Source: Streptomyces sp. NBC_00582 | GTDB taxonomy: Bacteria; Actinomycetota; Actinomycetes; Streptomycetales; Streptomycetaceae | NCBI RefSeq assembly: GCF_036345155.1 | Contig: NZ_CP107772.1 | Location: forward strand, 1-64,000 | Reading direction: 5' to 3' | DNA length: 64,000 nt | Shown here: piece after piece, positions 1 to 64,000 of the stretch | Layout: each line of letters starts with the position of its first letter | How positions within the stretch are numbered: position 1 is the stretch's first letter | Program-made: the position numbers and the translations under genes | The notes under the pieces: model-generated | Seen by the model: the letters and a program-made list of their open reading frames with translations, nothing else | Databases searched by the model: none | Told to the model about the DNA's origin: nothing

Positions 1-285
1 GTCCTTCGGGCTGCGCCCGAAGTAAGCGAACACCCGCGCTGCGCGCGGGTGTTGCGCTCCCGCTCCGCGTGAGCGCTAGCGGGTGGCTGCGCCACCCGCA
101 CAACCCGGCCGCTGCGCGGCCGGGTTGACGGTCCGTTCGCTGCGCTCTCGGACCGGCGGGACTTACGTCCCGCTAAACCAGGCTTCCGCTTCGCTGCAGC
201 CTGGCCGGCGGGTCCGCTGCGCTCCCCCGCCTTACCGGTCCTTCTGGCTTCGCCTCCAGTCCCTCAAGGCCCGCTAACGCGGGCC
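1..285. repeat. Streptomyces-type telomere (palindrome chain)
   Basis: Successive palindromes fill this stretch. Perfect stems with a TGC loop are at 5-11/15-21 (7 bp), 29-39/43-53 (11 bp), 79-87/91-99 (9 bp) and 102-112/116-126 (11 bp). Further hairpins are at 54-59/71-76, 129-135/149-155 (TGC at its centre), 156-162/167-173 and 178-184/198-204, and about 269-282. Tightly packed palindromes with three-base loops are the known layout of Streptomyces telomeres, which fold when single-stranded and template terminal-protein-primed patching. The first bases are not the common archetypal telomere start, so this may be a divergent telomere class, or a few terminal bases may be missing. Confidence 0.85.
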
Positions 286-346
286 CGGCTGGCTACGAGA
301 AAGGAGGTCGTGGCTCGGTGAGGGCTAGTCACCGAGCACACCTGTG

Positions 347-514
347 TCAGCGTCTGCGGGCCCAGCCGCTCCCGATCCCGGCCACATGCAGCGCTAGGGC
401 AGTCAGCCCCAGCAGCATCACATTCGTCGAAGAGAACGCATCGTTGGTGCTGAGATCCGCCGCGTTGATCAAAAACGCCACGAAGAACAACACCGCCGCG
501 ACTATGCCAAGCAT
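347..514 (-). CDS. Small two-helix membrane protein
   Basis: A 55-residue protein made almost entirely of two hydrophobic helices (about residues 2-17 and 32-48) joined by a short polar loop rich in Ser, Thr and Asn, with an Arg-rich C-terminus. The start at 514 is preferred over a longer reading from 574 because GGAG lies 8 bases upstream. I do not recognise a function. It faces the telomere, and lies beside a second small membrane protein on the same strand and opposite the helicase gene. Small membrane proteins of this look are frequent in Streptomyces accessory DNA, but a role in telomere or transposon biology is not shown by the sequence. Confidence 0.6.
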   Translation of the reverse strand: MLGIVAAVLFFVAFLINAADLSTNDAFSSTNVMLLGLTALALHVAGIGSGWARRR

Positions 515-619
515 GAAACGAGCTCCTCTCAAAGGGGTGAAACCCGTATGCCCGGTCACGGCCTCGTCAGGCATAAGCCCGTGCTCTTGGGGCCGTAACT
601 GAGCCTTTTGGGCGGGTGC

Positions 620-913
620 TCAGGCGTGAGCGTGCTGGGGCCTTGCCATCTTCTCTGCTGCTGTGTGATGCGCGAGCCGGCCCGCCTCAGGGCCCTGCAG
701 ACGCCGTAGGAACAGGCTGGCGGTGGCGAGGAGGCCACTGAAGGCAGCCAAAAGGAGGACGCATGCCCACATCTGCGGGCTTCCCGGTGCCTGCCAGCCG
801 CTCCACAGGGCGGACGCTGCCCACAGAAGGGCACCCAAAGCGTAGAAGAAGCGGATGCGGCGGAGCTGTTGCACGGTGCGCAGGGGCATGATGCGTTCGG
901 TCTTCGGTGACAT
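620..913 (-). CDS. Small two-helix membrane protein
   Basis: A 97-residue protein with a basic N-terminus, two predicted transmembrane helices (about residues 23-40 and 48-66) and a hydrophilic, His- and Ala-rich tail. It lies upstream of the other small membrane gene on the same strand, about 105 bases apart, so the two may be co-transcribed. A later Met (residue 9) could be the true start; neither candidate has a convincing ribosome-binding site. Function unrecognised. Confidence 0.45.
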   Translation of the reverse strand: MSPKTERIMPLRTVQQLRRIRFFYALGALLWAASALWSGWQAPGSPQMWACVLLLAAFSGLLATASLFLRRLQGPEAGRLAHHTAAEKMARPQHAHA

Positions 914-1240
914 GCGGAGCCGTGTACCCCCGATACGCCGTGACCACCAAGCCGGAAGACGACTGGGGGCGAATGGAGTGGCTGGGTCTTAAAGGGCTTG
1001 TTGAAGAGCTTCCAGCGATTTTAGTGCTTCACTTTGTGATGCAAGATAGACTCTGGACTCATGGAGTGGCACGCCTGAGAGGGTGTGAAGTCTTTGGGAT
1101 CTCGCTTCCCCCCGCATGATCGGCTGCTGGGATCAAGTCTCGATGCTCTCACCGTAGCCGATCACACGCCGTCTACGTGCAGGGCTCCTCTTGCTGTCAC
1201 GTCAGAGCACCCACCGGTCTACAGGAGAAAACAGATCGGA
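914..1240. other. Intergenic region between divergent genes
   Basis: A 327-base gap between the leftward small membrane gene and the rightward helicase. Roughly 985-1100 is clearly lower in GC than its surroundings. The divergent arrangement implies promoters here, but no consensus boxes stand out. Open frames through it lack coding character. A transposon end could lie here; I found no repeated transposase-binding-like motif. Confidence 0.4.
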
Positions 1241-3796
1241 ATGGCAGGGATGCAACTCCGTCCCCATCAGCGAGAAGCCGTGGACAGGGTACTTCGCGCC
1301 CTCGAATTGCCTGCAAGATCTCTTGTACCAGAGGGCGGCCTGCGGACTCAGGTGATCATGGCGACCGGATCCGGCAAGAGCCTCGTGGCTACCCGGAGCG
1401 CTGAGGAGCTCCGCGCTGGCCGGGTCCTAGTGCTCGTGCCCTCGTTGGACCTGCTCGCCCAGACCGAGGCCTCCTGGCGCGCCGGCGGCTGCACGGGCCC
1501 GATCATCGGGGTCTCGTCCCTGCGCGGGGATCAGGTGTCCTTCCCCAACACCACGGACGTGGACGAGCTGGTCTCCTGGGTGAAGCCGTTCGACAAGGTG
1601 ACCGTGTTCGCCACGTACGCCTCGTTGGGGCTGGGCACGCTGGAGCGCGCTCATGAGGCCGGCCTTCCGGGCTGGGACCTGATCGTCGTGGACGAAGCCC
1701 ACCGCTGTTCCGGCCGGATCGGGAAGCCGTGGGCAGTCGTGCACAACAATCAGAAGATTCCGTCCCTGCGCCGCTTGTACATGACGGCCACGCCCCGGCT
1801 GTGGCAGCTGGACGAAGACTCCGAGCAGGGCGCGCCGGGCGAGCTGGTGGCCTCGATGGAAGACGACCCCAACGGGCCGTTCGGCAGCCGGTGTTTCACC
1901 CTGACGTTGTCGGAGGCTATCGACAGGGGAATCTGTGCGCCGTACCAGGTGGTGTGCGTGGACGTCACCGACACCCAGCTCCAGGCCGCCGTGCTGCTCG
2001 GTGCGGACGGCAGGTCGGACCAGGTGCGCGGGGCCCGGCTCGCCGCGCTGCAGACGGCCCTGGTGAAGGCGGCCGCGGAGGAGGGCTTCCGCCGAACCCT
2101 CACCTTCCACCACGTGGTCAAGGAAGCCGAGGCATTCGCGGCCGGCCTTCCCGACATCGCCGCACAGCTGCACGACAGCGATCCGGAGGTGTACCCCAAG
2201 ACGATCTGGGCGGACTGGCTGTGCGGTGACCACAAGCCCAGCCACCGGCGGCGGGTTCTCGGGGAGTTCGCCGACGGCATCGCCACGGACGGCACCGTGG
2301 TGGAGAAGGGCTTTCTGAGTTCCGTGAAGGTCCTGGGCGAAGGCGTGGACACCCGCAACTGCGACTCCGTGTACTTCGCCGACGTGCGCGGCTCCATGCC
2401 CGACCTCGTCCAGGCCGTCGGCCGGGCGCTGCGCATCCAGCCGGGTGAAGGCAAAATGGCGTCCCTCGTGGTGCCAGTACTGCTGGGGCCCGGGGAGACA
2501 CCCGACAACATGCTCACCAGCCGGGCGTACGGCGGCCTGGCCAAGCTCCTGGAAGCGCTCAGGGCGCATGACGCCCGCATCGTGGAGCAGCTCGCCGAGC
2601 CCCAGGCGCGAAGCCGTGCCAGGGGCGTGCACACCCGCAGCGGGGGCCAGGAAGACGAAGCAGCCGGCAGCGACCGAAGCGACCGAGAACTGTCACCGCC
2701 GGCGCGAGCACTGCTGAAGTTCTCCACGCCGCGTGACCCCGCGCAGCTGGCCGCGTTCATCAACCTGCGCGTCCTCAACCCCGAACACGCCCACTGGCGG
2801 CGCGGCATCGAAGCCGGCGCCATCTACTACCGACTCCACGGCGACCTACGCGTGCCGTTCACGTACCGCGTGCCCGCCAAGAACGACCAGGAGGCGGAAG
2901 CCGAACAGTGGCCCACCTCCCTGGCGGGGTTCCCACTGGGGCAATGGATCGCCGACGCTCGCAGGTTCTACGCCCGCGGGGACATGGACGACGACCGCAT
3001 CGCGCAGCTGGAGCGGCTCGGCATGGTGTGGTCGCACTACGACGTCGCCTGGGAGGAAGCGCTCACTGCGGCCCGTGGGTGGGCGGCCGAACACGGCCAC
3101 CTTCTGGCCCCCACGGACGCCACGCACCACGGTTTCAAGATCGGCATCTTTCTGAAGAACGCGCGGGCCGCCGCCCGCCGGGGCATGCAGGCCGAGCAAC
3201 GGCAGACCCAGGGCCTTCCAGTGAAGACGACGTCGGCCTGGGTGCTGTCGGCCGAGCGGCGCGAACAGCTCGAGGACATCGACCCATCGTGGTGCCCCAC
3301 CTGGCCGGTGGAATGGCAACGCGCCTTCCACCTCACCCGGCAGCACCTGGAAGCCGGCGGCACGCTACCGAGCGAGCCGGGCATCGTCGTACGCCAGGGC
3401 GAGGACCTCGGACGATGGGTCAAGACAGTGCGCTTCGGCGGGGACAAACTCACCAATGTCCAGCAGTGGATGTGCGAGAACATCCTCGGCATCCAGCCCG
3501 CGACCGAGGACGAGAAGCCGCGTCTGCGCCGCACACAGGCCGACAAGTGGGCGCTCAACTACGCTGCCGCCAGACAGTTCCACGAGCGCGAGGGACACCT
3601 TCAAGTACCGAGGCAGCATGTCGAACGGATCGCCGTCGCCAGCGGGGACGACGCTCGCGACGGCGCGAGCAGCGGGGACCAGGAGGAACGAGAGATCAAG
3701 CTCGGGGCATGGATCGGGAATCAGAGATCTAGAGCCGCGACGCTGTCGCCGGAACGGATCGAACAGCTCTCCGCCATCGGCATGCGCTGGACGTAG
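1241..3796 (+). CDS. Telomere-proximal DEAH helicase with HA repeats
   Basis: An 851-residue superfamily 2 helicase. Walker A ATGSGKS is at about residues 41-47, the DEAH box in VVDEAHRC near 150-155, TATP (motif III) near 182, and motif VI QAVGRALR near 390. The C-terminal part (about 495-851) holds four helicase-associated (HA) modules with the W...A...HGHL...LG.W pattern, starting near 495, 603, 691 and 769. The start at 1241 (MAGMQLRPHQ) is chosen because family members begin at the LRPHQ motif; a longer frame reaches back to 1085. Helicase-like genes next to telomeres are typical of Streptomyces linear replicons (the TtrA/Tth type, linked to transfer), so a role in terminal DNA metabolism or transfer is likely but inferred. 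It points toward the transposition operon and may be read with it. Confidence 0.85.
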   Translation: MAGMQLRPHQREAVDRVLRALELPARSLVPEGGLRTQVIMATGSGKSLVATRSAEELRAGRVLVLVPSLDLLAQTEASWRAGGCTGPIIGVSSLRGDQVSFPNTTDVDELVSWVKPFDKVTVFATYASLGLGTLERAHEAGLPGWDLIVVDEAHRCSGRIGKPWAVVHNNQKIPSLRRLYMTATPRLWQLDEDSEQGAPGELVASMEDDPNGPFGSRCFTLTLSEAIDRGICAPYQVVCVDVTDTQLQAAVLLGADGRSDQVRGARLAALQTALVKAAAEEGFRRTLTFHHVVKEAEAFAAGLPDIAAQLHDSDPEVYPKTIWADWLCGDHKPSHRRRVLGEFADGIATDGTVVEKGFLSSVKVLGEGVDTRNCDSVYFADVRGSMPDLVQAVGRALRIQPGEGKMASLVVPVLLGPGETPDNMLTSRAYGGLAKLLEALRAHDARIVEQLAEPQARSRARGVHTRSGGQEDEAAGSDRSDRELSPPARALLKFSTPRDPAQLAAFINLRVLNPEHAHWRRGIEAGAIYYRLHGDLRVPFTYRVPAKNDQEAEAEQWPTSLAGFPLGQWIADARRFYARGDMDDDRIAQLERLGMVWSHYDVAWEEALTAARGWAAEHGHLLAPTDATHHGFKIGIFLKNARAAARRGMQAEQRQTQGLPVKTTSAWVLSAERREQLEDIDPSWCPTWPVEWQRAFHLTRQHLEAGGTLPSEPGIVVRQGEDLGRWVKTVRFGGDKLTNVQQWMCENILGIQPATEDEKPRLRRTQADKWALNYAAARQFHEREGHLQVPRQHVERIAVASGDDARDGASSGDQEEREIKLGAWIGNQRSRAATLSPERIEQLSAIGMRWT

Positions 3797-3922
3797 ATTC
3801 CGACGGGTTTTGCCCTGTGGCGCCCTCGAGTCGATCCGTTGGCAGGGAGACCGCCGGTGGCACTGCGGCAGGTCGGGCATGAAAGCACCTCCTAGCACCA
3901 CCGGGGCTGTGCCCATTACCCG

Positions 3923-4711
3923 ATGAGCCGACGAGCCGTTGAGCTTGGTGTGCACAGTGCGGGGCGGGACATGGAGAAGGCCGGGCAGACCGACGTTGAG
4001 TCCGTGGACGTGCTTTTCCTGGCTGCCGACAGAACGACAAAGTGTTTGAGATGGCCAACTGCTGCTCCCGAGGTGGCGTTTGAGCGGTGCCCACCGCTGC
4101 AACCGTTCCCAGCTCGCAAGGGCAAGCGGATGGCGCCGGGATGGTGGTGGTCGTCAACCACTGGGCGGCTGGTGCACTACGGATCTGCGGCGATGCGACT
4201 GCACGTGATGCTCCTCGATCGCGACCCGCGCGTCAGCGGCTTGGCCGCCCGGCCGCTTGAACTGCGGTGGCGCGAGTCGAGCGGGATGCGGGCGCATGCT
4301 CCTCAGCTGATGCTCCGGCTGGCAGGTGGCCAAGGGGTGCTCGTCGACTGTACAGGGAGAGGGGAGCTGTCTCGGCGCCAGCGGTCTCTTGCTGCGATGG
4401 TGGGAGAGATCTGTACGGCGGCGGGCTGGCAGTACTGGGTGCTCGGGCCTGTTGACGCGATCTACCGGCGCAATGCGACCTGGCTGGCCGGATACCGACA
4501 CCCGCGGCACCACGGTGGTCGGTTGCTGGCTGCCGCGCTGCAGGAGGCGTTCGCCGAGCCCGCGCCGCTATGGGAGGGCGTACGCAGGATCGGGGATCCG
4601 CTGGTAGTGCTTCCTGCGCTCTTTCATGCTCTGTGGGCGGGACGGCTGGCGGCGGACCTGGGGGCGCCGATGCATGAGCGGATGCCGGTGTGGGCGCAGG
4701 CGGCAGAGTGA
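3923..4711 (+). CDS. tnsA: TnsA-like transposase subunit, degenerate active site
   Basis: A 262-residue protein at the TnsA position of a Tn7-like operon, overlapping tnsB by up to 22 bases. In Tn7, TnsA is the nuclease that cuts the 5' transposon ends. The TnsA-like core (about residues 40-150) has the RWPTA..E..FE, MLLDRDPRV and GVLVDC landmarks. Acidic and lysine residues expected of an active PD-(D/E)xK site appear replaced: GSAAMRL where ExxxE is usual, APQLM (Gln128) where PDF is usual, and VDCTGR (141-146) where an E/D-x-K is usual. This suggests structural retention with lost or altered cleavage. Later conserved stretches (GWQYWVLGPVD, WLAGYRHPR) are kept. The N-terminal 35 residues look unconserved, so the start may be further in. 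Confidence 0.7.
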   Translation: MSRRAVELGVHSAGRDMEKAGQTDVESVDVLFLAADRTTKCLRWPTAAPEVAFERCPPLQPFPARKGKRMAPGWWWSSTTGRLVHYGSAAMRLHVMLLDRDPRVSGLAARPLELRWRESSGMRAHAPQLMLRLAGGQGVLVDCTGRGELSRRQRSLAAMVGEICTAAGWQYWVLGPVDAIYRRNATWLAGYRHPRHHGGRLLAAALQEAFAEPAPLWEGVRRIGDPLVVLPALFHALWAGRLAADLGAPMHERMPVWAQAAE

Positions 4712-6909
4712 GGACAGACAGCAAAGTACCGGGCAGGCCGGTCGTGGAGCTGGGGTGCCAGGTCCGGTTCGGGGGGTGTACCTGGACGGTGGCGGCCCTT
4801 GCTGACGGTCAGGTGCGGCTGGTCGCCGAGGACGGTGCGGTAGCAGCGGTTTTGCTGTCGCTGCTGTTCGCCGATGTGGGGTTCAAAGTCCTGGATGCGC
4901 CGGGAGGGCCCAGCGTGCCGCCGCTGGGCTTGCTGGAGTCGTTGCCCGAGGCGGTACGGGAACGAGCCCTGGCGTGGGAGCGGCATGTGCGGGAGGTGGA
5001 GACGGGGCAGCCGGGCGAGCCGGGTGCGGCAGGTCCGCCGCGGGCGGAGTACGACCCGCAGGCGCGGACGCTGGCGCAGCGGGAGGAAGCGAAGGCGGCG
5101 GAACTGTCGGCGGCCGGCATGCCCACCAGCGTGGTGACGGTGCGGCGGATGCGGGCCCGCTACCGCCGTGAGGGGGTGTGGGGGCTGGTGGACCACCGTG
5201 CCACCCGGCCACGGTCCGTCCTGGGGCGGGCGGACGAGCGGGTGGTAGCCGCCCTGCGGGAGGTGCTGGAGGCCGGGCGGGAGCGCTCCAGCGGGACGCG
5301 GGGACGGCTGCGGGTATACACCGAGCGGCTGCTGGCCGAGCAGTACGGAGAGGGGGTGGTGCCCCTGCCCTCGAGTGCGACGTTCAACCGGCTCGTGCAC
5401 GCCCTCGCCGACGGACGCGGGCTACTGGGCAGTGCGCGGCAACGCCGCTGGCGATCAGCCCGGCCGGCTCCCCCGTTCGTCCCGACGACGGTGATGGCGC
5501 CGGGTGAGCTGGTGATGATGGACAGCACCGTGCTGGACGCCTTCGTGGTGCTCGACGACGGGGTGGTGGAGCGTCCGGAACTGACCATCGCGCTGGATGT
5601 GGCCACCCGCACCATCTGCGCGGCCGTGCTGCGTGCGAAAGGGACCCGCAGCGTGGACGCGGCGCAACTGCTGGCGCAGATGATGGTCCCGGCGCCGATG
5701 CGGCCCACCTGGTCCGAGGCGCTGGCGATGGAACACTCGGTAGTGCCCTACGAGCGGCTGCTGAGCGTGGATGCCCGGCTGGAAGGTGCCGCGGCGCGGC
5801 CGGTGATCACCCCGCAGACCATCGTGGTCGACCAGGGAAATGTGTTCGTCTCGTCCTCGTTCATCGCCGCCTGTGAGTCGCTGGGCATTTCCGTGCAGCC
5901 CACGCCGCCGGGCAACGGGCCCGCCAAGGGGCACGTGGAGCGCACCTTCTCCTCGATCAACACGCTGTTCGTGCAGCACGTGGCCGCCTACACAGGCTCG
6001 CACACTGGCGAGCGCGGCCAGGACGCCGAAGGCGAGGCGGTGTGGACGCTGGCCCAGCTGAACGACCTGCTGCAGGAGTGGATCATCTGCGGGTGGCAGG
6101 AACGCAAGCACGACGGGCTACGGCACCCGATGATGCCCCGCTGTGCGCTGTCGCCGCACGAGATGTGGGCGGCACTGGTCGCCGTATGCGGGTACGTCCC
6201 GGTGCCGCTGGGCCGTGAGGACTACATCGAGCTGATGCCCGTGAAGAGGCAGAAGATCAACGACTACGGCATCCGCATCGACTACCGCACCTACGACCAC
6301 AAGGCCCTCAACCCCTACCGCGGCGAGCGCTCCCCGGCGGCGGACGGCCTGTGGGAGATCCACTACAACCCGCACGCACCCGGCCAGGTCTGGGTACGCC
6401 TGCCGAAGCCTGACCAGCCGCGCGGATATGAGTGGGAGGCCGTGCCGTGGATCCACCACACCCTGGTCAGCGCACCGTTCACCGACTTCACCTGGCAGTA
6501 CATCAAGCGCACCGTCGCCCGCCGCACCCACCGCGCCCAGCACGAACACGACCTGGCGCTTGCCCTGCGCGAGCTGCTGGAACGCGCCGCCGCCGGACAT
6601 GGCACCCGCCGGGAGAAGGTCGTCACCGCCCGCACCCGCACCGCCGCAACGGACGGTGCGGTGTGGGGGATCTTGTACGGCCAGCAGCCGGAGGCCGAGG
6701 TGCTTGAGCCCGCCGACGAGGACGTCTTTGACGACAGTGAGGACGACGAGGAGCCCCTGACCGACGACGGCGCCGTGGACGCCTGGCCGGCTGAAGGTGC
6801 ACAGCCGAGCAACTCCTCGGCTGCTCCAGTGCAGGGAGCTGGCGTACCTGCTGCGCGCCGCGCCAAGGTCACGGTCTACGACCCCTTTGAGGAATGCCTG
6901 CGATGGTGA
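4690..6909 (+). CDS. tnsB: TnsB-like DDE transposase
   Basis: A transposase of 739 residues from the GTG at 4690. A GTG at 4708, overlapping the tnsA stop as GTGA, is an equally good start. Order of parts: N-terminal beta-rich and helix-turn-helix DNA-binding segments (about residues 20-250, including VRRMRARYRR near 151), the rve/DDE catalytic core with Asp278 (MMDSTVLDAF), Asp381 (VVDQGN) and Glu417 (GHVERTF), and a Mu-type C-terminal beta-barrel (about 500-570). All three catalytic residues are present. It is the transposase that binds the element ends and joins 3' ends to target DNA. The acidic tail after about 670 is a plausible contact for the TnsC-like ATPase, whose gene overlaps its end by 16 bases. 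Confidence 0.92.
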   Translation: MGAGGRVRTDSKVPGRPVVELGCQVRFGGCTWTVAALADGQVRLVAEDGAVAAVLLSLLFADVGFKVLDAPGGPSVPPLGLLESLPEAVRERALAWERHVREVETGQPGEPGAAGPPRAEYDPQARTLAQREEAKAAELSAAGMPTSVVTVRRMRARYRREGVWGLVDHRATRPRSVLGRADERVVAALREVLEAGRERSSGTRGRLRVYTERLLAEQYGEGVVPLPSSATFNRLVHALADGRGLLGSARQRRWRSARPAPPFVPTTVMAPGELVMMDSTVLDAFVVLDDGVVERPELTIALDVATRTICAAVLRAKGTRSVDAAQLLAQMMVPAPMRPTWSEALAMEHSVVPYERLLSVDARLEGAAARPVITPQTIVVDQGNVFVSSSFIAACESLGISVQPTPPGNGPAKGHVERTFSSINTLFVQHVAAYTGSHTGERGQDAEGEAVWTLAQLNDLLQEWIICGWQERKHDGLRHPMMPRCALSPHEMWAALVAVCGYVPVPLGREDYIELMPVKRQKINDYGIRIDYRTYDHKALNPYRGERSPAADGLWEIHYNPHAPGQVWVRLPKPDQPRGYEWEAVPWIHHTLVSAPFTDFTWQYIKRTVARRTHRAQHEHDLALALRELLERAAAGHGTRREKVVTARTRTAATDGAVWGILYGQQPEAEVLEPADEDVFDDSEDDEEPLTDDGAVDAWPAEGAQPSNSSAAPVQGAGVPAARRAKVTVYDPFEECLRW

Positions 6910-7922
6910 GTCCGCTCGTCTCGAACGACGCCGCGGGGTTCGCACCGCTGGCCCCTCCGACCGTATGGCAGGGATGGGACGCCTTCGTCCGCCGTGCCCC
7001 GGCACCCTTGCGCGACGCCGCCGATCCAGCCTGGTCCCAGGCCGAGCGCGAGGACTACCACTCCGAACTCGCCGTCATGCGCACCCCCGCCATGGACAGC
7101 GTGTTCACCGCGGTGCGCCGGCTGCTGCTGGTCAACCGCCGCCAGCAGGCCGGCGCCCGCCGCGGTTTGATCATCTCTGGTCCGGCCACGACGGGTAAGA
7201 CCACGACGATGATGGCACTGGGGCGTTCCTTCCATCTGGCTGACGCTCGCCAGCACCCAGGACAGGCAGAGCGCAGGCCTGTGCTGTTCATCAGCGTGCC
7301 GCCGGCCGCCACCCCGAAGATGCTCGTCAGCGAGTTCGCCCGGTTCCTCGGCATGCCCATCACCGACCGCCTCAACCAGACCCAGATCACTGGCGCCGTA
7401 TGCGACCTGTTGTGTGAGCTGGGCACCCAGCTGGTCCTCATCGACGACGTCCACCTCCTGGACACCCAGCGGCGCGCCGGAGCTGAGACCTCCGATCAGC
7501 TGAAGTACCTCGGCGAACGCATCCCGGCCACCTTCGTGTACTCCGCGATCGACATCGAGACTTCCTCGCTGCTGAGCGGGGTGCGCGGGGCGCAGATTGC
7601 CGGCCGCTTCAAGATCTTCCGCCACCGTCCGCTGGCGTATGCGACCGAGCAGGACCGGGCTGTCTGGGACGACCTCGTGCGGGCCATGGAGGACCTGCTG
7701 AGGCTGCGCGCGCACCGGCCCGGAATCCTGGTCAAGCATGCCGCTTACCTCCATGCCCGCACTGCGGGGCGGATCGGCAGCCTCTCTCACCTCATCCGCG
7801 AAGCCGCCCTGATTGCCCTCACCGAAGGCGCCGAGCGGATCACCAAGCAGCTGCTGAGCGAGGTCGAGCTCGACGCGGCAGCCGAAGCCCAGGCCCGGCC
7901 CCACCGCCCTCGCCGGGCATAG
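6894..7922 (+). CDS. tnsC: TnsC/TniB-like AAA+ transposition regulator
   Basis: A 342-residue AAA+ ATPase with Walker A GPATTGKT (96-103) and Walker B LVLIDDVHLL (about 180-189), followed by the SDQLKYLGERIPATFVY segment typical of TniB/TnsC. In Tn7 and Tn5053-type elements this protein forms filaments on target DNA and connects the transposase to the target selector (TniQ/TnsD). The gene overlaps tnsB by 16 bases and ends 9 bases before tniQ, so the four genes form one transcription unit. ATG at 6903 is an alternative start. No insertion or deletion disrupts the ATPase core, so the element looks functional at this step. Confidence 0.9.
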   Translation: MPAMVSPLVSNDAAGFAPLAPPTVWQGWDAFVRRAPAPLRDAADPAWSQAEREDYHSELAVMRTPAMDSVFTAVRRLLLVNRRQQAGARRGLIISGPATTGKTTTMMALGRSFHLADARQHPGQAERRPVLFISVPPAATPKMLVSEFARFLGMPITDRLNQTQITGAVCDLLCELGTQLVLIDDVHLLDTQRRAGAETSDQLKYLGERIPATFVYSAIDIETSSLLSGVRGAQIAGRFKIFRHRPLAYATEQDRAVWDDLVRAMEDLLRLRAHRPGILVKHAAYLHARTAGRIGSLSHLIREAALIALTEGAERITKQLLSEVELDAAAEAQARPHRPRRA

Positions 7923-7931
7923 TGCGCGCAG

Positions 7932-10900
7932 ATGGCACACCAGCATCCGTCTCGTGCGGCGGTCCGCAGCACGGCCAACGGCGGGGAACGGACGGCAGCG
8001 TCCGGCGTCCTCGTCACGGCACTGGCCGGCGGTGCGGCCGGACGCGTGGCACCGCTGCACGGGGAGCTGACGCTGTCGTTCCTGAACCGGCTCGCCGCCC
8101 GCTACCACCTCGGCCTGCGGGACCTGCTCGCCGCCATCACCGAGACCGACGGTCGGCAAAACGTCGCCGGGATGCTGTACCCGGACAGCGAGATCCACCT
8201 CAACGCCCAGGCACGCGAGCGGGTGTGCGCCCTCAGCCGCGTTCCAGCGGCGGTGCTGGAACGAGCTCTGCCGGCGTGGGCGCGGGCAGAACCACACGCG
8301 CACTACCCAGGCGGCCCGGCCGGCCGCCTGACCCGCGGTGAGGAAGCCGTCGCCCCGTGGGGGCCCGCCTGCCCCTCCTGCTGTGCCGCCCGCACCGGCC
8401 GCCGCATGCCCGCCCGCCGGTACCTGACACCTGGAGAGCGGGTCTGCGCACGCCACCAGTACTGGCTGCTGTTCCTGCCCGGAACCAGCGGCCTGCCCGT
8501 GCCCCTTGGCCGGTGCCCGGAGGTGGTCGACGCCCAGCGACGGCATGTCCGACTGCTGCGCCACTGCCCCGCCGGTGCGCAGGCCTTCGAAGTCGCCCGT
8601 GCTGTCACCGGATCCTGGTGGGACCAGCCCTGGCCGAACGAGGAGCATCTGTGGCCGGCCCGCCTCGATGCCACCCGGCCCGTCGGCGCCGATCCTGGCT
8701 GGTGGAAGACGGCCGCCCGCGACCTGATCACCTATCCGGAAACCGTCGCCGTGGCGCAGGTAGTGGCCAGCCCCTACTGGCAGCAGCAGACCATCGCCCA
8801 AGCGCGCGGCCATCTTCCCTATCGGCTTGGCGAGTTGCCTCAGCTGCTGGCCGAGCTCGCCGGCCAGCTCGGGCGGCCGTGGCTCGCCCACCACCTCGCC
8901 ACCGTCACCCACGGGCCTCTGTTCACCTGGGCCCACTCCTGCGTACACACCCGCGCGGTCGCCGCACCCGCGGCGCAGAAGACACTATGGGCGGTGCACT
9001 CGGCACACCGGCCCCGCACCCTCAGCGACCTCCTCCCCCACGCTCCGGCCGCCGACGGCACCCAGCCCGCGGCAAAGCCCGCCAGACGCCTACGCGGCCA
9101 CAGCCTCCAGGCCGAGCAAGCCTTCCAGACAGGCCTGGCCCAGGCCCACGCCTACCACCAGCAGCACGGGCACCTCGCCGTGCCCAAGGAAGACACCCCC
9201 GCCGACTATCCGCTGGGCCAATGGCTCGCCAACACCCGCGCACGCCACACCCGCATGCCCGCCCACCAAGCCGCCGCCCTCACCGCGCTGTACCCGTGGT
9301 GGAACGCGCCCTGGAGCACGCTGTGGCAGCGCACCTGGCACCAAGCCCGCACCCACCACCAGACCCATGGCCCGCTCAAGCCAGCCCGAGGATTCCCCAC
9401 CACCAGCTACAGCCTCGGCGAATGGCTATACCTACAGTGCACCCGCTACCCCACCCTCCACCCCGAACAACAACGCCTCCTCACCCAGATCGGCATCGAC
9501 GCCGCGGCAGCCGCTGCCGCCCGGCCCAGACGACGCAACCTCAAGGCCGGCGCCGAAGAAGCCCTCGCCCACGCCCGCTCCTACGCCGCCGAACACGGCA
9601 GCCTCGCCTCCGTGACCTCGGCAACCGTCCACGGCGATTTCCGCCTGGGACAGTGGCTCGCCAACCAACGCAACTACCAGCGCACTGGCCACCGGCCCCT
9701 GCCCGCCGGCCGCGCCCAGGCCCTCACCGCCATCGACCCCTGGTGGTGCCCACCCTGGCACCTGACGTGGCAGCGCAGCTATCACCGTGCCCGCAACGCC
9801 GCAGATGGCCACCGCCTCCAGGCCGAGAACGGCTTCAATGCCCTCGACGACTCCGGTGCCGCCGACTGGCTATGGCGCCAGTGCGCCACGTACGGCGAAC
9901 TCCACCCCGAGCAGCGGCAACTCCTCGTCGGTATCGGCATCACCACCGAGGTGGCCCGCACGACCCTGGAACATGCACGTACGGCCCCGAAGAGGCCGAC
10001 GGCGACCCCGGTCGCGGACGTGAAAGACAAGGCCGGCCGCGCCAGAAAGGCTGCAGGCCCTGCGGCTGTTCCGGGTCGACGCCGCACTCGGCGTGCCACC
10101 GAGCCGAAGCGCCCCCGCGATCCCCACAGCCGCCTCGGACACCGACCCGACCTGAGGCCGGGCTTCGAAACAGCCCTCGCACACGCCCGGGCCTGGCACG
10201 CCGCACACGGCCACCTCGCAGCTCCCCGGGACACCCTGCACGACGGGTATCCGCTGGGGTGGTGGCTGTTCAGCCAGCGCAACCGAGCCAAGGACCGGGC
10301 ACGCCGCGGTCTGCCGCCCTCACCCCACCTGACCGAGCTCGCCGCGATCGACTCGTGGTGGAACCCGCCGTGGGACCTGCACTGGCAACGCAACTACTAC
10401 CGCACCCGCGACCACATCAAAGCGGGCCGCCCGTTCGACCCCGCAGCCCGCATCCCCGCCCCGAGCACAGTCCTGGGCACCTGGATCACCCGGGCATGCC
10501 TCCAGTACGACCAGCTCCACCCCGGCCAGCAGCACCTGCTGAACGCTATCGGCATCACCGCCCAGACAGCCGGCCACTGGCGGCCCAGTCCCCGACCCCG
10601 GCCCCACGCCGAAGCCCTCCGACACGCCCGCACCTGGGCAGCCGAACACGGCCACCTCTGCCCGCCAATCAAAACCGTCCACGACGGCTTCCCCCTCGGC
10701 ACATGGCTCGACAGCCAACGCCAACTCGCGAAGAAACGGACCAGCCCCTCCCCCACCCAGCAGATGCTCGCCACGATCGACCCCTGGTGGAACCCTCCCT
10801 GGCCCATCCTGTGGCAACGCGCCTACCACCACGCCCACACCCACCCCCGCCACCCGGCCACCCGCCACTGGCTCCACAACCAACAACGCAGCTTGCCACT

Positions 10901-10955
10901 CCTCCACCCCCGCCAACAACAACTCCTCACCACCACCGGCCTCGTCAGCATCTGA
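7932..10955 (+). CDS. tniQ: TniQ fused to an array of helicase-associated (HA) modules
   Basis: A 1007-residue target-selection protein. Residues about 38-340 are TniQ-like: the PLHGELTLSFLNRLA start, then a Cys/His zinc-binding site made of CPSCC and CARHQYWL. From about residue 394 to the end lie four roughly 150-residue double repeats (starting near 394, 542, 745 and 895). Each is a full HA module (HGHL...LG.WL...R) plus a second, more diverged one ending in LHP.Q..LL..IGI, so about eight in all. A basic linker (about 675-740) separates pairs two and three. HA modules of this pattern also end the telomere-side helicase in this window. Ordinary TniQ proteins are 300-500 residues, so the fusion is unusual. 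Inference: the HA array reads the DNA or a telomeric partner and directs insertion there. Confidence 0.88.
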   Translation: MAHQHPSRAAVRSTANGGERTAASGVLVTALAGGAAGRVAPLHGELTLSFLNRLAARYHLGLRDLLAAITETDGRQNVAGMLYPDSEIHLNAQARERVCALSRVPAAVLERALPAWARAEPHAHYPGGPAGRLTRGEEAVAPWGPACPSCCAARTGRRMPARRYLTPGERVCARHQYWLLFLPGTSGLPVPLGRCPEVVDAQRRHVRLLRHCPAGAQAFEVARAVTGSWWDQPWPNEEHLWPARLDATRPVGADPGWWKTAARDLITYPETVAVAQVVASPYWQQQTIAQARGHLPYRLGELPQLLAELAGQLGRPWLAHHLATVTHGPLFTWAHSCVHTRAVAAPAAQKTLWAVHSAHRPRTLSDLLPHAPAADGTQPAAKPARRLRGHSLQAEQAFQTGLAQAHAYHQQHGHLAVPKEDTPADYPLGQWLANTRARHTRMPAHQAAALTALYPWWNAPWSTLWQRTWHQARTHHQTHGPLKPARGFPTTSYSLGEWLYLQCTRYPTLHPEQQRLLTQIGIDAAAAAAARPRRRNLKAGAEEALAHARSYAAEHGSLASVTSATVHGDFRLGQWLANQRNYQRTGHRPLPAGRAQALTAIDPWWCPPWHLTWQRSYHRARNAADGHRLQAENGFNALDDSGAADWLWRQCATYGELHPEQRQLLVGIGITTEVARTTLEHARTAPKRPTATPVADVKDKAGRARKAAGPAAVPGRRRTRRATEPKRPRDPHSRLGHRPDLRPGFETALAHARAWHAAHGHLAAPRDTLHDGYPLGWWLFSQRNRAKDRARRGLPPSPHLTELAAIDSWWNPPWDLHWQRNYYRTRDHIKAGRPFDPAARIPAPSTVLGTWITRACLQYDQLHPGQQHLLNAIGITAQTAGHWRPSPRPRPHAEALRHARTWAAEHGHLCPPIKTVHDGFPLGTWLDSQRQLAKKRTSPSPTQQMLATIDPWWNPPWPILWQRAYHHAHTHPRHPATRHWLHNQQRSLPLLHPRQQQLLTTTGLVSI

Positions 10956-11475
10956 ACGTTGCCTCCAGCCGGTACCGGCTCGCACTCCGGTGGCTTCCTG
11001 GAGCAGCGGCGGCCGGGAACTTCGGTAACGGTGTCGCCGAACAGCCCCTGAGCGGCGCCGCGATGAGCGATACTGGTGGGTACGTCCAGCGTGCCCATTG
11101 GAAGAAGCACGCGGTCAACGAGTAAGAGAAAGGCGGCGCGGAGAAGGTTAAATGAACCGGCTTGAGGGCTTTATCAGCAGTCTTTTTGTTAGCTGCTCCC
11201 CCTGACCCACCCTGCCCAAAAAGCCGAAGAAAACCTCCGCTAAAACCGCCGAACAAAGCCTCTGAAAAACCCCACGGGAACAGCGAACCCACACCCCAAG
11301 GGGCTAGCAGGCCTGCCGTAAAACACCACCGGCCCGCCCTACGGCGGCGCCGGCCCTCGGCATGCCCTCACACCACGGCACCCTTGTGCCGCCTCTCCCC
11401 GTCCCAGCCGCCCTCCCGCGGCTTGTTCAGGCATGAGGCGGCCCAGCCGTCACGTGCTGGAAGGGCATCCACGCG
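10956..11475. other. Intergenic region after tniQ
   Basis: About 520 bases with no convincing gene. It has a 14-base palindrome at 10967-10980 and a comparatively A-rich stretch at 11155-11290 with short A-tracts, unlike the coding DNA around it. The inner end of the Tn7-like element is expected around here, as it is the first non-coding DNA after tniQ, but I could not identify repeated transposase-binding sites or a terminal inverted repeat by eye. Confidence 0.4.
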
Positions 11476-11841
11476 ATGAACTCGTCCTCCCTCGCCCCCA
11501 TCACCGGCTTTCTGGCCGGACTCCCCGCCGTCCTCGCCGGTGCCCTGGGCGGCGCACCCTGGTGGGCCGTCGGAGTCATCGTCATCGCGGCATACCTCGC
11601 CGTCCCCCTCACCAGCCTCATCCTCGAACACTCACGACAACGAAAAGGAACACTGGTCGATGAGAAATTCGCAGCCACACTCGACCAGATAACGGACCCC
11701 GAAAAAAGAATCCAAGCCATCATCACCTACCGGCAAGCCACAGCCCCCGCCACCACTCCCCAGCCACCACCCGACCCACCACCAGGAGCACAACCGCCCG
11801 CGAACCCAGACAGCGCCAGCCAGTCACCGGCGTCCACCTAG
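11476..11841 (+). CDS. Small membrane protein with Pro-rich tail
   Basis: A 121-residue protein with one long hydrophobic region, probably two helices (about residues 7-24 and 29-48), a basic/acidic amphipathic middle containing LDQITDPEKRIQAII, and a disordered C-terminus rich in Pro, Gln and Ala. No family recognised. It stands alone between the transposition operon and the sigma-factor operon. Confidence 0.6.
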   Translation: MNSSSLAPITGFLAGLPAVLAGALGGAPWWAVGVIVIAAYLAVPLTSLILEHSRQRKGTLVDEKFAATLDQITDPEKRIQAIITYRQATAPATTPQPPPDPPPGAQPPANPDSASQSPAST

Positions 11842-11951
11842 ACGAACAGGCGGCCTGCAGTGGCGCTGGCTCCGCGAGGCTTTGAAGGTGCACCAGCGCT
11901 GGCTACCGGCGCTGACGCACCGATCGAGGCCGCAGCCTCTGGCCGGAGCGA

Positions 11952-12354
11952 TCACCCCGGCCAACGAGGCCGGACATCAAGGACGACCGGGGCCTCGCCC
12001 AGCGGGCCGTCCTCGATCCGGAACCGGCGAGCGGACAGGATCGCGCGCACGGCCTGGTTCATGACGGCCTGCTGGGCATCGCACAGCTCGGCGGGAAGGT
12101 GATGGGCGGCCTTCGGGTCCTGCTGCCACTGCACCCGCAGCGCACGATTGTTGCCGGGGACCGGGGCCAGGCCCACCCCGGTCTCCTCACCGTCAGCCGC
12201 CGCCTCGATGTCGCGGCAGGCCGGCCAGCAGCACGGCCCCGAGTCCCGCCCGCGCGAGCTGCTCCTGCGCCCCGGTGAGCGCCGCACCGTCCAGCACGGC
12301 CCTGCCCGCGAAGTAACGTGCCTGCCTCCGGTAGTCCCCGACCTGAAGGCCCAT
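11952..12354 (-). pseudogene. Frameshifted hypothetical gene
   Basis: A good start at 12354 (AAGGAG about 12 bases upstream) opens a frame encoding MGLQVGDYRRQARYFAGRAV... which stops after 53 residues. From about 12215 a second frame continues with equally coding-like protein (ADGEETGVGLAPVPGN..., then LPAELCDAQQAVMNQAVRA...) to the stop at 11952. The two pieces make sense only as one protein of about 130 residues broken by a single frameshift. The product is not recognised. A sequencing error would give the same picture. Confidence 0.5.
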
Positions 12355-12514
12355 GGTCGAGTTCTTCTCCTTCCCGGCGGGGCAAAGGCCCTGAGAATGT
12401 TCGGCTGACGGGTCTGTGAGGCGTACGTCACGGACGGCGGGGTCACAAAAGGCGGGGGTGCGTGCACTACATAGTGTCGGCAGGTGAACGGGTCACCGCC
12501 GGGGAAGGCGGACC

Positions 12515-12742
12515 ATGATGGATCCGGTGCTCGGGGGCGGGCTGCTGATGCTGTGCAGCTGGTTGTATCGGCTGCTGCACATATGGATGGCCAGCCATAC
12601 CGAACTGCGCACAACCGAGATGCAGCAGCAAGGTCTCAGCGAGCGCGTGCGGCACCTGCCGCCCGGCAGCCGACTGCTGGAACGGCCCGGCAGGGTCGAG
12701 GTTGTGACGGGAGCGCAGCCGGCGGAGTTCCGCCGTGGCTGA
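12515..12742 (+). CDS. Small membrane-anchored protein, sigma operon
   Basis: A 75-residue protein with an N-terminal hydrophobic helix (about residues 5-25) and a polar, charged C-terminus. Its end overlaps the start of the sigma-factor gene by 8 bases, which implies translational coupling. A membrane-anchored partner of an ECF sigma factor invites comparison with an anti-sigma factor, but no zinc-binding or anti-sigma motif is present, so that is only a suggestion. Confidence 0.5.
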   Translation: MMDPVLGGGLLMLCSWLYRLLHIWMASHTELRTTEMQQQGLSERVRHLPPGSRLLERPGRVEVVTGAQPAEFRRG

Positions 12743-13298
12743 GTCGGTCTCGCCCGTGGCGGGGAAGACGGTACAGGCGCCTTCACAAATCGACGGGGCC
12801 TCGCCCGCGTTAACGACCAGCAGTCTTGAGGACCTCTACCGCGTCGAGATGCCGCAGCTGACGCGGTTCCTGGTCCGGGTCGGCGCGACCCCCTACGAGG
12901 CTGCCGATGCCGCTCATGAGGCCTTCACCGTAGCCATCGAGAAATGGGACAGCATCCGGGAACCGCGGGCATGGCTGCGCAAGGTCGCTCACCGCTGCTA
13001 TCTGCGTCAGACGGGCCAACGGGACACCCCCTACGACCCGTTGCCCGATCGCCCAGGCGGTACCTGTCCCATCGCCCACGTGACCCTCAAAGAGGGAAAT
13101 CAGCGGGTCCTGAACGCACTGGCCCAACTGCCACCGCTGCAGCGGCACGTCATGGCGTGGGCCCAGGACGGCTTCACCGACCAGGAGATCGCCCAAGCGC
13201 TTGATATGCAGGAAGCCGCCGTCAGGAAGAACCGAAGCCGCGCCCGGCTTCGACTGCAGCAGACTCTCGTTGAGAAGACAGGGGGCCGCGATGAGTGA
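12735..13298 (+). CDS. ECF-family RNA polymerase sigma factor
   Basis: A 187-residue (GTG start) group 4 sigma factor. Region 2 spans about residues 30-95 (LEDLYRVEMPQLTRFLVRVG... REPRAWLRKVAHRCYL) and region 4 about 125-180 (LPPLQRHVMAWAQDGFTDQE, then an HTH ending in AVRKNRSRARLRL). It would direct RNA polymerase to a small set of promoters. It sits between a small membrane protein and a soluble helical protein, overlapping both, so the three are one operon. No classical zinc-binding anti-sigma gene follows; control may come from either neighbour. Confidence 0.85.
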   Translation: MAESVSPVAGKTVQAPSQIDGASPALTTSSLEDLYRVEMPQLTRFLVRVGATPYEAADAAHEAFTVAIEKWDSIREPRAWLRKVAHRCYLRQTGQRDTPYDPLPDRPGGTCPIAHVTLKEGNQRVLNALAQLPPLQRHVMAWAQDGFTDQEIAQALDMQEAAVRKNRSRARLRLQQTLVEKTGGRDE

Positions 13299-13995
13299 AC
13301 ACACCATGTCCCGGGAGACAACGGTCCCCGAGGGTGACACCGTCCAGGGAGATGGCCGCCCCACGGCTGCTGATACACGTCTGGATCAGCTTCTTGCGGC
13401 TGCCGACGAAGAACTGTCCCAGTGTCTCGACGACGCCCTCGATCTCACGGACGGTCTTCAGCAGCTCGCTTCCCTTCCTTCCTGCCCCGCTCCTCCGCGA
13501 CCGGCCGCCGGCCTGAACGGGGATGCCCTGCGCTGTTCGAACCTGCACAACACCGGGCGTCCCGGCGAACGCACCCGCATCGACGACAACCAGCAGCTAC
13601 AGGAAGCCCTCGACCTCCTGCAGCACACCAGCGACCAGTTCCACGGCCTTGTGAGCATGACGGACAACGGCCCGTCATCCCTGGAGACCGCACGGTCCAA
13701 GCTGACCCACGCTCAGCTGGTCATCTCGCGGCTCATCACCAAAGCACGAGGCAGGACACTCACGAGGACGCAGAACACCGCGGCATTCAACGACATCCAC
13801 GATTGCGTCAACACGGCCTGGACCACCGTCGCGCAGACACTGGAAAGCCCCGCCGCAGACCCCCACGCCGTGCTCCTCGACGACGCCCTCGACACCCTCG
13901 ACGGCGCCACACAACGCATCACCCAGGCACACCGCATCCTCGACCACCTCCTCAACCAGATCGAAGAGGACCTCGACCAGCCCCTCCCCGCCTGA
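13291..13995 (+). CDS. Helical partner protein of the ECF sigma factor
   Basis: A 234-residue acidic protein beginning at an ATG that overlaps the sigma-factor stop (ATGAGTGA). It appears soluble and largely alpha-helical, with two similar acidic stretches, LLAAADEELSQCLDDALDLT near residue 35 and AVLLDDALDTLDGATQRI near 192, suggesting an internal duplication. No known domain is recognised and no membrane segment is seen. The overlap implies a stoichiometric relation with the sigma factor. Confidence 0.7.
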   Translation: MSEHTMSRETTVPEGDTVQGDGRPTAADTRLDQLLAAADEELSQCLDDALDLTDGLQQLASLPSCPAPPRPAAGLNGDALRCSNLHNTGRPGERTRIDDNQQLQEALDLLQHTSDQFHGLVSMTDNGPSSLETARSKLTHAQLVISRLITKARGRTLTRTQNTAAFNDIHDCVNTAWTTVAQTLESPAADPHAVLLDDALDTLDGATQRITQAHRILDHLLNQIEEDLDQPLPA

Positions 13996-14460
13996 GTCAC
14001 CCCCACCCGGATGACGCGCTCACCGCCGACGACCTCACCAGATCGTCAGCCAACTCACCGACGGACGACTGCCGGCGACCATTTCGTCGGTCCCCCCGGG
14101 TACCCCGCCTGCCGCGCTGCCTCCCAGCCCCGTAGAAGACAGCGCCCCATACCAGCGATCAACGAACATGAACACCGGCCAGCGCAGATGACACGACCTG
14201 ACAAATCAACGCACCATCTGGCAAACCCACAGATCACAAGCCCACCCGAGGTCCGGCACCACACCTCTTACCCCACCCCTGCCGCGCTCGTAGCCCTCGA
14301 CCGACGGCGCACACCAAAGTGATCAGAGCAGGTCAGCCCACCGACCACCGATCACAAAAACCGCTCCTGGACATGGCCGCCCTGCGGGAGCTGGGCGTGG
14401 AGTGGGCGTGACGCTCCCGCCGGCGGGTCGTTGAACCGGTCGGACATCCCAGAGCACAGA

Positions 14461-14491
14461 GAGACCCCGGGCCGCAGATGCCCGGGGTCTC
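14461..14491. terminator. Hairpin terminator
   Basis: A perfect 11-bp stem (GAGACCCCGGG paired with CCCGGGGTCTC) with a 9-base loop lies 30 bases beyond the stop of the leftward gene ending at 14521. It also lies in a gap where genes converge, so it probably serves both directions. There is no U-tract, as is common in Streptomyces. The rest of 13996-14520 shows no gene. Confidence 0.7.
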
Positions 14492-14520
14492 GTACGTGTG
14501 GGGCTGCACACCCACGCGGG

Positions 14521-15483
14521 CTACCAGCGGCGCAGGTCCTTGGTGAGTTCGCCGTACCACTCGGTGCGGCGCGGCACGTACTCGTCAGGCGCCGGTCCGA
14601 GCGCGACGGCGTGGTCCGTGATCCCGTAAGTGACCCGGTAGGCCAGGACCTGGGTGGCGAGGTCCATCCACTCCTGCGTCTTGTGCGCCGGCGGCACGGG
14701 ACCGAGCACGGTCACGAACCACATGGGCAGCAGGGCGCGGTCGCGGATCGCGTCGGCCAGACGGCCGCGCAACAGCCAGTTCAGCTTCCTCTCCGCCTTG
14801 TCGCCCTGCTCGATCAGCGACGCCTTCGCCTGCCTCAGAGAGTCATCCTGAGCCAGTGCGGCCTGGGCGGTCTGGGCGGGGCCAGCCAGTTGCCGGGCCC
14901 GCTGATCGTTCCTCTCGGCGAGGGTGCGGGACATGCCGAAGTCCATGACGGCCTGCTTGAACTCGCGGGAGGTGCGCGGCTGACTGGCCAGGATGCCGGC
15001 GGCCTCCACCACCTTGTCCCGGTGTTCGTCGCGTTCGGCGACCGCGCCTTCGTACTCGCGGACCTTGAGGCGGTGGGCCTCGCGCTGGTGTCTGGGGAGC
15101 AGGCCGGAGCGCACGTGCCAGCCGTGGTTGGCGGTCCTGGCCAGCTTCTTCCACTCCGGGTCGATGGTGTCGAGGTCGGCGAGTGGGGCGCCGCCCGCGG
15201 CGAGCAGGTGGGCTTCGAGGGCCTGGACGCGGCCGGTCAGCCGCTTGAGGGACTGATCCGTGTCCTGGATGTGGCCGCGTACGTCGTCGTCCAGTTCGGT
15301 GAGGTCGTTGCGGACGGTGCTAAGGTCGTCCTCGAGGCTGCGGATGCCGCCCCGGATGTCGCGCAGCTCGTAGTCGAGGTCTTCGACCTCCCCTAGCTTC
15401 GAGCGCAGCGAGTGCAGTTCGTGCTCCATCCCGCCGGTCCGGGTCTCCAGACGGCGGACCTGGTAGCTGTAGTCGTCGCTCAC
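14521..15483 (-). CDS. Coiled-coil protein of unknown function
   Basis: A 320-residue protein starting at a GTG that overlaps the upstream stop as GTGA. The first 85 or so residues form a long heptad coiled coil (LETRTGGMEHELHSLRSKL... onward). The middle is helical, and the C-terminal part has a hydrophobic patch (ALLPMWFVTVLGPVPPAHKT, about 248-267) ending in a Trp-rich, basic tail. It is coupled to a four-helix membrane protein, so the pair may form a membrane complex with a cytoplasmic stalk. Not assigned to a known family. Confidence 0.75.
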   Translation of the reverse strand: MSDDYSYQVRRLETRTGGMEHELHSLRSKLGEVEDLDYELRDIRGGIRSLEDDLSTVRNDLTELDDDVRGHIQDTDQSLKRLTGRVQALEAHLLAAGGAPLADLDTIDPEWKKLARTANHGWHVRSGLLPRHQREAHRLKVREYEGAVAERDEHRDKVVEAAGILASQPRTSREFKQAVMDFGMSRTLAERNDQRARQLAGPAQTAQAALAQDDSLRQAKASLIEQGDKAERKLNWLLRGRLADAIRDRALLPMWFVTVLGPVPPAHKTQEWMDLATQVLAYRVTYGITDHAVALGPAPDEYVPRRTEWYGELTKDLRRW

Positions 15484-16022
15484 CGCCGCGCCTCCTTCGG
15501 CTCGGCGCCTGTGCTGTCCATCGAGGACCCGGCGACGAGCATCCAGCCCACGGCGGCGGCGATGATGAACCACCGGCTGATCACGCTCAGGCTGATGAGG
15601 GCCATCAGGAGCGCGACCACGTGCAGTCCGATGGCTCCGAAGCGGCGGTCACGGTGCTGTTCGGCATCGACCTTCTGGAAGCAGCCGGCCACCGTTCCCA
15701 TGAAGTGCGGGCCCAGCAGGACTAACCACCAGGTCGAGCGGTCGAGGACGAAGACGAGCGCGATGAGCACCGCGGCGACGGCCGCCTGGCCGCGCCAGGA
15801 CCACGTCACGATGCGCTCACTGCGTCTGCGCTCGGGTTCGGCCAGCCGCTCGGGGATCGTCTTCTCGAACTCCACCAGCTTGCTGGTGACGTTCACCAGC
15901 CGGGCGTACTCCACCGGGAACTGGTCGCCGTCGGAGTGCTTCAGCACCTCGGCATGGCGAGCGCCGACCTTCTGCTGAAGTTGCGCGAACTGCTCCTCGA
16001 TCTCCTGCTCGGTGCTGCCCAC
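15480..16022 (-). CDS. Membrane protein with N-terminal coiled coil
   Basis: A 180-residue protein (GTG start at 16022; a longer frame reaches 16139 but with non-coding-like composition). Residues 1-60 are charged and helical (TEQEIEEQFAQLQQKV). About four hydrophobic helices follow: WRGQAAVAAVLIALVFV, WWLVLLGPHFMGTVAG, LHVVALLMALISLSV and FIIAAAVGWMLVAGSS. Its stop overlaps the start of the downstream coiled-coil gene, so the two proteins are made together. Function unrecognised. Confidence 0.75.
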   Translation of the reverse strand: MGSTEQEIEEQFAQLQQKVGARHAEVLKHSDGDQFPVEYARLVNVTSKLVEFEKTIPERLAEPERRRSERIVTWSWRGQAAVAAVLIALVFVLDRSTWWLVLLGPHFMGTVAGCFQKVDAEQHRDRRFGAIGLHVVALLMALISLSVISRWFIIAAAVGWMLVAGSSMDSTGAEPKEARR

Positions 16023-16425
16023 CGAACCACCCCCACCCGCGATGCGACGACACGCCGACCGGACACTTCCCACCGGCAGCCACCGCCAGCCGTCAAACCG
16101 ATCGACCGTACCCGCAGCTGTCCGGGACCCGCCGGGCAATCAGATGCAGTGGCCGAAACCATGCCGATCAACCCCGCGCATCGGTGCCTGCCCCGGGTCG
16201 CCCCGGCCTGACGGGCGGCGGAGCGCGGCGGCCCCCGGTCGACGCGCAACCGGCTGGGCGCGCCCCGATCCCCGGCCGTGGCCGCTCCGCCCATCCCGCC
16301 CGTCCCTTCCTCCTTCACTCCAGCCAAGGGACATGGGCAGAGCAGCCGCAACGGGGATGTCAGCGATCCGACCACGGCAAAACAACGTGGTGACCTGCGC
16401 GGACACGGAGACGGTCCTGCGGGCC

Positions 16426-16493
16426 GCGCAACACCCAGCGCAACCCTTGGCGCAACCTCCAGCGCAACAGATAGGCGCAACACCCAGCGCAAC
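16426..16493. repeat. 12-bp tandem repeat, six GCGCAAC copies
   Basis: GCGCAAC recurs at 16426, 16438, 16450, 16462, 16475 and 16487: a 12-base period with one 13-base step. The intervening five or six bases vary, though ACCCA and CTCCA spacers recur. It lies just beyond the stop of the leftward gene ending at 16524. About one helical turn per copy suggests repeated protein binding on one face of DNA (iteron-like), or a minisatellite. Confidence 0.75.
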
Positions 16494-16523
16494 CTCGTGC
16501 TCCTGGTCGACCGGGGCGACCGG

Positions 16524-16760
16524 TCACGCGGCCCGGACAGCTCCGTGGGCGCGGGCGAGGTGGCGCAGCTCGGACCGTGCCGCCGGCACCGAGGGGACGG
16601 TCTCCCAGTAGGGGTGCCACCACAGCCGTACGGACAGGAGCAGCAGGCGGCGGCGCAGGGCGGTGGTGTCGCGGGGACGGGGTGCGGCGAGTGCTTGGTA
16701 GGTGGCGTTCCAGGCGGCTTGCGTCTGCACCAGGTCGTCGGGGAAGTCGGTCACGTCCAT
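16524..16760 (-). CDS. Small conserved-looking hypothetical protein
   Basis: A 78-residue basic protein beginning MDVTDFPDDLVQTQAAWNAT, with an Arg/Leu-rich helix (RRRLLLLSVRLWWHP) and a helical C-terminus. Small proteins of this pattern (FPDDLVQTQ..W, RRRLL.LS..L..HP) are common in Streptomyces genomes, often beside regulators, but no function is established to my knowledge. Met at 16760 is chosen over a longer frame because the family pattern begins there. Confidence 0.6.
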   Translation of the reverse strand: MDVTDFPDDLVQTQAAWNATYQALAAPRPRDTTALRRRLLLLSVRLWWHPYWETVPSVPAARSELRHLARAHGAVRAA

Positions 16761-16822
16761 ACCGGCATTAGATCGCTTGTTCGAATTACGTGTCACTTCG
16801 GACACGCCCCGTCCGGTGCTGT

Positions 16823-16900
16823 GGTCGGGGGTCGCGACCAGCGTGGTCGGCCTCATGGTCGGGGGTCGCGACCGTCATGGTCGGCCTCATGGTCGGGCCT
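16823..16900. repeat. 34-bp tandem repeat with GGTCGCGACC palindrome
   Basis: Two adjacent 34-base units (16823-16856 and 16857-16890) match at 31 of 34 positions and are followed by a partial third. Each unit contains the perfect palindrome GGTCGCGACC and two GGTCGG words. They lie in the promoter-side gap between the divergent genes at 16760 and 17094, so they look like operator sites. Confidence 0.75.
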
Positions 16901-17023
16901 GTGGTCGCCCCCATCACGGCGGTCTCGCCCGGTCTGGAGCGGCACCCGGGCGGGTGATTTTCCTTCGCGTACGCGGGCGCAGTCCTAGCTGTGCGCGTCC
17001 AACTTGCCTATTTCCAGGGGGTA

Positions 17024-17052
17024 TTGACAGCTTTTAGTGTGCTCTGTCATGT
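17024..17052 (+). promoter_or_regulatory. Possible promoter of the HTH gene
   Basis: A consensus -35 box TTGACA (17024-17029) lies in a locally AT-richer stretch; 17 bases on is TCATGT, a weak -10. The HTH gene starts at 17094 after a GAGAGG ribosome-binding site. Only the -35 is convincing. Confidence 0.3.
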
Positions 17053-17093
17053 TCTGTCCCGCCGCTTCCGGCGAACGAGCGAGAGGTGATCTC

Positions 17094-17717
17094 ATGCGAC
17101 GAACCGAGTACGACGCGAGCCAGGCCGCCAAGCGACTGAAGGTGCCCGCAGCGGCCTTCCGGTGGGCCCGCCACACCGGCCTCATCCCTGACCCGGACGC
17201 GTCGTCCTACCAGTGGTCCCGGGCCGCTGTGGAGGCTCTGGACGCCGACGCCATCCGGGCCGCGATGTCGTCCCCGCCGATCGGCGGCGGCGTGGCGGCG
17301 GACCGGATCGCCGACGCACTCGGCACCCCGAACGTGATCGGCGAGAAGGCGAACGTCACGGCCTTCGTGGTGCGGCGGTTCGTCGACCGCGGCCTGCTGG
17401 TCGACCTGAGCGCGAACCCGGACGGGACGCTGCACCACCCCGGCCAGGTCGCGGAGGTCTGCCGCCGCGAGGACCTGGCGGACCTGGTCGCCGCCGACAC
17501 CCCGCTCGGACCCGAGCAAGCCGCCGCCCGGCTCCGGGTACGGCGTGCCGACTTCGACCACATGGTGCGGCTCGGCTGGGTCCGCTCACCGCAGTCGATC
17601 GAGGTCCGCTTCGGCACGAGCCGGGCCGGGGCCGTCGACGTCGCGCTCTACACCACGGCGTCCGTCGACGGGGTCATCCCTGCCCATCCCGAGGTCGACT
17701 GGGAGCAGCTGCGTTAG
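17094..17717 (+). CDS. HTH DNA-binding protein
   Basis: A 207-residue protein whose N-terminus (YDASQAAKRLKVPAAAFRWARHTGLIP, in part) matches the winged-helix pattern of MerR/excisionase-type DNA-binding proteins. Two further segments near residues 75-115 and 150-180 (PEQAAARLRVRRADFDHMVR) look like repeats of that fold, so the protein may carry three DNA-reading modules. The start at 17094 follows GAGAGG. It lies downstream of the 34-bp operator-like repeats and just before the recombinase cassette, so it may regulate itself or that cassette. Direct control is inferred. Confidence 0.65.
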   Translation: MRRTEYDASQAAKRLKVPAAAFRWARHTGLIPDPDASSYQWSRAAVEALDADAIRAAMSSPPIGGGVAADRIADALGTPNVIGEKANVTAFVVRRFVDRGLLVDLSANPDGTLHHPGQVAEVCRREDLADLVAADTPLGPEQAAARLRVRRADFDHMVRLGWVRSPQSIEVRFGTSRAGAVDVALYTTASVDGVIPAHPEVDWEQLR

Positions 17718-17819
17718 GACAAGTAACTCTGGCTGTCTCATGTGGCATCTGAGGCGACACCGGGAGAGCGGGGAGACCGTTAGGTTCCCTGGACTCTTGT
17801 TGTGTCAGAGGGAGTTGGG

Positions 17820-19274
17820 GTGGATCACTTCTTTGTGTCTCACGGCAAGGTGCGTCGGTTCTACGAGGCACCGCCGGGAGTCGATCTCGATGCGGTGGCG
17901 TACGTACAGCGGCCCGGGGCGGTGAAGGAGGGCACGCCCTTCTTCCTTGATCCCGGGATGCGTCCGGCCGAGCCGTTGTGCTCGTTCTTCCTGGAGCTGT
18001 CGAAGTCGCTCAAGGCGAAGTCCCTGGAGGATTACACGTACGACGCCTTGGACCTGGTCGACTTCCTAGGCCAGCTCCCCGTGCCGACCGACCTGGCCTC
18101 GGCCACGGAAGACGATCTGGTGGCTTACCGGGAGGACTGCACCGAGCACCGTGAGGCGCCGGACAAGCCGGCCACATGGCGAAAGCGCCGGTCGCTGATC
18201 AACAACTTCTACGACTGGGCCGTCGATGCGAGGCTGCTCGATCAGCGGCCGTACTTTCGCCGTGGCAACGGGCGGGATGTGCTGGCCTGGGGCGCCACGA
18301 CCGAGCTGGATGTGCGTCACCTGACCTTCCGGCAGTGGCGGTTCCTCAAGCAGGTGGGCCTGCGCGGTTGTCTCCCCGACGGCCCGGTTGATCCCGCCTT
18401 CCGGGGCCGCTCCCCGCTGCGCAACAGCGTGGCTGGCGAACTGGCAATCACGACGGGGATGCGGCTGCGCGAGTTCAGCTGCCTGCTCGACATCGAGGTC
18501 GGCCCGCCGCGTCGGGACGCCTCCCCGGCTGAGGTGATGTTGCAGGCCATCGCCAAGTTCGGGCTGCCGCGGGTAGTGGCCGTCCAGCACGCGACGCTGC
18601 GAGAGATCGATCTGTATCGCCGCACTGAGCGGGCCGCGATGGTGCGGTCCTCGGTGAAGGCCCTGCATCGGCGCCGGCATGAACTGTTCGTTGTCGACGA
18701 CGTCGACCTGCGGCAGATGAAGCTGCGGGGCACCCTGCACGGGCGGCGCCGGACCTTCCGCGTTGAGGCGATGCCCGCCGAGATCCGCCGGGTCGCCGTC
18801 ATCGAGGGCAACCTCGGCCTGGAGCCGATGGCCCTGTTCGTCGGCCGCGGCGGACGGATGCTGTCCAAGCAGCGCTGGGAGCAGATCTTTGACGAGGCCC
18901 ACCTACGAAGCCTCCGGATCAGCGACGAGCACGAGGCCGAGGTGGTGATGCCGGCCCGGCTGCGGATCCACGACACGCGCCACACCTTCGCGATCTACAT
19001 GCTGCAGATGCTGACGCAGCTGGTCCTGCGGGAGGAGTCCGAGCGGCTGGCTGCCGGCGGGCACGGTGCCTACCTCGCCGATCATCTCTCGCGGAATCCG
19101 CTGCTCATTCTGCAGCGGTTGTTGGGACACCGGCGCCCAAGCTCCACGCTTCGGTATCTCACTTACATCCGGACCACGAATCTGCTGGTCAGTCAAGCGA
19201 TCGCGGAGTGGAACGACCGGGACAAGACCTACGTCGACTACGCGGCCGTGTTGGTCGGGGCGGGGGCGGTCTGA
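17820..19274 (+). CDS. Tyrosine recombinase, first of trio (TnpA-like)
   Basis: A 484-residue site-specific recombinase. The catalytic set is visible: Arg in TTGMRLREF (about residue 213), His-x-x-Arg in HDTRHTF (about 383), the LLGHR box and the Tyr region of STLRYLTYI (about 440). An N-terminal SAM-like core-binding domain covers about 50-125. The GTG at 17820 is chosen because GAGGGAG sits 5 bases upstream; a GTG at 17802 is in frame. Its stop overlaps the next gene (TGATG), as in Tn554-type cassettes where several recombinases act together to move an element without flanking duplications. Confidence 0.88.
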   Translation: MDHFFVSHGKVRRFYEAPPGVDLDAVAYVQRPGAVKEGTPFFLDPGMRPAEPLCSFFLELSKSLKAKSLEDYTYDALDLVDFLGQLPVPTDLASATEDDLVAYREDCTEHREAPDKPATWRKRRSLINNFYDWAVDARLLDQRPYFRRGNGRDVLAWGATTELDVRHLTFRQWRFLKQVGLRGCLPDGPVDPAFRGRSPLRNSVAGELAITTGMRLREFSCLLDIEVGPPRRDASPAEVMLQAIAKFGLPRVVAVQHATLREIDLYRRTERAAMVRSSVKALHRRRHELFVVDDVDLRQMKLRGTLHGRRRTFRVEAMPAEIRRVAVIEGNLGLEPMALFVGRGGRMLSKQRWEQIFDEAHLRSLRISDEHEAEVVMPARLRIHDTRHTFAIYMLQMLTQLVLREESERLAAGGHGAYLADHLSRNPLLILQRLLGHRRPSSTLRYLTYIRTTNLLVSQAIAEWNDRDKTYVDYAAVLVGAGAV

Positions 19275-21223
19275 TGGCCCGCCGCGGCGAACGCAAGGTT
19301 CGGGTCCGCGCCGAGGGCCCGCCGCCGAGGCCTGCTTTGGACCACACCGGGATCCGGGTTGTCACCTCGGAACACCGGGGCCGGGTGAAGCGCCACAGCA
19401 TCAATCCTGCGGACTACCGATGTTCGGTGCTGGCGGCACAGCTCGCGGACGAGTGGGTGCGGATCACTCGCGCCCTGGGGATCGGCGACGGCGGCGCCAA
19501 CTATGGCGGGGCTGTCAGAAAGTTCGCCGCCTTCACGGACGAGTACGTCCGGGCACGCAGCCTGGATCCGGCCCGTGTGCGGCTGGACCGTGATGACATC
19601 GACCTCGTCGAGGTGGTCTATGCCTGGGAGGAGGCGCTGCGCCGGGAGTTTCCGCGGTCCAAGCAGCCCTACACGCTGGTCAAGGCCCTGCTGGCCATGA
19701 TCGAACAACGCGCCGCGTCCGGGGCCAGGGTCTGCGAGAACCTGAAGGCCCGTACCCAGGCGCCCACCGCCTTCCGCGCTCCGCGGGGCAAGCCGCTGGA
19801 TGAGTTCACCAACGCCGAGCGGATCGCCCTGCGGGACGCGGCCCGCGAACAGGTACGGGAGACGGAGGCCCGGCTCCACCGCGGCAGCGATCTCCTGGCC
19901 GTCGGGACGGACCCCCGGGACGGCGGCTGGCGCAGTCTGCCCAACCTGCTCTGGGCCGCCCGCGCCGGAATGATCAACTCGAAGGTTCTGAAGCGGGAAC
20001 TGCCCTCTGAGCCCAAGTGGTGGCCGCCGGAGATCCGCGGCCTGCTGACCACCTGGAAGAACGACGGCAAAACTCGGCGCCCCGGTGTCCGGGCCCTGGT
20101 CAGGGCCCTGGGACACACCCTGTTCGCCGACGAGATGGACCTGCACGCCTTCCGGGTCCTGCTTCTTCTGGGCATGTCCGACACGACCCCGGAGGAACTC
20201 CACGATCTGAAGGTCCCCGACATCGAGTTCACCGACGGCGGAGTGCGACTGGTCCAGCAGAAGAACAGGGCCAGCCGCATCCGGGCCGACCTTCACCCGG
20301 AGCAGACCACATGCCGCAGTGAGGAAGATCCGTACTTCGCCGGGTCGGGCGCCTGGGACGTTCCCGGCCTGCTGCGACGTCTACTGGCGATCACCGCCCC
20401 GGCCCGGGATGCCTTCGCCAGCGAGCAGTGGCTGTTCCTGGCGGTGGATTACCGCAAGGACACCGGCGGGCTCGGCGCCACATACGCCGAGTTCACCCAC
20501 GACCAACGGCGGTTCACGCACTGGATCGCTGTCCAACACGACAGCGAGGGGCGACCGCTGGTCATCTCCTGGCCACACGATGTCCGGCGCCTACGCAAGA
20601 CGGCCAAGGTGGTCCGCGCGGTCGTCCTGGGCGGCTCGCTCACCGACCTGGCCGGCGACGACCACCACGTCGAGATCTACCGCGGCCACTACGCTCACGG
20701 CACGACCGCGCACGTCCTGGCGGGACAGGCCATCAACCGGTCCCAGCAGTGGGTGTTCCAACGCGTCGCGCAAAAACCGGTGTTCGTCGATGCCGCCGCC
20801 GAGCCCCAGTTGGAAGAGCGGGGGGTCGCCGAGTCGCTGGGGCTGAGCTCGACGGAGGCAAAGGCGATCCGCGCGGGCGAGCTGGACATGGGGCTCACGC
20901 ACTGTCGCGACCCCTACGACTCTCCCCACCGAAGTGACGGCAAGGTATGCCATGTTGGGCCGGCGATGTGCATGCTCTGCCGCAACGCGGTGATCTTCAC
21001 GTCCCAGCTGCCACGGCTGCTGATGCTGTCCGATCACATGGAGCGGATGCGGGCCGCGCTTCCTCCGCCCCAATGGCAGGCACTCTGGGGCCGCCAGGCA
21101 GCCGCGCTGCAGGAAGTCTTCGCCGAATGCGCCGACCTGCTGCCCGCCGCCCGTCAGCAGGTCCTCGACCTGGGCCTTCGTCTTGACCTACCGCTGGGCC
21201 AGCGAACGGAATTCGACCGATGA
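19274..21223 (+). CDS. Second recombinase-like protein, active site degenerate
   Basis: A 649-residue protein with the overall plan of a tyrosine recombinase: an N-terminal SAM-like domain and a C-terminal catalytic fold. Key residues look altered. LLLLGMSDTTPEELHDL stands where TG.R..E is expected, so the first Arg is missing. HDVRRLRKTAKV keeps the His-x-x-Arg-like box. GHYAHGTTAHVLAGQ stands where the nucleophilic Tyr would be and shows no obvious Tyr. A Cys-rich patch (CHVGPAMCMLC, about 575-587) may bind zinc. Overlapping both neighbours by single ATGA-type junctions, it is probably a structural subunit of the recombinase complex. Confidence 0.8.
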   Translation: MARRGERKVRVRAEGPPPRPALDHTGIRVVTSEHRGRVKRHSINPADYRCSVLAAQLADEWVRITRALGIGDGGANYGGAVRKFAAFTDEYVRARSLDPARVRLDRDDIDLVEVVYAWEEALRREFPRSKQPYTLVKALLAMIEQRAASGARVCENLKARTQAPTAFRAPRGKPLDEFTNAERIALRDAAREQVRETEARLHRGSDLLAVGTDPRDGGWRSLPNLLWAARAGMINSKVLKRELPSEPKWWPPEIRGLLTTWKNDGKTRRPGVRALVRALGHTLFADEMDLHAFRVLLLLGMSDTTPEELHDLKVPDIEFTDGGVRLVQQKNRASRIRADLHPEQTTCRSEEDPYFAGSGAWDVPGLLRRLLAITAPARDAFASEQWLFLAVDYRKDTGGLGATYAEFTHDQRRFTHWIAVQHDSEGRPLVISWPHDVRRLRKTAKVVRAVVLGGSLTDLAGDDHHVEIYRGHYAHGTTAHVLAGQAINRSQQWVFQRVAQKPVFVDAAAEPQLEERGVAESLGLSSTEAKAIRAGELDMGLTHCRDPYDSPHRSDGKVCHVGPAMCMLCRNAVIFTSQLPRLLMLSDHMERMRAALPPPQWQALWGRQAAALQEVFAECADLLPAARQQVLDLGLRLDLPLGQRTEFDR

Positions 21224-23712
21224 CACCTCAGTCGGCACTCCAACCCGCCGTCTCGGCCCACTTCCGCGACGACGAGCCGGTCTTCGGCCCCGGTTACCGC
21301 CTCGTCGCTGGCATTGTCGTCCCGCGCTTCGGCGACACCGACTTCTGGTCCGGCGACTGCATCGGCCGCCCCGCCAACCAGCCTCCCACCCGATACAAGA
21401 TCCATTTCGCGCCGGAGGACCCGCTGATCACCCTGCAGCTGCGGGAGATCGCGTTTGCCCAGTTTAACCCCACTCACCGAGTACTGCGGAAGGCGGCCAT
21501 CTACCGTTCGGCCGAGCCGGTGGCCTTCCCGACGGTCAAGATGTGCTGCCAGAAGCTGCGGGTGATCTTGAGGTGGGGACGGCGGCAGGGCCTTCCGGCG
21601 GACCCGGGCCGCTGGGCTGCGGCAGACTGGCAGTCCTTCCTGGACGAGCTGGCCGCGACGGTCGGCGACACGACGGCGGCCAACCACGTGGGCGCCGTCC
21701 GTACCCTGCGGGAACTCGCCGCGGTCGTCACCGGCGTCACGCCGTTCGACGACCCGTGGGACGACCGCTCCGCCGCCCAGCTCGGACGGCAGGCAGTGCT
21801 CAACGCCACCACGGACGACGCTGCGCTGGCCACCCCGACCATCCCACCGCAGACCTGGTGGCCCTTGATCCGCGCCGCCTGGACGTACGTCCACACCTTC
21901 GCCCCCGACATCCTGCGCTGGAAAGACCACTTCGAGCACCTGGCCGTGGAGCTCGGCCAAGGGGCACCTCGTCGGCACGTCGCCAGGACCGCCGACGACA
22001 CCGATGCCCAGATCGCCGCCTGGCTGGCCGACCCAGGCCACCGCGTGCCGGTTCACGCCGTCAACCGGCACGGCACCAAGGCAGGCGACCCCATCTGGAC
22101 AGTTCTCAGCGAGCTGATCACCGCAGGACAGCAGCAGAGCATCTTTGCCACCCACGGCCGCGCGCCGCGCGCACGCGCCCTGGCCCGCCGGGCGGCCGTC
22201 CTCGCCGTGGTCGCCCAGGGCCGCACGCAGGCGGTCCGAGGAAAAGTCGCCGCAGCCGTCATGAATGCTCCCCGCCATGCCCCCGCTGGCGCCCGCCCGT
22301 CCGCAGCAGTGATCGACGAGGAGCTTCGGCAGTGGCTGGCCAACCCGGATAACCGCGTTCCCATCCGGTCGGCCGACGACGGCGTCGGCCAGGCGGGAAC
22401 GGTGATCTGGAGCACCCTCGCCCGCCTGATCTGGGGCATCCCGACCGGCGATCGCTTCACCTCGCATGCGGCGTCGGGACGGGCCCGGCGCCAACTTGTC
22501 GCGGATGCTGTCGCTGCAAGGCGAACCGTGGTGATGGCCGCCAACCGCTACTGGTCGATCCCCCAGCCCTGCCCCGGCGCCGCCCACATCACCTGCAAGG
22601 ATGGCACGACCCGTCCCTGGCGCACGCACATCACCCAGGCGGAACTGACCGTCGAGCTACGCATGCTCAGGGCAGCCTGCTACGTCTTTGTCATCGCGAC
22701 GAGTCTCATGCGCGACTCGGAAGTGCAGGAGATCCAGCGCGACGCCGTGACCACCTACTACGGGTCCCCGGCCATCAGATCTCACAAGCTCAAGCACAAT
22801 CCGGAACGGCCGGAGTCGTTCTGGTGGATCATCGATCCGGTCGCCGAGGCCATCGCCGTCGCGGGACAACTGTCATGGCACCCCACCCACCTGTTCGCCA
22901 GCCTCAAGCCACCCCGTGGCAAGAAAAACCGCGGCGATCGCGGCATCATCGCCGCCGAAGACATCGACTACTTCATCACGCACGTCAACGCCAGCGCCGA
23001 CGCCTACGGACTGGAGACGATCCCCGACGCGCATGTCCGCTCGCACATGTTCCGGCGAACGATGTCGGTGATCACCGGGCGCGAACCGGGCTCCGAAGTC
23101 GCCCTCGGCCTCCAGCTGAAGCACGCTGCCCGCCGGGCACTGGCCAACTGCACCACGCAGGGCTACGCGCAGATGGACACCACGTGGGCCAAGGAGTTCG
23201 ACCAGCAACTCGAGTACGCCGCCGCACTCCGGTTGGTCGACCTGCTCAGGGCCCGCCGGACAGGCGAGAAGGTCGCGGTCGGGCCCGGCGCCGACCGGCT
23301 GCATGCCGGCCTGGACCAGGTCATCTCGACCATGAACGAGGACCCCCTCCTACGGGCGCAGATCGCCGATGAACAGGCCGAGGCAGCCCTGCTCGCCACC
23401 CAGTTCACCAACCTCCACCTGGGAACCATCAATCACTGCATGTTCGACGCCCCGCAGGCCGAGTGCCAGAACGAGCTGCCCGCCGATCAGCGCGGCACGG
23501 CCCCTCTGATCGGCGCCTGCCAACCCGACCGCTGCCGCAACTCCGTGATCACCCGCCGACACGCACCGATCTGGATCGCCGAGGAAGACGACCTCACAAC
23601 CAGAGCCCAGGACCTCAGCCTGTCACCGCCCGGCCGCGAAGCCGTCCTAATCCGTCTCGCCGACGTCCAGCGCATCACCCGCGCGCTTCGACAAGAAGGA
23701 GTCACCCCCTGA
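21220..23712 (+). CDS. Third recombinase-like protein with internal duplication
   Basis: An 830-residue tyrosine-recombinase-type protein. Candidate catalytic residues are Arg in SLMRDSEVQEI (about 500), His-x-x-Arg in HMFRRTMS (about 610), His in LKHAARRAL and Tyr in QGYAQMD (about 647). Between the N-terminal domain and the catalytic fold lie two copies of a roughly 80-residue module (beginning AQIAAWLADPGHRVPV near 258 and EELRQWLANPDNRVPI near 366), an unusual insertion. A Cys motif near the C-terminus (CMFDAPQAEC ... CQPDRC) may bind zinc. It overlaps the second recombinase by 4 bases and the small downstream gene by 1. Confidence 0.8.
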   Translation: MTPQSALQPAVSAHFRDDEPVFGPGYRLVAGIVVPRFGDTDFWSGDCIGRPANQPPTRYKIHFAPEDPLITLQLREIAFAQFNPTHRVLRKAAIYRSAEPVAFPTVKMCCQKLRVILRWGRRQGLPADPGRWAAADWQSFLDELAATVGDTTAANHVGAVRTLRELAAVVTGVTPFDDPWDDRSAAQLGRQAVLNATTDDAALATPTIPPQTWWPLIRAAWTYVHTFAPDILRWKDHFEHLAVELGQGAPRRHVARTADDTDAQIAAWLADPGHRVPVHAVNRHGTKAGDPIWTVLSELITAGQQQSIFATHGRAPRARALARRAAVLAVVAQGRTQAVRGKVAAAVMNAPRHAPAGARPSAAVIDEELRQWLANPDNRVPIRSADDGVGQAGTVIWSTLARLIWGIPTGDRFTSHAASGRARRQLVADAVAARRTVVMAANRYWSIPQPCPGAAHITCKDGTTRPWRTHITQAELTVELRMLRAACYVFVIATSLMRDSEVQEIQRDAVTTYYGSPAIRSHKLKHNPERPESFWWIIDPVAEAIAVAGQLSWHPTHLFASLKPPRGKKNRGDRGIIAAEDIDYFITHVNASADAYGLETIPDAHVRSHMFRRTMSVITGREPGSEVALGLQLKHAARRALANCTTQGYAQMDTTWAKEFDQQLEYAAALRLVDLLRARRTGEKVAVGPGADRLHAGLDQVISTMNEDPLLRAQIADEQAEAALLATQFTNLHLGTINHCMFDAPQAECQNELPADQRGTAPLIGACQPDRCRNSVITRRHAPIWIAEEDDLTTRAQDLSLSPPGREAVLIRLADVQRITRALRQEGVTP

Positions 23713-24107
23713 TGCCAGTGTCCGCCAAGACCGCCACCAAGCTCCGCGAGGCCATGGCCCGGCTACTGGCCAGCGAACCGCTGCACACCGACGGCGCCCT
23801 CACCAAGGAGAACCTCGCCCGAGAAGCCCAGGTCAGCCACGCGACCGTCCACCGCGCCGACGACATCCTCGCCGAGTGGAACGCCAAGGTCGCCCGCCCG
23901 GTCCTCCGCACCCCCGGCGAGGTCGCCCGGGACGAGACGATCACCCAACTCCGCAAGCAGCTTCGCGAGGCCAGAGCCGAGATCACACAACTCAACGGCA
24001 AACTCGACGCCCTCGCGACGGTGACCGCGAATCTCTACCACGAGAACCTCGCCCTGAAGAAGCGCGACAACGACCGAAGACTCGCCCCTCTCCCCTCCTC
24101 CGAGTGA
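23712..24107 (+). CDS. TnpC-like small DNA-binding coiled-coil protein
   Basis: A 131-residue protein with an N-terminal helix-turn-helix (LTKENLAREAQVSHATVHRA) and a C-terminal coiled coil (LRKQLREARAEITQLNGKLD). Its ATG overlaps the previous stop (TGATG). Tn554 carries a small protein, TnpC, after its two recombinases, and DUF6262-type proteins sit after recombinase trios in actinobacteria; size, position and layout match both. It probably assists the choice or orientation of recombination. Confidence 0.75.
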   Translation: MPVSAKTATKLREAMARLLASEPLHTDGALTKENLAREAQVSHATVHRADDILAEWNAKVARPVLRTPGEVARDETITQLRKQLREARAEITQLNGKLDALATVTANLYHENLALKKRDNDRRLAPLPSSE

Positions 24108-24256
24108 GCACTTCCAAGGGAGCACGGAGCGCGTGCGCGATGGTGGTCGACCACCGCTCGTGATCACGTTCGGTCGAACGCGAGGCCGTGGGCGGAGCGA
24201 ACGACGGAACAGCGGTTGGCTCTAAGCACTTGATCTTGGCCGCTCCGCCCAAGACG

Positions 24257-24871
24257 TCAAGTTGGGAGATCGCCCTCCACTGGCCACGTCGGCAGGGCGC
24301 CGCGGTGAGGTTCGCGGTGGTGGAGTTCCCGAAGGCCCCGGATCCGGGCATCTGCCTCGGTAAGGGCGTCTTCCGGCAGCCACATCCGGAAACCGTGGAA
24401 GCGTTCGGCGATCCGGTCCGACTTGTTCAGGAGGCGCCTCTCACGGGTGACGAAGCCGAATCCTCCGTACCGGATGGCTGTGGAGACGTGCATGGCGTCA
24501 CGGATGTGGTTGTCCCGAGCGGTCGTCCGGTCCACGTTCGGGAACAGGATGGCGAACACGTCGTGCAGGCGGGTGTGGTCCTCCTCAGTGCCCCAGACGG
24601 AGGAATCCCAGCGGGATTGGCCCCAGACCATGGGCCCGAGCGCTTCCGGGTAGCCGGCGCTGGCCTCGGTGAGCTGTGCCCACTTCTCAGCGGGCGCGTC
24701 AGCGAGTTCCGTGTCCATGGCGTCGGTCCGCTGAAGGTTGATCCATCCCTCGTCACGGAGGCGCCTCAAGCACGCGCTTGCCTCGTCCGCGGCGTCGATG
24801 ATGTGGGTGTCGATGAACAGCAGGAGCGCCGTGAGGTTGTGGGGCGTCGGGGCGGTGGCCATGTGCAGCAC
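24257..24871 (-). CDS. PIN-like domain protein
   Basis: A 204-residue protein (GTG start at 24871, GGGGA 4 bases upstream). LLLFIDTHIIDAAD at the N-terminus and RDNHIRDAMHVSTAIRYGGF followed by FVTRERRLL match the spacing of acidic residues and the final strand of PIN-type ribonucleases, although the usual last Asp (TxD) reads TRE here. It lies 62 bases after the small gene downstream of the KAP NTPase, in the same direction, so the three probably form one operon. A toxin or antiphage effector role is inferred. A domain search could change the family. Confidence 0.55.
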   Translation of the reverse strand: MLHMATAPTPHNLTALLLFIDTHIIDAADEASACLRRLRDEGWINLQRTDAMDTELADAPAEKWAQLTEASAGYPEALGPMVWGQSRWDSSVWGTEEDHTRLHDVFAILFPNVDRTTARDNHIRDAMHVSTAIRYGGFGFVTRERRLLNKSDRIAERFHGFRMWLPEDALTEADARIRGLRELHHREPHRGALPTWPVEGDLPT

Positions 24872-24933
24872 GGTATCCCCACGGGTTCCTGTGGGAACGC
24901 GCCTTCTGCAGCGTCAGCGGGCAACGCTCACGG

Positions 24934-25122
24934 CTACTGGCCACGGATCTGCTCGTTCGGGTGGCGCTGGGCCTGGAGACGTTCGCGGAGGTCTGTCTCT
25001 TCGGGGGTGAGCAGGCCCTCGGGTCGACGGATGCGTACGGGCTTGGGCCAGAGCGGCAGGCCGTCGTCCACTTGCGGCGTCCTCAGCAGTGCTGGGGAAC
25101 AAGTCAGAAGCTGCGGCCTCAC
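24934..25122 (-). CDS. Small protein coupled to the KAP NTPase
   Basis: A 62-residue protein whose GTG start overlaps the NTPase stop as GTGA, strong evidence for translational coupling. It begins VRPQLLTCSPALL and ends in a charged helix (PEETDLRERLQAQRHPNEQ). No domain recognised. Short coupled genes of this kind often encode obligate partners. Confidence 0.55.
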   Translation of the reverse strand: MRPQLLTCSPALLRTPQVDDGLPLWPKPVRIRRPEGLLTPEETDLRERLQAQRHPNEQIRGQ

Positions 25123-27845
25123 ATCCCCCAGGCCCTGCGGAACCTCGCCACGCTCGCTGTAGCGGACCAGGGGTTGGTGGAGAGGGCGTGCCGGGCTTCG
25201 GCGAGGTGAGTGAGGGATCTGTCGCCTGCGGTGGGTCCCTCGGCCATGCTCAGGCGCGAGGAATCCAGGGTGCTGTCGAAGAAGTCGATTAGGGTTGCGG
25301 CGAAGAGCATGAAACCGGCTATCTCGCACCCCAGGCGAGCCGCCGCGCACAGTTGGGGTGTGCCGTTCAGTTGAGGTGCTGTCAAGCCGTCGCGGGTGGC
25401 CCAGGAGCGGAACTCTCCGTACCACTGCTCGAACTGTGCGGCCGTGGCGTCCTGCGGCTGGATCCCTTCGAGTTGGTTGAGGAGGCTCAGGCCCGCGGGC
25501 TCGAAGGTGCCACGCTGCAGGCTGTGGCGTACGGCCCACAGTCGTCCGGCGGCTTCGCGCCGCATCAGCTCGGGCACGGTCTCGTCCAGGTGAACGTCGC
25601 TTCCCTCCCCCCGATCGCCGACCATGTTGCGTACGCTGCGATGAAGTTCGCGAGGGAGTCCGCCGGAGAGCACGTAGCAGAGCGCCACGAACGGCTCCGT
25701 CCAGTCGAGTAGCAGGCCGTGGAGGATGTCCTTCGCCTCGCTCAGGGGCAGCCGGTCCAAGGTAACGACGTCGTCGAAGGCACTGTCGAAAACGTCGCGG
25801 AACGGCACACCGCGGCGCTCGAAGCTCGCGGCGGCCTCCTCAGAGACGGATACGAGGAAGAAGCAGCGGCTGGACCCGAAGACGGCCTTGATGTCATTGA
25901 GGAAGTTCTCGACCTGTTCTGCGCTCTTCATTTTGTCCAGTTCGTCGATGGCGATCACCAGGTCCTGCTGCTTGGCGACCGACTCGATGAACGAGCGGAG
26001 GTCCGCGACGATTTCCGGATAGCTCTTGGGGCGCTCGGCGAGCGTCATTCCCTGCTTGGCTCCGACGTCCAGTCCCAGGGGCACCTGGCGGGCCCCACCC
26101 AGCTTCACCACCATGGAGCGTTCGGTGCTCAACGTTTGCTGAGTGTGGATTTTCCGCAGCTGGTCCCTCGCGGCCTCCCGCAGTGCACCTATTTCGGAAA
26201 TCGGCTGCATCGCCAGCATGTCTGCGGGCCCCTGCACCGATCGTCCTTGCAGGTGGACCCTTGTCCATCCTGCGAACAACAGCGCGAGACCGATGATGGC
26301 CAGGACGACACCACCGAGCAGCCACCAGGTGCCGGCCCCCATGCCTCCGGAAAGGATAATCAGCGGCAGACCAGCAGCCGCGCAGAAGGCGAGCGCGAGG
26401 CAGTATGTGGACGCGCGGGACGCGCTACGAGTCCGCTCCATTAGGTCGACGAACTGGATCTGCATGCGGGACAAGTCAGGCGGGTAAGGAGCTGTGCGGC
26501 GAGTCGACATCTGCGCCGTGCCGATCAGGAACAGAGTGAGGAGTATGGCGGAGATAGATGTCAGCACCAGCCCCAGGTACGACCACCAATGACGCGGTGC
26601 CGTCAGTAGGGGCCCGGCCGTGGCGAGCAGGACCGTGCCGACCGTCAGCATGACCGCCCCGGCCAGCGCGATATACAACGCGGCTATACGGTTGGAGTTC
26701 CGCTGCGACTGATCCTCCCATGGGCTGTCCGGCTCACGGTCCGCGTCCGGACCCAGTACCGCGCGGCAGATCCGGCTGTGAAGGTAGAGCAAGAAGTCCC
26801 GGGGCTCGTAGGCCACCGGCGCAGAAACATTGATGCCCAGTCTCGGTCGTGGCGGCGGGTCGAGGGACGTGATCTCGGATGCCCTCAACGGTGTGGTGAG
26901 CTTAGTGACATAGTCGATGAGCGTCGTTTTGCCCACGCCTCGTGGGCCAGATACACCGAAGCTTCCCCCGTCGCGCTGGCTGATGGCCGACTCGAGTCGC
27001 CGGAAAGATGCGGTGACGATGACCTTCCCGCTGGAGATCGCTTCGCGCAGGCCCTTGAGGGAGCCGATGCGCATCCGGGTAGCGTAGTGAGCGGTCGTGA
27101 GTTGGTTGAGTTCTGTACGAACCAGGCTTTCAATGATGGACTCCGCCGCAGCGCTCAGATGGGCGAGACTTGCGTTCCACTCCGTTTCGAGCGCCCGGAA
27201 CTCAAGCTTCACACGTGCGCGGTCACGCTGCTTGCGCAGTTCATCCCTTATCTGATTCTCAATTCTCTCCAGCCGCCCGATTACCTCGGCGTATTCGGAG
27301 TCCAGGGCAGTGCGTGGATTTGCCGGCCAAGGCGGTAGTGCGAGGGCAGCCCCTTTCCCCATCTTTTCCTCGGCAAGCAGGGAGTCCGCCACGAAGTAGC
27401 GCTTGCGGGCCGTATCCAGCACGGTCCGGATCTGCTCCGTGTCAGCCCTTCCCTCCGACGGGTGCAAGGCGAGCTCTCGCAGTGCCTCAGACGCGTCCCG
27501 CAGCTGAATGGCTGCCTCGATTAACTGGAGGTATCGCCCTTGGAGGTGTGGATCCGTCGCCGCCTCGGCCGCCAGCAACTCGTTCAGGCGATGGCCCAGC
27601 TGGCGCGCCTGTTCCAAAGAGCCCGCGATGTTGAGCTGAATCACGTCCCACTGACGCTCCACCGCGTTCGTCAGATCTAGGGGAATCTTCGTCAGTTCCC
27701 TCACCTGGTCGGCGATGTCCGACTGGGCGAGTACAGTCTGAAGGGACTCGTCCACCAGCCGACGAACGTCCACCTCGTAGGGCCCCGCTGGCGCTCTCGG
27801 CACCACGCCCCGCGACTTCTCACGGCTGTCGTCGGTAACCGACAT
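25119..27845 (-). CDS. KAP-type membrane P-loop NTPase
   Basis: A 908-residue protein. An N-terminal helical region (about 1-285) rich in long charged helices is followed by Walker A in SGPRGVGKTTLIDYV (about 297), four hydrophobic segments (about 385-540, in two pairs), and Walker B in DLVIAIDELDKM (about 630). KAP NTPases are characterised by transmembrane helices inserted inside the P-loop domain, which fits. They are frequent in plasmids, phages and defence islands, and some link to membrane-associated immunity. The ATG at 27845 has GGGGTGAT upstream, which abuts the inverted repeat of the IS, so the natural promoter has probably been displaced. The next two genes appear co-transcribed. 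Confidence 0.8.
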   Translation of the reverse strand: MSVTDDSREKSRGVVPRAPAGPYEVDVRRLVDESLQTVLAQSDIADQVRELTKIPLDLTNAVERQWDVIQLNIAGSLEQARQLGHRLNELLAAEAATDPHLQGRYLQLIEAAIQLRDASEALRELALHPSEGRADTEQIRTVLDTARKRYFVADSLLAEEKMGKGAALALPPWPANPRTALDSEYAEVIGRLERIENQIRDELRKQRDRARVKLEFRALETEWNASLAHLSAAAESIIESLVRTELNQLTTAHYATRMRIGSLKGLREAISSGKVIVTASFRRLESAISQRDGGSFGVSGPRGVGKTTLIDYVTKLTTPLRASEITSLDPPPRPRLGINVSAPVAYEPRDFLLYLHSRICRAVLGPDADREPDSPWEDQSQRNSNRIAALYIALAGAVMLTVGTVLLATAGPLLTAPRHWWSYLGLVLTSISAILLTLFLIGTAQMSTRRTAPYPPDLSRMQIQFVDLMERTRSASRASTYCLALAFCAAAGLPLIILSGGMGAGTWWLLGGVVLAIIGLALLFAGWTRVHLQGRSVQGPADMLAMQPISEIGALREAARDQLRKIHTQQTLSTERSMVVKLGGARQVPLGLDVGAKQGMTLAERPKSYPEIVADLRSFIESVAKQQDLVIAIDELDKMKSAEQVENFLNDIKAVFGSSRCFFLVSVSEEAAASFERRGVPFRDVFDSAFDDVVTLDRLPLSEAKDILHGLLLDWTEPFVALCYVLSGGLPRELHRSVRNMVGDRGEGSDVHLDETVPELMRREAAGRLWAVRHSLQRGTFEPAGLSLLNQLEGIQPQDATAAQFEQWYGEFRSWATRDGLTAPQLNGTPQLCAAARLGCEIAGFMLFAATLIDFFDSTLDSSRLSMAEGPTAGDRSLTHLAEARHALSTNPWSATASVARFRRAWGM

Positions 27846-27856
27846 AGGTATCACCC

Positions 27857-28838
27857 CTAGACGAGTAGTTCCGAATGCGGGGTTCTCAGACGGAGGGAGG
27901 GTGTCCAACATCGGGTTGTGACGACCGATTTAGACACCCTCTTGACGGCACTGTACGTGCATGTCGATGACCGTTTGAAGACCCCGCGGTGGCGTGGACG
28001 TCCGCCGCGGCTGACCGATGCCGAGCTGGTGACCCTGGCGGTGGCCCAGGCCGTGCTGGGCTTCCACTGTGAGGCCCGCTGGCTGCGCTTCGCCCACGCC
28101 CACCTGCACGGGATGTTCCCGTACCTGCCCCAGCGCCCTGCCTACAACAAGCGGCTGCGAGCCGCTCTGCCCCTGGTCAAACGGGCCATCCGGTCGCTGG
28201 CCGCTGACACCGACCTATGGCTGGACGATGTGTGGATCGTGGACTCCACTCCGGTCGAGTGCGCACGCTCCCGCGAGACCGTCAAACGCTCCGACCTGGC
28301 CGGCTGGGCAGGCTACGGCTACTGCCGATCACACTCCCGCTTCTACTGGGGCCTGAAGCTGCATCTGGTGTGCACCCCGGCAGGCCTGCCCGTCGCCTGG
28401 GCCCTGGCCGACCCCAAGGTCGACGAACGGCAGGTCCTGGCCGCTCTGATCGACGACGAACCGCATCTGGCAGCTGCCCGGCCGGGGCTGCTGATCCTGG
28501 CGGACAAGGGGTACATCGCTGCCGAACTCGACCGCTTCCTCGCCGCTCGCGGCATCAGCCTGCTACGGCCGTCCTACCGCAACCGCGGCACCCCACACCC
28601 CGCAGAATCCCTGCTCAAGACGGTGCGGCAGCTGATCGAGTCGGTCAACGACACCCTCAAGGGCCAGCTCGACCTCGAACAGCACGGCGGCCGCACCATC
28701 GAGGGCGTCGGAGTCCGGGTGGCCCAGCGGATCCTGGCGATGACCTGCGCGATCTGGCACAACCGAACCATCGGCGCACCCATCACCCGGTCACTGATCG
28801 CCTACGACCACTGACCCACATCGGAACTACTCGTCTAG
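27857..28838. mobile_element. IS982-type insertion sequence
   Basis: A perfect 18-base inverted repeat (CTAGACGAGTAGTTCCGA at 27857-27874, its complement at 28821-28838) encloses one transposase gene. No clear target duplication flanks it. A second imperfect inverted pair (GGAGGGTGTC near 27894 and its complement near 28841) gives an alternative, slightly shifted boundary. The left end touches the ribosome-binding site of the KAP NTPase gene. Confidence 0.8.
27918..28814 (+). CDS. IS982-type DDE transposase
   Basis: A 298-residue transposase (GTG start) intact from end to end. The N-terminal DNA-binding part contains LTDAELVTLAVAQAVLGF. The catalytic core has Asp in WIVDSTPVECARS, Asp in LLILADKGYIAAELD, and a candidate Glu in QLIESVNDTLKGQL, the DDE pattern of IS982/IS5-like elements. 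It cuts and moves the surrounding element. There are no stop codons or frameshifts, so it may be active. Confidence 0.88.
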   Translation: MTTDLDTLLTALYVHVDDRLKTPRWRGRPPRLTDAELVTLAVAQAVLGFHCEARWLRFAHAHLHGMFPYLPQRPAYNKRLRAALPLVKRAIRSLAADTDLWLDDVWIVDSTPVECARSRETVKRSDLAGWAGYGYCRSHSRFYWGLKLHLVCTPAGLPVAWALADPKVDERQVLAALIDDEPHLAAARPGLLILADKGYIAAELDRFLAARGISLLRPSYRNRGTPHPAESLLKTVRQLIESVNDTLKGQLDLEQHGGRTIEGVGVRVAQRILAMTCAIWHNRTIGAPITRSLIAYDH

Positions 28839-28942
28839 TTCGACACCCTCCTGTCTTCAGCGTCTGCCCATGCGTGGGCACCGTCAAATGGAGACACACC
28901 GGCCCGCGCGAGCAGGCGTACACCCAAACGAACGTGCAGCGG

Positions 28943-30004
28943 TCAACAGGTGAAGCTGGGATCGTACTCACCGTACTTGCGGCCTTCAGGGTCGAAGGAG
29001 AAGCCAAGGTAGTTCTTGTAGAACCTGAAGTGCCGGGCGAATCCCGTGTGGATGTGCATCAGCGGGCGCGCGCCAGTGTCGTATTCGGAGTATGTACCGA
29101 TCAGTCCGGCGTAGGTCTTCCGCTTGGAGTTGACAGCAAGGTGATGGGAGTAGCTGGCCAGGGTCGCGAGGCAGAAGAATCGCTTGAGCTCCCCAAACGT
29201 CAGCTCCACCCGCCGAGGGTCGGGGAATGTCTTGCCCAGCCGCGATGCGAGCTGGTCGATGTGGTTGGTGTTGAGGTTGCGGAAGACGAAGGTCTGGGCG
29301 TCGGGAAGACCGGACGGCCGATAGCCAGCGTGGTGTTCCAACTTGTACAGGATCTCGTGAATGACACGGGGGAAGGCACAGCCCCAATTCCAGTTGTAGC
29401 CATCGGGGTGATAGGCACCCTGGAAGAGGACTAGCTCAGCGGCGGTCATGTTCGGCGGCGCAAAATCCTTGTCCGGACGCGGGTCCTTGTCGTCAGGGTC
29501 ACGGGCGGCACCCATAGCGATGCGGGTGGGCGGGCCCCCGGGCACGGCAGGTGGCCCCTCGGCAAAGCCGTCGTCGAAGCTGTTGACCAGGATCGGGCCG
29601 CCGTGCCAGGCGTGCGAGAAGAAACTGAGCTCCATGAGGGTGCCGGGGTCGCTGGATCCGATAGTCCGCACCGCGGCGTAGATGTCGGTGATCGACATCA
29701 TGCCCCGCTGCCCATCCTTGAACTCGTAGTCCACCTCGCCGCCTGAGACCACCCGGTTGTAGTGGGCGGGGATGATGGGGGTGAACGGCGTGGTAGTTGT
29801 GACGTTCTCGATCCGTCGGCCACCCGGGTGGGTGAACTCACGGGTAACGATCTTCCCGGACTTCACGTCGAAGATCTGGAACGTCAGGTCCTCGGCGGTC
29901 CGATTGGCCGTGACCAGCCGCTTGACGCGGTTCTCGCAGAAGACCTTGAAGTCGACGCCTTTGCGCTCGTAGTCGACTCCGGCGACCAGCACAAATCGCT
30001 TCAT
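28943..30004 (-). CDS. Putative caspase-like protein of two-gene cassette
   Basis: A 353-residue protein from the ATG at 30004. It opens with MKRFVLVAGVDYERKGVDF, similar to the first strand of caspase-fold proteases. A His lies in LSFFSHAWHGGPIL (about 133-140) and a Cys in YNWNWGCAFPRVI (about 220), the order and spacing expected for a His-Cys dyad. I infer a caspase-like peptidase or pseudo-peptidase, without certainty. The C-terminal half (TFGELKRFFCLATLASYSHH onward) is unrecognised. It follows the 1034-residue gene by 44 bases on the same strand, so the two are very probably made together. Confidence 0.55.
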   Translation of the reverse strand: MKRFVLVAGVDYERKGVDFKVFCENRVKRLVTANRTAEDLTFQIFDVKSGKIVTREFTHPGGRRIENVTTTTPFTPIIPAHYNRVVSGGEVDYEFKDGQRGMMSITDIYAAVRTIGSSDPGTLMELSFFSHAWHGGPILVNSFDDGFAEGPPAVPGGPPTRIAMGAARDPDDKDPRPDKDFAPPNMTAAELVLFQGAYHPDGYNWNWGCAFPRVIHEILYKLEHHAGYRPSGLPDAQTFVFRNLNTNHIDQLASRLGKTFPDPRRVELTFGELKRFFCLATLASYSHHLAVNSKRKTYAGLIGTYSEYDTGARPLMHIHTGFARHFRFYKNYLGFSFDPEGRKYGEYDPSFTC

Positions 30005-30048
30005 CCCGATGCCCGATCCCTTGTCGTGAGCCGCACTGAGCGACCGGC

Positions 30049-33000
30049 TCAGGCCTCGACCCACTCACCTTCGTCGTTCTGCTTCCAGCGAGGCAGTTGG
30101 TCGTCGGCGCGCAGGTGCACGAGGTTCGTCGGGATCCGCACAGTCCACGGCTCGCCTTGGGGAACTTCGTCGCCGGGGCGGTCGAGGCGCTCGGCGATCT
30201 CATCGGCGATGGGCAGGTACAGCGGGCTGGAGATCGGCGGCAGCGGACCGCCGTTCCAGGGCTCACCGATAGTCAGGAAATGGTCGATCGCTCCTTCGAA
30301 GCCCGGTCGCGCCGGCACTGACACCCGCGCGTAGCCGGATTGGAGGAACTCGTTAAAGACCGGATCGGGATCGTCGTAAGACAGCCGTTCATCCCACTGG
30401 TCCTTGCGGCCCCAGAAGTAGGGGTAGGTCACCCAGCTCATGTGCTCCCATTCGAAGGCCTGCTCGAAAAAGCGCACGTAGGGCCCCTCGCCGGCCGCCT
30501 CGAACACATCCATCTGTGGCAGCCCTGTCGCGGGCGACTCGTCGATGGCGTCGAAAAGGTCGAAGTGCTGGTCGGTCAGGATGCTGATGCAGTTCTTCTT
30601 CAGCTCGCCCTGGATGGTCACCAGGTTGGCCGCCGGGTTCCTGCCCCGGATGGCCACGCCCTCCTGCATCTGCAGCGCTGCCAGCTTCTCCTCGTAGTCC
30701 GCGACGAGCGCCCGGTGGGCGGTGGTGAGCTTGGCGTGCGTGTCCAGGCGCCACTTGTCCATGGCGCGGTCGGTGCGCCGGCACTTCACCTCGACGGCGA
30801 CGGCAACGTCCGAGCAGTGGAAGGTGTTGATGGCCACGGGGATCGAGTTCTGCTCGTCGTCCAAGGTCGTCGTCCACAGCCACTCGCCCGCGCCCACGGA
30901 CAGGCGCTGCGTGCGCTGCCCCAGGACGACATCCACAGTGGCGTCGGCCTCCCAGATGTTGGTCGCGGCGCCCACGGTGCCGAATACGGCGCGGTACCCG
31001 TCCTCGAGGGCAATCTGCCCTGAGTGGTTGTAGTTGGTCTCCCTACTCCCGCCGCCGCCCTTGAAGTCCATCGACGCGGTCCTGAACCGCTCCGGCGGGG
31101 GTGCCACGTCGGTCGCGCCGCACTGCTTCACCCAGTAGGAGTAGTTGCTCTCGTTGATCTGGGCGGGGGTCAGGGAGAACTCCGGCGGCTTGGTCAGGGT
31201 CATCGTGCTCGCGTGTGCCTGGTTCATCGCCGCGATGAGGAAGGCGGCCGGCTCGGGGACCAGAAAGTCGAACATCGTGCGCAGCCCGTAGTTGAACATC
31301 TGCGCCTGGTACACCTTGTTCACCCACTGGTACACGCCCGAGATGTGCCCGCCGCCCGCGACGTTGTCGAGCTCGTGGGTGTTCTTCTCGATCGTCTCCG
31401 TGGTGACCCGCCTGGTGATGCGCTCCAGGACCCGCTCAGCGATCTTGCGTGCGCTGCGCTCGGTGACATCCTGCGAGAAAGCCGTCGCCGACCTGGTGGC
31501 TTCCTCCTTGGATCGTGCAAAGGAGCCTTCGGCGCTGGCCGCGAACTCAACGGTCGGGCCGTATTTGCCCGAGATGTTCAGGCCGGCCTTGAGCGCGACG
31601 TCCTCCTTGATGGTCTGAGCTGTCTCTCGCGTCATCTCGAACCGGTCCGTGGTCTCCAGCTCCCGCTCCTCGCTGGTGCTGACCTCGGTCTCTGTCAGCG
31701 TGACCAGTTCTGTTTCCTCGCGGCGCGAGTGCTCACGTGTCTTGCGCTCCCCCTTGAGGACGTTCTCGATGTGCGCGACATCGGTGCTCTCGTAGCTGGT
31801 CAACTGCTGCCTGACGACCAGCAGGTCGGCCACCCCCGCGGGAGCGACGTCCCCCTTGGTATGCGGGATCCGCCCGTCCAGGGGAAACACGGGGAGCGGG
31901 ACGAGCCCGCCGGTGCCGATGGCACCCCACCCGATAGTGATCGGGGTCTGGATCGAGAGCAGAGCGTCACCGATGCGCCTGAAGGACTGCTTGACCGGAT
32001 GGCCGGCCGCCTGCTCCAGGTGAGCCACGGTCGTCGTCAGGTCGCTTTGTAGGTGCTCGGTGATTTGATCCAGCGGTGTAGCACTCAGGTCGATCGAGCG
32101 CCTCTCCAGGACATCTTTCGTTTCCTCGGAGAGCGCATCCACCGCCGTGGGCTTCAGCCGAAAGCCGACCTCGGACACGTCGGGGGGACGGAACGCCCCA
32201 CGCCCCGCCAGGACCGGCGACGTCGTGCCCAGCAACGTCTCGGCCAAGGCCGCGGCAGGCTCGGGCGGGCGGTCGACGTGTGCGTCTTCGCCCGGTTCAG
32301 CCTCGATGGCCTGTTTCATCTGGCGCAGATTGAGGGCGCGAACGTCCGCGGTGTAGGCGCTATCGCCGAGCACCGTGTTCTTGAGCCGCAGCTGCTCCGG
32401 TGGCAGCGCGGCTTCGCTTTCGACCCGGTCGGAGACGCGGAAGTGCTGCGCGTCCAGTGCACCAAGCTCGGAGACCGCGGCCCGCAGGCGTTCGTGCTCG
32501 GCCAGCAGGTCCCGCACGTGCCCGTTCCGCTCGTCCACGGCCGCCTGACGGCGCTCGCGCAGCTCATCCTCCGCCTCGCGCGTGGACAGCCGCGAGGGAA
32601 GACGTAGGGCGGCAGGCAGGCGCAGCGAACGACGTCGCCACCGGTGCAGCGCGTCGGCGCTGGAGGGGAAGGTCTCGTCGGCCGCGACACGGGCGATGGC
32701 GTCCATGGTGCGCAGCTGCCGCACCAGCTCCTCGATGGGTCGCGCGTGCAGCTCCTGGAGCACCTTGATCGCTATGACGCTGTCGCGAAGCCGGGCGAGC
32801 GTTGCCTGGAAGACGTCGTCGGCAACTACCTCCTCCGGCGACGCCTCGAACGCCAACCGGACGGCCTCGGCCACCGCGTCCCGGGTGACGGCCTCGTCAG
32901 CGTCCAGCAGCTGGTCGAGTCGTGTGGCCAGATCGGCCAGCTTCGGGGCGAGAGCGTTGTTGACGGGGTTGCCGATGAAGTCGTCCCCGGCCGCAAATTC

Positions 33001-33153
33001 CCTGGTGACTTCCTCGACGTGATCCCGGCCGGCGTCCACCGCCTGGCGGAGGGCAGCCTGGTAGTCGGACTCTTGGGCCAGGTCGATGCTGGGATTGTCC
33101 GGATCCTGTGCCACAGCTGGCCGCGCCAGCATCAAACGGAACAGATTCTCCAT
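30049..33153 (-). CDS. Large unrecognised protein (1034 residues)
   Basis: The ATG at 33153 has GGAGG 5 bases upstream. The N-terminal third is helical with coiled-coil potential (around 180-260). A central segment (about 450-600) is rich in Glu, Thr and Arg (KGERKTREHSRREETEL, and REETELVTLTETEV) and looks like long amphipathic helices, ending in ARKIAERVLERITRRVTTET. The C-terminal third is beta-rich with conserved-looking YFWGRKDQWDERL and PARPGFEGAIDHFL. No signal peptide and no transmembrane helix are clear. I do not recognise a family. The amphipathic, Thr-rich centre and adjacent caspase-like partner make a proteolytically activated effector one speculation; a structural role in a contractile particle is another. 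Confidence 0.7.
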   Translation of the reverse strand: MENLFRLMLARPAVAQDPDNPSIDLAQESDYQAALRQAVDAGRDHVEEVTREFAAGDDFIGNPVNNALAPKLADLATRLDQLLDADEAVTRDAVAEAVRLAFEASPEEVVADDVFQATLARLRDSVIAIKVLQELHARPIEELVRQLRTMDAIARVAADETFPSSADALHRWRRRSLRLPAALRLPSRLSTREAEDELRERRQAAVDERNGHVRDLLAEHERLRAAVSELGALDAQHFRVSDRVESEAALPPEQLRLKNTVLGDSAYTADVRALNLRQMKQAIEAEPGEDAHVDRPPEPAAALAETLLGTTSPVLAGRGAFRPPDVSEVGFRLKPTAVDALSEETKDVLERRSIDLSATPLDQITEHLQSDLTTTVAHLEQAAGHPVKQSFRRIGDALLSIQTPITIGWGAIGTGGLVPLPVFPLDGRIPHTKGDVAPAGVADLLVVRQQLTSYESTDVAHIENVLKGERKTREHSRREETELVTLTETEVSTSEERELETTDRFEMTRETAQTIKEDVALKAGLNISGKYGPTVEFAASAEGSFARSKEEATRSATAFSQDVTERSARKIAERVLERITRRVTTETIEKNTHELDNVAGGGHISGVYQWVNKVYQAQMFNYGLRTMFDFLVPEPAAFLIAAMNQAHASTMTLTKPPEFSLTPAQINESNYSYWVKQCGATDVAPPPERFRTASMDFKGGGGSRETNYNHSGQIALEDGYRAVFGTVGAATNIWEADATVDVVLGQRTQRLSVGAGEWLWTTTLDDEQNSIPVAINTFHCSDVAVAVEVKCRRTDRAMDKWRLDTHAKLTTAHRALVADYEEKLAALQMQEGVAIRGRNPAANLVTIQGELKKNCISILTDQHFDLFDAIDESPATGLPQMDVFEAAGEGPYVRFFEQAFEWEHMSWVTYPYFWGRKDQWDERLSYDDPDPVFNEFLQSGYARVSVPARPGFEGAIDHFLTIGEPWNGGPLPPISSPLYLPIADEIAERLDRPGDEVPQGEPWTVRIPTNLVHLRADDQLPRWKQNDEGEWVEA

Positions 33154-33842
33154 GCTGACCTCCGGGGTTGTCACTGACACCAGCACAACCGATTTGTCCT
33201 GTGCGGCGGGCACGTCTGCGAGCCAGGTGGGACCGAACTCAGCTCCTCATCGTCACCGGTGCGCCCGAAGCCGAATGAAGACGCGGCGGCTGACGGGGTT
33301 CCTTACCCTGGCGCCCTACTGCACGCCGCTGGTAGACGCGTCTGCTCGCCGAGCGCCCTGTTGCTTAGCTGCGGTTCCTCCTTGCCATCCTGTTGCCGTC
33401 GGCCGCGGCCCGCCTACCGAGGAGGACCGGACGGGTGGCGGGCAGGCGGGATCCCTCCGATGGGCCCCGTCGGTGAACCGCGGGGTTGGGAGCAGACCGG
33501 CGCCCCTACCTGTTCCAATAACTGCCACTTTCACTTCGATCGGCTCCTGTGCGGAGGACGCTGCTGCGCAGACACCTTGCGGCGAGCTGACCAAAGACTC
33601 ACTCTGGCGTCCACCCTGGTCACGGATGGGTAACTATTGGCGCCGGTTTCTGAGACACCCGCCTCCGTGCCCCGTGATACCGACGAGCGACTACTCATCG
33701 CGGCATCCATTGAGATAGTGAGGCGATTGAGACACCCGAACTGTTCCTAAGGTCGGCGCGGTGGAGAAAGGCCGGCGCTCTCCGCTGGCATCGCTGCGCC
33801 CGGCACCGGCACCCGCCTGAGCGCCTCCGCGCCGGTACAGCA
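33154..33842. other. Intergenic region without a clear gene
   Basis: About 690 bases between the ends of two transcription units. Overlapping frames read through it but none has coding character. The 11-base word TGAGACACCCG occurs twice near 33652 and 33730. The promoter for the large protein should lie in 33160-33300. Decayed DNA is possible. Confidence 0.4.
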
Positions 33843-34706
33843 CTACGAGGGTGCTCCCCCGCCCGCCGCGTCCCAGCCGTCCAGGAAGGCGGCCAGGGCG
33901 CGGCGTTGCTCTTCCTCGCGGGCGATCTGCCGGGCGAGGACGTCACGGTCGACGTACGGGTCGACGGCGGCGAGGACCAGGCGCCGGAGTTCGGCCGGCT
34001 CCAGCGCCTCCACCTCCCACTGCACCGGGCGGCGGGGGTCGAAGCCGTAGCGGCGGGCGAAGGCCGGCCACCTCGGATCGCCGCGCTTGCCCTCGGTCGC
34101 GGGCAGCTCGTAGGCGCGCACCTGCTCGTAGGTCAGCAGCACCCGCTCGGTGTGGCTCCAACAGCCCGTGCGCGCCACCCAGTCCCGCTCGATGTCCTCG
34201 CCCGAGCAGTCGAAGTCACCGACCACCAGGAGCACGGCGTCGCGCGGGTCGGCGGTGACGCGGTCGTGGACGACGTCGGCGTACGACTGCGAGCCGAAGC
34301 CGCGGACCACCAGGACCGGGATACCCGCGTCGGCGAGCCAGCCGGTCAGCTGCTGGCGCAGGGTGTCCTTCTCCGCCGCGACGTACAGGGCGTGCTCCTG
34401 GCCCTCGGTGCGGTCGAGGCGGAACCAGTCGGGCATCTCCGCGAGGAACGCGTCCGCGCCCGTCCAGGCCGGCGGGACGTGGACCTCCCGGACGGTGTCG
34501 ATCAGGTCGGGGAACCGGCCCTCCCGGCGGGCCTTGGCCAGCTGTGCGGACAGACGGCGGTACATCGGCGCCGTGTGCGGCAGCGTTCCCTCGGAGGCCA
34601 GGCGGTACATGACCTGGCGCAGCGTGACCTTCATCGGCGCGTACCCGTTCACAATCTCCCGCGCCCGGTCCACCACGGACGGCCACCGCACCCGCTCACG
34701 CGCCAT
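33843..34706 (-). CDS. TOPRIM-domain protein (Spo11/TopoVI-A-like)
   Basis: A 287-residue protein from the ATG at 34706. The N-terminal half (about 20-85) resembles a winged-helix DNA-binding region (TLRQVMYRLASEG). The C-terminal half holds TOPRIM hallmarks: an EKD in LYVAAEKDTL (about 125), the GFGSQSYAD turn, and VVGDFDCSGEDIERD (about 175-190) with the DxDxxG metal-binding pattern. EKD plus D-F-D is closest to the TOPRIM of Spo11/topoisomerase VI subunit A. I see no catalytic Tyr in the expected N-terminal position with certainty. A nuclease or DNA-processing role on mobile DNA is inferred. Confidence 0.6.
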   Translation of the reverse strand: MARERVRWPSVVDRAREIVNGYAPMKVTLRQVMYRLASEGTLPHTAPMYRRLSAQLAKARREGRFPDLIDTVREVHVPPAWTGADAFLAEMPDWFRLDRTEGQEHALYVAAEKDTLRQQLTGWLADAGIPVLVVRGFGSQSYADVVHDRVTADPRDAVLLVVGDFDCSGEDIERDWVARTGCWSHTERVLLTYEQVRAYELPATEGKRGDPRWPAFARRYGFDPRRPVQWEVEALEPAELRRLVLAAVDPYVDRDVLARQIAREEEQRRALAAFLDGWDAAGGGAPS

Positions 34707-34761
34707 ACCGGTACATGTACCCCTCGCCGCCGTCCGGCGCCCAGGACCTCCCCGATCCGGG

Positions 34762-34770
34762 TTATCCACA
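34762..34770 (+). promoter_or_regulatory. DnaA-box-like sequence
   Basis: TTATCCACA, the classical DnaA-binding consensus, stands alone in the gap between divergent genes. A one-mismatch relative (CTATCCACA) is at 45398. A single box is weak evidence for an origin. Confidence 0.3.
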
Positions 34771-34837
34771 GGCCGGAACGCGATCGGCGGTTCCTCCGTA
34801 CGCTGCTGCCCGAGTCGATCACACGGGGGTGTGCGGG

Positions 34838-35095
34838 ATGCGGTACGGCGTGGTGGTGGAGGAACTCGCGGTGGAGGTCATGACGCAGCTGCCCAACGAC
34901 CGGGCCCGGCAGGAGGTGATGGCGCTCGTGGAGGTCGCGCGGATGGATCCGCGGGCCTGGCCCGACGTCCGCGACCCGGGCTCAGTGGAGGAGATCCGGG
35001 AGGCGTTCGGGCTGCGGTGCTGGATCCAGTTCATGCCGCACGCCGGAGCGATCGAGGTCCGTGACATCGGGTGGGTTGGGCTGACGCCCTGCTGA
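34838..35095 (+). CDS. Small hypothetical protein, possibly RelE-like
   Basis: An 85-residue protein. The order helix, helix, then short strands (GLRCWIQFM, GAIEVRDIGWVG) would suit a RelE/ParE-type toxin fold, but no conserved catalytic residue is evident and no antitoxin gene adjoins it. It is transcribed away from the TOPRIM gene. Start at 34838 (MRYGVVVEEL) by composition. Confidence 0.45.
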   Translation: MRYGVVVEELAVEVMTQLPNDRARQEVMALVEVARMDPRAWPDVRDPGSVEEIREAFGLRCWIQFMPHAGAIEVRDIGWVGLTPC

Positions 35096-35163
35096 CACGA
35101 GATGCCCGCGCCGCTGACACGGGGCCGACCGGCCACTGACACGAGAGCGGGACAGCCGCGGTT

Positions 35164-36099
35164 TCAGCTCAGGCGGTGGCTGAGGAGCGCGAGGCCGGCT
35201 GCCGCCGCGCGGTGCTGGTAGGCGCGCAGTCCGGGGGCGCCGGGGGGTGCGGGCTGGCGGGCGTTGCGGTGCCAGTGGCCGGTGAGCGCGGCGAGGAACG
35301 CGGTGGTGGTCTCGGGGCTGCTGGCGGTGGCGGGATGGTCGCGGAGCAGCCGGGCGACGTCGGCGGGCGTGTGTCCGGCGAGGATGAGCTGCGGGGCGAG
35401 GGAGGCCGCGTCGATGCAGGCCGGGCCGGTGGTGGCGTGTGCCCAGTCCACGAAGGTCACGCCAAGGTGGTGGTCGCGGACCATGTTGTCGGCCCGCAGG
35501 TCGCCGTGGACGATGCGGTCGCCGTGGGCGAGGCCGGGCCAGGCCGCCTCGAGTTCGGCGAGCTGCTCCAGGCGGTCACGGGCGGCGGGGGCGAGGTCGG
35601 CCGGCGGATCGGCGAGCAGTTCGTCCCAGCCGTGCAGGGCCGCCGTGGTGGAGGGTGTGGTGCTCACCGCCGCGACGTACGGGGCCGGGGCGGGGTTGAA
35701 GGTGAGATTGTCCAGCAGCGCCCAGGTCTGTTCGGCGTCGGCGGAGGCCGGGGAGAGGTCGGGGTGCGGGCCGTCCAGGTGGGCGATGACGACAGCGGTC
35801 CAGTCAGCGGCGTGGTGGATGCCCAGCAGGTCCGGGGCCGGGGCGCCGGGTGGCAACACGGCGAGGACGGCGGCCTCGTGGGTGTTGGCGGCGGTGAGCC
35901 GGTCGTCGTCGGGGGCCGCTTTGACGAAGACCCGGCGGCCGCCCTTCAGGGTGAGCGCGGCGGCCAGCTGGTGGCCGAAGCCGCCTCCGGGGGTGACCGT
36001 GTCGGTGACGGGTGCGCCCAGGGCGTCCTCGAGGCGGGCACGCAGGGGCGCGGGGACGTCGGTCCATTGCAGACGGCCGCTGGTGGGCGGTACAGGCAT
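35164..36099 (-). CDS. Aminoglycoside-phosphotransferase-family kinase
   Basis: A 311-residue protein with the small-molecule kinase fold. The catalytic loop is RIVHGDLRADNMV (about 196-208, HGDxxxxN) and the metal-binding motif FVDWAHATTG (about 216). The N-terminal lobe includes VFVKAAPDDD, where Lys contacts ATP. It transfers phosphate to a hydroxyl, perhaps of an aminoglycoside or a local metabolite; the substrate cannot be read from sequence. The ATG at 36099 is chosen over a longer frame into the neighbouring promoter. It diverges from the aminotransferase gene across a 128-base gap, which hints at shared control. Confidence 0.8.
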   Translation of the reverse strand: MPVPPTSGRLQWTDVPAPLRARLEDALGAPVTDTVTPGGGFGHQLAAALTLKGGRRVFVKAAPDDDRLTAANTHEAAVLAVLPPGAPAPDLLGIHHAADWTAVVIAHLDGPHPDLSPASADAEQTWALLDNLTFNPAPAPYVAAVSTTPSTTAALHGWDELLADPPADLAPAARDRLEQLAELEAAWPGLAHGDRIVHGDLRADNMVRDHHLGVTFVDWAHATTGPACIDAASLAPQLILAGHTPADVARLLRDHPATASSPETTTAFLAALTGHWHRNARQPAPPGAPGLRAYQHRAAAAGLALLSHRLS

Positions 36100-36227
36100 C
36101 GGGTCAACTCTCAGAGGTCCGGAACGCGGGGGCGATGCGGTGCCAGGCGCTTCGTACGGGGCGCGGTGCTTGAGCGCAGGCCAGTAGTGTCTGTGACCTC
36201 CAGTGGTGACGGACAGGGAGCGTGCGA

Positions 36228-37532
36228 ATGCAGCCTGATGAACCATCCCGGCGGGGTGCCGATCCATGGCTCGGCCACTACGCGCAGCGGGCGGCGGGGA
36301 TGGTCGCGTCCGAGGTGCGGGCCCTGTTCGCGGTGGCGTCGCGCCCTGAGATCGTGTCACTGGCTGGCGGGATGCCCAACGTGAGCGCGCTGCCCATGGA
36401 CGCCGTCGCCACGCTGATGGCCGACCTCGTGACGGAGCGGGGGCCGGTCGCGCTGCAGTACGGATCCGCCCAGGGAGATCCGAGCCTGCGGGAGACGATC
36501 TGCACGGTGATGGCCGAAGAGGGCATCGACGCTCACCCGGATGACGTGGTGGTCACCGTCGGCTCGCAGCAGGCGCTGGACCTGGTGGCGCGCGTGTTCC
36601 TCGATCCAGGCGACACGGTGGTCACCGAGGGCCCGACGTATGTCACCGCGCTGGGGACGTTCGCCGCGTACCAGGCCCGCGCCGTCCACGTCGACATGGA
36701 TGAACGGGGCGTGCTGCCCGAGGCGTTGGCGGAGACGTTCGCCCGGCTGGAGCGCGCCGGGCGGCCGGCGAAGCTGTTCTACACGGTGCCCACCTTCCAG
36801 AACCCGGCCGGGGTCACACTGGCTGCCGAGCGGCGTTTACGCGTCCTGGAGGTGTGCCGCCGGGCCGGGGTGCTGGTTCTGGAGGACAACCCCTACGGGC
36901 TGCTGCACCTGGAGGGCGAGCCGATGCGGGCCCTGCGCGCCGACGCCCCCGCGGACGTCGTCTATCTGGGCTCGTTCTCCAAGACCCTGGCGCCGGGGCT
37001 GCGGGTGGGCTGGGCGCTGGCGCCGTCGGCGGTGCGGGACAAGCTGGTGCTGGCCGCGGAGAGCGCGATGCTGTCCCACTCCGCTTTTGCCCAGCTCGCC
37101 GTGGACCGGTACCTGCGCACCCAGCCGTGGCAGGAGCAGCTGAAGGCCTTCCGGGAGATGTACCGGGAACGGCGCGATGCGATGCTCGGCTCCCTTGAAC
37201 AGCACATGCCGGCGGGGGTGTCGTGGACAAAGCCGGGCGGCGGGTTCTTCGTCTGGGTGACGCTGCCTGAGGGGCTGGACTCGAAGGCCATGCTGCCCCG
37301 GGCGGTCCAGGCGAGGGTGGCCTACGTGCCGGGCACCGGCTTCTACGCTGACGGCGCCGGCCGCCGGGCCATGCGCCTGTCGTACTGCTATCCGCCACCC
37401 GAGCGCATCCGCGAGGGCGTAGGAACCCTGGCCAAGGTGATCGGCACCGAGCTGGAGCTGTGGGAGACCTTCGGCACCACCGCCCACCCGCACAGCCCGG
37501 GACCGCAGACCCCGGGACCGGACCACTCCTGA
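36228..37532 (+). CDS. PLP-dependent aminotransferase (fold type I)
   Basis: A 434-residue class I/II aminotransferase. The cofactor Lys is in YLGSFSKTLAPGLRVGWAL (about 250), preceded by EDNPYG (Asp and Tyr contacts, about 223) and FQNPAG (about 190). A C-terminal Arg in RLSYCYPPPERI suits substrate carboxylate binding. The family includes 2-aminoadipate and aromatic/branched aminotransferases. No MocR HTH is present. ATG at 36228 has AGGGAG 7 bases upstream. It lies 23 bases before an ATP-grasp ligase, so the pair probably makes and then activates an amino acid. Confidence 0.87.
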   Translation: MQPDEPSRRGADPWLGHYAQRAAGMVASEVRALFAVASRPEIVSLAGGMPNVSALPMDAVATLMADLVTERGPVALQYGSAQGDPSLRETICTVMAEEGIDAHPDDVVVTVGSQQALDLVARVFLDPGDTVVTEGPTYVTALGTFAAYQARAVHVDMDERGVLPEALAETFARLERAGRPAKLFYTVPTFQNPAGVTLAAERRLRVLEVCRRAGVLVLEDNPYGLLHLEGEPMRALRADAPADVVYLGSFSKTLAPGLRVGWALAPSAVRDKLVLAAESAMLSHSAFAQLAVDRYLRTQPWQEQLKAFREMYRERRDAMLGSLEQHMPAGVSWTKPGGGFFVWVTLPEGLDSKAMLPRAVQARVAYVPGTGFYADGAGRRAMRLSYCYPPPERIREGVGTLAKVIGTELELWETFGTTAHPHSPGPQTPGPDHS

Positions 37533-37555
37533 CGCCCCTGACCGCAGAGGAACGG

Positions 37556-38521
37556 ATGAGCATGAGCGACCTGAACGTCACCGTCATCGCCGGGGGCCTG
37601 TCACCGGAGCGCGAGGTGTCACTGCGCTCCGGGTCGAGAGTGGCCGACGCGCTGCGCCGGGCTGGCGTCGAGGTGGAGCTCCGCGACGTCGGCAAGGACC
37701 TGCTGCCCGCACTGGCGCAGGACAAGCCGGGGGTGGTCTTCCCCGTGCTGCACGGCATCGCCGGGGAAGACGGGACCATAAAGGAGGTCCTGGAGCTGGC
37801 CGGGGTGCCCTACGTCGGAGCCCGCCCGCACGCGTGCCGTACCGCGTTCGACAAGACCACCGCCAAGGCGATCCTGGAGCAGGCGGGCCTGAAGACTCCC
37901 GAGTCGGTGACGCTGCCGAAGCAGGCGTTCCACGACCTGGGCGCGGCCGCGCTGACGGCGCGGGTGGTGGAGCGGCTGGGTGCTGAGCTGTTCGTCAAGC
38001 CGCGCGCGTGCGGCAGCGCGTTCGGCGTGAGCCGGGTGGAGTCCGCGGGGGACCTGCCGCAGGCCTTGATGGCCTGCTTCGCGTACCACGACGAAGCGCT
38101 GATCGAGCGGCGTGTGACGGGCACGGAGATCGCCGTCGCCGTGGCCGATCTCGGCGACGGACCGCGCGCGCTGCCCGCAGTCGAGATCGACGCGGGGACG
38201 GGCCTGTACGACTACACCGCCCGCTACACCCCGGGCGCGGTGGAGTTCCACTGTCCGGCCCGCCTGCCCGCCGAAGTGGCCAAGGAGGCCGCCCGGGTCG
38301 CCGTCGCCGCGCACCAGGCGCTGGGGCTGCTGGACCTGTCGCGCACGGACGCGATCGTCACCGAGGCCGGAGAGGTCTTCGTCCTGGAGACGAACGTCGC
38401 CCCCGGGATGACCGAGACCAGCACCTACCCCATGGCGCTCGAAGAGGCGGGTCTCGACTTCGGCGTCTTCTGCCGTGATCTCGCGTCCTTGGCCGCCCAC
38501 CGGCACGGTCTGTCTGTCTGA
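37556..38521 (+). CDS. D-Ala-D-Ala-ligase-family ATP-grasp enzyme
   Basis: A 321-residue ATP-grasp ligase. It begins VTVIAGGLSPEREVSLRSG, the Ddl N-terminus, followed by VVFPVLHGIAGEDGTIKEVLE, FVKPRACGSAFGVSRV (ATP-binding Lys and Gly loop), and the metal-binding end VLETNVAPGMTETS. True Ddl has E-x-N in EVNTxPG, here ETNVAPG. It joins two carboxyl/amine substrates with ATP. Lying outside any dcw-type cluster and next to an aminotransferase and a kinase, it may serve a specialised dipeptide or a resistance role rather than peptidoglycan. The ATG at 37556 has CAGAGG 5 bases upstream. Confidence 0.85.
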   Translation: MSMSDLNVTVIAGGLSPEREVSLRSGSRVADALRRAGVEVELRDVGKDLLPALAQDKPGVVFPVLHGIAGEDGTIKEVLELAGVPYVGARPHACRTAFDKTTAKAILEQAGLKTPESVTLPKQAFHDLGAAALTARVVERLGAELFVKPRACGSAFGVSRVESAGDLPQALMACFAYHDEALIERRVTGTEIAVAVADLGDGPRALPAVEIDAGTGLYDYTARYTPGAVEFHCPARLPAEVAKEAARVAVAAHQALGLLDLSRTDAIVTEAGEVFVLETNVAPGMTETSTYPMALEEAGLDFGVFCRDLASLAAHRHGLSV

Positions 38522-38529
38522 CGATGTGC

Positions 38530-38568
38530 GACGGCCGCCGCACCCGGGCGAGGGGTGCGGCGGCCGTC
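38530..38568. terminator. Bidirectional hairpin terminator
   Basis: A perfect 16-bp stem (38530-38545 with 38553-38568) with a 7-base loop sits between convergent genes ending at 38521 and 38576, so it can stop transcription from both sides. Confidence 0.85.
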
Positions 38569-38575
38569 GCGTCTG

Positions 38576-39355
38576 CTACTGGTCCTGTCCGGCAAGCCGG
38601 TAGAGCGAGATGTGCCGGCCGCTGGTGTCCGTGTCGTACGGGGTGCGGTCCCAGTCCTCCCACCGCTCCCGCAGCAGCAGCCCCGCCTCACCGGCGAGCA
38701 CGTCGATCTGCTCGGGCCGCCAGTAGCGCATCTGGCCGGGCAGCACCCGCACCGGCTCCCCATCGCGCAGGACGACCTCGGAGTAGTGGAACTCCTGCTC
38801 CACGTCGTGGTTCTCGGCGGCGAAGACCACCACGGTGTCCGTGGTCCGCCGCTTGAGCGCGACCACGCTGCGCCCCTCGGGGAACACCCCCGGATGGGGT
38901 CCGTCGGGCAGGCGCTGGCCGGGCCGCGGTACGAAGGTCTCGATCAGCAGCGTGCCGGTGTCGGTGAGCATGCGCGCCGCGTTGCGCAGGAATGCCCGCT
39001 GGGTGGCTTCGGAGGCCAGCAGGAAGAAGGTGTTGAAGCAGGCGAACACGAGGTCCACGCGCCTGCCGGCCAGGTAGTGGGCGGCGTCCGCGGTGATCGG
39101 GGTGACGGGAAGGGTGCCGGTCTTCTTCGCCAGCTGGCGGGTCATCTCCTCCGACGCGTCGACCGCGAGGACCGGAACGTGTTCGGCCAGCGGCAGCGTG
39201 ATCCGCCCGGTGCCGGAGCCGATCTCCACGGCAGGCGTAGCGCCCGCCAGCTCGGCAAGTAATCGGATCTGCGCGGCCGGCGGCACGAAGTCGCCGTACA
39301 GCACGTCGTACTCGTCAGCGGTGCGCTCGCCGTAGGTGTCGCTGCCGTACGTCAT
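38576..39355 (-). CDS. SAM-dependent methyltransferase
   Basis: A 259-residue class I methyltransferase. Motif I is AVEIGSGTGRITLPL (about 42-56), followed by VLAVDASEEM (acidic residue binding the ribose) and VDLVFACFNTFFLL (motif IV). The C-terminal half has FHYSEVVLRDGEPV and a substrate lid. Methyl acceptor unknown. Its start overlaps the small upstream gene by 4 bases, making a three-gene leftward operon from 39839. Confidence 0.85.
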   Translation of the reverse strand: MTYGSDTYGERTADEYDVLYGDFVPPAAQIRLLAELAGATPAVEIGSGTGRITLPLAEHVPVLAVDASEEMTRQLAKKTGTLPVTPITADAAHYLAGRRVDLVFACFNTFFLLASEATQRAFLRNAARMLTDTGTLLIETFVPRPGQRLPDGPHPGVFPEGRSVVALKRRTTDTVVVFAAENHDVEQEFHYSEVVLRDGEPVRVLPGQMRYWRPEQIDVLAGEAGLLLRERWEDWDRTPYDTDTSGRHISLYRLAGQDQ

Positions 39356-39612
39356 GGAGATTCCCTTCGTCGGGCAGTGGAGAGATGGCTGTCTTCGAGG
39401 TCCATCGGCTGCACGAGGTCACCCGCACCCGTTGCGCCGGTCACGGTGTACTTCTCCTGCGACGTCCTGCTCGGCTGCTGGCGACGGCGGCGCCGCTGGA
39501 CGGCGTCGATCGCATGCGCGCTGCCCTCGCCGTCTTCGACCCGGGCCCGGTAGTCCGCCCAGTCACTGGCGGTCCAGTCGTCCAGGGCGGCCGGGAAGTC
39601 GTCGCCGGTCAC
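39352..39612 (-). CDS. Small hypothetical protein
   Basis: An 86-residue protein (GTG at 39612) between a zinc-ribbon gene and the methyltransferase, overlapping both. Charged N-terminus (MTGDDFPAALDDWTASDWAD), an Arg-rich middle (RRRRRQQPSR), and a polar tail. No family recognised. Tight overlaps are the main support. Confidence 0.5.
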   Translation of the reverse strand: MTGDDFPAALDDWTASDWADYRARVEDGEGSAHAIDAVQRRRRRQQPSRTSQEKYTVTGATGAGDLVQPMDLEDSHLSTARRRESP

Positions 39613-39839
39613 TAGTCGGCCTCAACGGCCGGGACGCCGTACATGGACGCGCACGGGTCGCAGGCGAACAGGGTGGCACCGCGCAGTATCGGTACTGGGA
39701 ACCTGGGGTCCGGTGTCCCGCTGCACCAGCAGCACGAGCGGCCTGCGATCTGCTGCGGGCTCAGCCGCTCGCGGTGAATCGCCGGGGCGTCCACGTAGGC
39801 GCCGGCGAAGGGCTGGGGCGGCGTGCTGCGCGTCGTCAT
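39612..39839 (-). CDS. Small zinc-ribbon-like protein
   Basis: A 75-residue protein with two Cys pairs, SCCWCSG and ACDPCASM, separated by about 25 residues, the spacing of a compact zinc ribbon. First gene of the leftward operon ending with the methyltransferase; its stop overlaps the next start. Perhaps a scaffold or DNA/RNA-binding partner. Confidence 0.55.
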   Translation of the reverse strand: MTTRSTPPQPFAGAYVDAPAIHRERLSPQQIAGRSCCWCSGTPDPRFPVPILRGATLFACDPCASMYGVPAVEAD

Positions 39840-40075
39840 GTCAGGGTGCCTCGCGCTCACGGTCGGGAAGCCTGTGGCGGCCATCTCCCACGGGGGAACG
39901 AGAGACGGCCGCCAGCGCCTGCGGCGTTCACCGGGCGCATGTCCAGTCCAACGCCGGGCCGTAGTCAACGGGTAGGAAAAGTGGGCCGGTTGCTACTCGC
40001 GGTGACCGGAAATTTTGGGGAGCGGGTTCCTCGCAACCCCTCCACGCTGCATGATCACGCGGCTACGGTGAGTGT

Positions 40076-41338
40076 GTGGAAGGAAATTTCCGGTTGCAGG
40101 CCCACATGACCGAACACGCTTTCAAACAGGGCACGTTGGCCGACAAGGTGAACGAGGAACTGAAGGCGGCCGGACACAAGGGGACCGTCGGTGACCGCAC
40201 GGTCCGCAACTGGGTAACCGGAAAATCTCGCTGGCCGCACCAGCGCCAGCGGGACGCCCTGGCGGCAGTATTCGGATGCACACCCGTCTGCCTTGGCTTC
40301 TATCCCCCCGGCATGCCCGCACTGCCCTACGAGGACCTCTCCGCCATGCTCCGCCGCCGCTTTTGCACCGCTGCCACGTCCGCGCTCGCAGCCACCGCCC
40401 TGCCAGCCGCTGGCACCCGTCCCACCACCGTGGGCACCTCTGACGTGATCCGCCTGCGGGACGGCCTGGACCAGCTCACCGTGCTCGATCAGAAACGCGG
40501 CGGGCACGCCGCCCTCGAGCGCGACGCACTCGCCGGGGCAGCCGAGGCTGTCGGTCTTCAGGACCGCTCCGCCTCGCAGACGATCCGCCAGCGGCTGTTC
40601 GGTGTCGCCGCCGACTACACCACGGCCGCCGCCTGGTCGTGCATCGACGCCCGCCAGCTCGAGCGCGCCCGCGTCCACGTGAACGAGGCGCTGAGGCTGG
40701 CCGGGCTGTCGCAGGATCCCGTGGCGCTGATGCGGGTGTGGAACTCCACCTCGATCCTTGCGTACCAGCTCGGTCACTACGCCGAAGGTGTGGCAGCGGC
40801 ACAGGCGGCTCAGTCCTGCGCGATCACGCGCCGCGATCCGCTGTTCGGATCCCTCGCGCACGCCCGGGCCGCAGTGGGGCACGCCTACCGGGGCGACGGG
40901 CAGGCCGCTGTCCGTTCGATCGGATACGCCGAAGATGCCCTGGTGCGAGCCGAGGCGCGCCCCCGCCCGTCCTGGGTCGCCTTCTACGGGCCCGCGGAGC
41001 TGCACGCTCTGACCGGGATCGTCCGCAGTCGTCTCGGCCAGCCCGCGGAGGCGGAAGCGGCCTCGCACCGCGCTCTGTCCGCGCTGCCGGCGCCCTACCG
41101 GCGCAACCGCGCCATGACGACCGTGGACCTCGCCATCGCCCAGCTCCACCAGGGCGACGCCGAACAGGCCTGCGCCACGACCGAGGACGCTTTCACTTTG
41201 ATGTCCGGAAGCCCGTTGCCCGGCCGCCTGCGCGTCCTGCTGGGCGACTTCTACCGTGATCTCCTCACGCTCGCGCCCTCCACCACCGTGGCGCGCGAGT
41301 GGGCCGACCGTTACCGATCCGAATGGAGCCCCGCGTGA
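40076..41338 (+). CDS. XRE/TPR transcriptional regulator
   Basis: A 420-residue protein with an N-terminal HTH (about 18-60, GTLADKVNEELKAAG ... VRNWVTGKSRWP) and a long helical TPR-like C-terminal region (about 150-400), a common actinobacterial regulator class. The GTG at 40076 is taken; Met11 at 40106 is a reasonable alternative. Its stop overlaps the GNAT gene (GTGA), so the two are co-expressed. Ligands of such regulators are usually signals or peptides. Confidence 0.75.
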   Translation: MEGNFRLQAHMTEHAFKQGTLADKVNEELKAAGHKGTVGDRTVRNWVTGKSRWPHQRQRDALAAVFGCTPVCLGFYPPGMPALPYEDLSAMLRRRFCTAATSALAATALPAAGTRPTTVGTSDVIRLRDGLDQLTVLDQKRGGHAALERDALAGAAEAVGLQDRSASQTIRQRLFGVAADYTTAAAWSCIDARQLERARVHVNEALRLAGLSQDPVALMRVWNSTSILAYQLGHYAEGVAAAQAAQSCAITRRDPLFGSLAHARAAVGHAYRGDGQAAVRSIGYAEDALVRAEARPRPSWVAFYGPAELHALTGIVRSRLGQPAEAEAASHRALSALPAPYRRNRAMTTVDLAIAQLHQGDAEQACATTEDAFTLMSGSPLPGRLRVLLGDFYRDLLTLAPSTTVAREWADRYRSEWSPA

Positions 41339-41868
41339 CCACGGCACCCGCCATCGACCTGCGCCGCTACGGACACGCCGACCTGCCCGGCATCCGGCAG
41401 ACCCTGCTCGATGTCCATGCCGACGCCTACTTCGACCGGCGGCACGAAGAGTTCGTGCAGCGCTTCCCCTGGTTCGTGGACCACTGGGGCGGCCGGGAAG
41501 GATTCGCGTGCGTGGTCGCCTATGAGGGCGGTGAACCAGTCGGGTTCACCTACGGGGCGCCAGGCGAGCCGGGCCGCGAATGGTGGCGCGAGTACCTGGC
41601 CGAAGAGCCGGCCGACCCGTCGACGTTCTCCGTCTCGGAACTGATGCTGAGGCCGAAATGGCGCAAGCAGGGACTCGGGCAGCGGCTTCACACCGCGCTG
41701 CTCGCCGACCGGCCGGAGGCCCTGGCCGTGCTCACGGTGGACACCAAGCGGCCCCGGCTCCAGGCGCTGTACGAGGGCTGGGGGTACCGGAAGGTCGGCG
41801 AGCGCCAGCCGTTCCCGGACTCCCCGCTGTATGCCGTGATGCTGCTCGATCGCACGCACACGGCCTGA
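41335..41868 (+). CDS. GNAT-family acetyltransferase
   Basis: A 177-residue N-acetyltransferase (GTG start overlapping the regulator stop). The acetyl-CoA loop is RKQGLGQRLHTALL (about 110-123); the C-terminal strand ends in YEGWGYRKVGERQPF. It moves acetyl from acetyl-CoA to an unknown amine. Coupling to a regulator suggests the substrate or product is the regulator's signal. Confidence 0.8.
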   Translation: MTTAPAIDLRRYGHADLPGIRQTLLDVHADAYFDRRHEEFVQRFPWFVDHWGGREGFACVVAYEGGEPVGFTYGAPGEPGREWWREYLAEEPADPSTFSVSELMLRPKWRKQGLGQRLHTALLADRPEALAVLTVDTKRPRLQALYEGWGYRKVGERQPFPDSPLYAVMLLDRTHTA

Positions 41869-41897
41869 CGGGCGCCACCGATCGTGGAGAGGATCCG

Positions 41898-42893
41898 ATG
41901 AAGCGCCGCAACCTGCTGCGTGGTGCGCTGGCCGCCGGCCTCACTGCTCCGGCCCTCGCCGCGCTTACCGCCGCCCGGACCGACGTCGACCAGATCCTCT
42001 CCCCCAACGTCCTCCAGGACCTGGCCGACCTCGAGGCCGCAGCCGAGAGCTACGGGTACGGCTACCACGGACAAGCACCCACCCGCGTACTGGCCGACCT
42101 GGTCACCGACTTCACGACCCTGCGCCCGCTCCTCGCCGTCCCGCAGCCCGCCCCGGCCCGGGCCCGGTTGTGCCGGACGGCCGGGCAGATGGCCGGGATG
42201 ACCGCGATCGTCTTACACGACCTGGGCAGCCGCCGGGAGTCCCGTGCCTGGTTCGCCACCGCCGCCCGGGCCGCCGCCGAATCCGGCGACCCCCAGCTGC
42301 ACGCGTGGGTGCTGGCCCGGGAGGCGATGGTGCCGCTCAACTACGGCGCCCCGAAGGCGGCAGCCGACCTCGCCGACCAGGCCCGGCAGGCGGCCGGCAC
42401 TCGGCCGACCGCCGCCGCGGTGCTGGCGGCCGCAGTCGCCGCCCGCGCCTACGCCCTCAACCACCAGCCCGAACAGGCCCGCCAGGCGCTGGCCGCAGCC
42501 GACGCCCTCATGAAACGGCTCCCCGACTCCGAGCAGTCAGACACCTGGCTGACGTACGGCGAGCAGAAACACCACGTCCACCTCAGCCACGCCTTCACCA
42601 CCCTCGGGGACACCCGCCGCGCCCACGAGAGCCAGCAGCGCGCCCTGGAGCTGTCCGCGCCGACCAGCACCATGACCCGCACCCTGCTGAACATCGACGG
42701 CGCCGCCTGCTCCCACCACGACGGCGACACCGAGCAGGCCTGCCACCGTGCGGTCGACGCCCTGACGGCGCTGCCCGTCTACTACCGCACCGGCCTGGTC
42801 CGCCGCCGCGCCCTGGACCTGTACGAGGCGATCCCCGCACAGCACCACCGCGAGCGCGCCGTACGGGAACTTCGCGACGCCGTAGCGGGCTGA
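41898..42893 (+). CDS. TPR protein related to XRE/TPR regulators, no HTH
   Basis: A 331-residue protein starting at an ATG with GAGAGGA upstream. It begins MKRRNLLRGALAAGLTAPAL, which resembles a Tat-like or lipoprotein-type leader but in this family is usually the internal segment after the HTH. The rest is TPR-like (SRAWFATAARAAAESGDPQLH, ARQALAAADALMKRL). It looks like the C-terminal half of the upstream regulator, so a signal-sensing or decoy partner is plausible. Confidence 0.65.
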   Translation: MKRRNLLRGALAAGLTAPALAALTAARTDVDQILSPNVLQDLADLEAAAESYGYGYHGQAPTRVLADLVTDFTTLRPLLAVPQPAPARARLCRTAGQMAGMTAIVLHDLGSRRESRAWFATAARAAAESGDPQLHAWVLAREAMVPLNYGAPKAAADLADQARQAAGTRPTAAAVLAAAVAARAYALNHQPEQARQALAAADALMKRLPDSEQSDTWLTYGEQKHHVHLSHAFTTLGDTRRAHESQQRALELSAPTSTMTRTLLNIDGAACSHHDGDTEQACHRAVDALTALPVYYRTGLVRRRALDLYEAIPAQHHRERAVRELRDAVAG

Positions 42894-42899
42894 CAACGA

Positions 42900-43385
42900 C
42901 TACGCCCACAGCGGGCGGGCCCGCCCGGTCCCCTCGCAGTGGAAGCACTGGCCGCCCCCTGGTGCGCTGCGGGTGCCCATGGTCCCCATGGCGTCCCACA
43001 GGAGCCGGGTGAGGCCTGCGACGTGGGCGGCGTGCAGGGGCAGTTCCTGCCGCACTCCGATCATGACTTCCAGCGCGACGTCGGGTACGAGTGCGTACTC
43101 GCCGATTCCTTTGGGTCCGGCGAGGTCGCGCGTCACCGTGTCGATCACGTCGTGAAGGCGGCCCACCGGCTCATCCTCGAACAGTTCCACGCGCGCCGAC
43201 AGGACGATGTCGTTCGGATCCGCGATCGACAGCCGCGCCACCGGCCGCTCGAACGGCGGGATGGGGCCAACCAAGTCGGGATGGCCTGCGTGGAGGCGGG
43301 TCATTGCGTACCACAGGTCTCCCGAGGTGTCCCTGTCGTGCCTGATCAAGGGCACGTCCTTGTTCTGCTGCTTGCCGAGCTTCAT
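42900..43385 (-). CDS. Hypothetical protein with C-terminal CxxC
   Basis: A 161-residue protein converging on the TPR gene with only 6 bases between stops. Helical N-terminus, then VARLSIADPNDIVLSARVEL and a C-terminal CFHCEG motif that could bind metal with a partner. Upstream in-frame sequence (VLRYSDVINRKAA) looks coding up to a stop but offers no standard start, so the true N-terminus may be slightly longer. No family recognised. Confidence 0.55.
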   Translation of the reverse strand: MKLGKQQNKDVPLIRHDRDTSGDLWYAMTRLHAGHPDLVGPIPPFERPVARLSIADPNDIVLSARVELFEDEPVGRLHDVIDTVTRDLAGPKGIGEYALVPDVALEVMIGVRQELPLHAAHVAGLTRLLWDAMGTMGTRSAPGGGQCFHCEGTGRARPLWA

Positions 43386-43567
43386 GGCTGCCTTCCGGTT
43401 GATGACGTCGGAATACCTGAGTACGCCGTGGCCAGGGCGCAGCGCGCGCCTTGGCCCTCGTCATCCCGCCGGGCAGCGCGGCGACTTCGAGAGCCGTCCC
43501 GCCGGGCGGGCGGTCACGACCGGCGGGCCGGGCAAGCCGCCGTTGCGGGGCGGCTCGCCCGACTCTG

Positions 43568-44623
43568 TCAGCGGCCTGCCGGTTCGGGGTATCGCTCGCG
43601 GCGCCGGTCCGGGTCGTCGACGCCGATCTCGTACCAGGGCTCGCCCCGCTGGAGCCGGGGCAGAGTGTTCACCCACACCGCGACGGCGATGCCCTTCACA
43701 TCGTCGGCGAGCGCCTGGAGGCGGTTGTCGAGCAGGTGCTCCTCCTTGCCCGCCAGCACGACGTGCAGCCGCGGGAAGGTCTGGGAGCGGGTGTAGCGGT
43801 GGCGCTGCCAGAAGGGGAAGGTGCGGCCGTTGGTGCCGCGGGCCCCTTCCCAGACACGGTGCCCGGCGTAGCGCTCGTAGTCCCAGACCTCCTTGGCGAG
43901 GCGGGCCTGGGACATGGTGCCGTTGTCGAGCTCGAAGAGGCGCACCTCGCTGGTCTTCGTCGGCAGGGCCAGGACGGCGTCGGTGTTGAAGGTCAGGCCG
44001 GTCTCCTTGATGGCGTGGTTGACCTCCACCTGCCAGTCGGTCAGATGCTTGCGGCCACCGAAGGCGAGGATCATGTCCGTCACCGCGACGCCGTGCGGAC
44101 CGAACCCGGCGAGAACGGCCTTCGCTCCGGTGCCAGCCCTCGGTCGGGGAGGCAGCTCGTTGCCGTCGGCCAGAGCCTTCTGTCCCGCCGGAGTCAGGTT
44201 CCAGATCTGGTGCTTGCCGTCCTTGCCGTTCGTCTCCGCCAGCCCGAGCTCCGCCAGCTTGTTCATCGCCCTGCGCACGTACGACCGGCCGTCCGACTCC
44301 TCCTTCGTGATCACCTCAGCCATCTGCCGCACCGTGGCTATCCGCACGCACCCCAGCATCCGCAGCGCATCGGCACGCACCTTCATGGCCGGAGTGGACT
44401 TCTTCCCCTTCGCCGGTGTCTCAGGGGAAGGGAGAGAGGTGTCAGCGTGCCGGGAGGCCCCTTGTCGGGCGGTGTGAGCTGCGGTGATGGGCACGACGTT
44501 GGAATCGTTCGCGGCACCGTTCACGGCACTGGATTCCGGGCCGCCCGACGGGTGTTCAGCACCCCTTGACCAGGTCGGACCCGGCTCCGGGTCGGGCTGC
44601 CGGGCGCTGCTGGTGTCCGTCAT
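43568..44623 (-). CDS. Replication-relaxation family protein
   Basis: A 351-residue protein from the ATG at 44623. A disordered, Pro/Ser-rich N-terminus (about 1-75) leads to a winged-helix segment (VRADALRMLGCVRIATVRQMA, in part) and a C-terminal domain ending in VAVWVNTLPRLQRGEPWYEIG. This arrangement matches the Replic_Relax family found on Streptomyces plasmids and integrative elements and linked to replication or plasmid DNA processing. The 12-base motif CCCCTTGACCAG lies inside its 5' coding region (44563) and recurs in the structured region near 46.6 kb. Confidence 0.75.
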   Translation of the reverse strand: MTDTSSARQPDPEPGPTWSRGAEHPSGGPESSAVNGAANDSNVVPITAAHTARQGASRHADTSLPSPETPAKGKKSTPAMKVRADALRMLGCVRIATVRQMAEVITKEESDGRSYVRRAMNKLAELGLAETNGKDGKHQIWNLTPAGQKALADGNELPPRPRAGTGAKAVLAGFGPHGVAVTDMILAFGGRKHLTDWQVEVNHAIKETGLTFNTDAVLALPTKTSEVRLFELDNGTMSQARLAKEVWDYERYAGHRVWEGARGTNGRTFPFWQRHRYTRSQTFPRLHVVLAGKEEHLLDNRLQALADDVKGIAVAVWVNTLPRLQRGEPWYEIGVDDPDRRRERYPEPAGR

Positions 44624-44744
44624 GACAAGGCTCCTCACGCAGGTGGCGCGGGGGTCCGGATGGAAGTCCCCCGTCATCTGGTAGAGGTGTGGCGAAAGTC
44701 GACGGTGTGACACTCGCCCGAGCGCCGTTACCGAGCCGTGATCG

Positions 44745-45212
44745 TCAGGCAGGTGCGGCGCAGAGCTCGGAGACGATCGTGAACGAGGTCGTCACCATCG
44801 GCACCGCCATGGCCGGCGGCATCACCGCGTGCGTGGTCTGGCCGTGCGCCATGCCGTTGCGGATCTGCCGGCCATAGTCGAGGTACTCCGCCTGCCGGGC
44901 CGTCAGGACCCCGTCGGCGGCGCCCTGCTTGATGAGCTGGTGCAGCGGCTTCTTGCCCGCGTCCGGGATCCGGTCGCGCAGCACGATCTCCACCGCGATC
45001 AGGGAGTGCATGACCGCCACGGTGGAGAACTCGTAGCAGTAGTACGACTGGCGCAGCAGCTCGCGGACCGTACGCAGGACAGTCGCCGCGGCCTCGGGCA
45101 CGCCGTCGGGCACGACCAGGTCCTCAACGAGGTCGTGCATGTCGGCGTAGCTGTCGAAGAAGAGGTGGGCGCGTTCGTCCGGGACTGGAGACGCAGGCCG
45201 CTGCATGGTCAT
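44745..45212 (-). CDS. Hypothetical protein with HEPN-like motif
   Basis: A 155-residue all-helical protein. YGRQIRNGMAHGQ near the end carries the R-N-x-x-x-H pattern of HEPN nucleases, and a helical body precedes it, as in HEPN proteins. HEPN domains often act as RNases in toxin or antiphage systems. No nucleotidyltransferase partner is adjacent, so the assignment is tentative. It lies upstream of the Replic_Relax gene on the same strand, 121 bases apart. Confidence 0.5.
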   Translation of the reverse strand: MTMQRPASPVPDERAHLFFDSYADMHDLVEDLVVPDGVPEAAATVLRTVRELLRQSYYCYEFSTVAVMHSLIAVEIVLRDRIPDAGKKPLHQLIKQGAADGVLTARQAEYLDYGRQIRNGMAHGQTTHAVMPPAMAVPMVTTSFTIVSELCAAPA

Positions 45213-45476
45213 CCCCGCAGTCTCCCAGCGGCGCACCCCGGACGGCAGCGGCTTTTCCAGGGGCGTCGCGCAGCGTGCCGGGACGGAGATTTCTCCCCTG
45301 CCTAAATGGGCGGAATGTCGCAGGTAGCGGAACTGGACAAGGGGCAACGCGAGCGCCGGCCAGGCGAGTCCGCTCACCGTCGGCGCACCGAACTCTATCC
45401 ACAGGCAATCACTCCGAAGATCGCTTCTGAGGCCGCCACGATCAGCGCGGCGGCCCGTCGACAGTGAGGAAGCGTT

Positions 45477-45902
45477 ATGGAGACGACTGCGTCGAAGGTT
45501 TCCCAGCTCGCCCCGGAGCAGATCGCGCGAGCCGCCGACTACGTGGAGCTGGTCTGGCGGGGCCAGGGCAGCGAGCAGAACAAGGCCGCGCTCGCCGCAT
45601 TCCACTCCGACGGGTCCGAGCTCGCGCGGCTGATCGGCGAGTTCGGCGAGCTGCTGCTGGCCGACTACATCACCGCAGTGCCCGACGAACACGCCGACTG
45701 CGAGTCCGCGTACGCCCTGCGGCAGATGGTGACGGTGGCGAGCCGGTACCTCAAGCGGTGGTGCCTGGCGGGCGGTGGGGCGCAGACCGCATGGATTGCG
45801 GCGGGGTTCCTGATCGAGTGCATGCAGGAGGTCGACCAGGTCTCCCAGTTCCTCGCTGACGTCCGCGGCAACGTCTCCACCGAGTGGCCGGCCACCGCGT
45901 GA
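45477..45902 (+). CDS. Hypothetical helical protein
   Basis: A 141-residue acidic, apparently soluble protein (METTASKVSQLAPEQIARAA...) with several amphipathic helices and Cys at about 75, 96 and 115. Preceded by GAGGAAG 6 bases upstream. Followed 95 bases on by another helical gene in the same direction. No domain recognised. Confidence 0.6.
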   Translation: METTASKVSQLAPEQIARAADYVELVWRGQGSEQNKAALAAFHSDGSELARLIGEFGELLLADYITAVPDEHADCESAYALRQMVTVASRYLKRWCLAGGGAQTAWIAAGFLIECMQEVDQVSQFLADVRGNVSTEWPATA

Positions 45903-45997
45903 GCCACCGGGCGGGCACGCCTCGCGAGCCACAACCGGCAAGCCGTCATCAGCCGCATCCAGCCCTCCCGGGCCAGCCAACAACTTACGGAGCCGTC

Positions 45998-46450
45998 ATG
46001 CCCAAGAAGAACACCACCACCGAGCCGTTGACCCCGATGCACCCGGACGATGTCGCCGGCGCGTTCGCCTACATCCGGGCGTTGCAGGCCCGCGACATCG
46101 ACACCGCCGGCGCGGTCGCCAACAACATAGGCCCGGAGCTGCGCCAGCTGCTCCTGGACGTCGCCGCGCGCGTCTTCATCCCCGTCACCGCCGTGGACGA
46201 CTGCGACGGGGAGCCGTGCGCGCACTCCTTCCTGGCCGCGGCGCTCGGGCGACTGCTGCTGGAGGTCCTGCGCGACGGCGACGGCGCCTGCCTGGCCTTC
46301 CCGCCGGGCATCGCCCAGACCATCGTCCGCTTCGCAGAGAACATCCTCACCGAGGACCAGGGCGACGTCGCCGACGTCCTGCGCCAACTGGAGGCCGCGG
46401 GGATAAGGCAGGCAATGGAGGCATCCCCGGCGCACCGCACCACCGTGTAG
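45998..46450 (+). CDS. Hypothetical helical protein
   Basis: A 150-residue protein from MPKKNTTTEPL. Helical, with HPDDVAGAFAYIRALQARDI and a C-terminal LRQLEAAGIRQAM. Size, helical character and position suggest it works with the preceding gene, perhaps in plasmid maintenance. Ends just where the palindrome-rich region begins. No family recognised. Confidence 0.55.
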   Translation: MPKKNTTTEPLTPMHPDDVAGAFAYIRALQARDIDTAGAVANNIGPELRQLLLDVAARVFIPVTAVDDCDGEPCAHSFLAAALGRLLLEVLRDGDGACLAFPPGIAQTIVRFAENILTEDQGDVADVLRQLEAAGIRQAMEASPAHRTTV

Positions 46451-46974
46451 CCGCGCCTCCGGGACGGCGGTGGTGCGGTGCGGCGCACATCGCACCACCG
46501 CACCACCGTGGTGCGGTCCACCGCATCGCCGCACCGCACCGCGCCACCGGCATCGCCGCCCGGCACCGGGCGCGCGCCACGACCGGGCGGGCTCCTCTAT
46601 CACACACCCCCTTGACCACGGCCTGATCGTCAGCCGAAACGGGCTGTGTCAAGGGGAATCGTCCTCGGTAGCAGACCTGGTCAAGGGGGTGGAGCGGAGC
46701 TGGTCAAGGGGTCACGCGCGTCCGGCCGCACCTGGTCAAGAGGGCGGTCGGCGGTGGGCGCACCGGTGCGGTGCGGGACATCGAGTGCGGCGCACCGGGC
46801 GCGCGCGAGGGTGCCCGGCATCGTCGGGTGGTGCGGTGGCCTCCATCGCGATGCGCACCACGGTGGCGTCCATCGTCATCCAGCGCACCGGAGTGGAGTC
46901 CACCCGATGTCGTGCATCGCCACTGGATGCACGACACCGAGTGGACTCCACTCGGTGGACGATGCCCGGCATCG
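46451..46974. repeat. Palindrome- and repeat-rich region, candidate origin
   Basis: A 524-base gap between convergent genes. It holds CCGCACCAC/GTGGTGCGG (46498-46516), an 11-bp hairpin (46908-46918 with 46926-46936) and a 19-base palindrome (46937-46955). The motif CTGGTCAAGGGG or close variants occurs at 46607 (complement), 46647 (GTGTCAAGGGGA), 46678, 46700 and 46731. Because neither neighbour starts here, an operator is unlikely; replication, partition or transfer sites are more likely. Confidence 0.6.
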
Positions 46975-47322
46975 TCACCACAGCCAGGCGGTGGAGTGCC
47001 GCACTCGGGCCAGGGCGCGGGCATCGCGGCGCGCGGCCGCGTTGCCGATCCGGTTCTGCCGGGAGCGGGGCCGGCGCGACTGCGAGGCGGCGAGACGGCG
47101 CTTCCCGGCGTCCTGGAGTCGCCGCCGCTGCTTGCGCAGCTCCTGCTTCTTCGCGGCCTTGGACTTCGGCTTCCGGGGGCGCTTCCAGACCGGCTGCCAT
47201 CCCAGGGGCTCATCGGGCTCGGGCTCCTGGTCCTCGTTGAGCGCGGCGGCCATCTTCGCGCGGGCCGCGTGGGCGCGTGCGAGTGCGTCGTCGGGGTTGG
47301 GGCGTTCTTCCGGGGTGCTCAT
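46975..47322 (-). CDS. Small basic protein
   Basis: A 115-residue protein with an acidic N-terminus (TPEERPNPDDALARAHAA) and a strongly basic second half (KAAKKQELRKQRRRLQ; RRPRSRQNRIGNAAARR), as in a nucleic-acid-binding tail. Its start overlaps the stop of the upstream gene (ATGA), so the two are coupled. No known domain. Confidence 0.6.
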   Translation of the reverse strand: MSTPEERPNPDDALARAHAARAKMAAALNEDQEPEPDEPLGWQPVWKRPRKPKSKAAKKQELRKQRRRLQDAGKRRLAASQSRRPRSRQNRIGNAAARRDARALARVRHSTAWLW

Positions 47323-47927
47323 GCGACTCCTCCTGTGGTCCGGCCCGGTGTGTGCTGGGTGCCGGACTGCTGGGTGTGCGGCTGCGGGGCCGTCGCCGGG
47401 GCGGGCTGGGGCCGTGGGCCGTGGGTGACAGCGCGCTCGCGCTTGCCGTCCTGGAGCTTGGCGGCCAGCCGGGCGGCGGCTTCGAAGGTCCGGCGGGTCT
47501 GCTCCACCGTGTCGACGCCGGTCTCCGGCTCCAGGAGGTGGTCGTCCTCCGGGCCGGAGCGGAACGGCCGCGGGTGCAACCTCGAGGCGGCGGGTACGGC
47601 GACGGTCTGCGGCCGGGTGCGGGAGCCCAGGCGCTCCGCACGCCGCGCTGCGTTGACCCGGGCGGCCAGGGCGCCGGCGGCGAGGCGGGCCCGCTCGTAC
47701 GGGCGCGCGGTGCGGTTGCGGGTCAGCGGGCGCAGCACGGCCTGGTCCTCGGTGTCGCGCGGGTACAGGGCGCGCAGGTCGGCGGTCATCTTCAGGCCGC
47801 GCCCGACGGGGCGGGTGTAGTCGTCGACGACCGCCTGCACGATCTGGTCGTCCAGGCCCGCCTGGTGAGGCCGGCCGCGCAGGACGTAGGAGAGGTGCCG
47901 GCGGGCTTCGGCGAGCACCTGGGGCAT
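47319..47927 (-). CDS. Hypothetical protein, coupled upstream gene
   Basis: A 202-residue protein from the ATG at 47927 (MPQVLAEARRHLSYVLRGRP). The N-terminal half is helical and Arg-rich; the tail (about 170-202) is Pro/Gln/Thr-rich and probably disordered. Coupled to the small basic protein. A plasmid function is likely by location only. Confidence 0.55.
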   Translation of the reverse strand: MPQVLAEARRHLSYVLRGRPHQAGLDDQIVQAVVDDYTRPVGRGLKMTADLRALYPRDTEDQAVLRPLTRNRTARPYERARLAAGALAARVNAARRAERLGSRTRPQTVAVPAASRLHPRPFRSGPEDDHLLEPETGVDTVEQTRRTFEAAARLAAKLQDGKRERAVTHGPRPQPAPATAPQPHTQQSGTQHTPGRTTGGVA

Positions 47928-47943
47928 CGACAACCGCACCTGC

Positions 47944-48300
47944 GCCACCCGCGTCACCAGCCACGGTGAGAACACGCGCCTGGAAATCCGCCTCGCCGGA
48001 GCCGACGCCAACCCCTACCTCGTGCTCGCCGCGGTATGCGCCTCCATCGTCCACGGCTTCACCGACGACCCCCAACTGCCCGCACCGTGCACCGGCAACT
48101 CCTACACCGCCACCCAGGCGCCCCCCGTAGCCGCCGACCTCGCCGAAGCCACAGCCCACTTCTCCGGCAGCAGCATCCCCGTAAAGGCGTTCGGCGAGCT
48201 CGTCGTAGCCCACTACACACACGCCATGCGCGACCAGATCCTGCGCCACCGGCGCCTGATCACCGACGCCGACCTCGCTCAAGGCATCGGCCGCACCTGA
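47944..48300 (+). pseudogene. Glutamine-synthetase-family C-terminal remnant
   Basis: The frame encodes ENTRLEIRLAGADANPYLVL (substrate-binding Arg and GADANPYL typical of the glutamine synthetase family), then GNSYTATQAPPVAADLAEA and VKAFGELVVAHYTHA, the C-terminal end of such enzymes, with a normal stop at 48300. The N-terminal two thirds is missing: upstream is the start of an opposite-strand gene. This is a truncated remnant. Confidence 0.8.
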
Positions 48301-48483
48301 CCTCCCCGCCCCCTCGCACTCCCGCTGCCGGGCCGCTGCCCCCTCCCCTCCACCGGCCGACCCGGCACCGGGACACCACCCCGCCTCACCGCACAGCAGC
48401 GACCGCGCGATCTCGGGACCGCCCCGGCCCTGGCACAGCACCGGCACGAAACCCCGCCTCGCACCCAAGGGGAAGGACAGAAG

Positions 48484-49389
48484 GTGAACACGACCCAGGC
48501 CAGCGAGGGCAGCAAGCACGCCGCTGTCCTCCCGCCCGGCGGGTCGGCGCAGCAGCCACCGGTCATCGCCGACCCGCAGTGGCGCCGGCCACTCAAGGAA
48601 CTCCCCATCTACCCCAAGACCACCGAACTCCGGGGCACCACCAGGAAGCAGTACCGCGCGGCTGTAGCCGAGGCCTACCACCACGGAGGCAGCATCCGCG
48701 AAATCGCCCGAGCGATCCGCCGAACGGCCGGGACTGTGAAGACTCTCCTCGAAGAGGGCGGAGTCGACCTACGCAGCCACAGGCCAGACAAACAAGGACA
48801 CCCCGGACCGCGCACCACCGCAGCGGAGATCGCGCTCCGCTCCCGCATCAACGACGGCACCTACGCACTCAGCACCGTCCTCCCGTCCCTGCGCGCCCTC
48901 GCCCACCACCTCGACATGCCCACCGACGCGATCACTGCCGCCATCACCCGCGTGGAGACCGCCGGCCTTCTCCTCACGGTCTACGGCCGAGGAACGGTGG
49001 TCATGGACCCCCACAACTGGCCCACAGAGCTGGCTGTCCGCGTACAAACACGGCAGGGAAAGCAGGAGACCTGGCCGATTCCGCACCCCGACCCGGCCGA
49101 CACCACCCGCATCACGTCCGTCATCATGGAACGGATCACCGACGGCACCTACGCCACCGGCCACCCCGTCCCCAGCCACGCCGCACTCGCCCACGAGTTC
49201 ACCGTCAGCTACCTCACCGTCCTCCACGCCATCCAACCGCTGCACGACCGGAAGCTTCTGATCACCTGCCCGGCAGGCACACACGAAGGCCTGTTCATCC
49301 ACCCCCAGCCCCCGGACAGAGCGCTTCAGGCTGTGACCTGCGACGTCAGGTCAAGCTGCGGCGTACCACTGCGAGAAACTCCGCCTTGA
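48484..49389 (+). CDS. Regulator with two GntR-type winged helices
   Basis: A 301-residue protein (GTG start, AGG upstream). It contains an HTH segment (AYHHGGSIREIARAIRRTAG) and two GntR-like winged helices: INDGTYALSTVLPSLRALAHH (about 121, in part) and ITDGTYATGHPVPSHAALAH (about 219). Each GntR unit has the spacing ...L..G....G..LPS...LA. Two GntR domains in one chain are unusual and suggest binding to a double operator. No effector domain is present. Plasmid copy or transfer control (KorSA-like) is a possibility. Confidence 0.7.
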   Translation: MNTTQASEGSKHAAVLPPGGSAQQPPVIADPQWRRPLKELPIYPKTTELRGTTRKQYRAAVAEAYHHGGSIREIARAIRRTAGTVKTLLEEGGVDLRSHRPDKQGHPGPRTTAAEIALRSRINDGTYALSTVLPSLRALAHHLDMPTDAITAAITRVETAGLLLTVYGRGTVVMDPHNWPTELAVRVQTRQGKQETWPIPHPDPADTTRITSVIMERITDGTYATGHPVPSHAALAHEFTVSYLTVLHAIQPLHDRKLLITCPAGTHEGLFIHPQPPDRALQAVTCDVRSSCGVPLRETPP

Positions 49390-49526
49390 ACGGCTCCAGG
49401 CACTCGGCCAAGCTCCCTCGTCATGCTCTTGCCAGACCGCTTGATTATGGAACCCCTAACGAAATGCGGTTCGGTCGAAGACTCGCTGCCGACGGCGGGT
49501 GTGGAGTTGCATGACAGGATCCGGCT

Positions 49527-50049
49527 GTGACCTGTGATGTGTGTGGCCACCTCCTGCTCGGCCTGGTCCTCGGCCTGATGGTCTGCTGCGACCTCGGCAG
49601 GGCCATCCACAAGATCGCCTACGGCTTCACCGTCGCGGGCATCTCCTCAGCCGTCCCCAGCCCGACCCGCCTGACCTTCATGGCCGTGGTGGTGGCCGCC
49701 AGCATGGTCCCGCCGCTGGGCATGGCACTGGCCGCCGTGGTCCGCCGCAAGCTGTTCACCCCTGCAAACACAGCTACGGCAAGGTGGCCTGGCTGCTCGG
49801 CGCGGTCGGCCGCCCCGAAGGAGCCTGCGGGTGATCCCGGCCACCATGGCGGGCGGCGCCATCACCGGCGTGCTGACCGTGACCTTCGGCGCCACCATGG
49901 CCGTCCCCCACGGAGGCTTTCTCGCCGCCGACCACCTCGGCAAGCCCCTGCTCTTCGTCACCGCCGTCGCCGCTGGCAGCCTCGTGACCGCCGGCCTGGC
50001 GCTCTCTGCACTCGCCGCGCTAGGGCTGGAATGGGCCCTGGAAAGCTAG
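49527..50049 (+). pseudogene. Fructose PTS permease (EIIC) remnant
   Basis: Pieces in different frames match the C-terminal part of a fructose-specific EIIC. 49527-49770 encodes DLGRAIHKIAYGFTVAG and ASMVPPLGMALAAVVRRKLF. After a frame change, KVAWLLGAVGRPEGA follows, then 49831-50049 with PATMAGGAITGVLTVTFG and PHGGFLAADH. Frameshifts and an internal loss show it is dead. Confidence 0.8.
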
Positions 50050-50105
50050 GGAACGGGATAAGTTTGTGGTTAAGCAATGCTTGCCTGGAGTGAGGGTGCA
50101 GGGTC

Positions 50106-52214
50106 ATGGCGTCTGAGGAAGAGCTGTTCGCGTCCGTCGACGCTCTGCTGAACGAGGAGCCGCGTCTGCCGCCTCCGGCGGAGCGTGCCCGGCTGCGTGA
50201 GGCCGCCGGCATCACCCAGGCCCGCCTCGCCACCGCGTTGAAGACCACGACCCAGTCGGTGAAGAACTGGGAGAACGGCCGCAGCGAGCCGAAATCACCG
50301 CGCCTGGACGCCTACCAGCGGCTGCTGAACGGGTGGGCGGCGAAGTACCCCGCCCCCGGCGCAGCTCCGGCAGCCTCGGTTGGTGCAACGGCGCCCGCGG
50401 CGTCCACCGAACCGGCCGCGTCCAGGGTGGAGACGGCAGATGTCCCGCAGGCTCCCGCCGTTGCGGCTGCGGCGCCGGCGCGCCCCGCCATCCGGCCCGC
50501 TGTGACATCGCGGCGTCCGGCCACGAAGAAAGCGGCGCAGCCGGCGGCCGACCCGCGCTTCCCGCACGGGCCCCTCGCGGTCCTGGACGGTGACGGCTGC
50601 GCGTACGGCGTGGACGGGATCGTGCTGGACTGCCCGGCGACCACGGTGGTGGAGCTGGTGGAGTGGACGCTGCGCGAGTCAGGCCTCGGAGCGCCGAAGC
50701 TCAACCGGTACGGCAAGGACAGCGACCCGTTGATCGTCCTCACCGCCGCGGCCGCCGTGAAACTCGGCCTCCCCGAGCGCCTGGAAGGCCACGAGCAACG
50801 CCGCTCCCTGCGCCTTGCGGAAGACCATCCGGTGGTCAAGCAGGTGGTGAAAGCGAAATGGCGGCTCACCCAGCGCGGGTTCGGACCCTGGGCAAGGATC
50901 TACCGCAAAGCCCAGGGACGTGAGCGGCAGTGCGTGCAGCTGGCGATCCTGACCTGGGACGCCCTCGATGAACGGTCCTGGCCCGACGTGGCCGAGATGG
51001 AGCCGGCCGACGTCGCCCGCGTCCTGGGTATGTACGCGCAGCGGGTCATCACCCCGCGCGGCTCCGCAGCCGTATCGGGCCTTGAGCTAATGACGGCGCT
51101 GCGGCCACCCACTCGCGCCGTGCAGGACCCCGCCACCGGCAACTGGGTGCCCGGCCACAACCCCGGCTCCCTTGGCACGGAGCCGATGGACCCCGCGCCA
51201 CCGGAAGCCACCCCCGAGCACCCCGTCGTCGTCGACAGCGGCTGGACCGGCGGCTTCCTGAACGAGGAGGCCTACCAGTGGGTGCGCGACGTCAGCCTGC
51301 TCACCGATGAGGAGTGCACGCTGCCGTACGCGGTCGGTCTGGACCTCAACACCGCGTTCCTTGCCGCCGCGGCCCGCCTGGTCGTGGGCCTGTCCGCCCC
51401 CGACCACTTCCACGCTCCGGCCTTCAACCCGAAGATCCCCGGAAGCTGGCTGGTCGACCTGTCCCACGTCGAGGTGGACCCGCGTCTGCCCTCGCCCTTC
51501 ACCCCGGACGGCGCCCGGCCGACCGGCCCGGCCTGGTACCAGACACACACCGTCGCCTACGCGCAGGAGCTCGGCTTCAACGTCCAGCCCGTCGAGGGGT
51601 ACCTGCGCCGTGAGACCGGCGCGTACCTGGACCCGTGGCACGACCGGCTCAAGGCCGCCTACGTCGACACCCTCGCCGACCTCGGCGTCACCAAGGAGCT
51701 CACGGACGCGGAGTTTCTGGCGGCGATGGAGCGGCACAAGGACGTCGACCCGGCCATGGCAGCGGTGCTGGCCGCGATCAAGGCCACGGTCAAGGGCGGC
51801 ATCGGCAAGCTCCGCGAACGCCCCCAGGGCAGGAAGTACAAGGAGGGCGAGCGGTGGCCGGCCCTTCAGCGGCCGACCTGGCGGCCCGACATCCGCGCCG
51901 CCGTCATCTCCAAGGCCCGGGTCAACATGCACCGCAAACTGCGCAACATGGCCACGATGACGGGCCTGTACCCGCTCGCCGTGCTCTCCGACTGCGTCGT
52001 CTACCCCTCACCCGGCGACAGCCCGCTCGACTTCCTCCCCTACGCCGCCTCCGGCAAGCCGCAGCCCGGCGGGTTTCGCCTCGGGCCCACGCCCGGCCTG
52101 GCGAAGCTGGAAGGCGTCCAGACGATGCTCTGGGCGGTCGACCTCATGGAACAGGGCTACAACCCGGCCCGCCACATCAAAGGCGGCGACGCCGTCCTCG
52201 AGGAAGGCGAGTAG
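50106..52214 (+). CDS. tap: Telomere-associated protein Tap
   Basis: A 702-residue protein upstream of the terminal-protein gene. The N-terminus has an XRE-type HTH (TQARLATALKTTTQSVKNWE, about 38-57) that in Tap binds telomeric single-stranded DNA. A Pro/Ala-rich linker leads to a large core (about 150-702) with LPYAVGLDLNTAFLAAAARL and conserved-looking VKGGIGKLRERPQGRKY. In Streptomyces, Tap recruits terminal protein Tpg to the folded 3' overhang during end patching. Order (tap then tpg), length and HTH all fit. ATG at 50106 with GAGGG upstream. Whether this Tap recognises the telomere at 1-285 is not shown. Confidence 0.9.
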   Translation: MASEEELFASVDALLNEEPRLPPPAERARLREAAGITQARLATALKTTTQSVKNWENGRSEPKSPRLDAYQRLLNGWAAKYPAPGAAPAASVGATAPAASTEPAASRVETADVPQAPAVAAAAPARPAIRPAVTSRRPATKKAAQPAADPRFPHGPLAVLDGDGCAYGVDGIVLDCPATTVVELVEWTLRESGLGAPKLNRYGKDSDPLIVLTAAAAVKLGLPERLEGHEQRRSLRLAEDHPVVKQVVKAKWRLTQRGFGPWARIYRKAQGRERQCVQLAILTWDALDERSWPDVAEMEPADVARVLGMYAQRVITPRGSAAVSGLELMTALRPPTRAVQDPATGNWVPGHNPGSLGTEPMDPAPPEATPEHPVVVDSGWTGGFLNEEAYQWVRDVSLLTDEECTLPYAVGLDLNTAFLAAAARLVVGLSAPDHFHAPAFNPKIPGSWLVDLSHVEVDPRLPSPFTPDGARPTGPAWYQTHTVAYAQELGFNVQPVEGYLRRETGAYLDPWHDRLKAAYVDTLADLGVTKELTDAEFLAAMERHKDVDPAMAAVLAAIKATVKGGIGKLRERPQGRKYKEGERWPALQRPTWRPDIRAAVISKARVNMHRKLRNMATMTGLYPLAVLSDCVVYPSPGDSPLDFLPYAASGKPQPGGFRLGPTPGLAKLEGVQTMLWAVDLMEQGYNPARHIKGGDAVLEEGE

Positions 52215-52216
52215 GC

Positions 52217-64000: not shown

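Follow-up and report, generated by a model that had tools for sequence, protein, structure and literature searches.

We found that positions 1-14,373 of the analyzed window (the whole stretch of 64,000 bp, G000:C1:1-64000, at the start of a 10,791,786-bp contig) very probably constitute a Tn7-like transposon that is bounded by a telomere, has one end per copy and replaces the telomere of its host replicon. Elements of this kind are already known as telomeric transposons, and this one likely spreads by swapping its own telomere for that of another replicon. A preliminary description had placed the element at 1..10955, with the telomere as one boundary and, possibly, the telomere and a helicase carried inside; the start at the telomere and the carriage of both are supported, but the inner boundary must move to 14,373.

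The contig is a linear 10.79-Mb chromosome whose right end is an inverted copy of the window's left end, and the terminal inverted repeat was traced for 140 kb, with ~1 kb unmatched near 60-61 kb. The telomere (1..320, unstranded), which is the outer boundary of the element, is a chain of TGC-loop hairpins: the palindromes noticed earlier at the window start include four perfect hairpins (4-22, 29-53, 79-99, and 101-127; stems of 8-12 bp), and positions 1-320 correspond to the outermost ends of linear plasmids among the matches listed (40 of 128 records). Outside the element, the forward strand encodes the telomere-associated protein Tap (tap, 50106..52214; NF047542, 1121.7 bits, cut-off 600) and the terminal protein Tpg (tpg, 52226..52777; NF047541, 290 bits, cut-off 90). 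PF11296 had been taken for the Tpg family, a wrong guess; Tap and Tpg were later identified otherwise.

The genes of the element are all on the forward strand. Outermost is the HA-repeat helicase (1241..3796; HA, helicase-associated), TtrA-like in place and direction, in which Pfam recovered ResIII, DEAD, and Helicase_C together with three HA stretches; this helicase is exchangeable between elements. Homology of the conserved tns core sets in just before tnsA (3910..3922, blastn). The previously noted block of tnsA-like, tnsB, tnsC, and tniQ genes was borne out, with all frames open and domains matched, and the full Tn7-like set is thus present together: tnsA (3923..4711), a predicted inactive nuclease; tnsB (4690..6909), a DDE transposase with Mu-transpos_C, an rve match below cut-off, and alignment to solved TnsB chains; tnsC (6894..7922), a TniB/AAA ATPase with a TniB domain; and tniQ (7932..10955), fused to five HA stretches, with TniQ at residues 38-178 and a predicted role as target selector. 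The DDE triad (D..D..E) and the ATPase core (Walker A) credited to TnsB and TnsC can be read directly. Further inward are a small gene of unassigned family (11476..11841), conserved in L008, L010, L011, L012, and L044 and without a match in a Pfam scan, and, as cargo, an ECF-type sigma factor (12735..13298; Sigma70_r2 and Sigma70_r4_2 above cut-off). The frame at 13422-13994 is probably not the real gene. No cas gene was found among the Pfam-scanned frames of 1-14,373.

The preliminary description had failed to find two conventional transposon ends. A second end is indeed lacking in our scans, but one end exists beyond the range then considered (14312..14373, forward strand), with two phased TnsB-like sites (14312-14335 and 14345-14373) and a tip, ...CTCCTGGACA, that ends in ACA at 14,373 and has a mirror copy in the right arm. 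Position 11,845, where likeness among five loci stops, had been a candidate for the inner end; later comparison showed it to be the end of a conserved gene. The tip pattern occurs in 45 of 392 related genomes, at 61 places in all, and its reversed control in none. Six of 17 scanned core loci carry the tip, one per locus (score 40.5-44.2, next best site ≤14.3), and no tip was found in the available sequence of the other 11, some of which end too early; L008, L010, L011, L012, and L014 lack one although their sequence runs 1.7-6 kb past tniQ.

The site scan found no second end between the telomere and tnsA in the window, and the genome holds no second tip beyond the mirror copy. Across nine outer regions, seven had no site above shuffles, and none of the eight outside the window held a convincing end; L181 reached 11.9 (shuffles 7.5 ± 2.5), and L176 has an unexplained site-like stretch at 645, in tip orientation, scoring 16.3 (shuffles 6.2 ± 2.7). 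These scans bear on the alternative that an ordinary two-ended Tn7-like element sits behind the helicase, its left end diverged or lost and the telomere and helicase later swapped by homologous recombination. The L176 score speaks for it, as does the sharp onset of core homology at 3907-3912 in ten loci (L007-L012, L014, L015, L039, and L049), and the site-2 matrix includes misregistered rows, such that a diverged left end could escape the scans. Recombination with incoming plasmids has also been put forward as a way of exchanging telomeres, in the parts of PMC8743542 drawn on here, where Streptomyces telomere classes are described as not tracking strain kinship. Against it stand the empty scans of window, genome and seven outer regions, and the existence of units that consist of telomere, helicase, and tip and lack tns matches (4.2-4.4 kb; tips at 4,379 in G226 and 4,169 in G230), which need no left end.

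The helicase next to the core is also not the interrupted one. Immediately inside the tip lie the last 12 codons and stop of an interrupted helicase gene (14374..14411, forward strand; ..AALRELGVEWA-stop), recognized by flank homology: these 38 bases resemble the 3′ ends of helicases that are annotated close to plasmid ends, and the window flank matches L131 at 97% over 122 bp and L024 at 95% over 589 bp. The two loci also have a helicase C-terminus in common (87% over 724 bp, flank included), and that C-terminus has 28-32% protein identity to the C-terminal part of the window's outer helicase, which was accordingly ruled out as the interrupted gene. The outer helicase is 34-38% identical to those of 10 of 12 sister loci, where tnsB is 78-91% identical; it is 50% identical to that of L013 and 83% to that of L039. 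The window's own outer helicase thus differs from the gene that was cut, so the outer arm was exchanged. Taken with the scans, this makes the two-ended alternative improbable.

Uninterrupted sites were found in helicase genes with 3′ ends that match the window flank, on linear plasmids L127-L130 and on chromosome G067. Insertion had been thought to occur at the telomere; the site is near the replicon end, but the usual point is the 3′ end of the helicase gene, which lies 3.8-4.2 kb inward in the five intact sites. Among 30 tip loci examined (of the 61 places), 20 have [LIP]GxxW in frame 24-34 nt past the tip (random windows: 43/1,800, 2.4%), and in 18 of these 20 the last conserved Trp codon of the terminal helicase follows the breakpoint by 25-29 nt. 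A recurrent site at helicase 3′ ends is therefore observed, and TniQ is its predicted chooser. The motif is absent in 10 of the 30: the helicase end at the tip is shifted in L157; in L154, as in L064, the tip enters another gene; L151, L162, and L166 have good tips, with flanks that are unexplained; and the second TnsB-like site is missing from L153 and L161, which may be chance matches. Only 13 of 23 flank matches are ≤5 kb from a record end; the L131 helicase remnant reads outward 93 kb from its contig end, and L132, 2.48 Mb inside G151, has a 95% flank match without a helicase match.

Position and orientation tie the family to replicon ends. On 18 contigs of known length, all 28 tips have the element toward the nearer end (median 18.6 kb from the end), and a 29th tip outside that set (G096:C3, 44,563 of 117,989) obeys the same rule. 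Homologs might have proved mostly internal; instead, among 40 listed of 158 plasmid records, 31 of the 33 of at least 100 kb carry TnsB relatives ≤30 kb from an end, and TnsB reads inward in 32 of the 33. Some tips lie 167-531 kb inside contigs (G094, G226, G255, and G171), and G090 has two stacked tips 3 kb apart with the helicase-end motif after each. Eight of the 18 contigs have a tip in each arm, six of them at nearly equal distances, and the window chromosome has mirror-image tips, one per arm. This pattern favors a reading with the same core in which the tips of two telomere copies (from both arms or from two paired telomeres) are synapsed, with a telomere-telomere bridge as the middle, so that the transposase sees a two-ended element and both sides of the cut target would receive a telomere. 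A paper by Hsieh et al. (Science 387:eadp1973, 2025) reportedly makes a case for transposition that uses two copies of the end, which we counted in favor of this reading. In 10 of the 18 contigs, however, just one arm shows tips, although the ends of some contigs may be incomplete. We regard synapsis of paired tips as a serious possibility, if somewhat short of an even chance.

The tnsA-like gene retains the TnsA fold but not the catalytic residues. Its product matches NF033179 at 261 bits (cut-off 110); an initial PDB search with it returned nothing of note, and AlphaFold with Foldseek gave matches to 9bw1, 1t0f, and 1f1z. Alignments place substitutions at the catalytic E and D (GSAAMR, PQ): E to G, E to M, PD to PQ, and DVR to DCT, and the protein is predicted from its sequence to be inactive as a nuclease. 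The residues are missing in 31 of 56 TnsA sequences (from 75 loci, short and identical ones dropped), which make up one of the two sides of a branch supported at 100. For contigs of 1 Mb or longer, counting only loci with TnsA sequence examined (inactive ones of L069 and L082 in pieces), inactive TnsA lies ≤43 kb from the end in 10/10 loci and active TnsA ≤50 kb in 1/14 (G058, 40 kb; Fisher P = 5.6e-6); five of 19 internal loci, without examined TnsA sequence, were left out of this count. Distant TnsB relatives with active TnsA sit inside chromosomes. On contigs below 1 Mb, G025:C3 (146 kb) carries active TnsA at 11.5 kb (activity by a score equal to that of L215), and L210, on a 149-kb contig, carries it 51 kb from the end. 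Synapsis of paired tips offers no special reason for this residue loss. The loss could mark a dead remnant, the core hitch-hiking with the chromosome end after TnsA catalysis was gone, but no tns frame is interrupted, TnsA keeps its predicted fold and 70-81% identity across ten close relatives, the loss is common to one well-supported clade, and tips are spread over the 45 genomes; we consider a remnant highly improbable. Certain accepted Tn7-like elements have no TnsA at all.

We return to a telomere-bounded element with one end per copy, for whose movement as a whole we infer the following mechanism. TniQ would pick the helicase 3′ end via its HA repeats, TnsC would hand the site to TnsB, and, with the TnsA nuclease residues lost, TnsB would nick the 3′ strand alone at the tip. 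Arrival beside the helicase remnant likely came about by TnsB joining the tip to the target, with loss of the old telomere arm; because the outer flank is lost, a target duplication cannot be scored. The free 3′ end of the target might then prime synthesis that copies the element outwards, the fork eventually running off the telomere, such that no second end is needed, and host Tap and Tpg would maintain the new chromosome end. This copying step we hold at slightly less than even probability, and what remains of our confidence in the core goes to synapsis of paired tips, which shares it. More tentative is the complete scheme, which we think possible rather than probable: a one-ended run-off copier, its TnsA nuclease lost in a single end-tied clade, pastes its tip into the 3′ end of the terminal helicase and is copied to the DNA end, the telomere serving as second end, with telomere, helicase, and tip as the minimal mobile unit and a route of Streptomyces telomere exchange. 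The residue loss in the replicon-end clade is a testable clue to transposition with one end per copy. The element would be another concrete agent of telomere exchange, and its recognizable tip and usual breakpoint make telomere replacement scorable in any genome and testable at the bench.

Tn7 consists of TnsABC with TnsD/TniQ, uses the glmS attachment site, and has two ends with a tip ending in ACA. The window element resembles it in its TnsABC and TniQ genes, in usually lying at the 3′ end of a conserved gene, and in the ACA tip, but its TnsA is inactive by sequence, and, unlike Tn7, it cuts the target gene, usually at the breakpoint given above, and replaces the outer part. One end with TnsB sites was found rather than two, although the L176 score leaves some doubt, and the element is therefore classed as Tn7-like by its genes rather than as a standard two-ended Tn7 transposon. 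Telomeric transposons are defined by one specific end, a telomere as the other boundary, a place at linear-replicon ends, an inward tip, and experimentally shown transposition; in the window element we found one specific end, the telomere boundary, the replicon-end position, and the inward tip. Hsieh et al. are said to describe such transposons with Tn7-like genes, one transposon end, and the telomere as second boundary on linear replicons including those of Streptomyces, and the window element is alike in these respects; that paper aside, our literature search turned up no description of this family. The I-E5 CRISPR-associated telomeric transposons, in the portion of the report used here (PMC12669027), are linked to a class of telomeric transposons and have CRISPR-Cas without TniQ, whereas the window element has TniQ and no cas gene among the scanned frames. 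Inward-reading ttrA helicases at Streptomyces ends are the same kind of gene in the same position as the window's outer helicase and target; they are treated as telomeric genes in the sections of PMC8743542 consulted, whereas here they are transposon target and cargo.

The window makes up the left terminus of a contig of 10,791,786 bp, and the right terminus is an inverted copy of it; the inverted repeat was traced over 140 kb, with about 1 kb near 60–61 kb lacking a match. The second contig of the genome (G000:C2, 353 kb) has ends that differ from those of the window and its own inverted repeat of 8.3 kb. For positions 1–320, the 40 matches listed (of 128 records) fall at the very ends of linear plasmids, and Streptomyces is the source of the related loci and of most plasmid matches. 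The preliminary description of TGC-looped palindromes at the first bases, followed by an HA-repeat helicase and tnsA, tnsB, tnsC and tniQ, holds: four perfect hairpins span 4–127, and the helicase (1241–3796) and the four genes after it all read inwards. TniQ has five HA stretches, and an HA domain is also present in the outer helicase.

The resemblance of the tnsA–tniQ core to other loci begins at 3907–3912, just ahead of tnsA, in 10 of the loci compared with the window (L007–L012, L014, L015, L039 and L049), with tnsB 78–91% identical in the nine up to L039. Past tniQ, a block at 14,312–14,411 is shared by L006, L064, L065 and L066, in each of which homology breaks off at it, and it is also found at the contig end of L015. 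This block contains a transposon tip at 14,373, the consensus of which finishes ...TGATCAGAAAAACCGCTCCTGGACA; Tn7-like elements are expected to terminate in ACA. Of 40 non-redundant tips (44 tips found), 25 have a second GATCA at −53, which fits what is expected of putative phased TnsB sites; the GATCA at −24 belongs to the search pattern. In the six of 17 loci that bear the tip, it scored 40.5–44.2 with the tip matrix, and the best other score on either strand was at most 14.3, which indicates one tip per locus in the sequence scanned. The earlier statement was that two conventional ends could not be found; scans of the window returned no second end, and one end lies at 14,373. In second-end scans of nine outer regions, only L176 (the outer part of a small unit in genome G226) was clearly above shuffles, with a site-like stretch at 645–668 in the tip's own orientation (16.3 vs. 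6.2 ± 2.7), and L181 slightly so (11.9 vs. 7.5 ± 2.5).

Within the element (1–14,373), a strongly conserved stretch at 3907–3945, in the same place just upstream of tnsA in 14 relatives, holds an imperfect inverted repeat (CCCATTACCGGATGGG in relatives) and may be an operator or promoter. Conserved DNA behind tniQ (10956–11475), as conserved in places as the neighboring gene, has two tiny conserved reading frames. One relative (L010, 9192–17057) shows an internal duplication of tnsB–tnsC–tniQ segments, possibly an assembly artefact.

The DNA inward of the tip begins with the 3′ end of a cut-off helicase gene. The 38 bases beyond the tip encode ..AALRELGVEWA*, and this stretch with the DNA behind it finds matches in 23 plasmid records, 13 of them within 5 kb of a record end and 11 on annotated helicases. 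Intact annotated helicases in the four plasmid records examined (ending 3,832, 3,831, 4,183 and 3,863 bases from the end) and a helicase of the same kind on chromosome G067 (ending at 3,773) are intact uninserted sites. A [LIP]GxxW motif stands in frame 24–34 nt past the tip in 20 of the 30 tip loci that were read from the 61 places, compared with 43 of 1,800 random windows. The motif is absent from L151, L153, L154, L157, L159, L161, L162, L166, L174 and L175. Of these, L157 is a helicase end, shifted, and L153 and L161, also without the second site, may be chance matches. In L154 and L064, the tips enter a gene whose product we read as large and partly BTAD-like, and this unrelated gene family (L064 from 12321 onwards, L154) is a possible second target.

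Allowing two mismatches, we found the tip pattern in 45 of 392 related genomes and the reversed pattern in none. The element is on the nearer-end side of all 28 tips on 18 contigs of known length (21 tips when mirror pairs are counted once), 15 being within 20 kb of the end, 24 within 110 kb, and the furthest at 531 kb; a 29th tip, outside this count, on G096:C3, whose length is also known, fits the same orientation. Among 33 plasmid records of at least 100 kb, taken from 40 listed of 158, TnsB points inwards in 32 and is within 30 kb of the end in 31.

At its inner flank, the window shares 95% identity with L024 over 589 bp and 97% with L131 over 122 bp, and these two loci have a helicase C-terminus in common (87% over 724 bp, including the flank). 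This C-terminus has 28–32% protein identity to the C-terminal part of the window's outer helicase, so the interrupted helicase was a different one from that now in the outer position. The helicase remnant of L131 reads outwards 93 kb from a contig end, and another flank match (L132) is internal to G151, at a depth of 2.48 Mb, and gave no helicase match. In 12 sister loci, the helicase is 83% (L039), 50% (L013) or 34–38% (the other ten) identical to that of the window, and tnsB 73–91%; a helicase at least 60% identical to the window's occurs in 71 of 397 matching plasmid records. From these comparisons, telomere and helicase look like a module exchanged between cores. Telomere, helicase and tip also occur within 4,379 bases in G226 and 4,169 bases in G230, with no tns match within 8 kb. 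In G052, no window gene has a match around the tip (3,501), and the chromosome of G154, with its tip at 18,063, provides another full example. In G090, tips at 29,607 and 32,621, 3 kb from each other, both have a helicase-end motif behind them, which looks like insertion of an element into the helicase end of a previously established one.

In L144 (1–7639), a telomere, helicase and AAA ATPase precede a truncated helicase whose 3′ end matches the window's flank, possibly another telomere-replacing unit without tns genes. A second tnsABC lineage (L024, 13400–14038; L046, 13371–13391), with tnsB about 52% identical, a separate short tniQ and a different tip, seems to have entered this kind of helicase gene as well, either within it or immediately after it. 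Some neighborhoods (L136, L142 and L034) have both an HA-repeat TniQ and a short TniQ, suggesting two targeting routes. L024 passes from its match of window position 14944 directly to 33806 at 95–98% identity, so that the window may hold an island of about 18.9 kb (14945–33805); a phage-integrase-like recombinase lies within it at 17802–19274.

The predicted structure of the window's TnsA (pLDDT 88) has Tn7 TnsA as its first matches (9bw1, 1t0f and 1f1z). TnsA of relatives inside chromosomes has E..E, PD and DVR or DCR, positions that align to a CAST TnsA–TnsB fusion (a weak match, E 0.22), and TnsA of the window and its clade has G..M and PQ or PH, mostly without a basic residue after the last D. 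In a tree of the 56 sequences left from 75 loci after removal of short and identical ones, a single branch with support 100 splits TnsA with these residues lost from TnsA with them kept (31 vs. 25). Counting the loci on contigs of 1 Mb or more for which TnsA was read, all 10 with residues lost lie within 43 kb of the end vs. one of 14 with residues kept within 50 kb; small contigs hold exceptions. TnsA of the window's clade is predicted to be inactive as an enzyme.

In Tn7, the 5′ strands are cut by TnsA and the 3′ strands by TnsB. Without TnsA cutting, TnsB would join the 3′ strand of the tip to the target with the donor still attached, and the target's free 3′ end would prime copying along the element and off the telomere; the replicon would gain a new telomere and helicase and lose its old outer arm. 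This predicted outcome matches the anatomy seen, which a rival mechanism, pairing of two tips across two telomeres, fits as well. The new telomere would depend on the host's proteins, since Tap and Tpg (50.1–52.8 kb) lie outside the element. We place the element with the telomeric transposons of linear bacterial genomes, a kind already published in 2025, as cited in PMC12669027 and PMC13228271. According to a study of Streptomyces ends, ttrA helicases there face inwards and telomere classes are out of step with strain kinship (PMC8743542).
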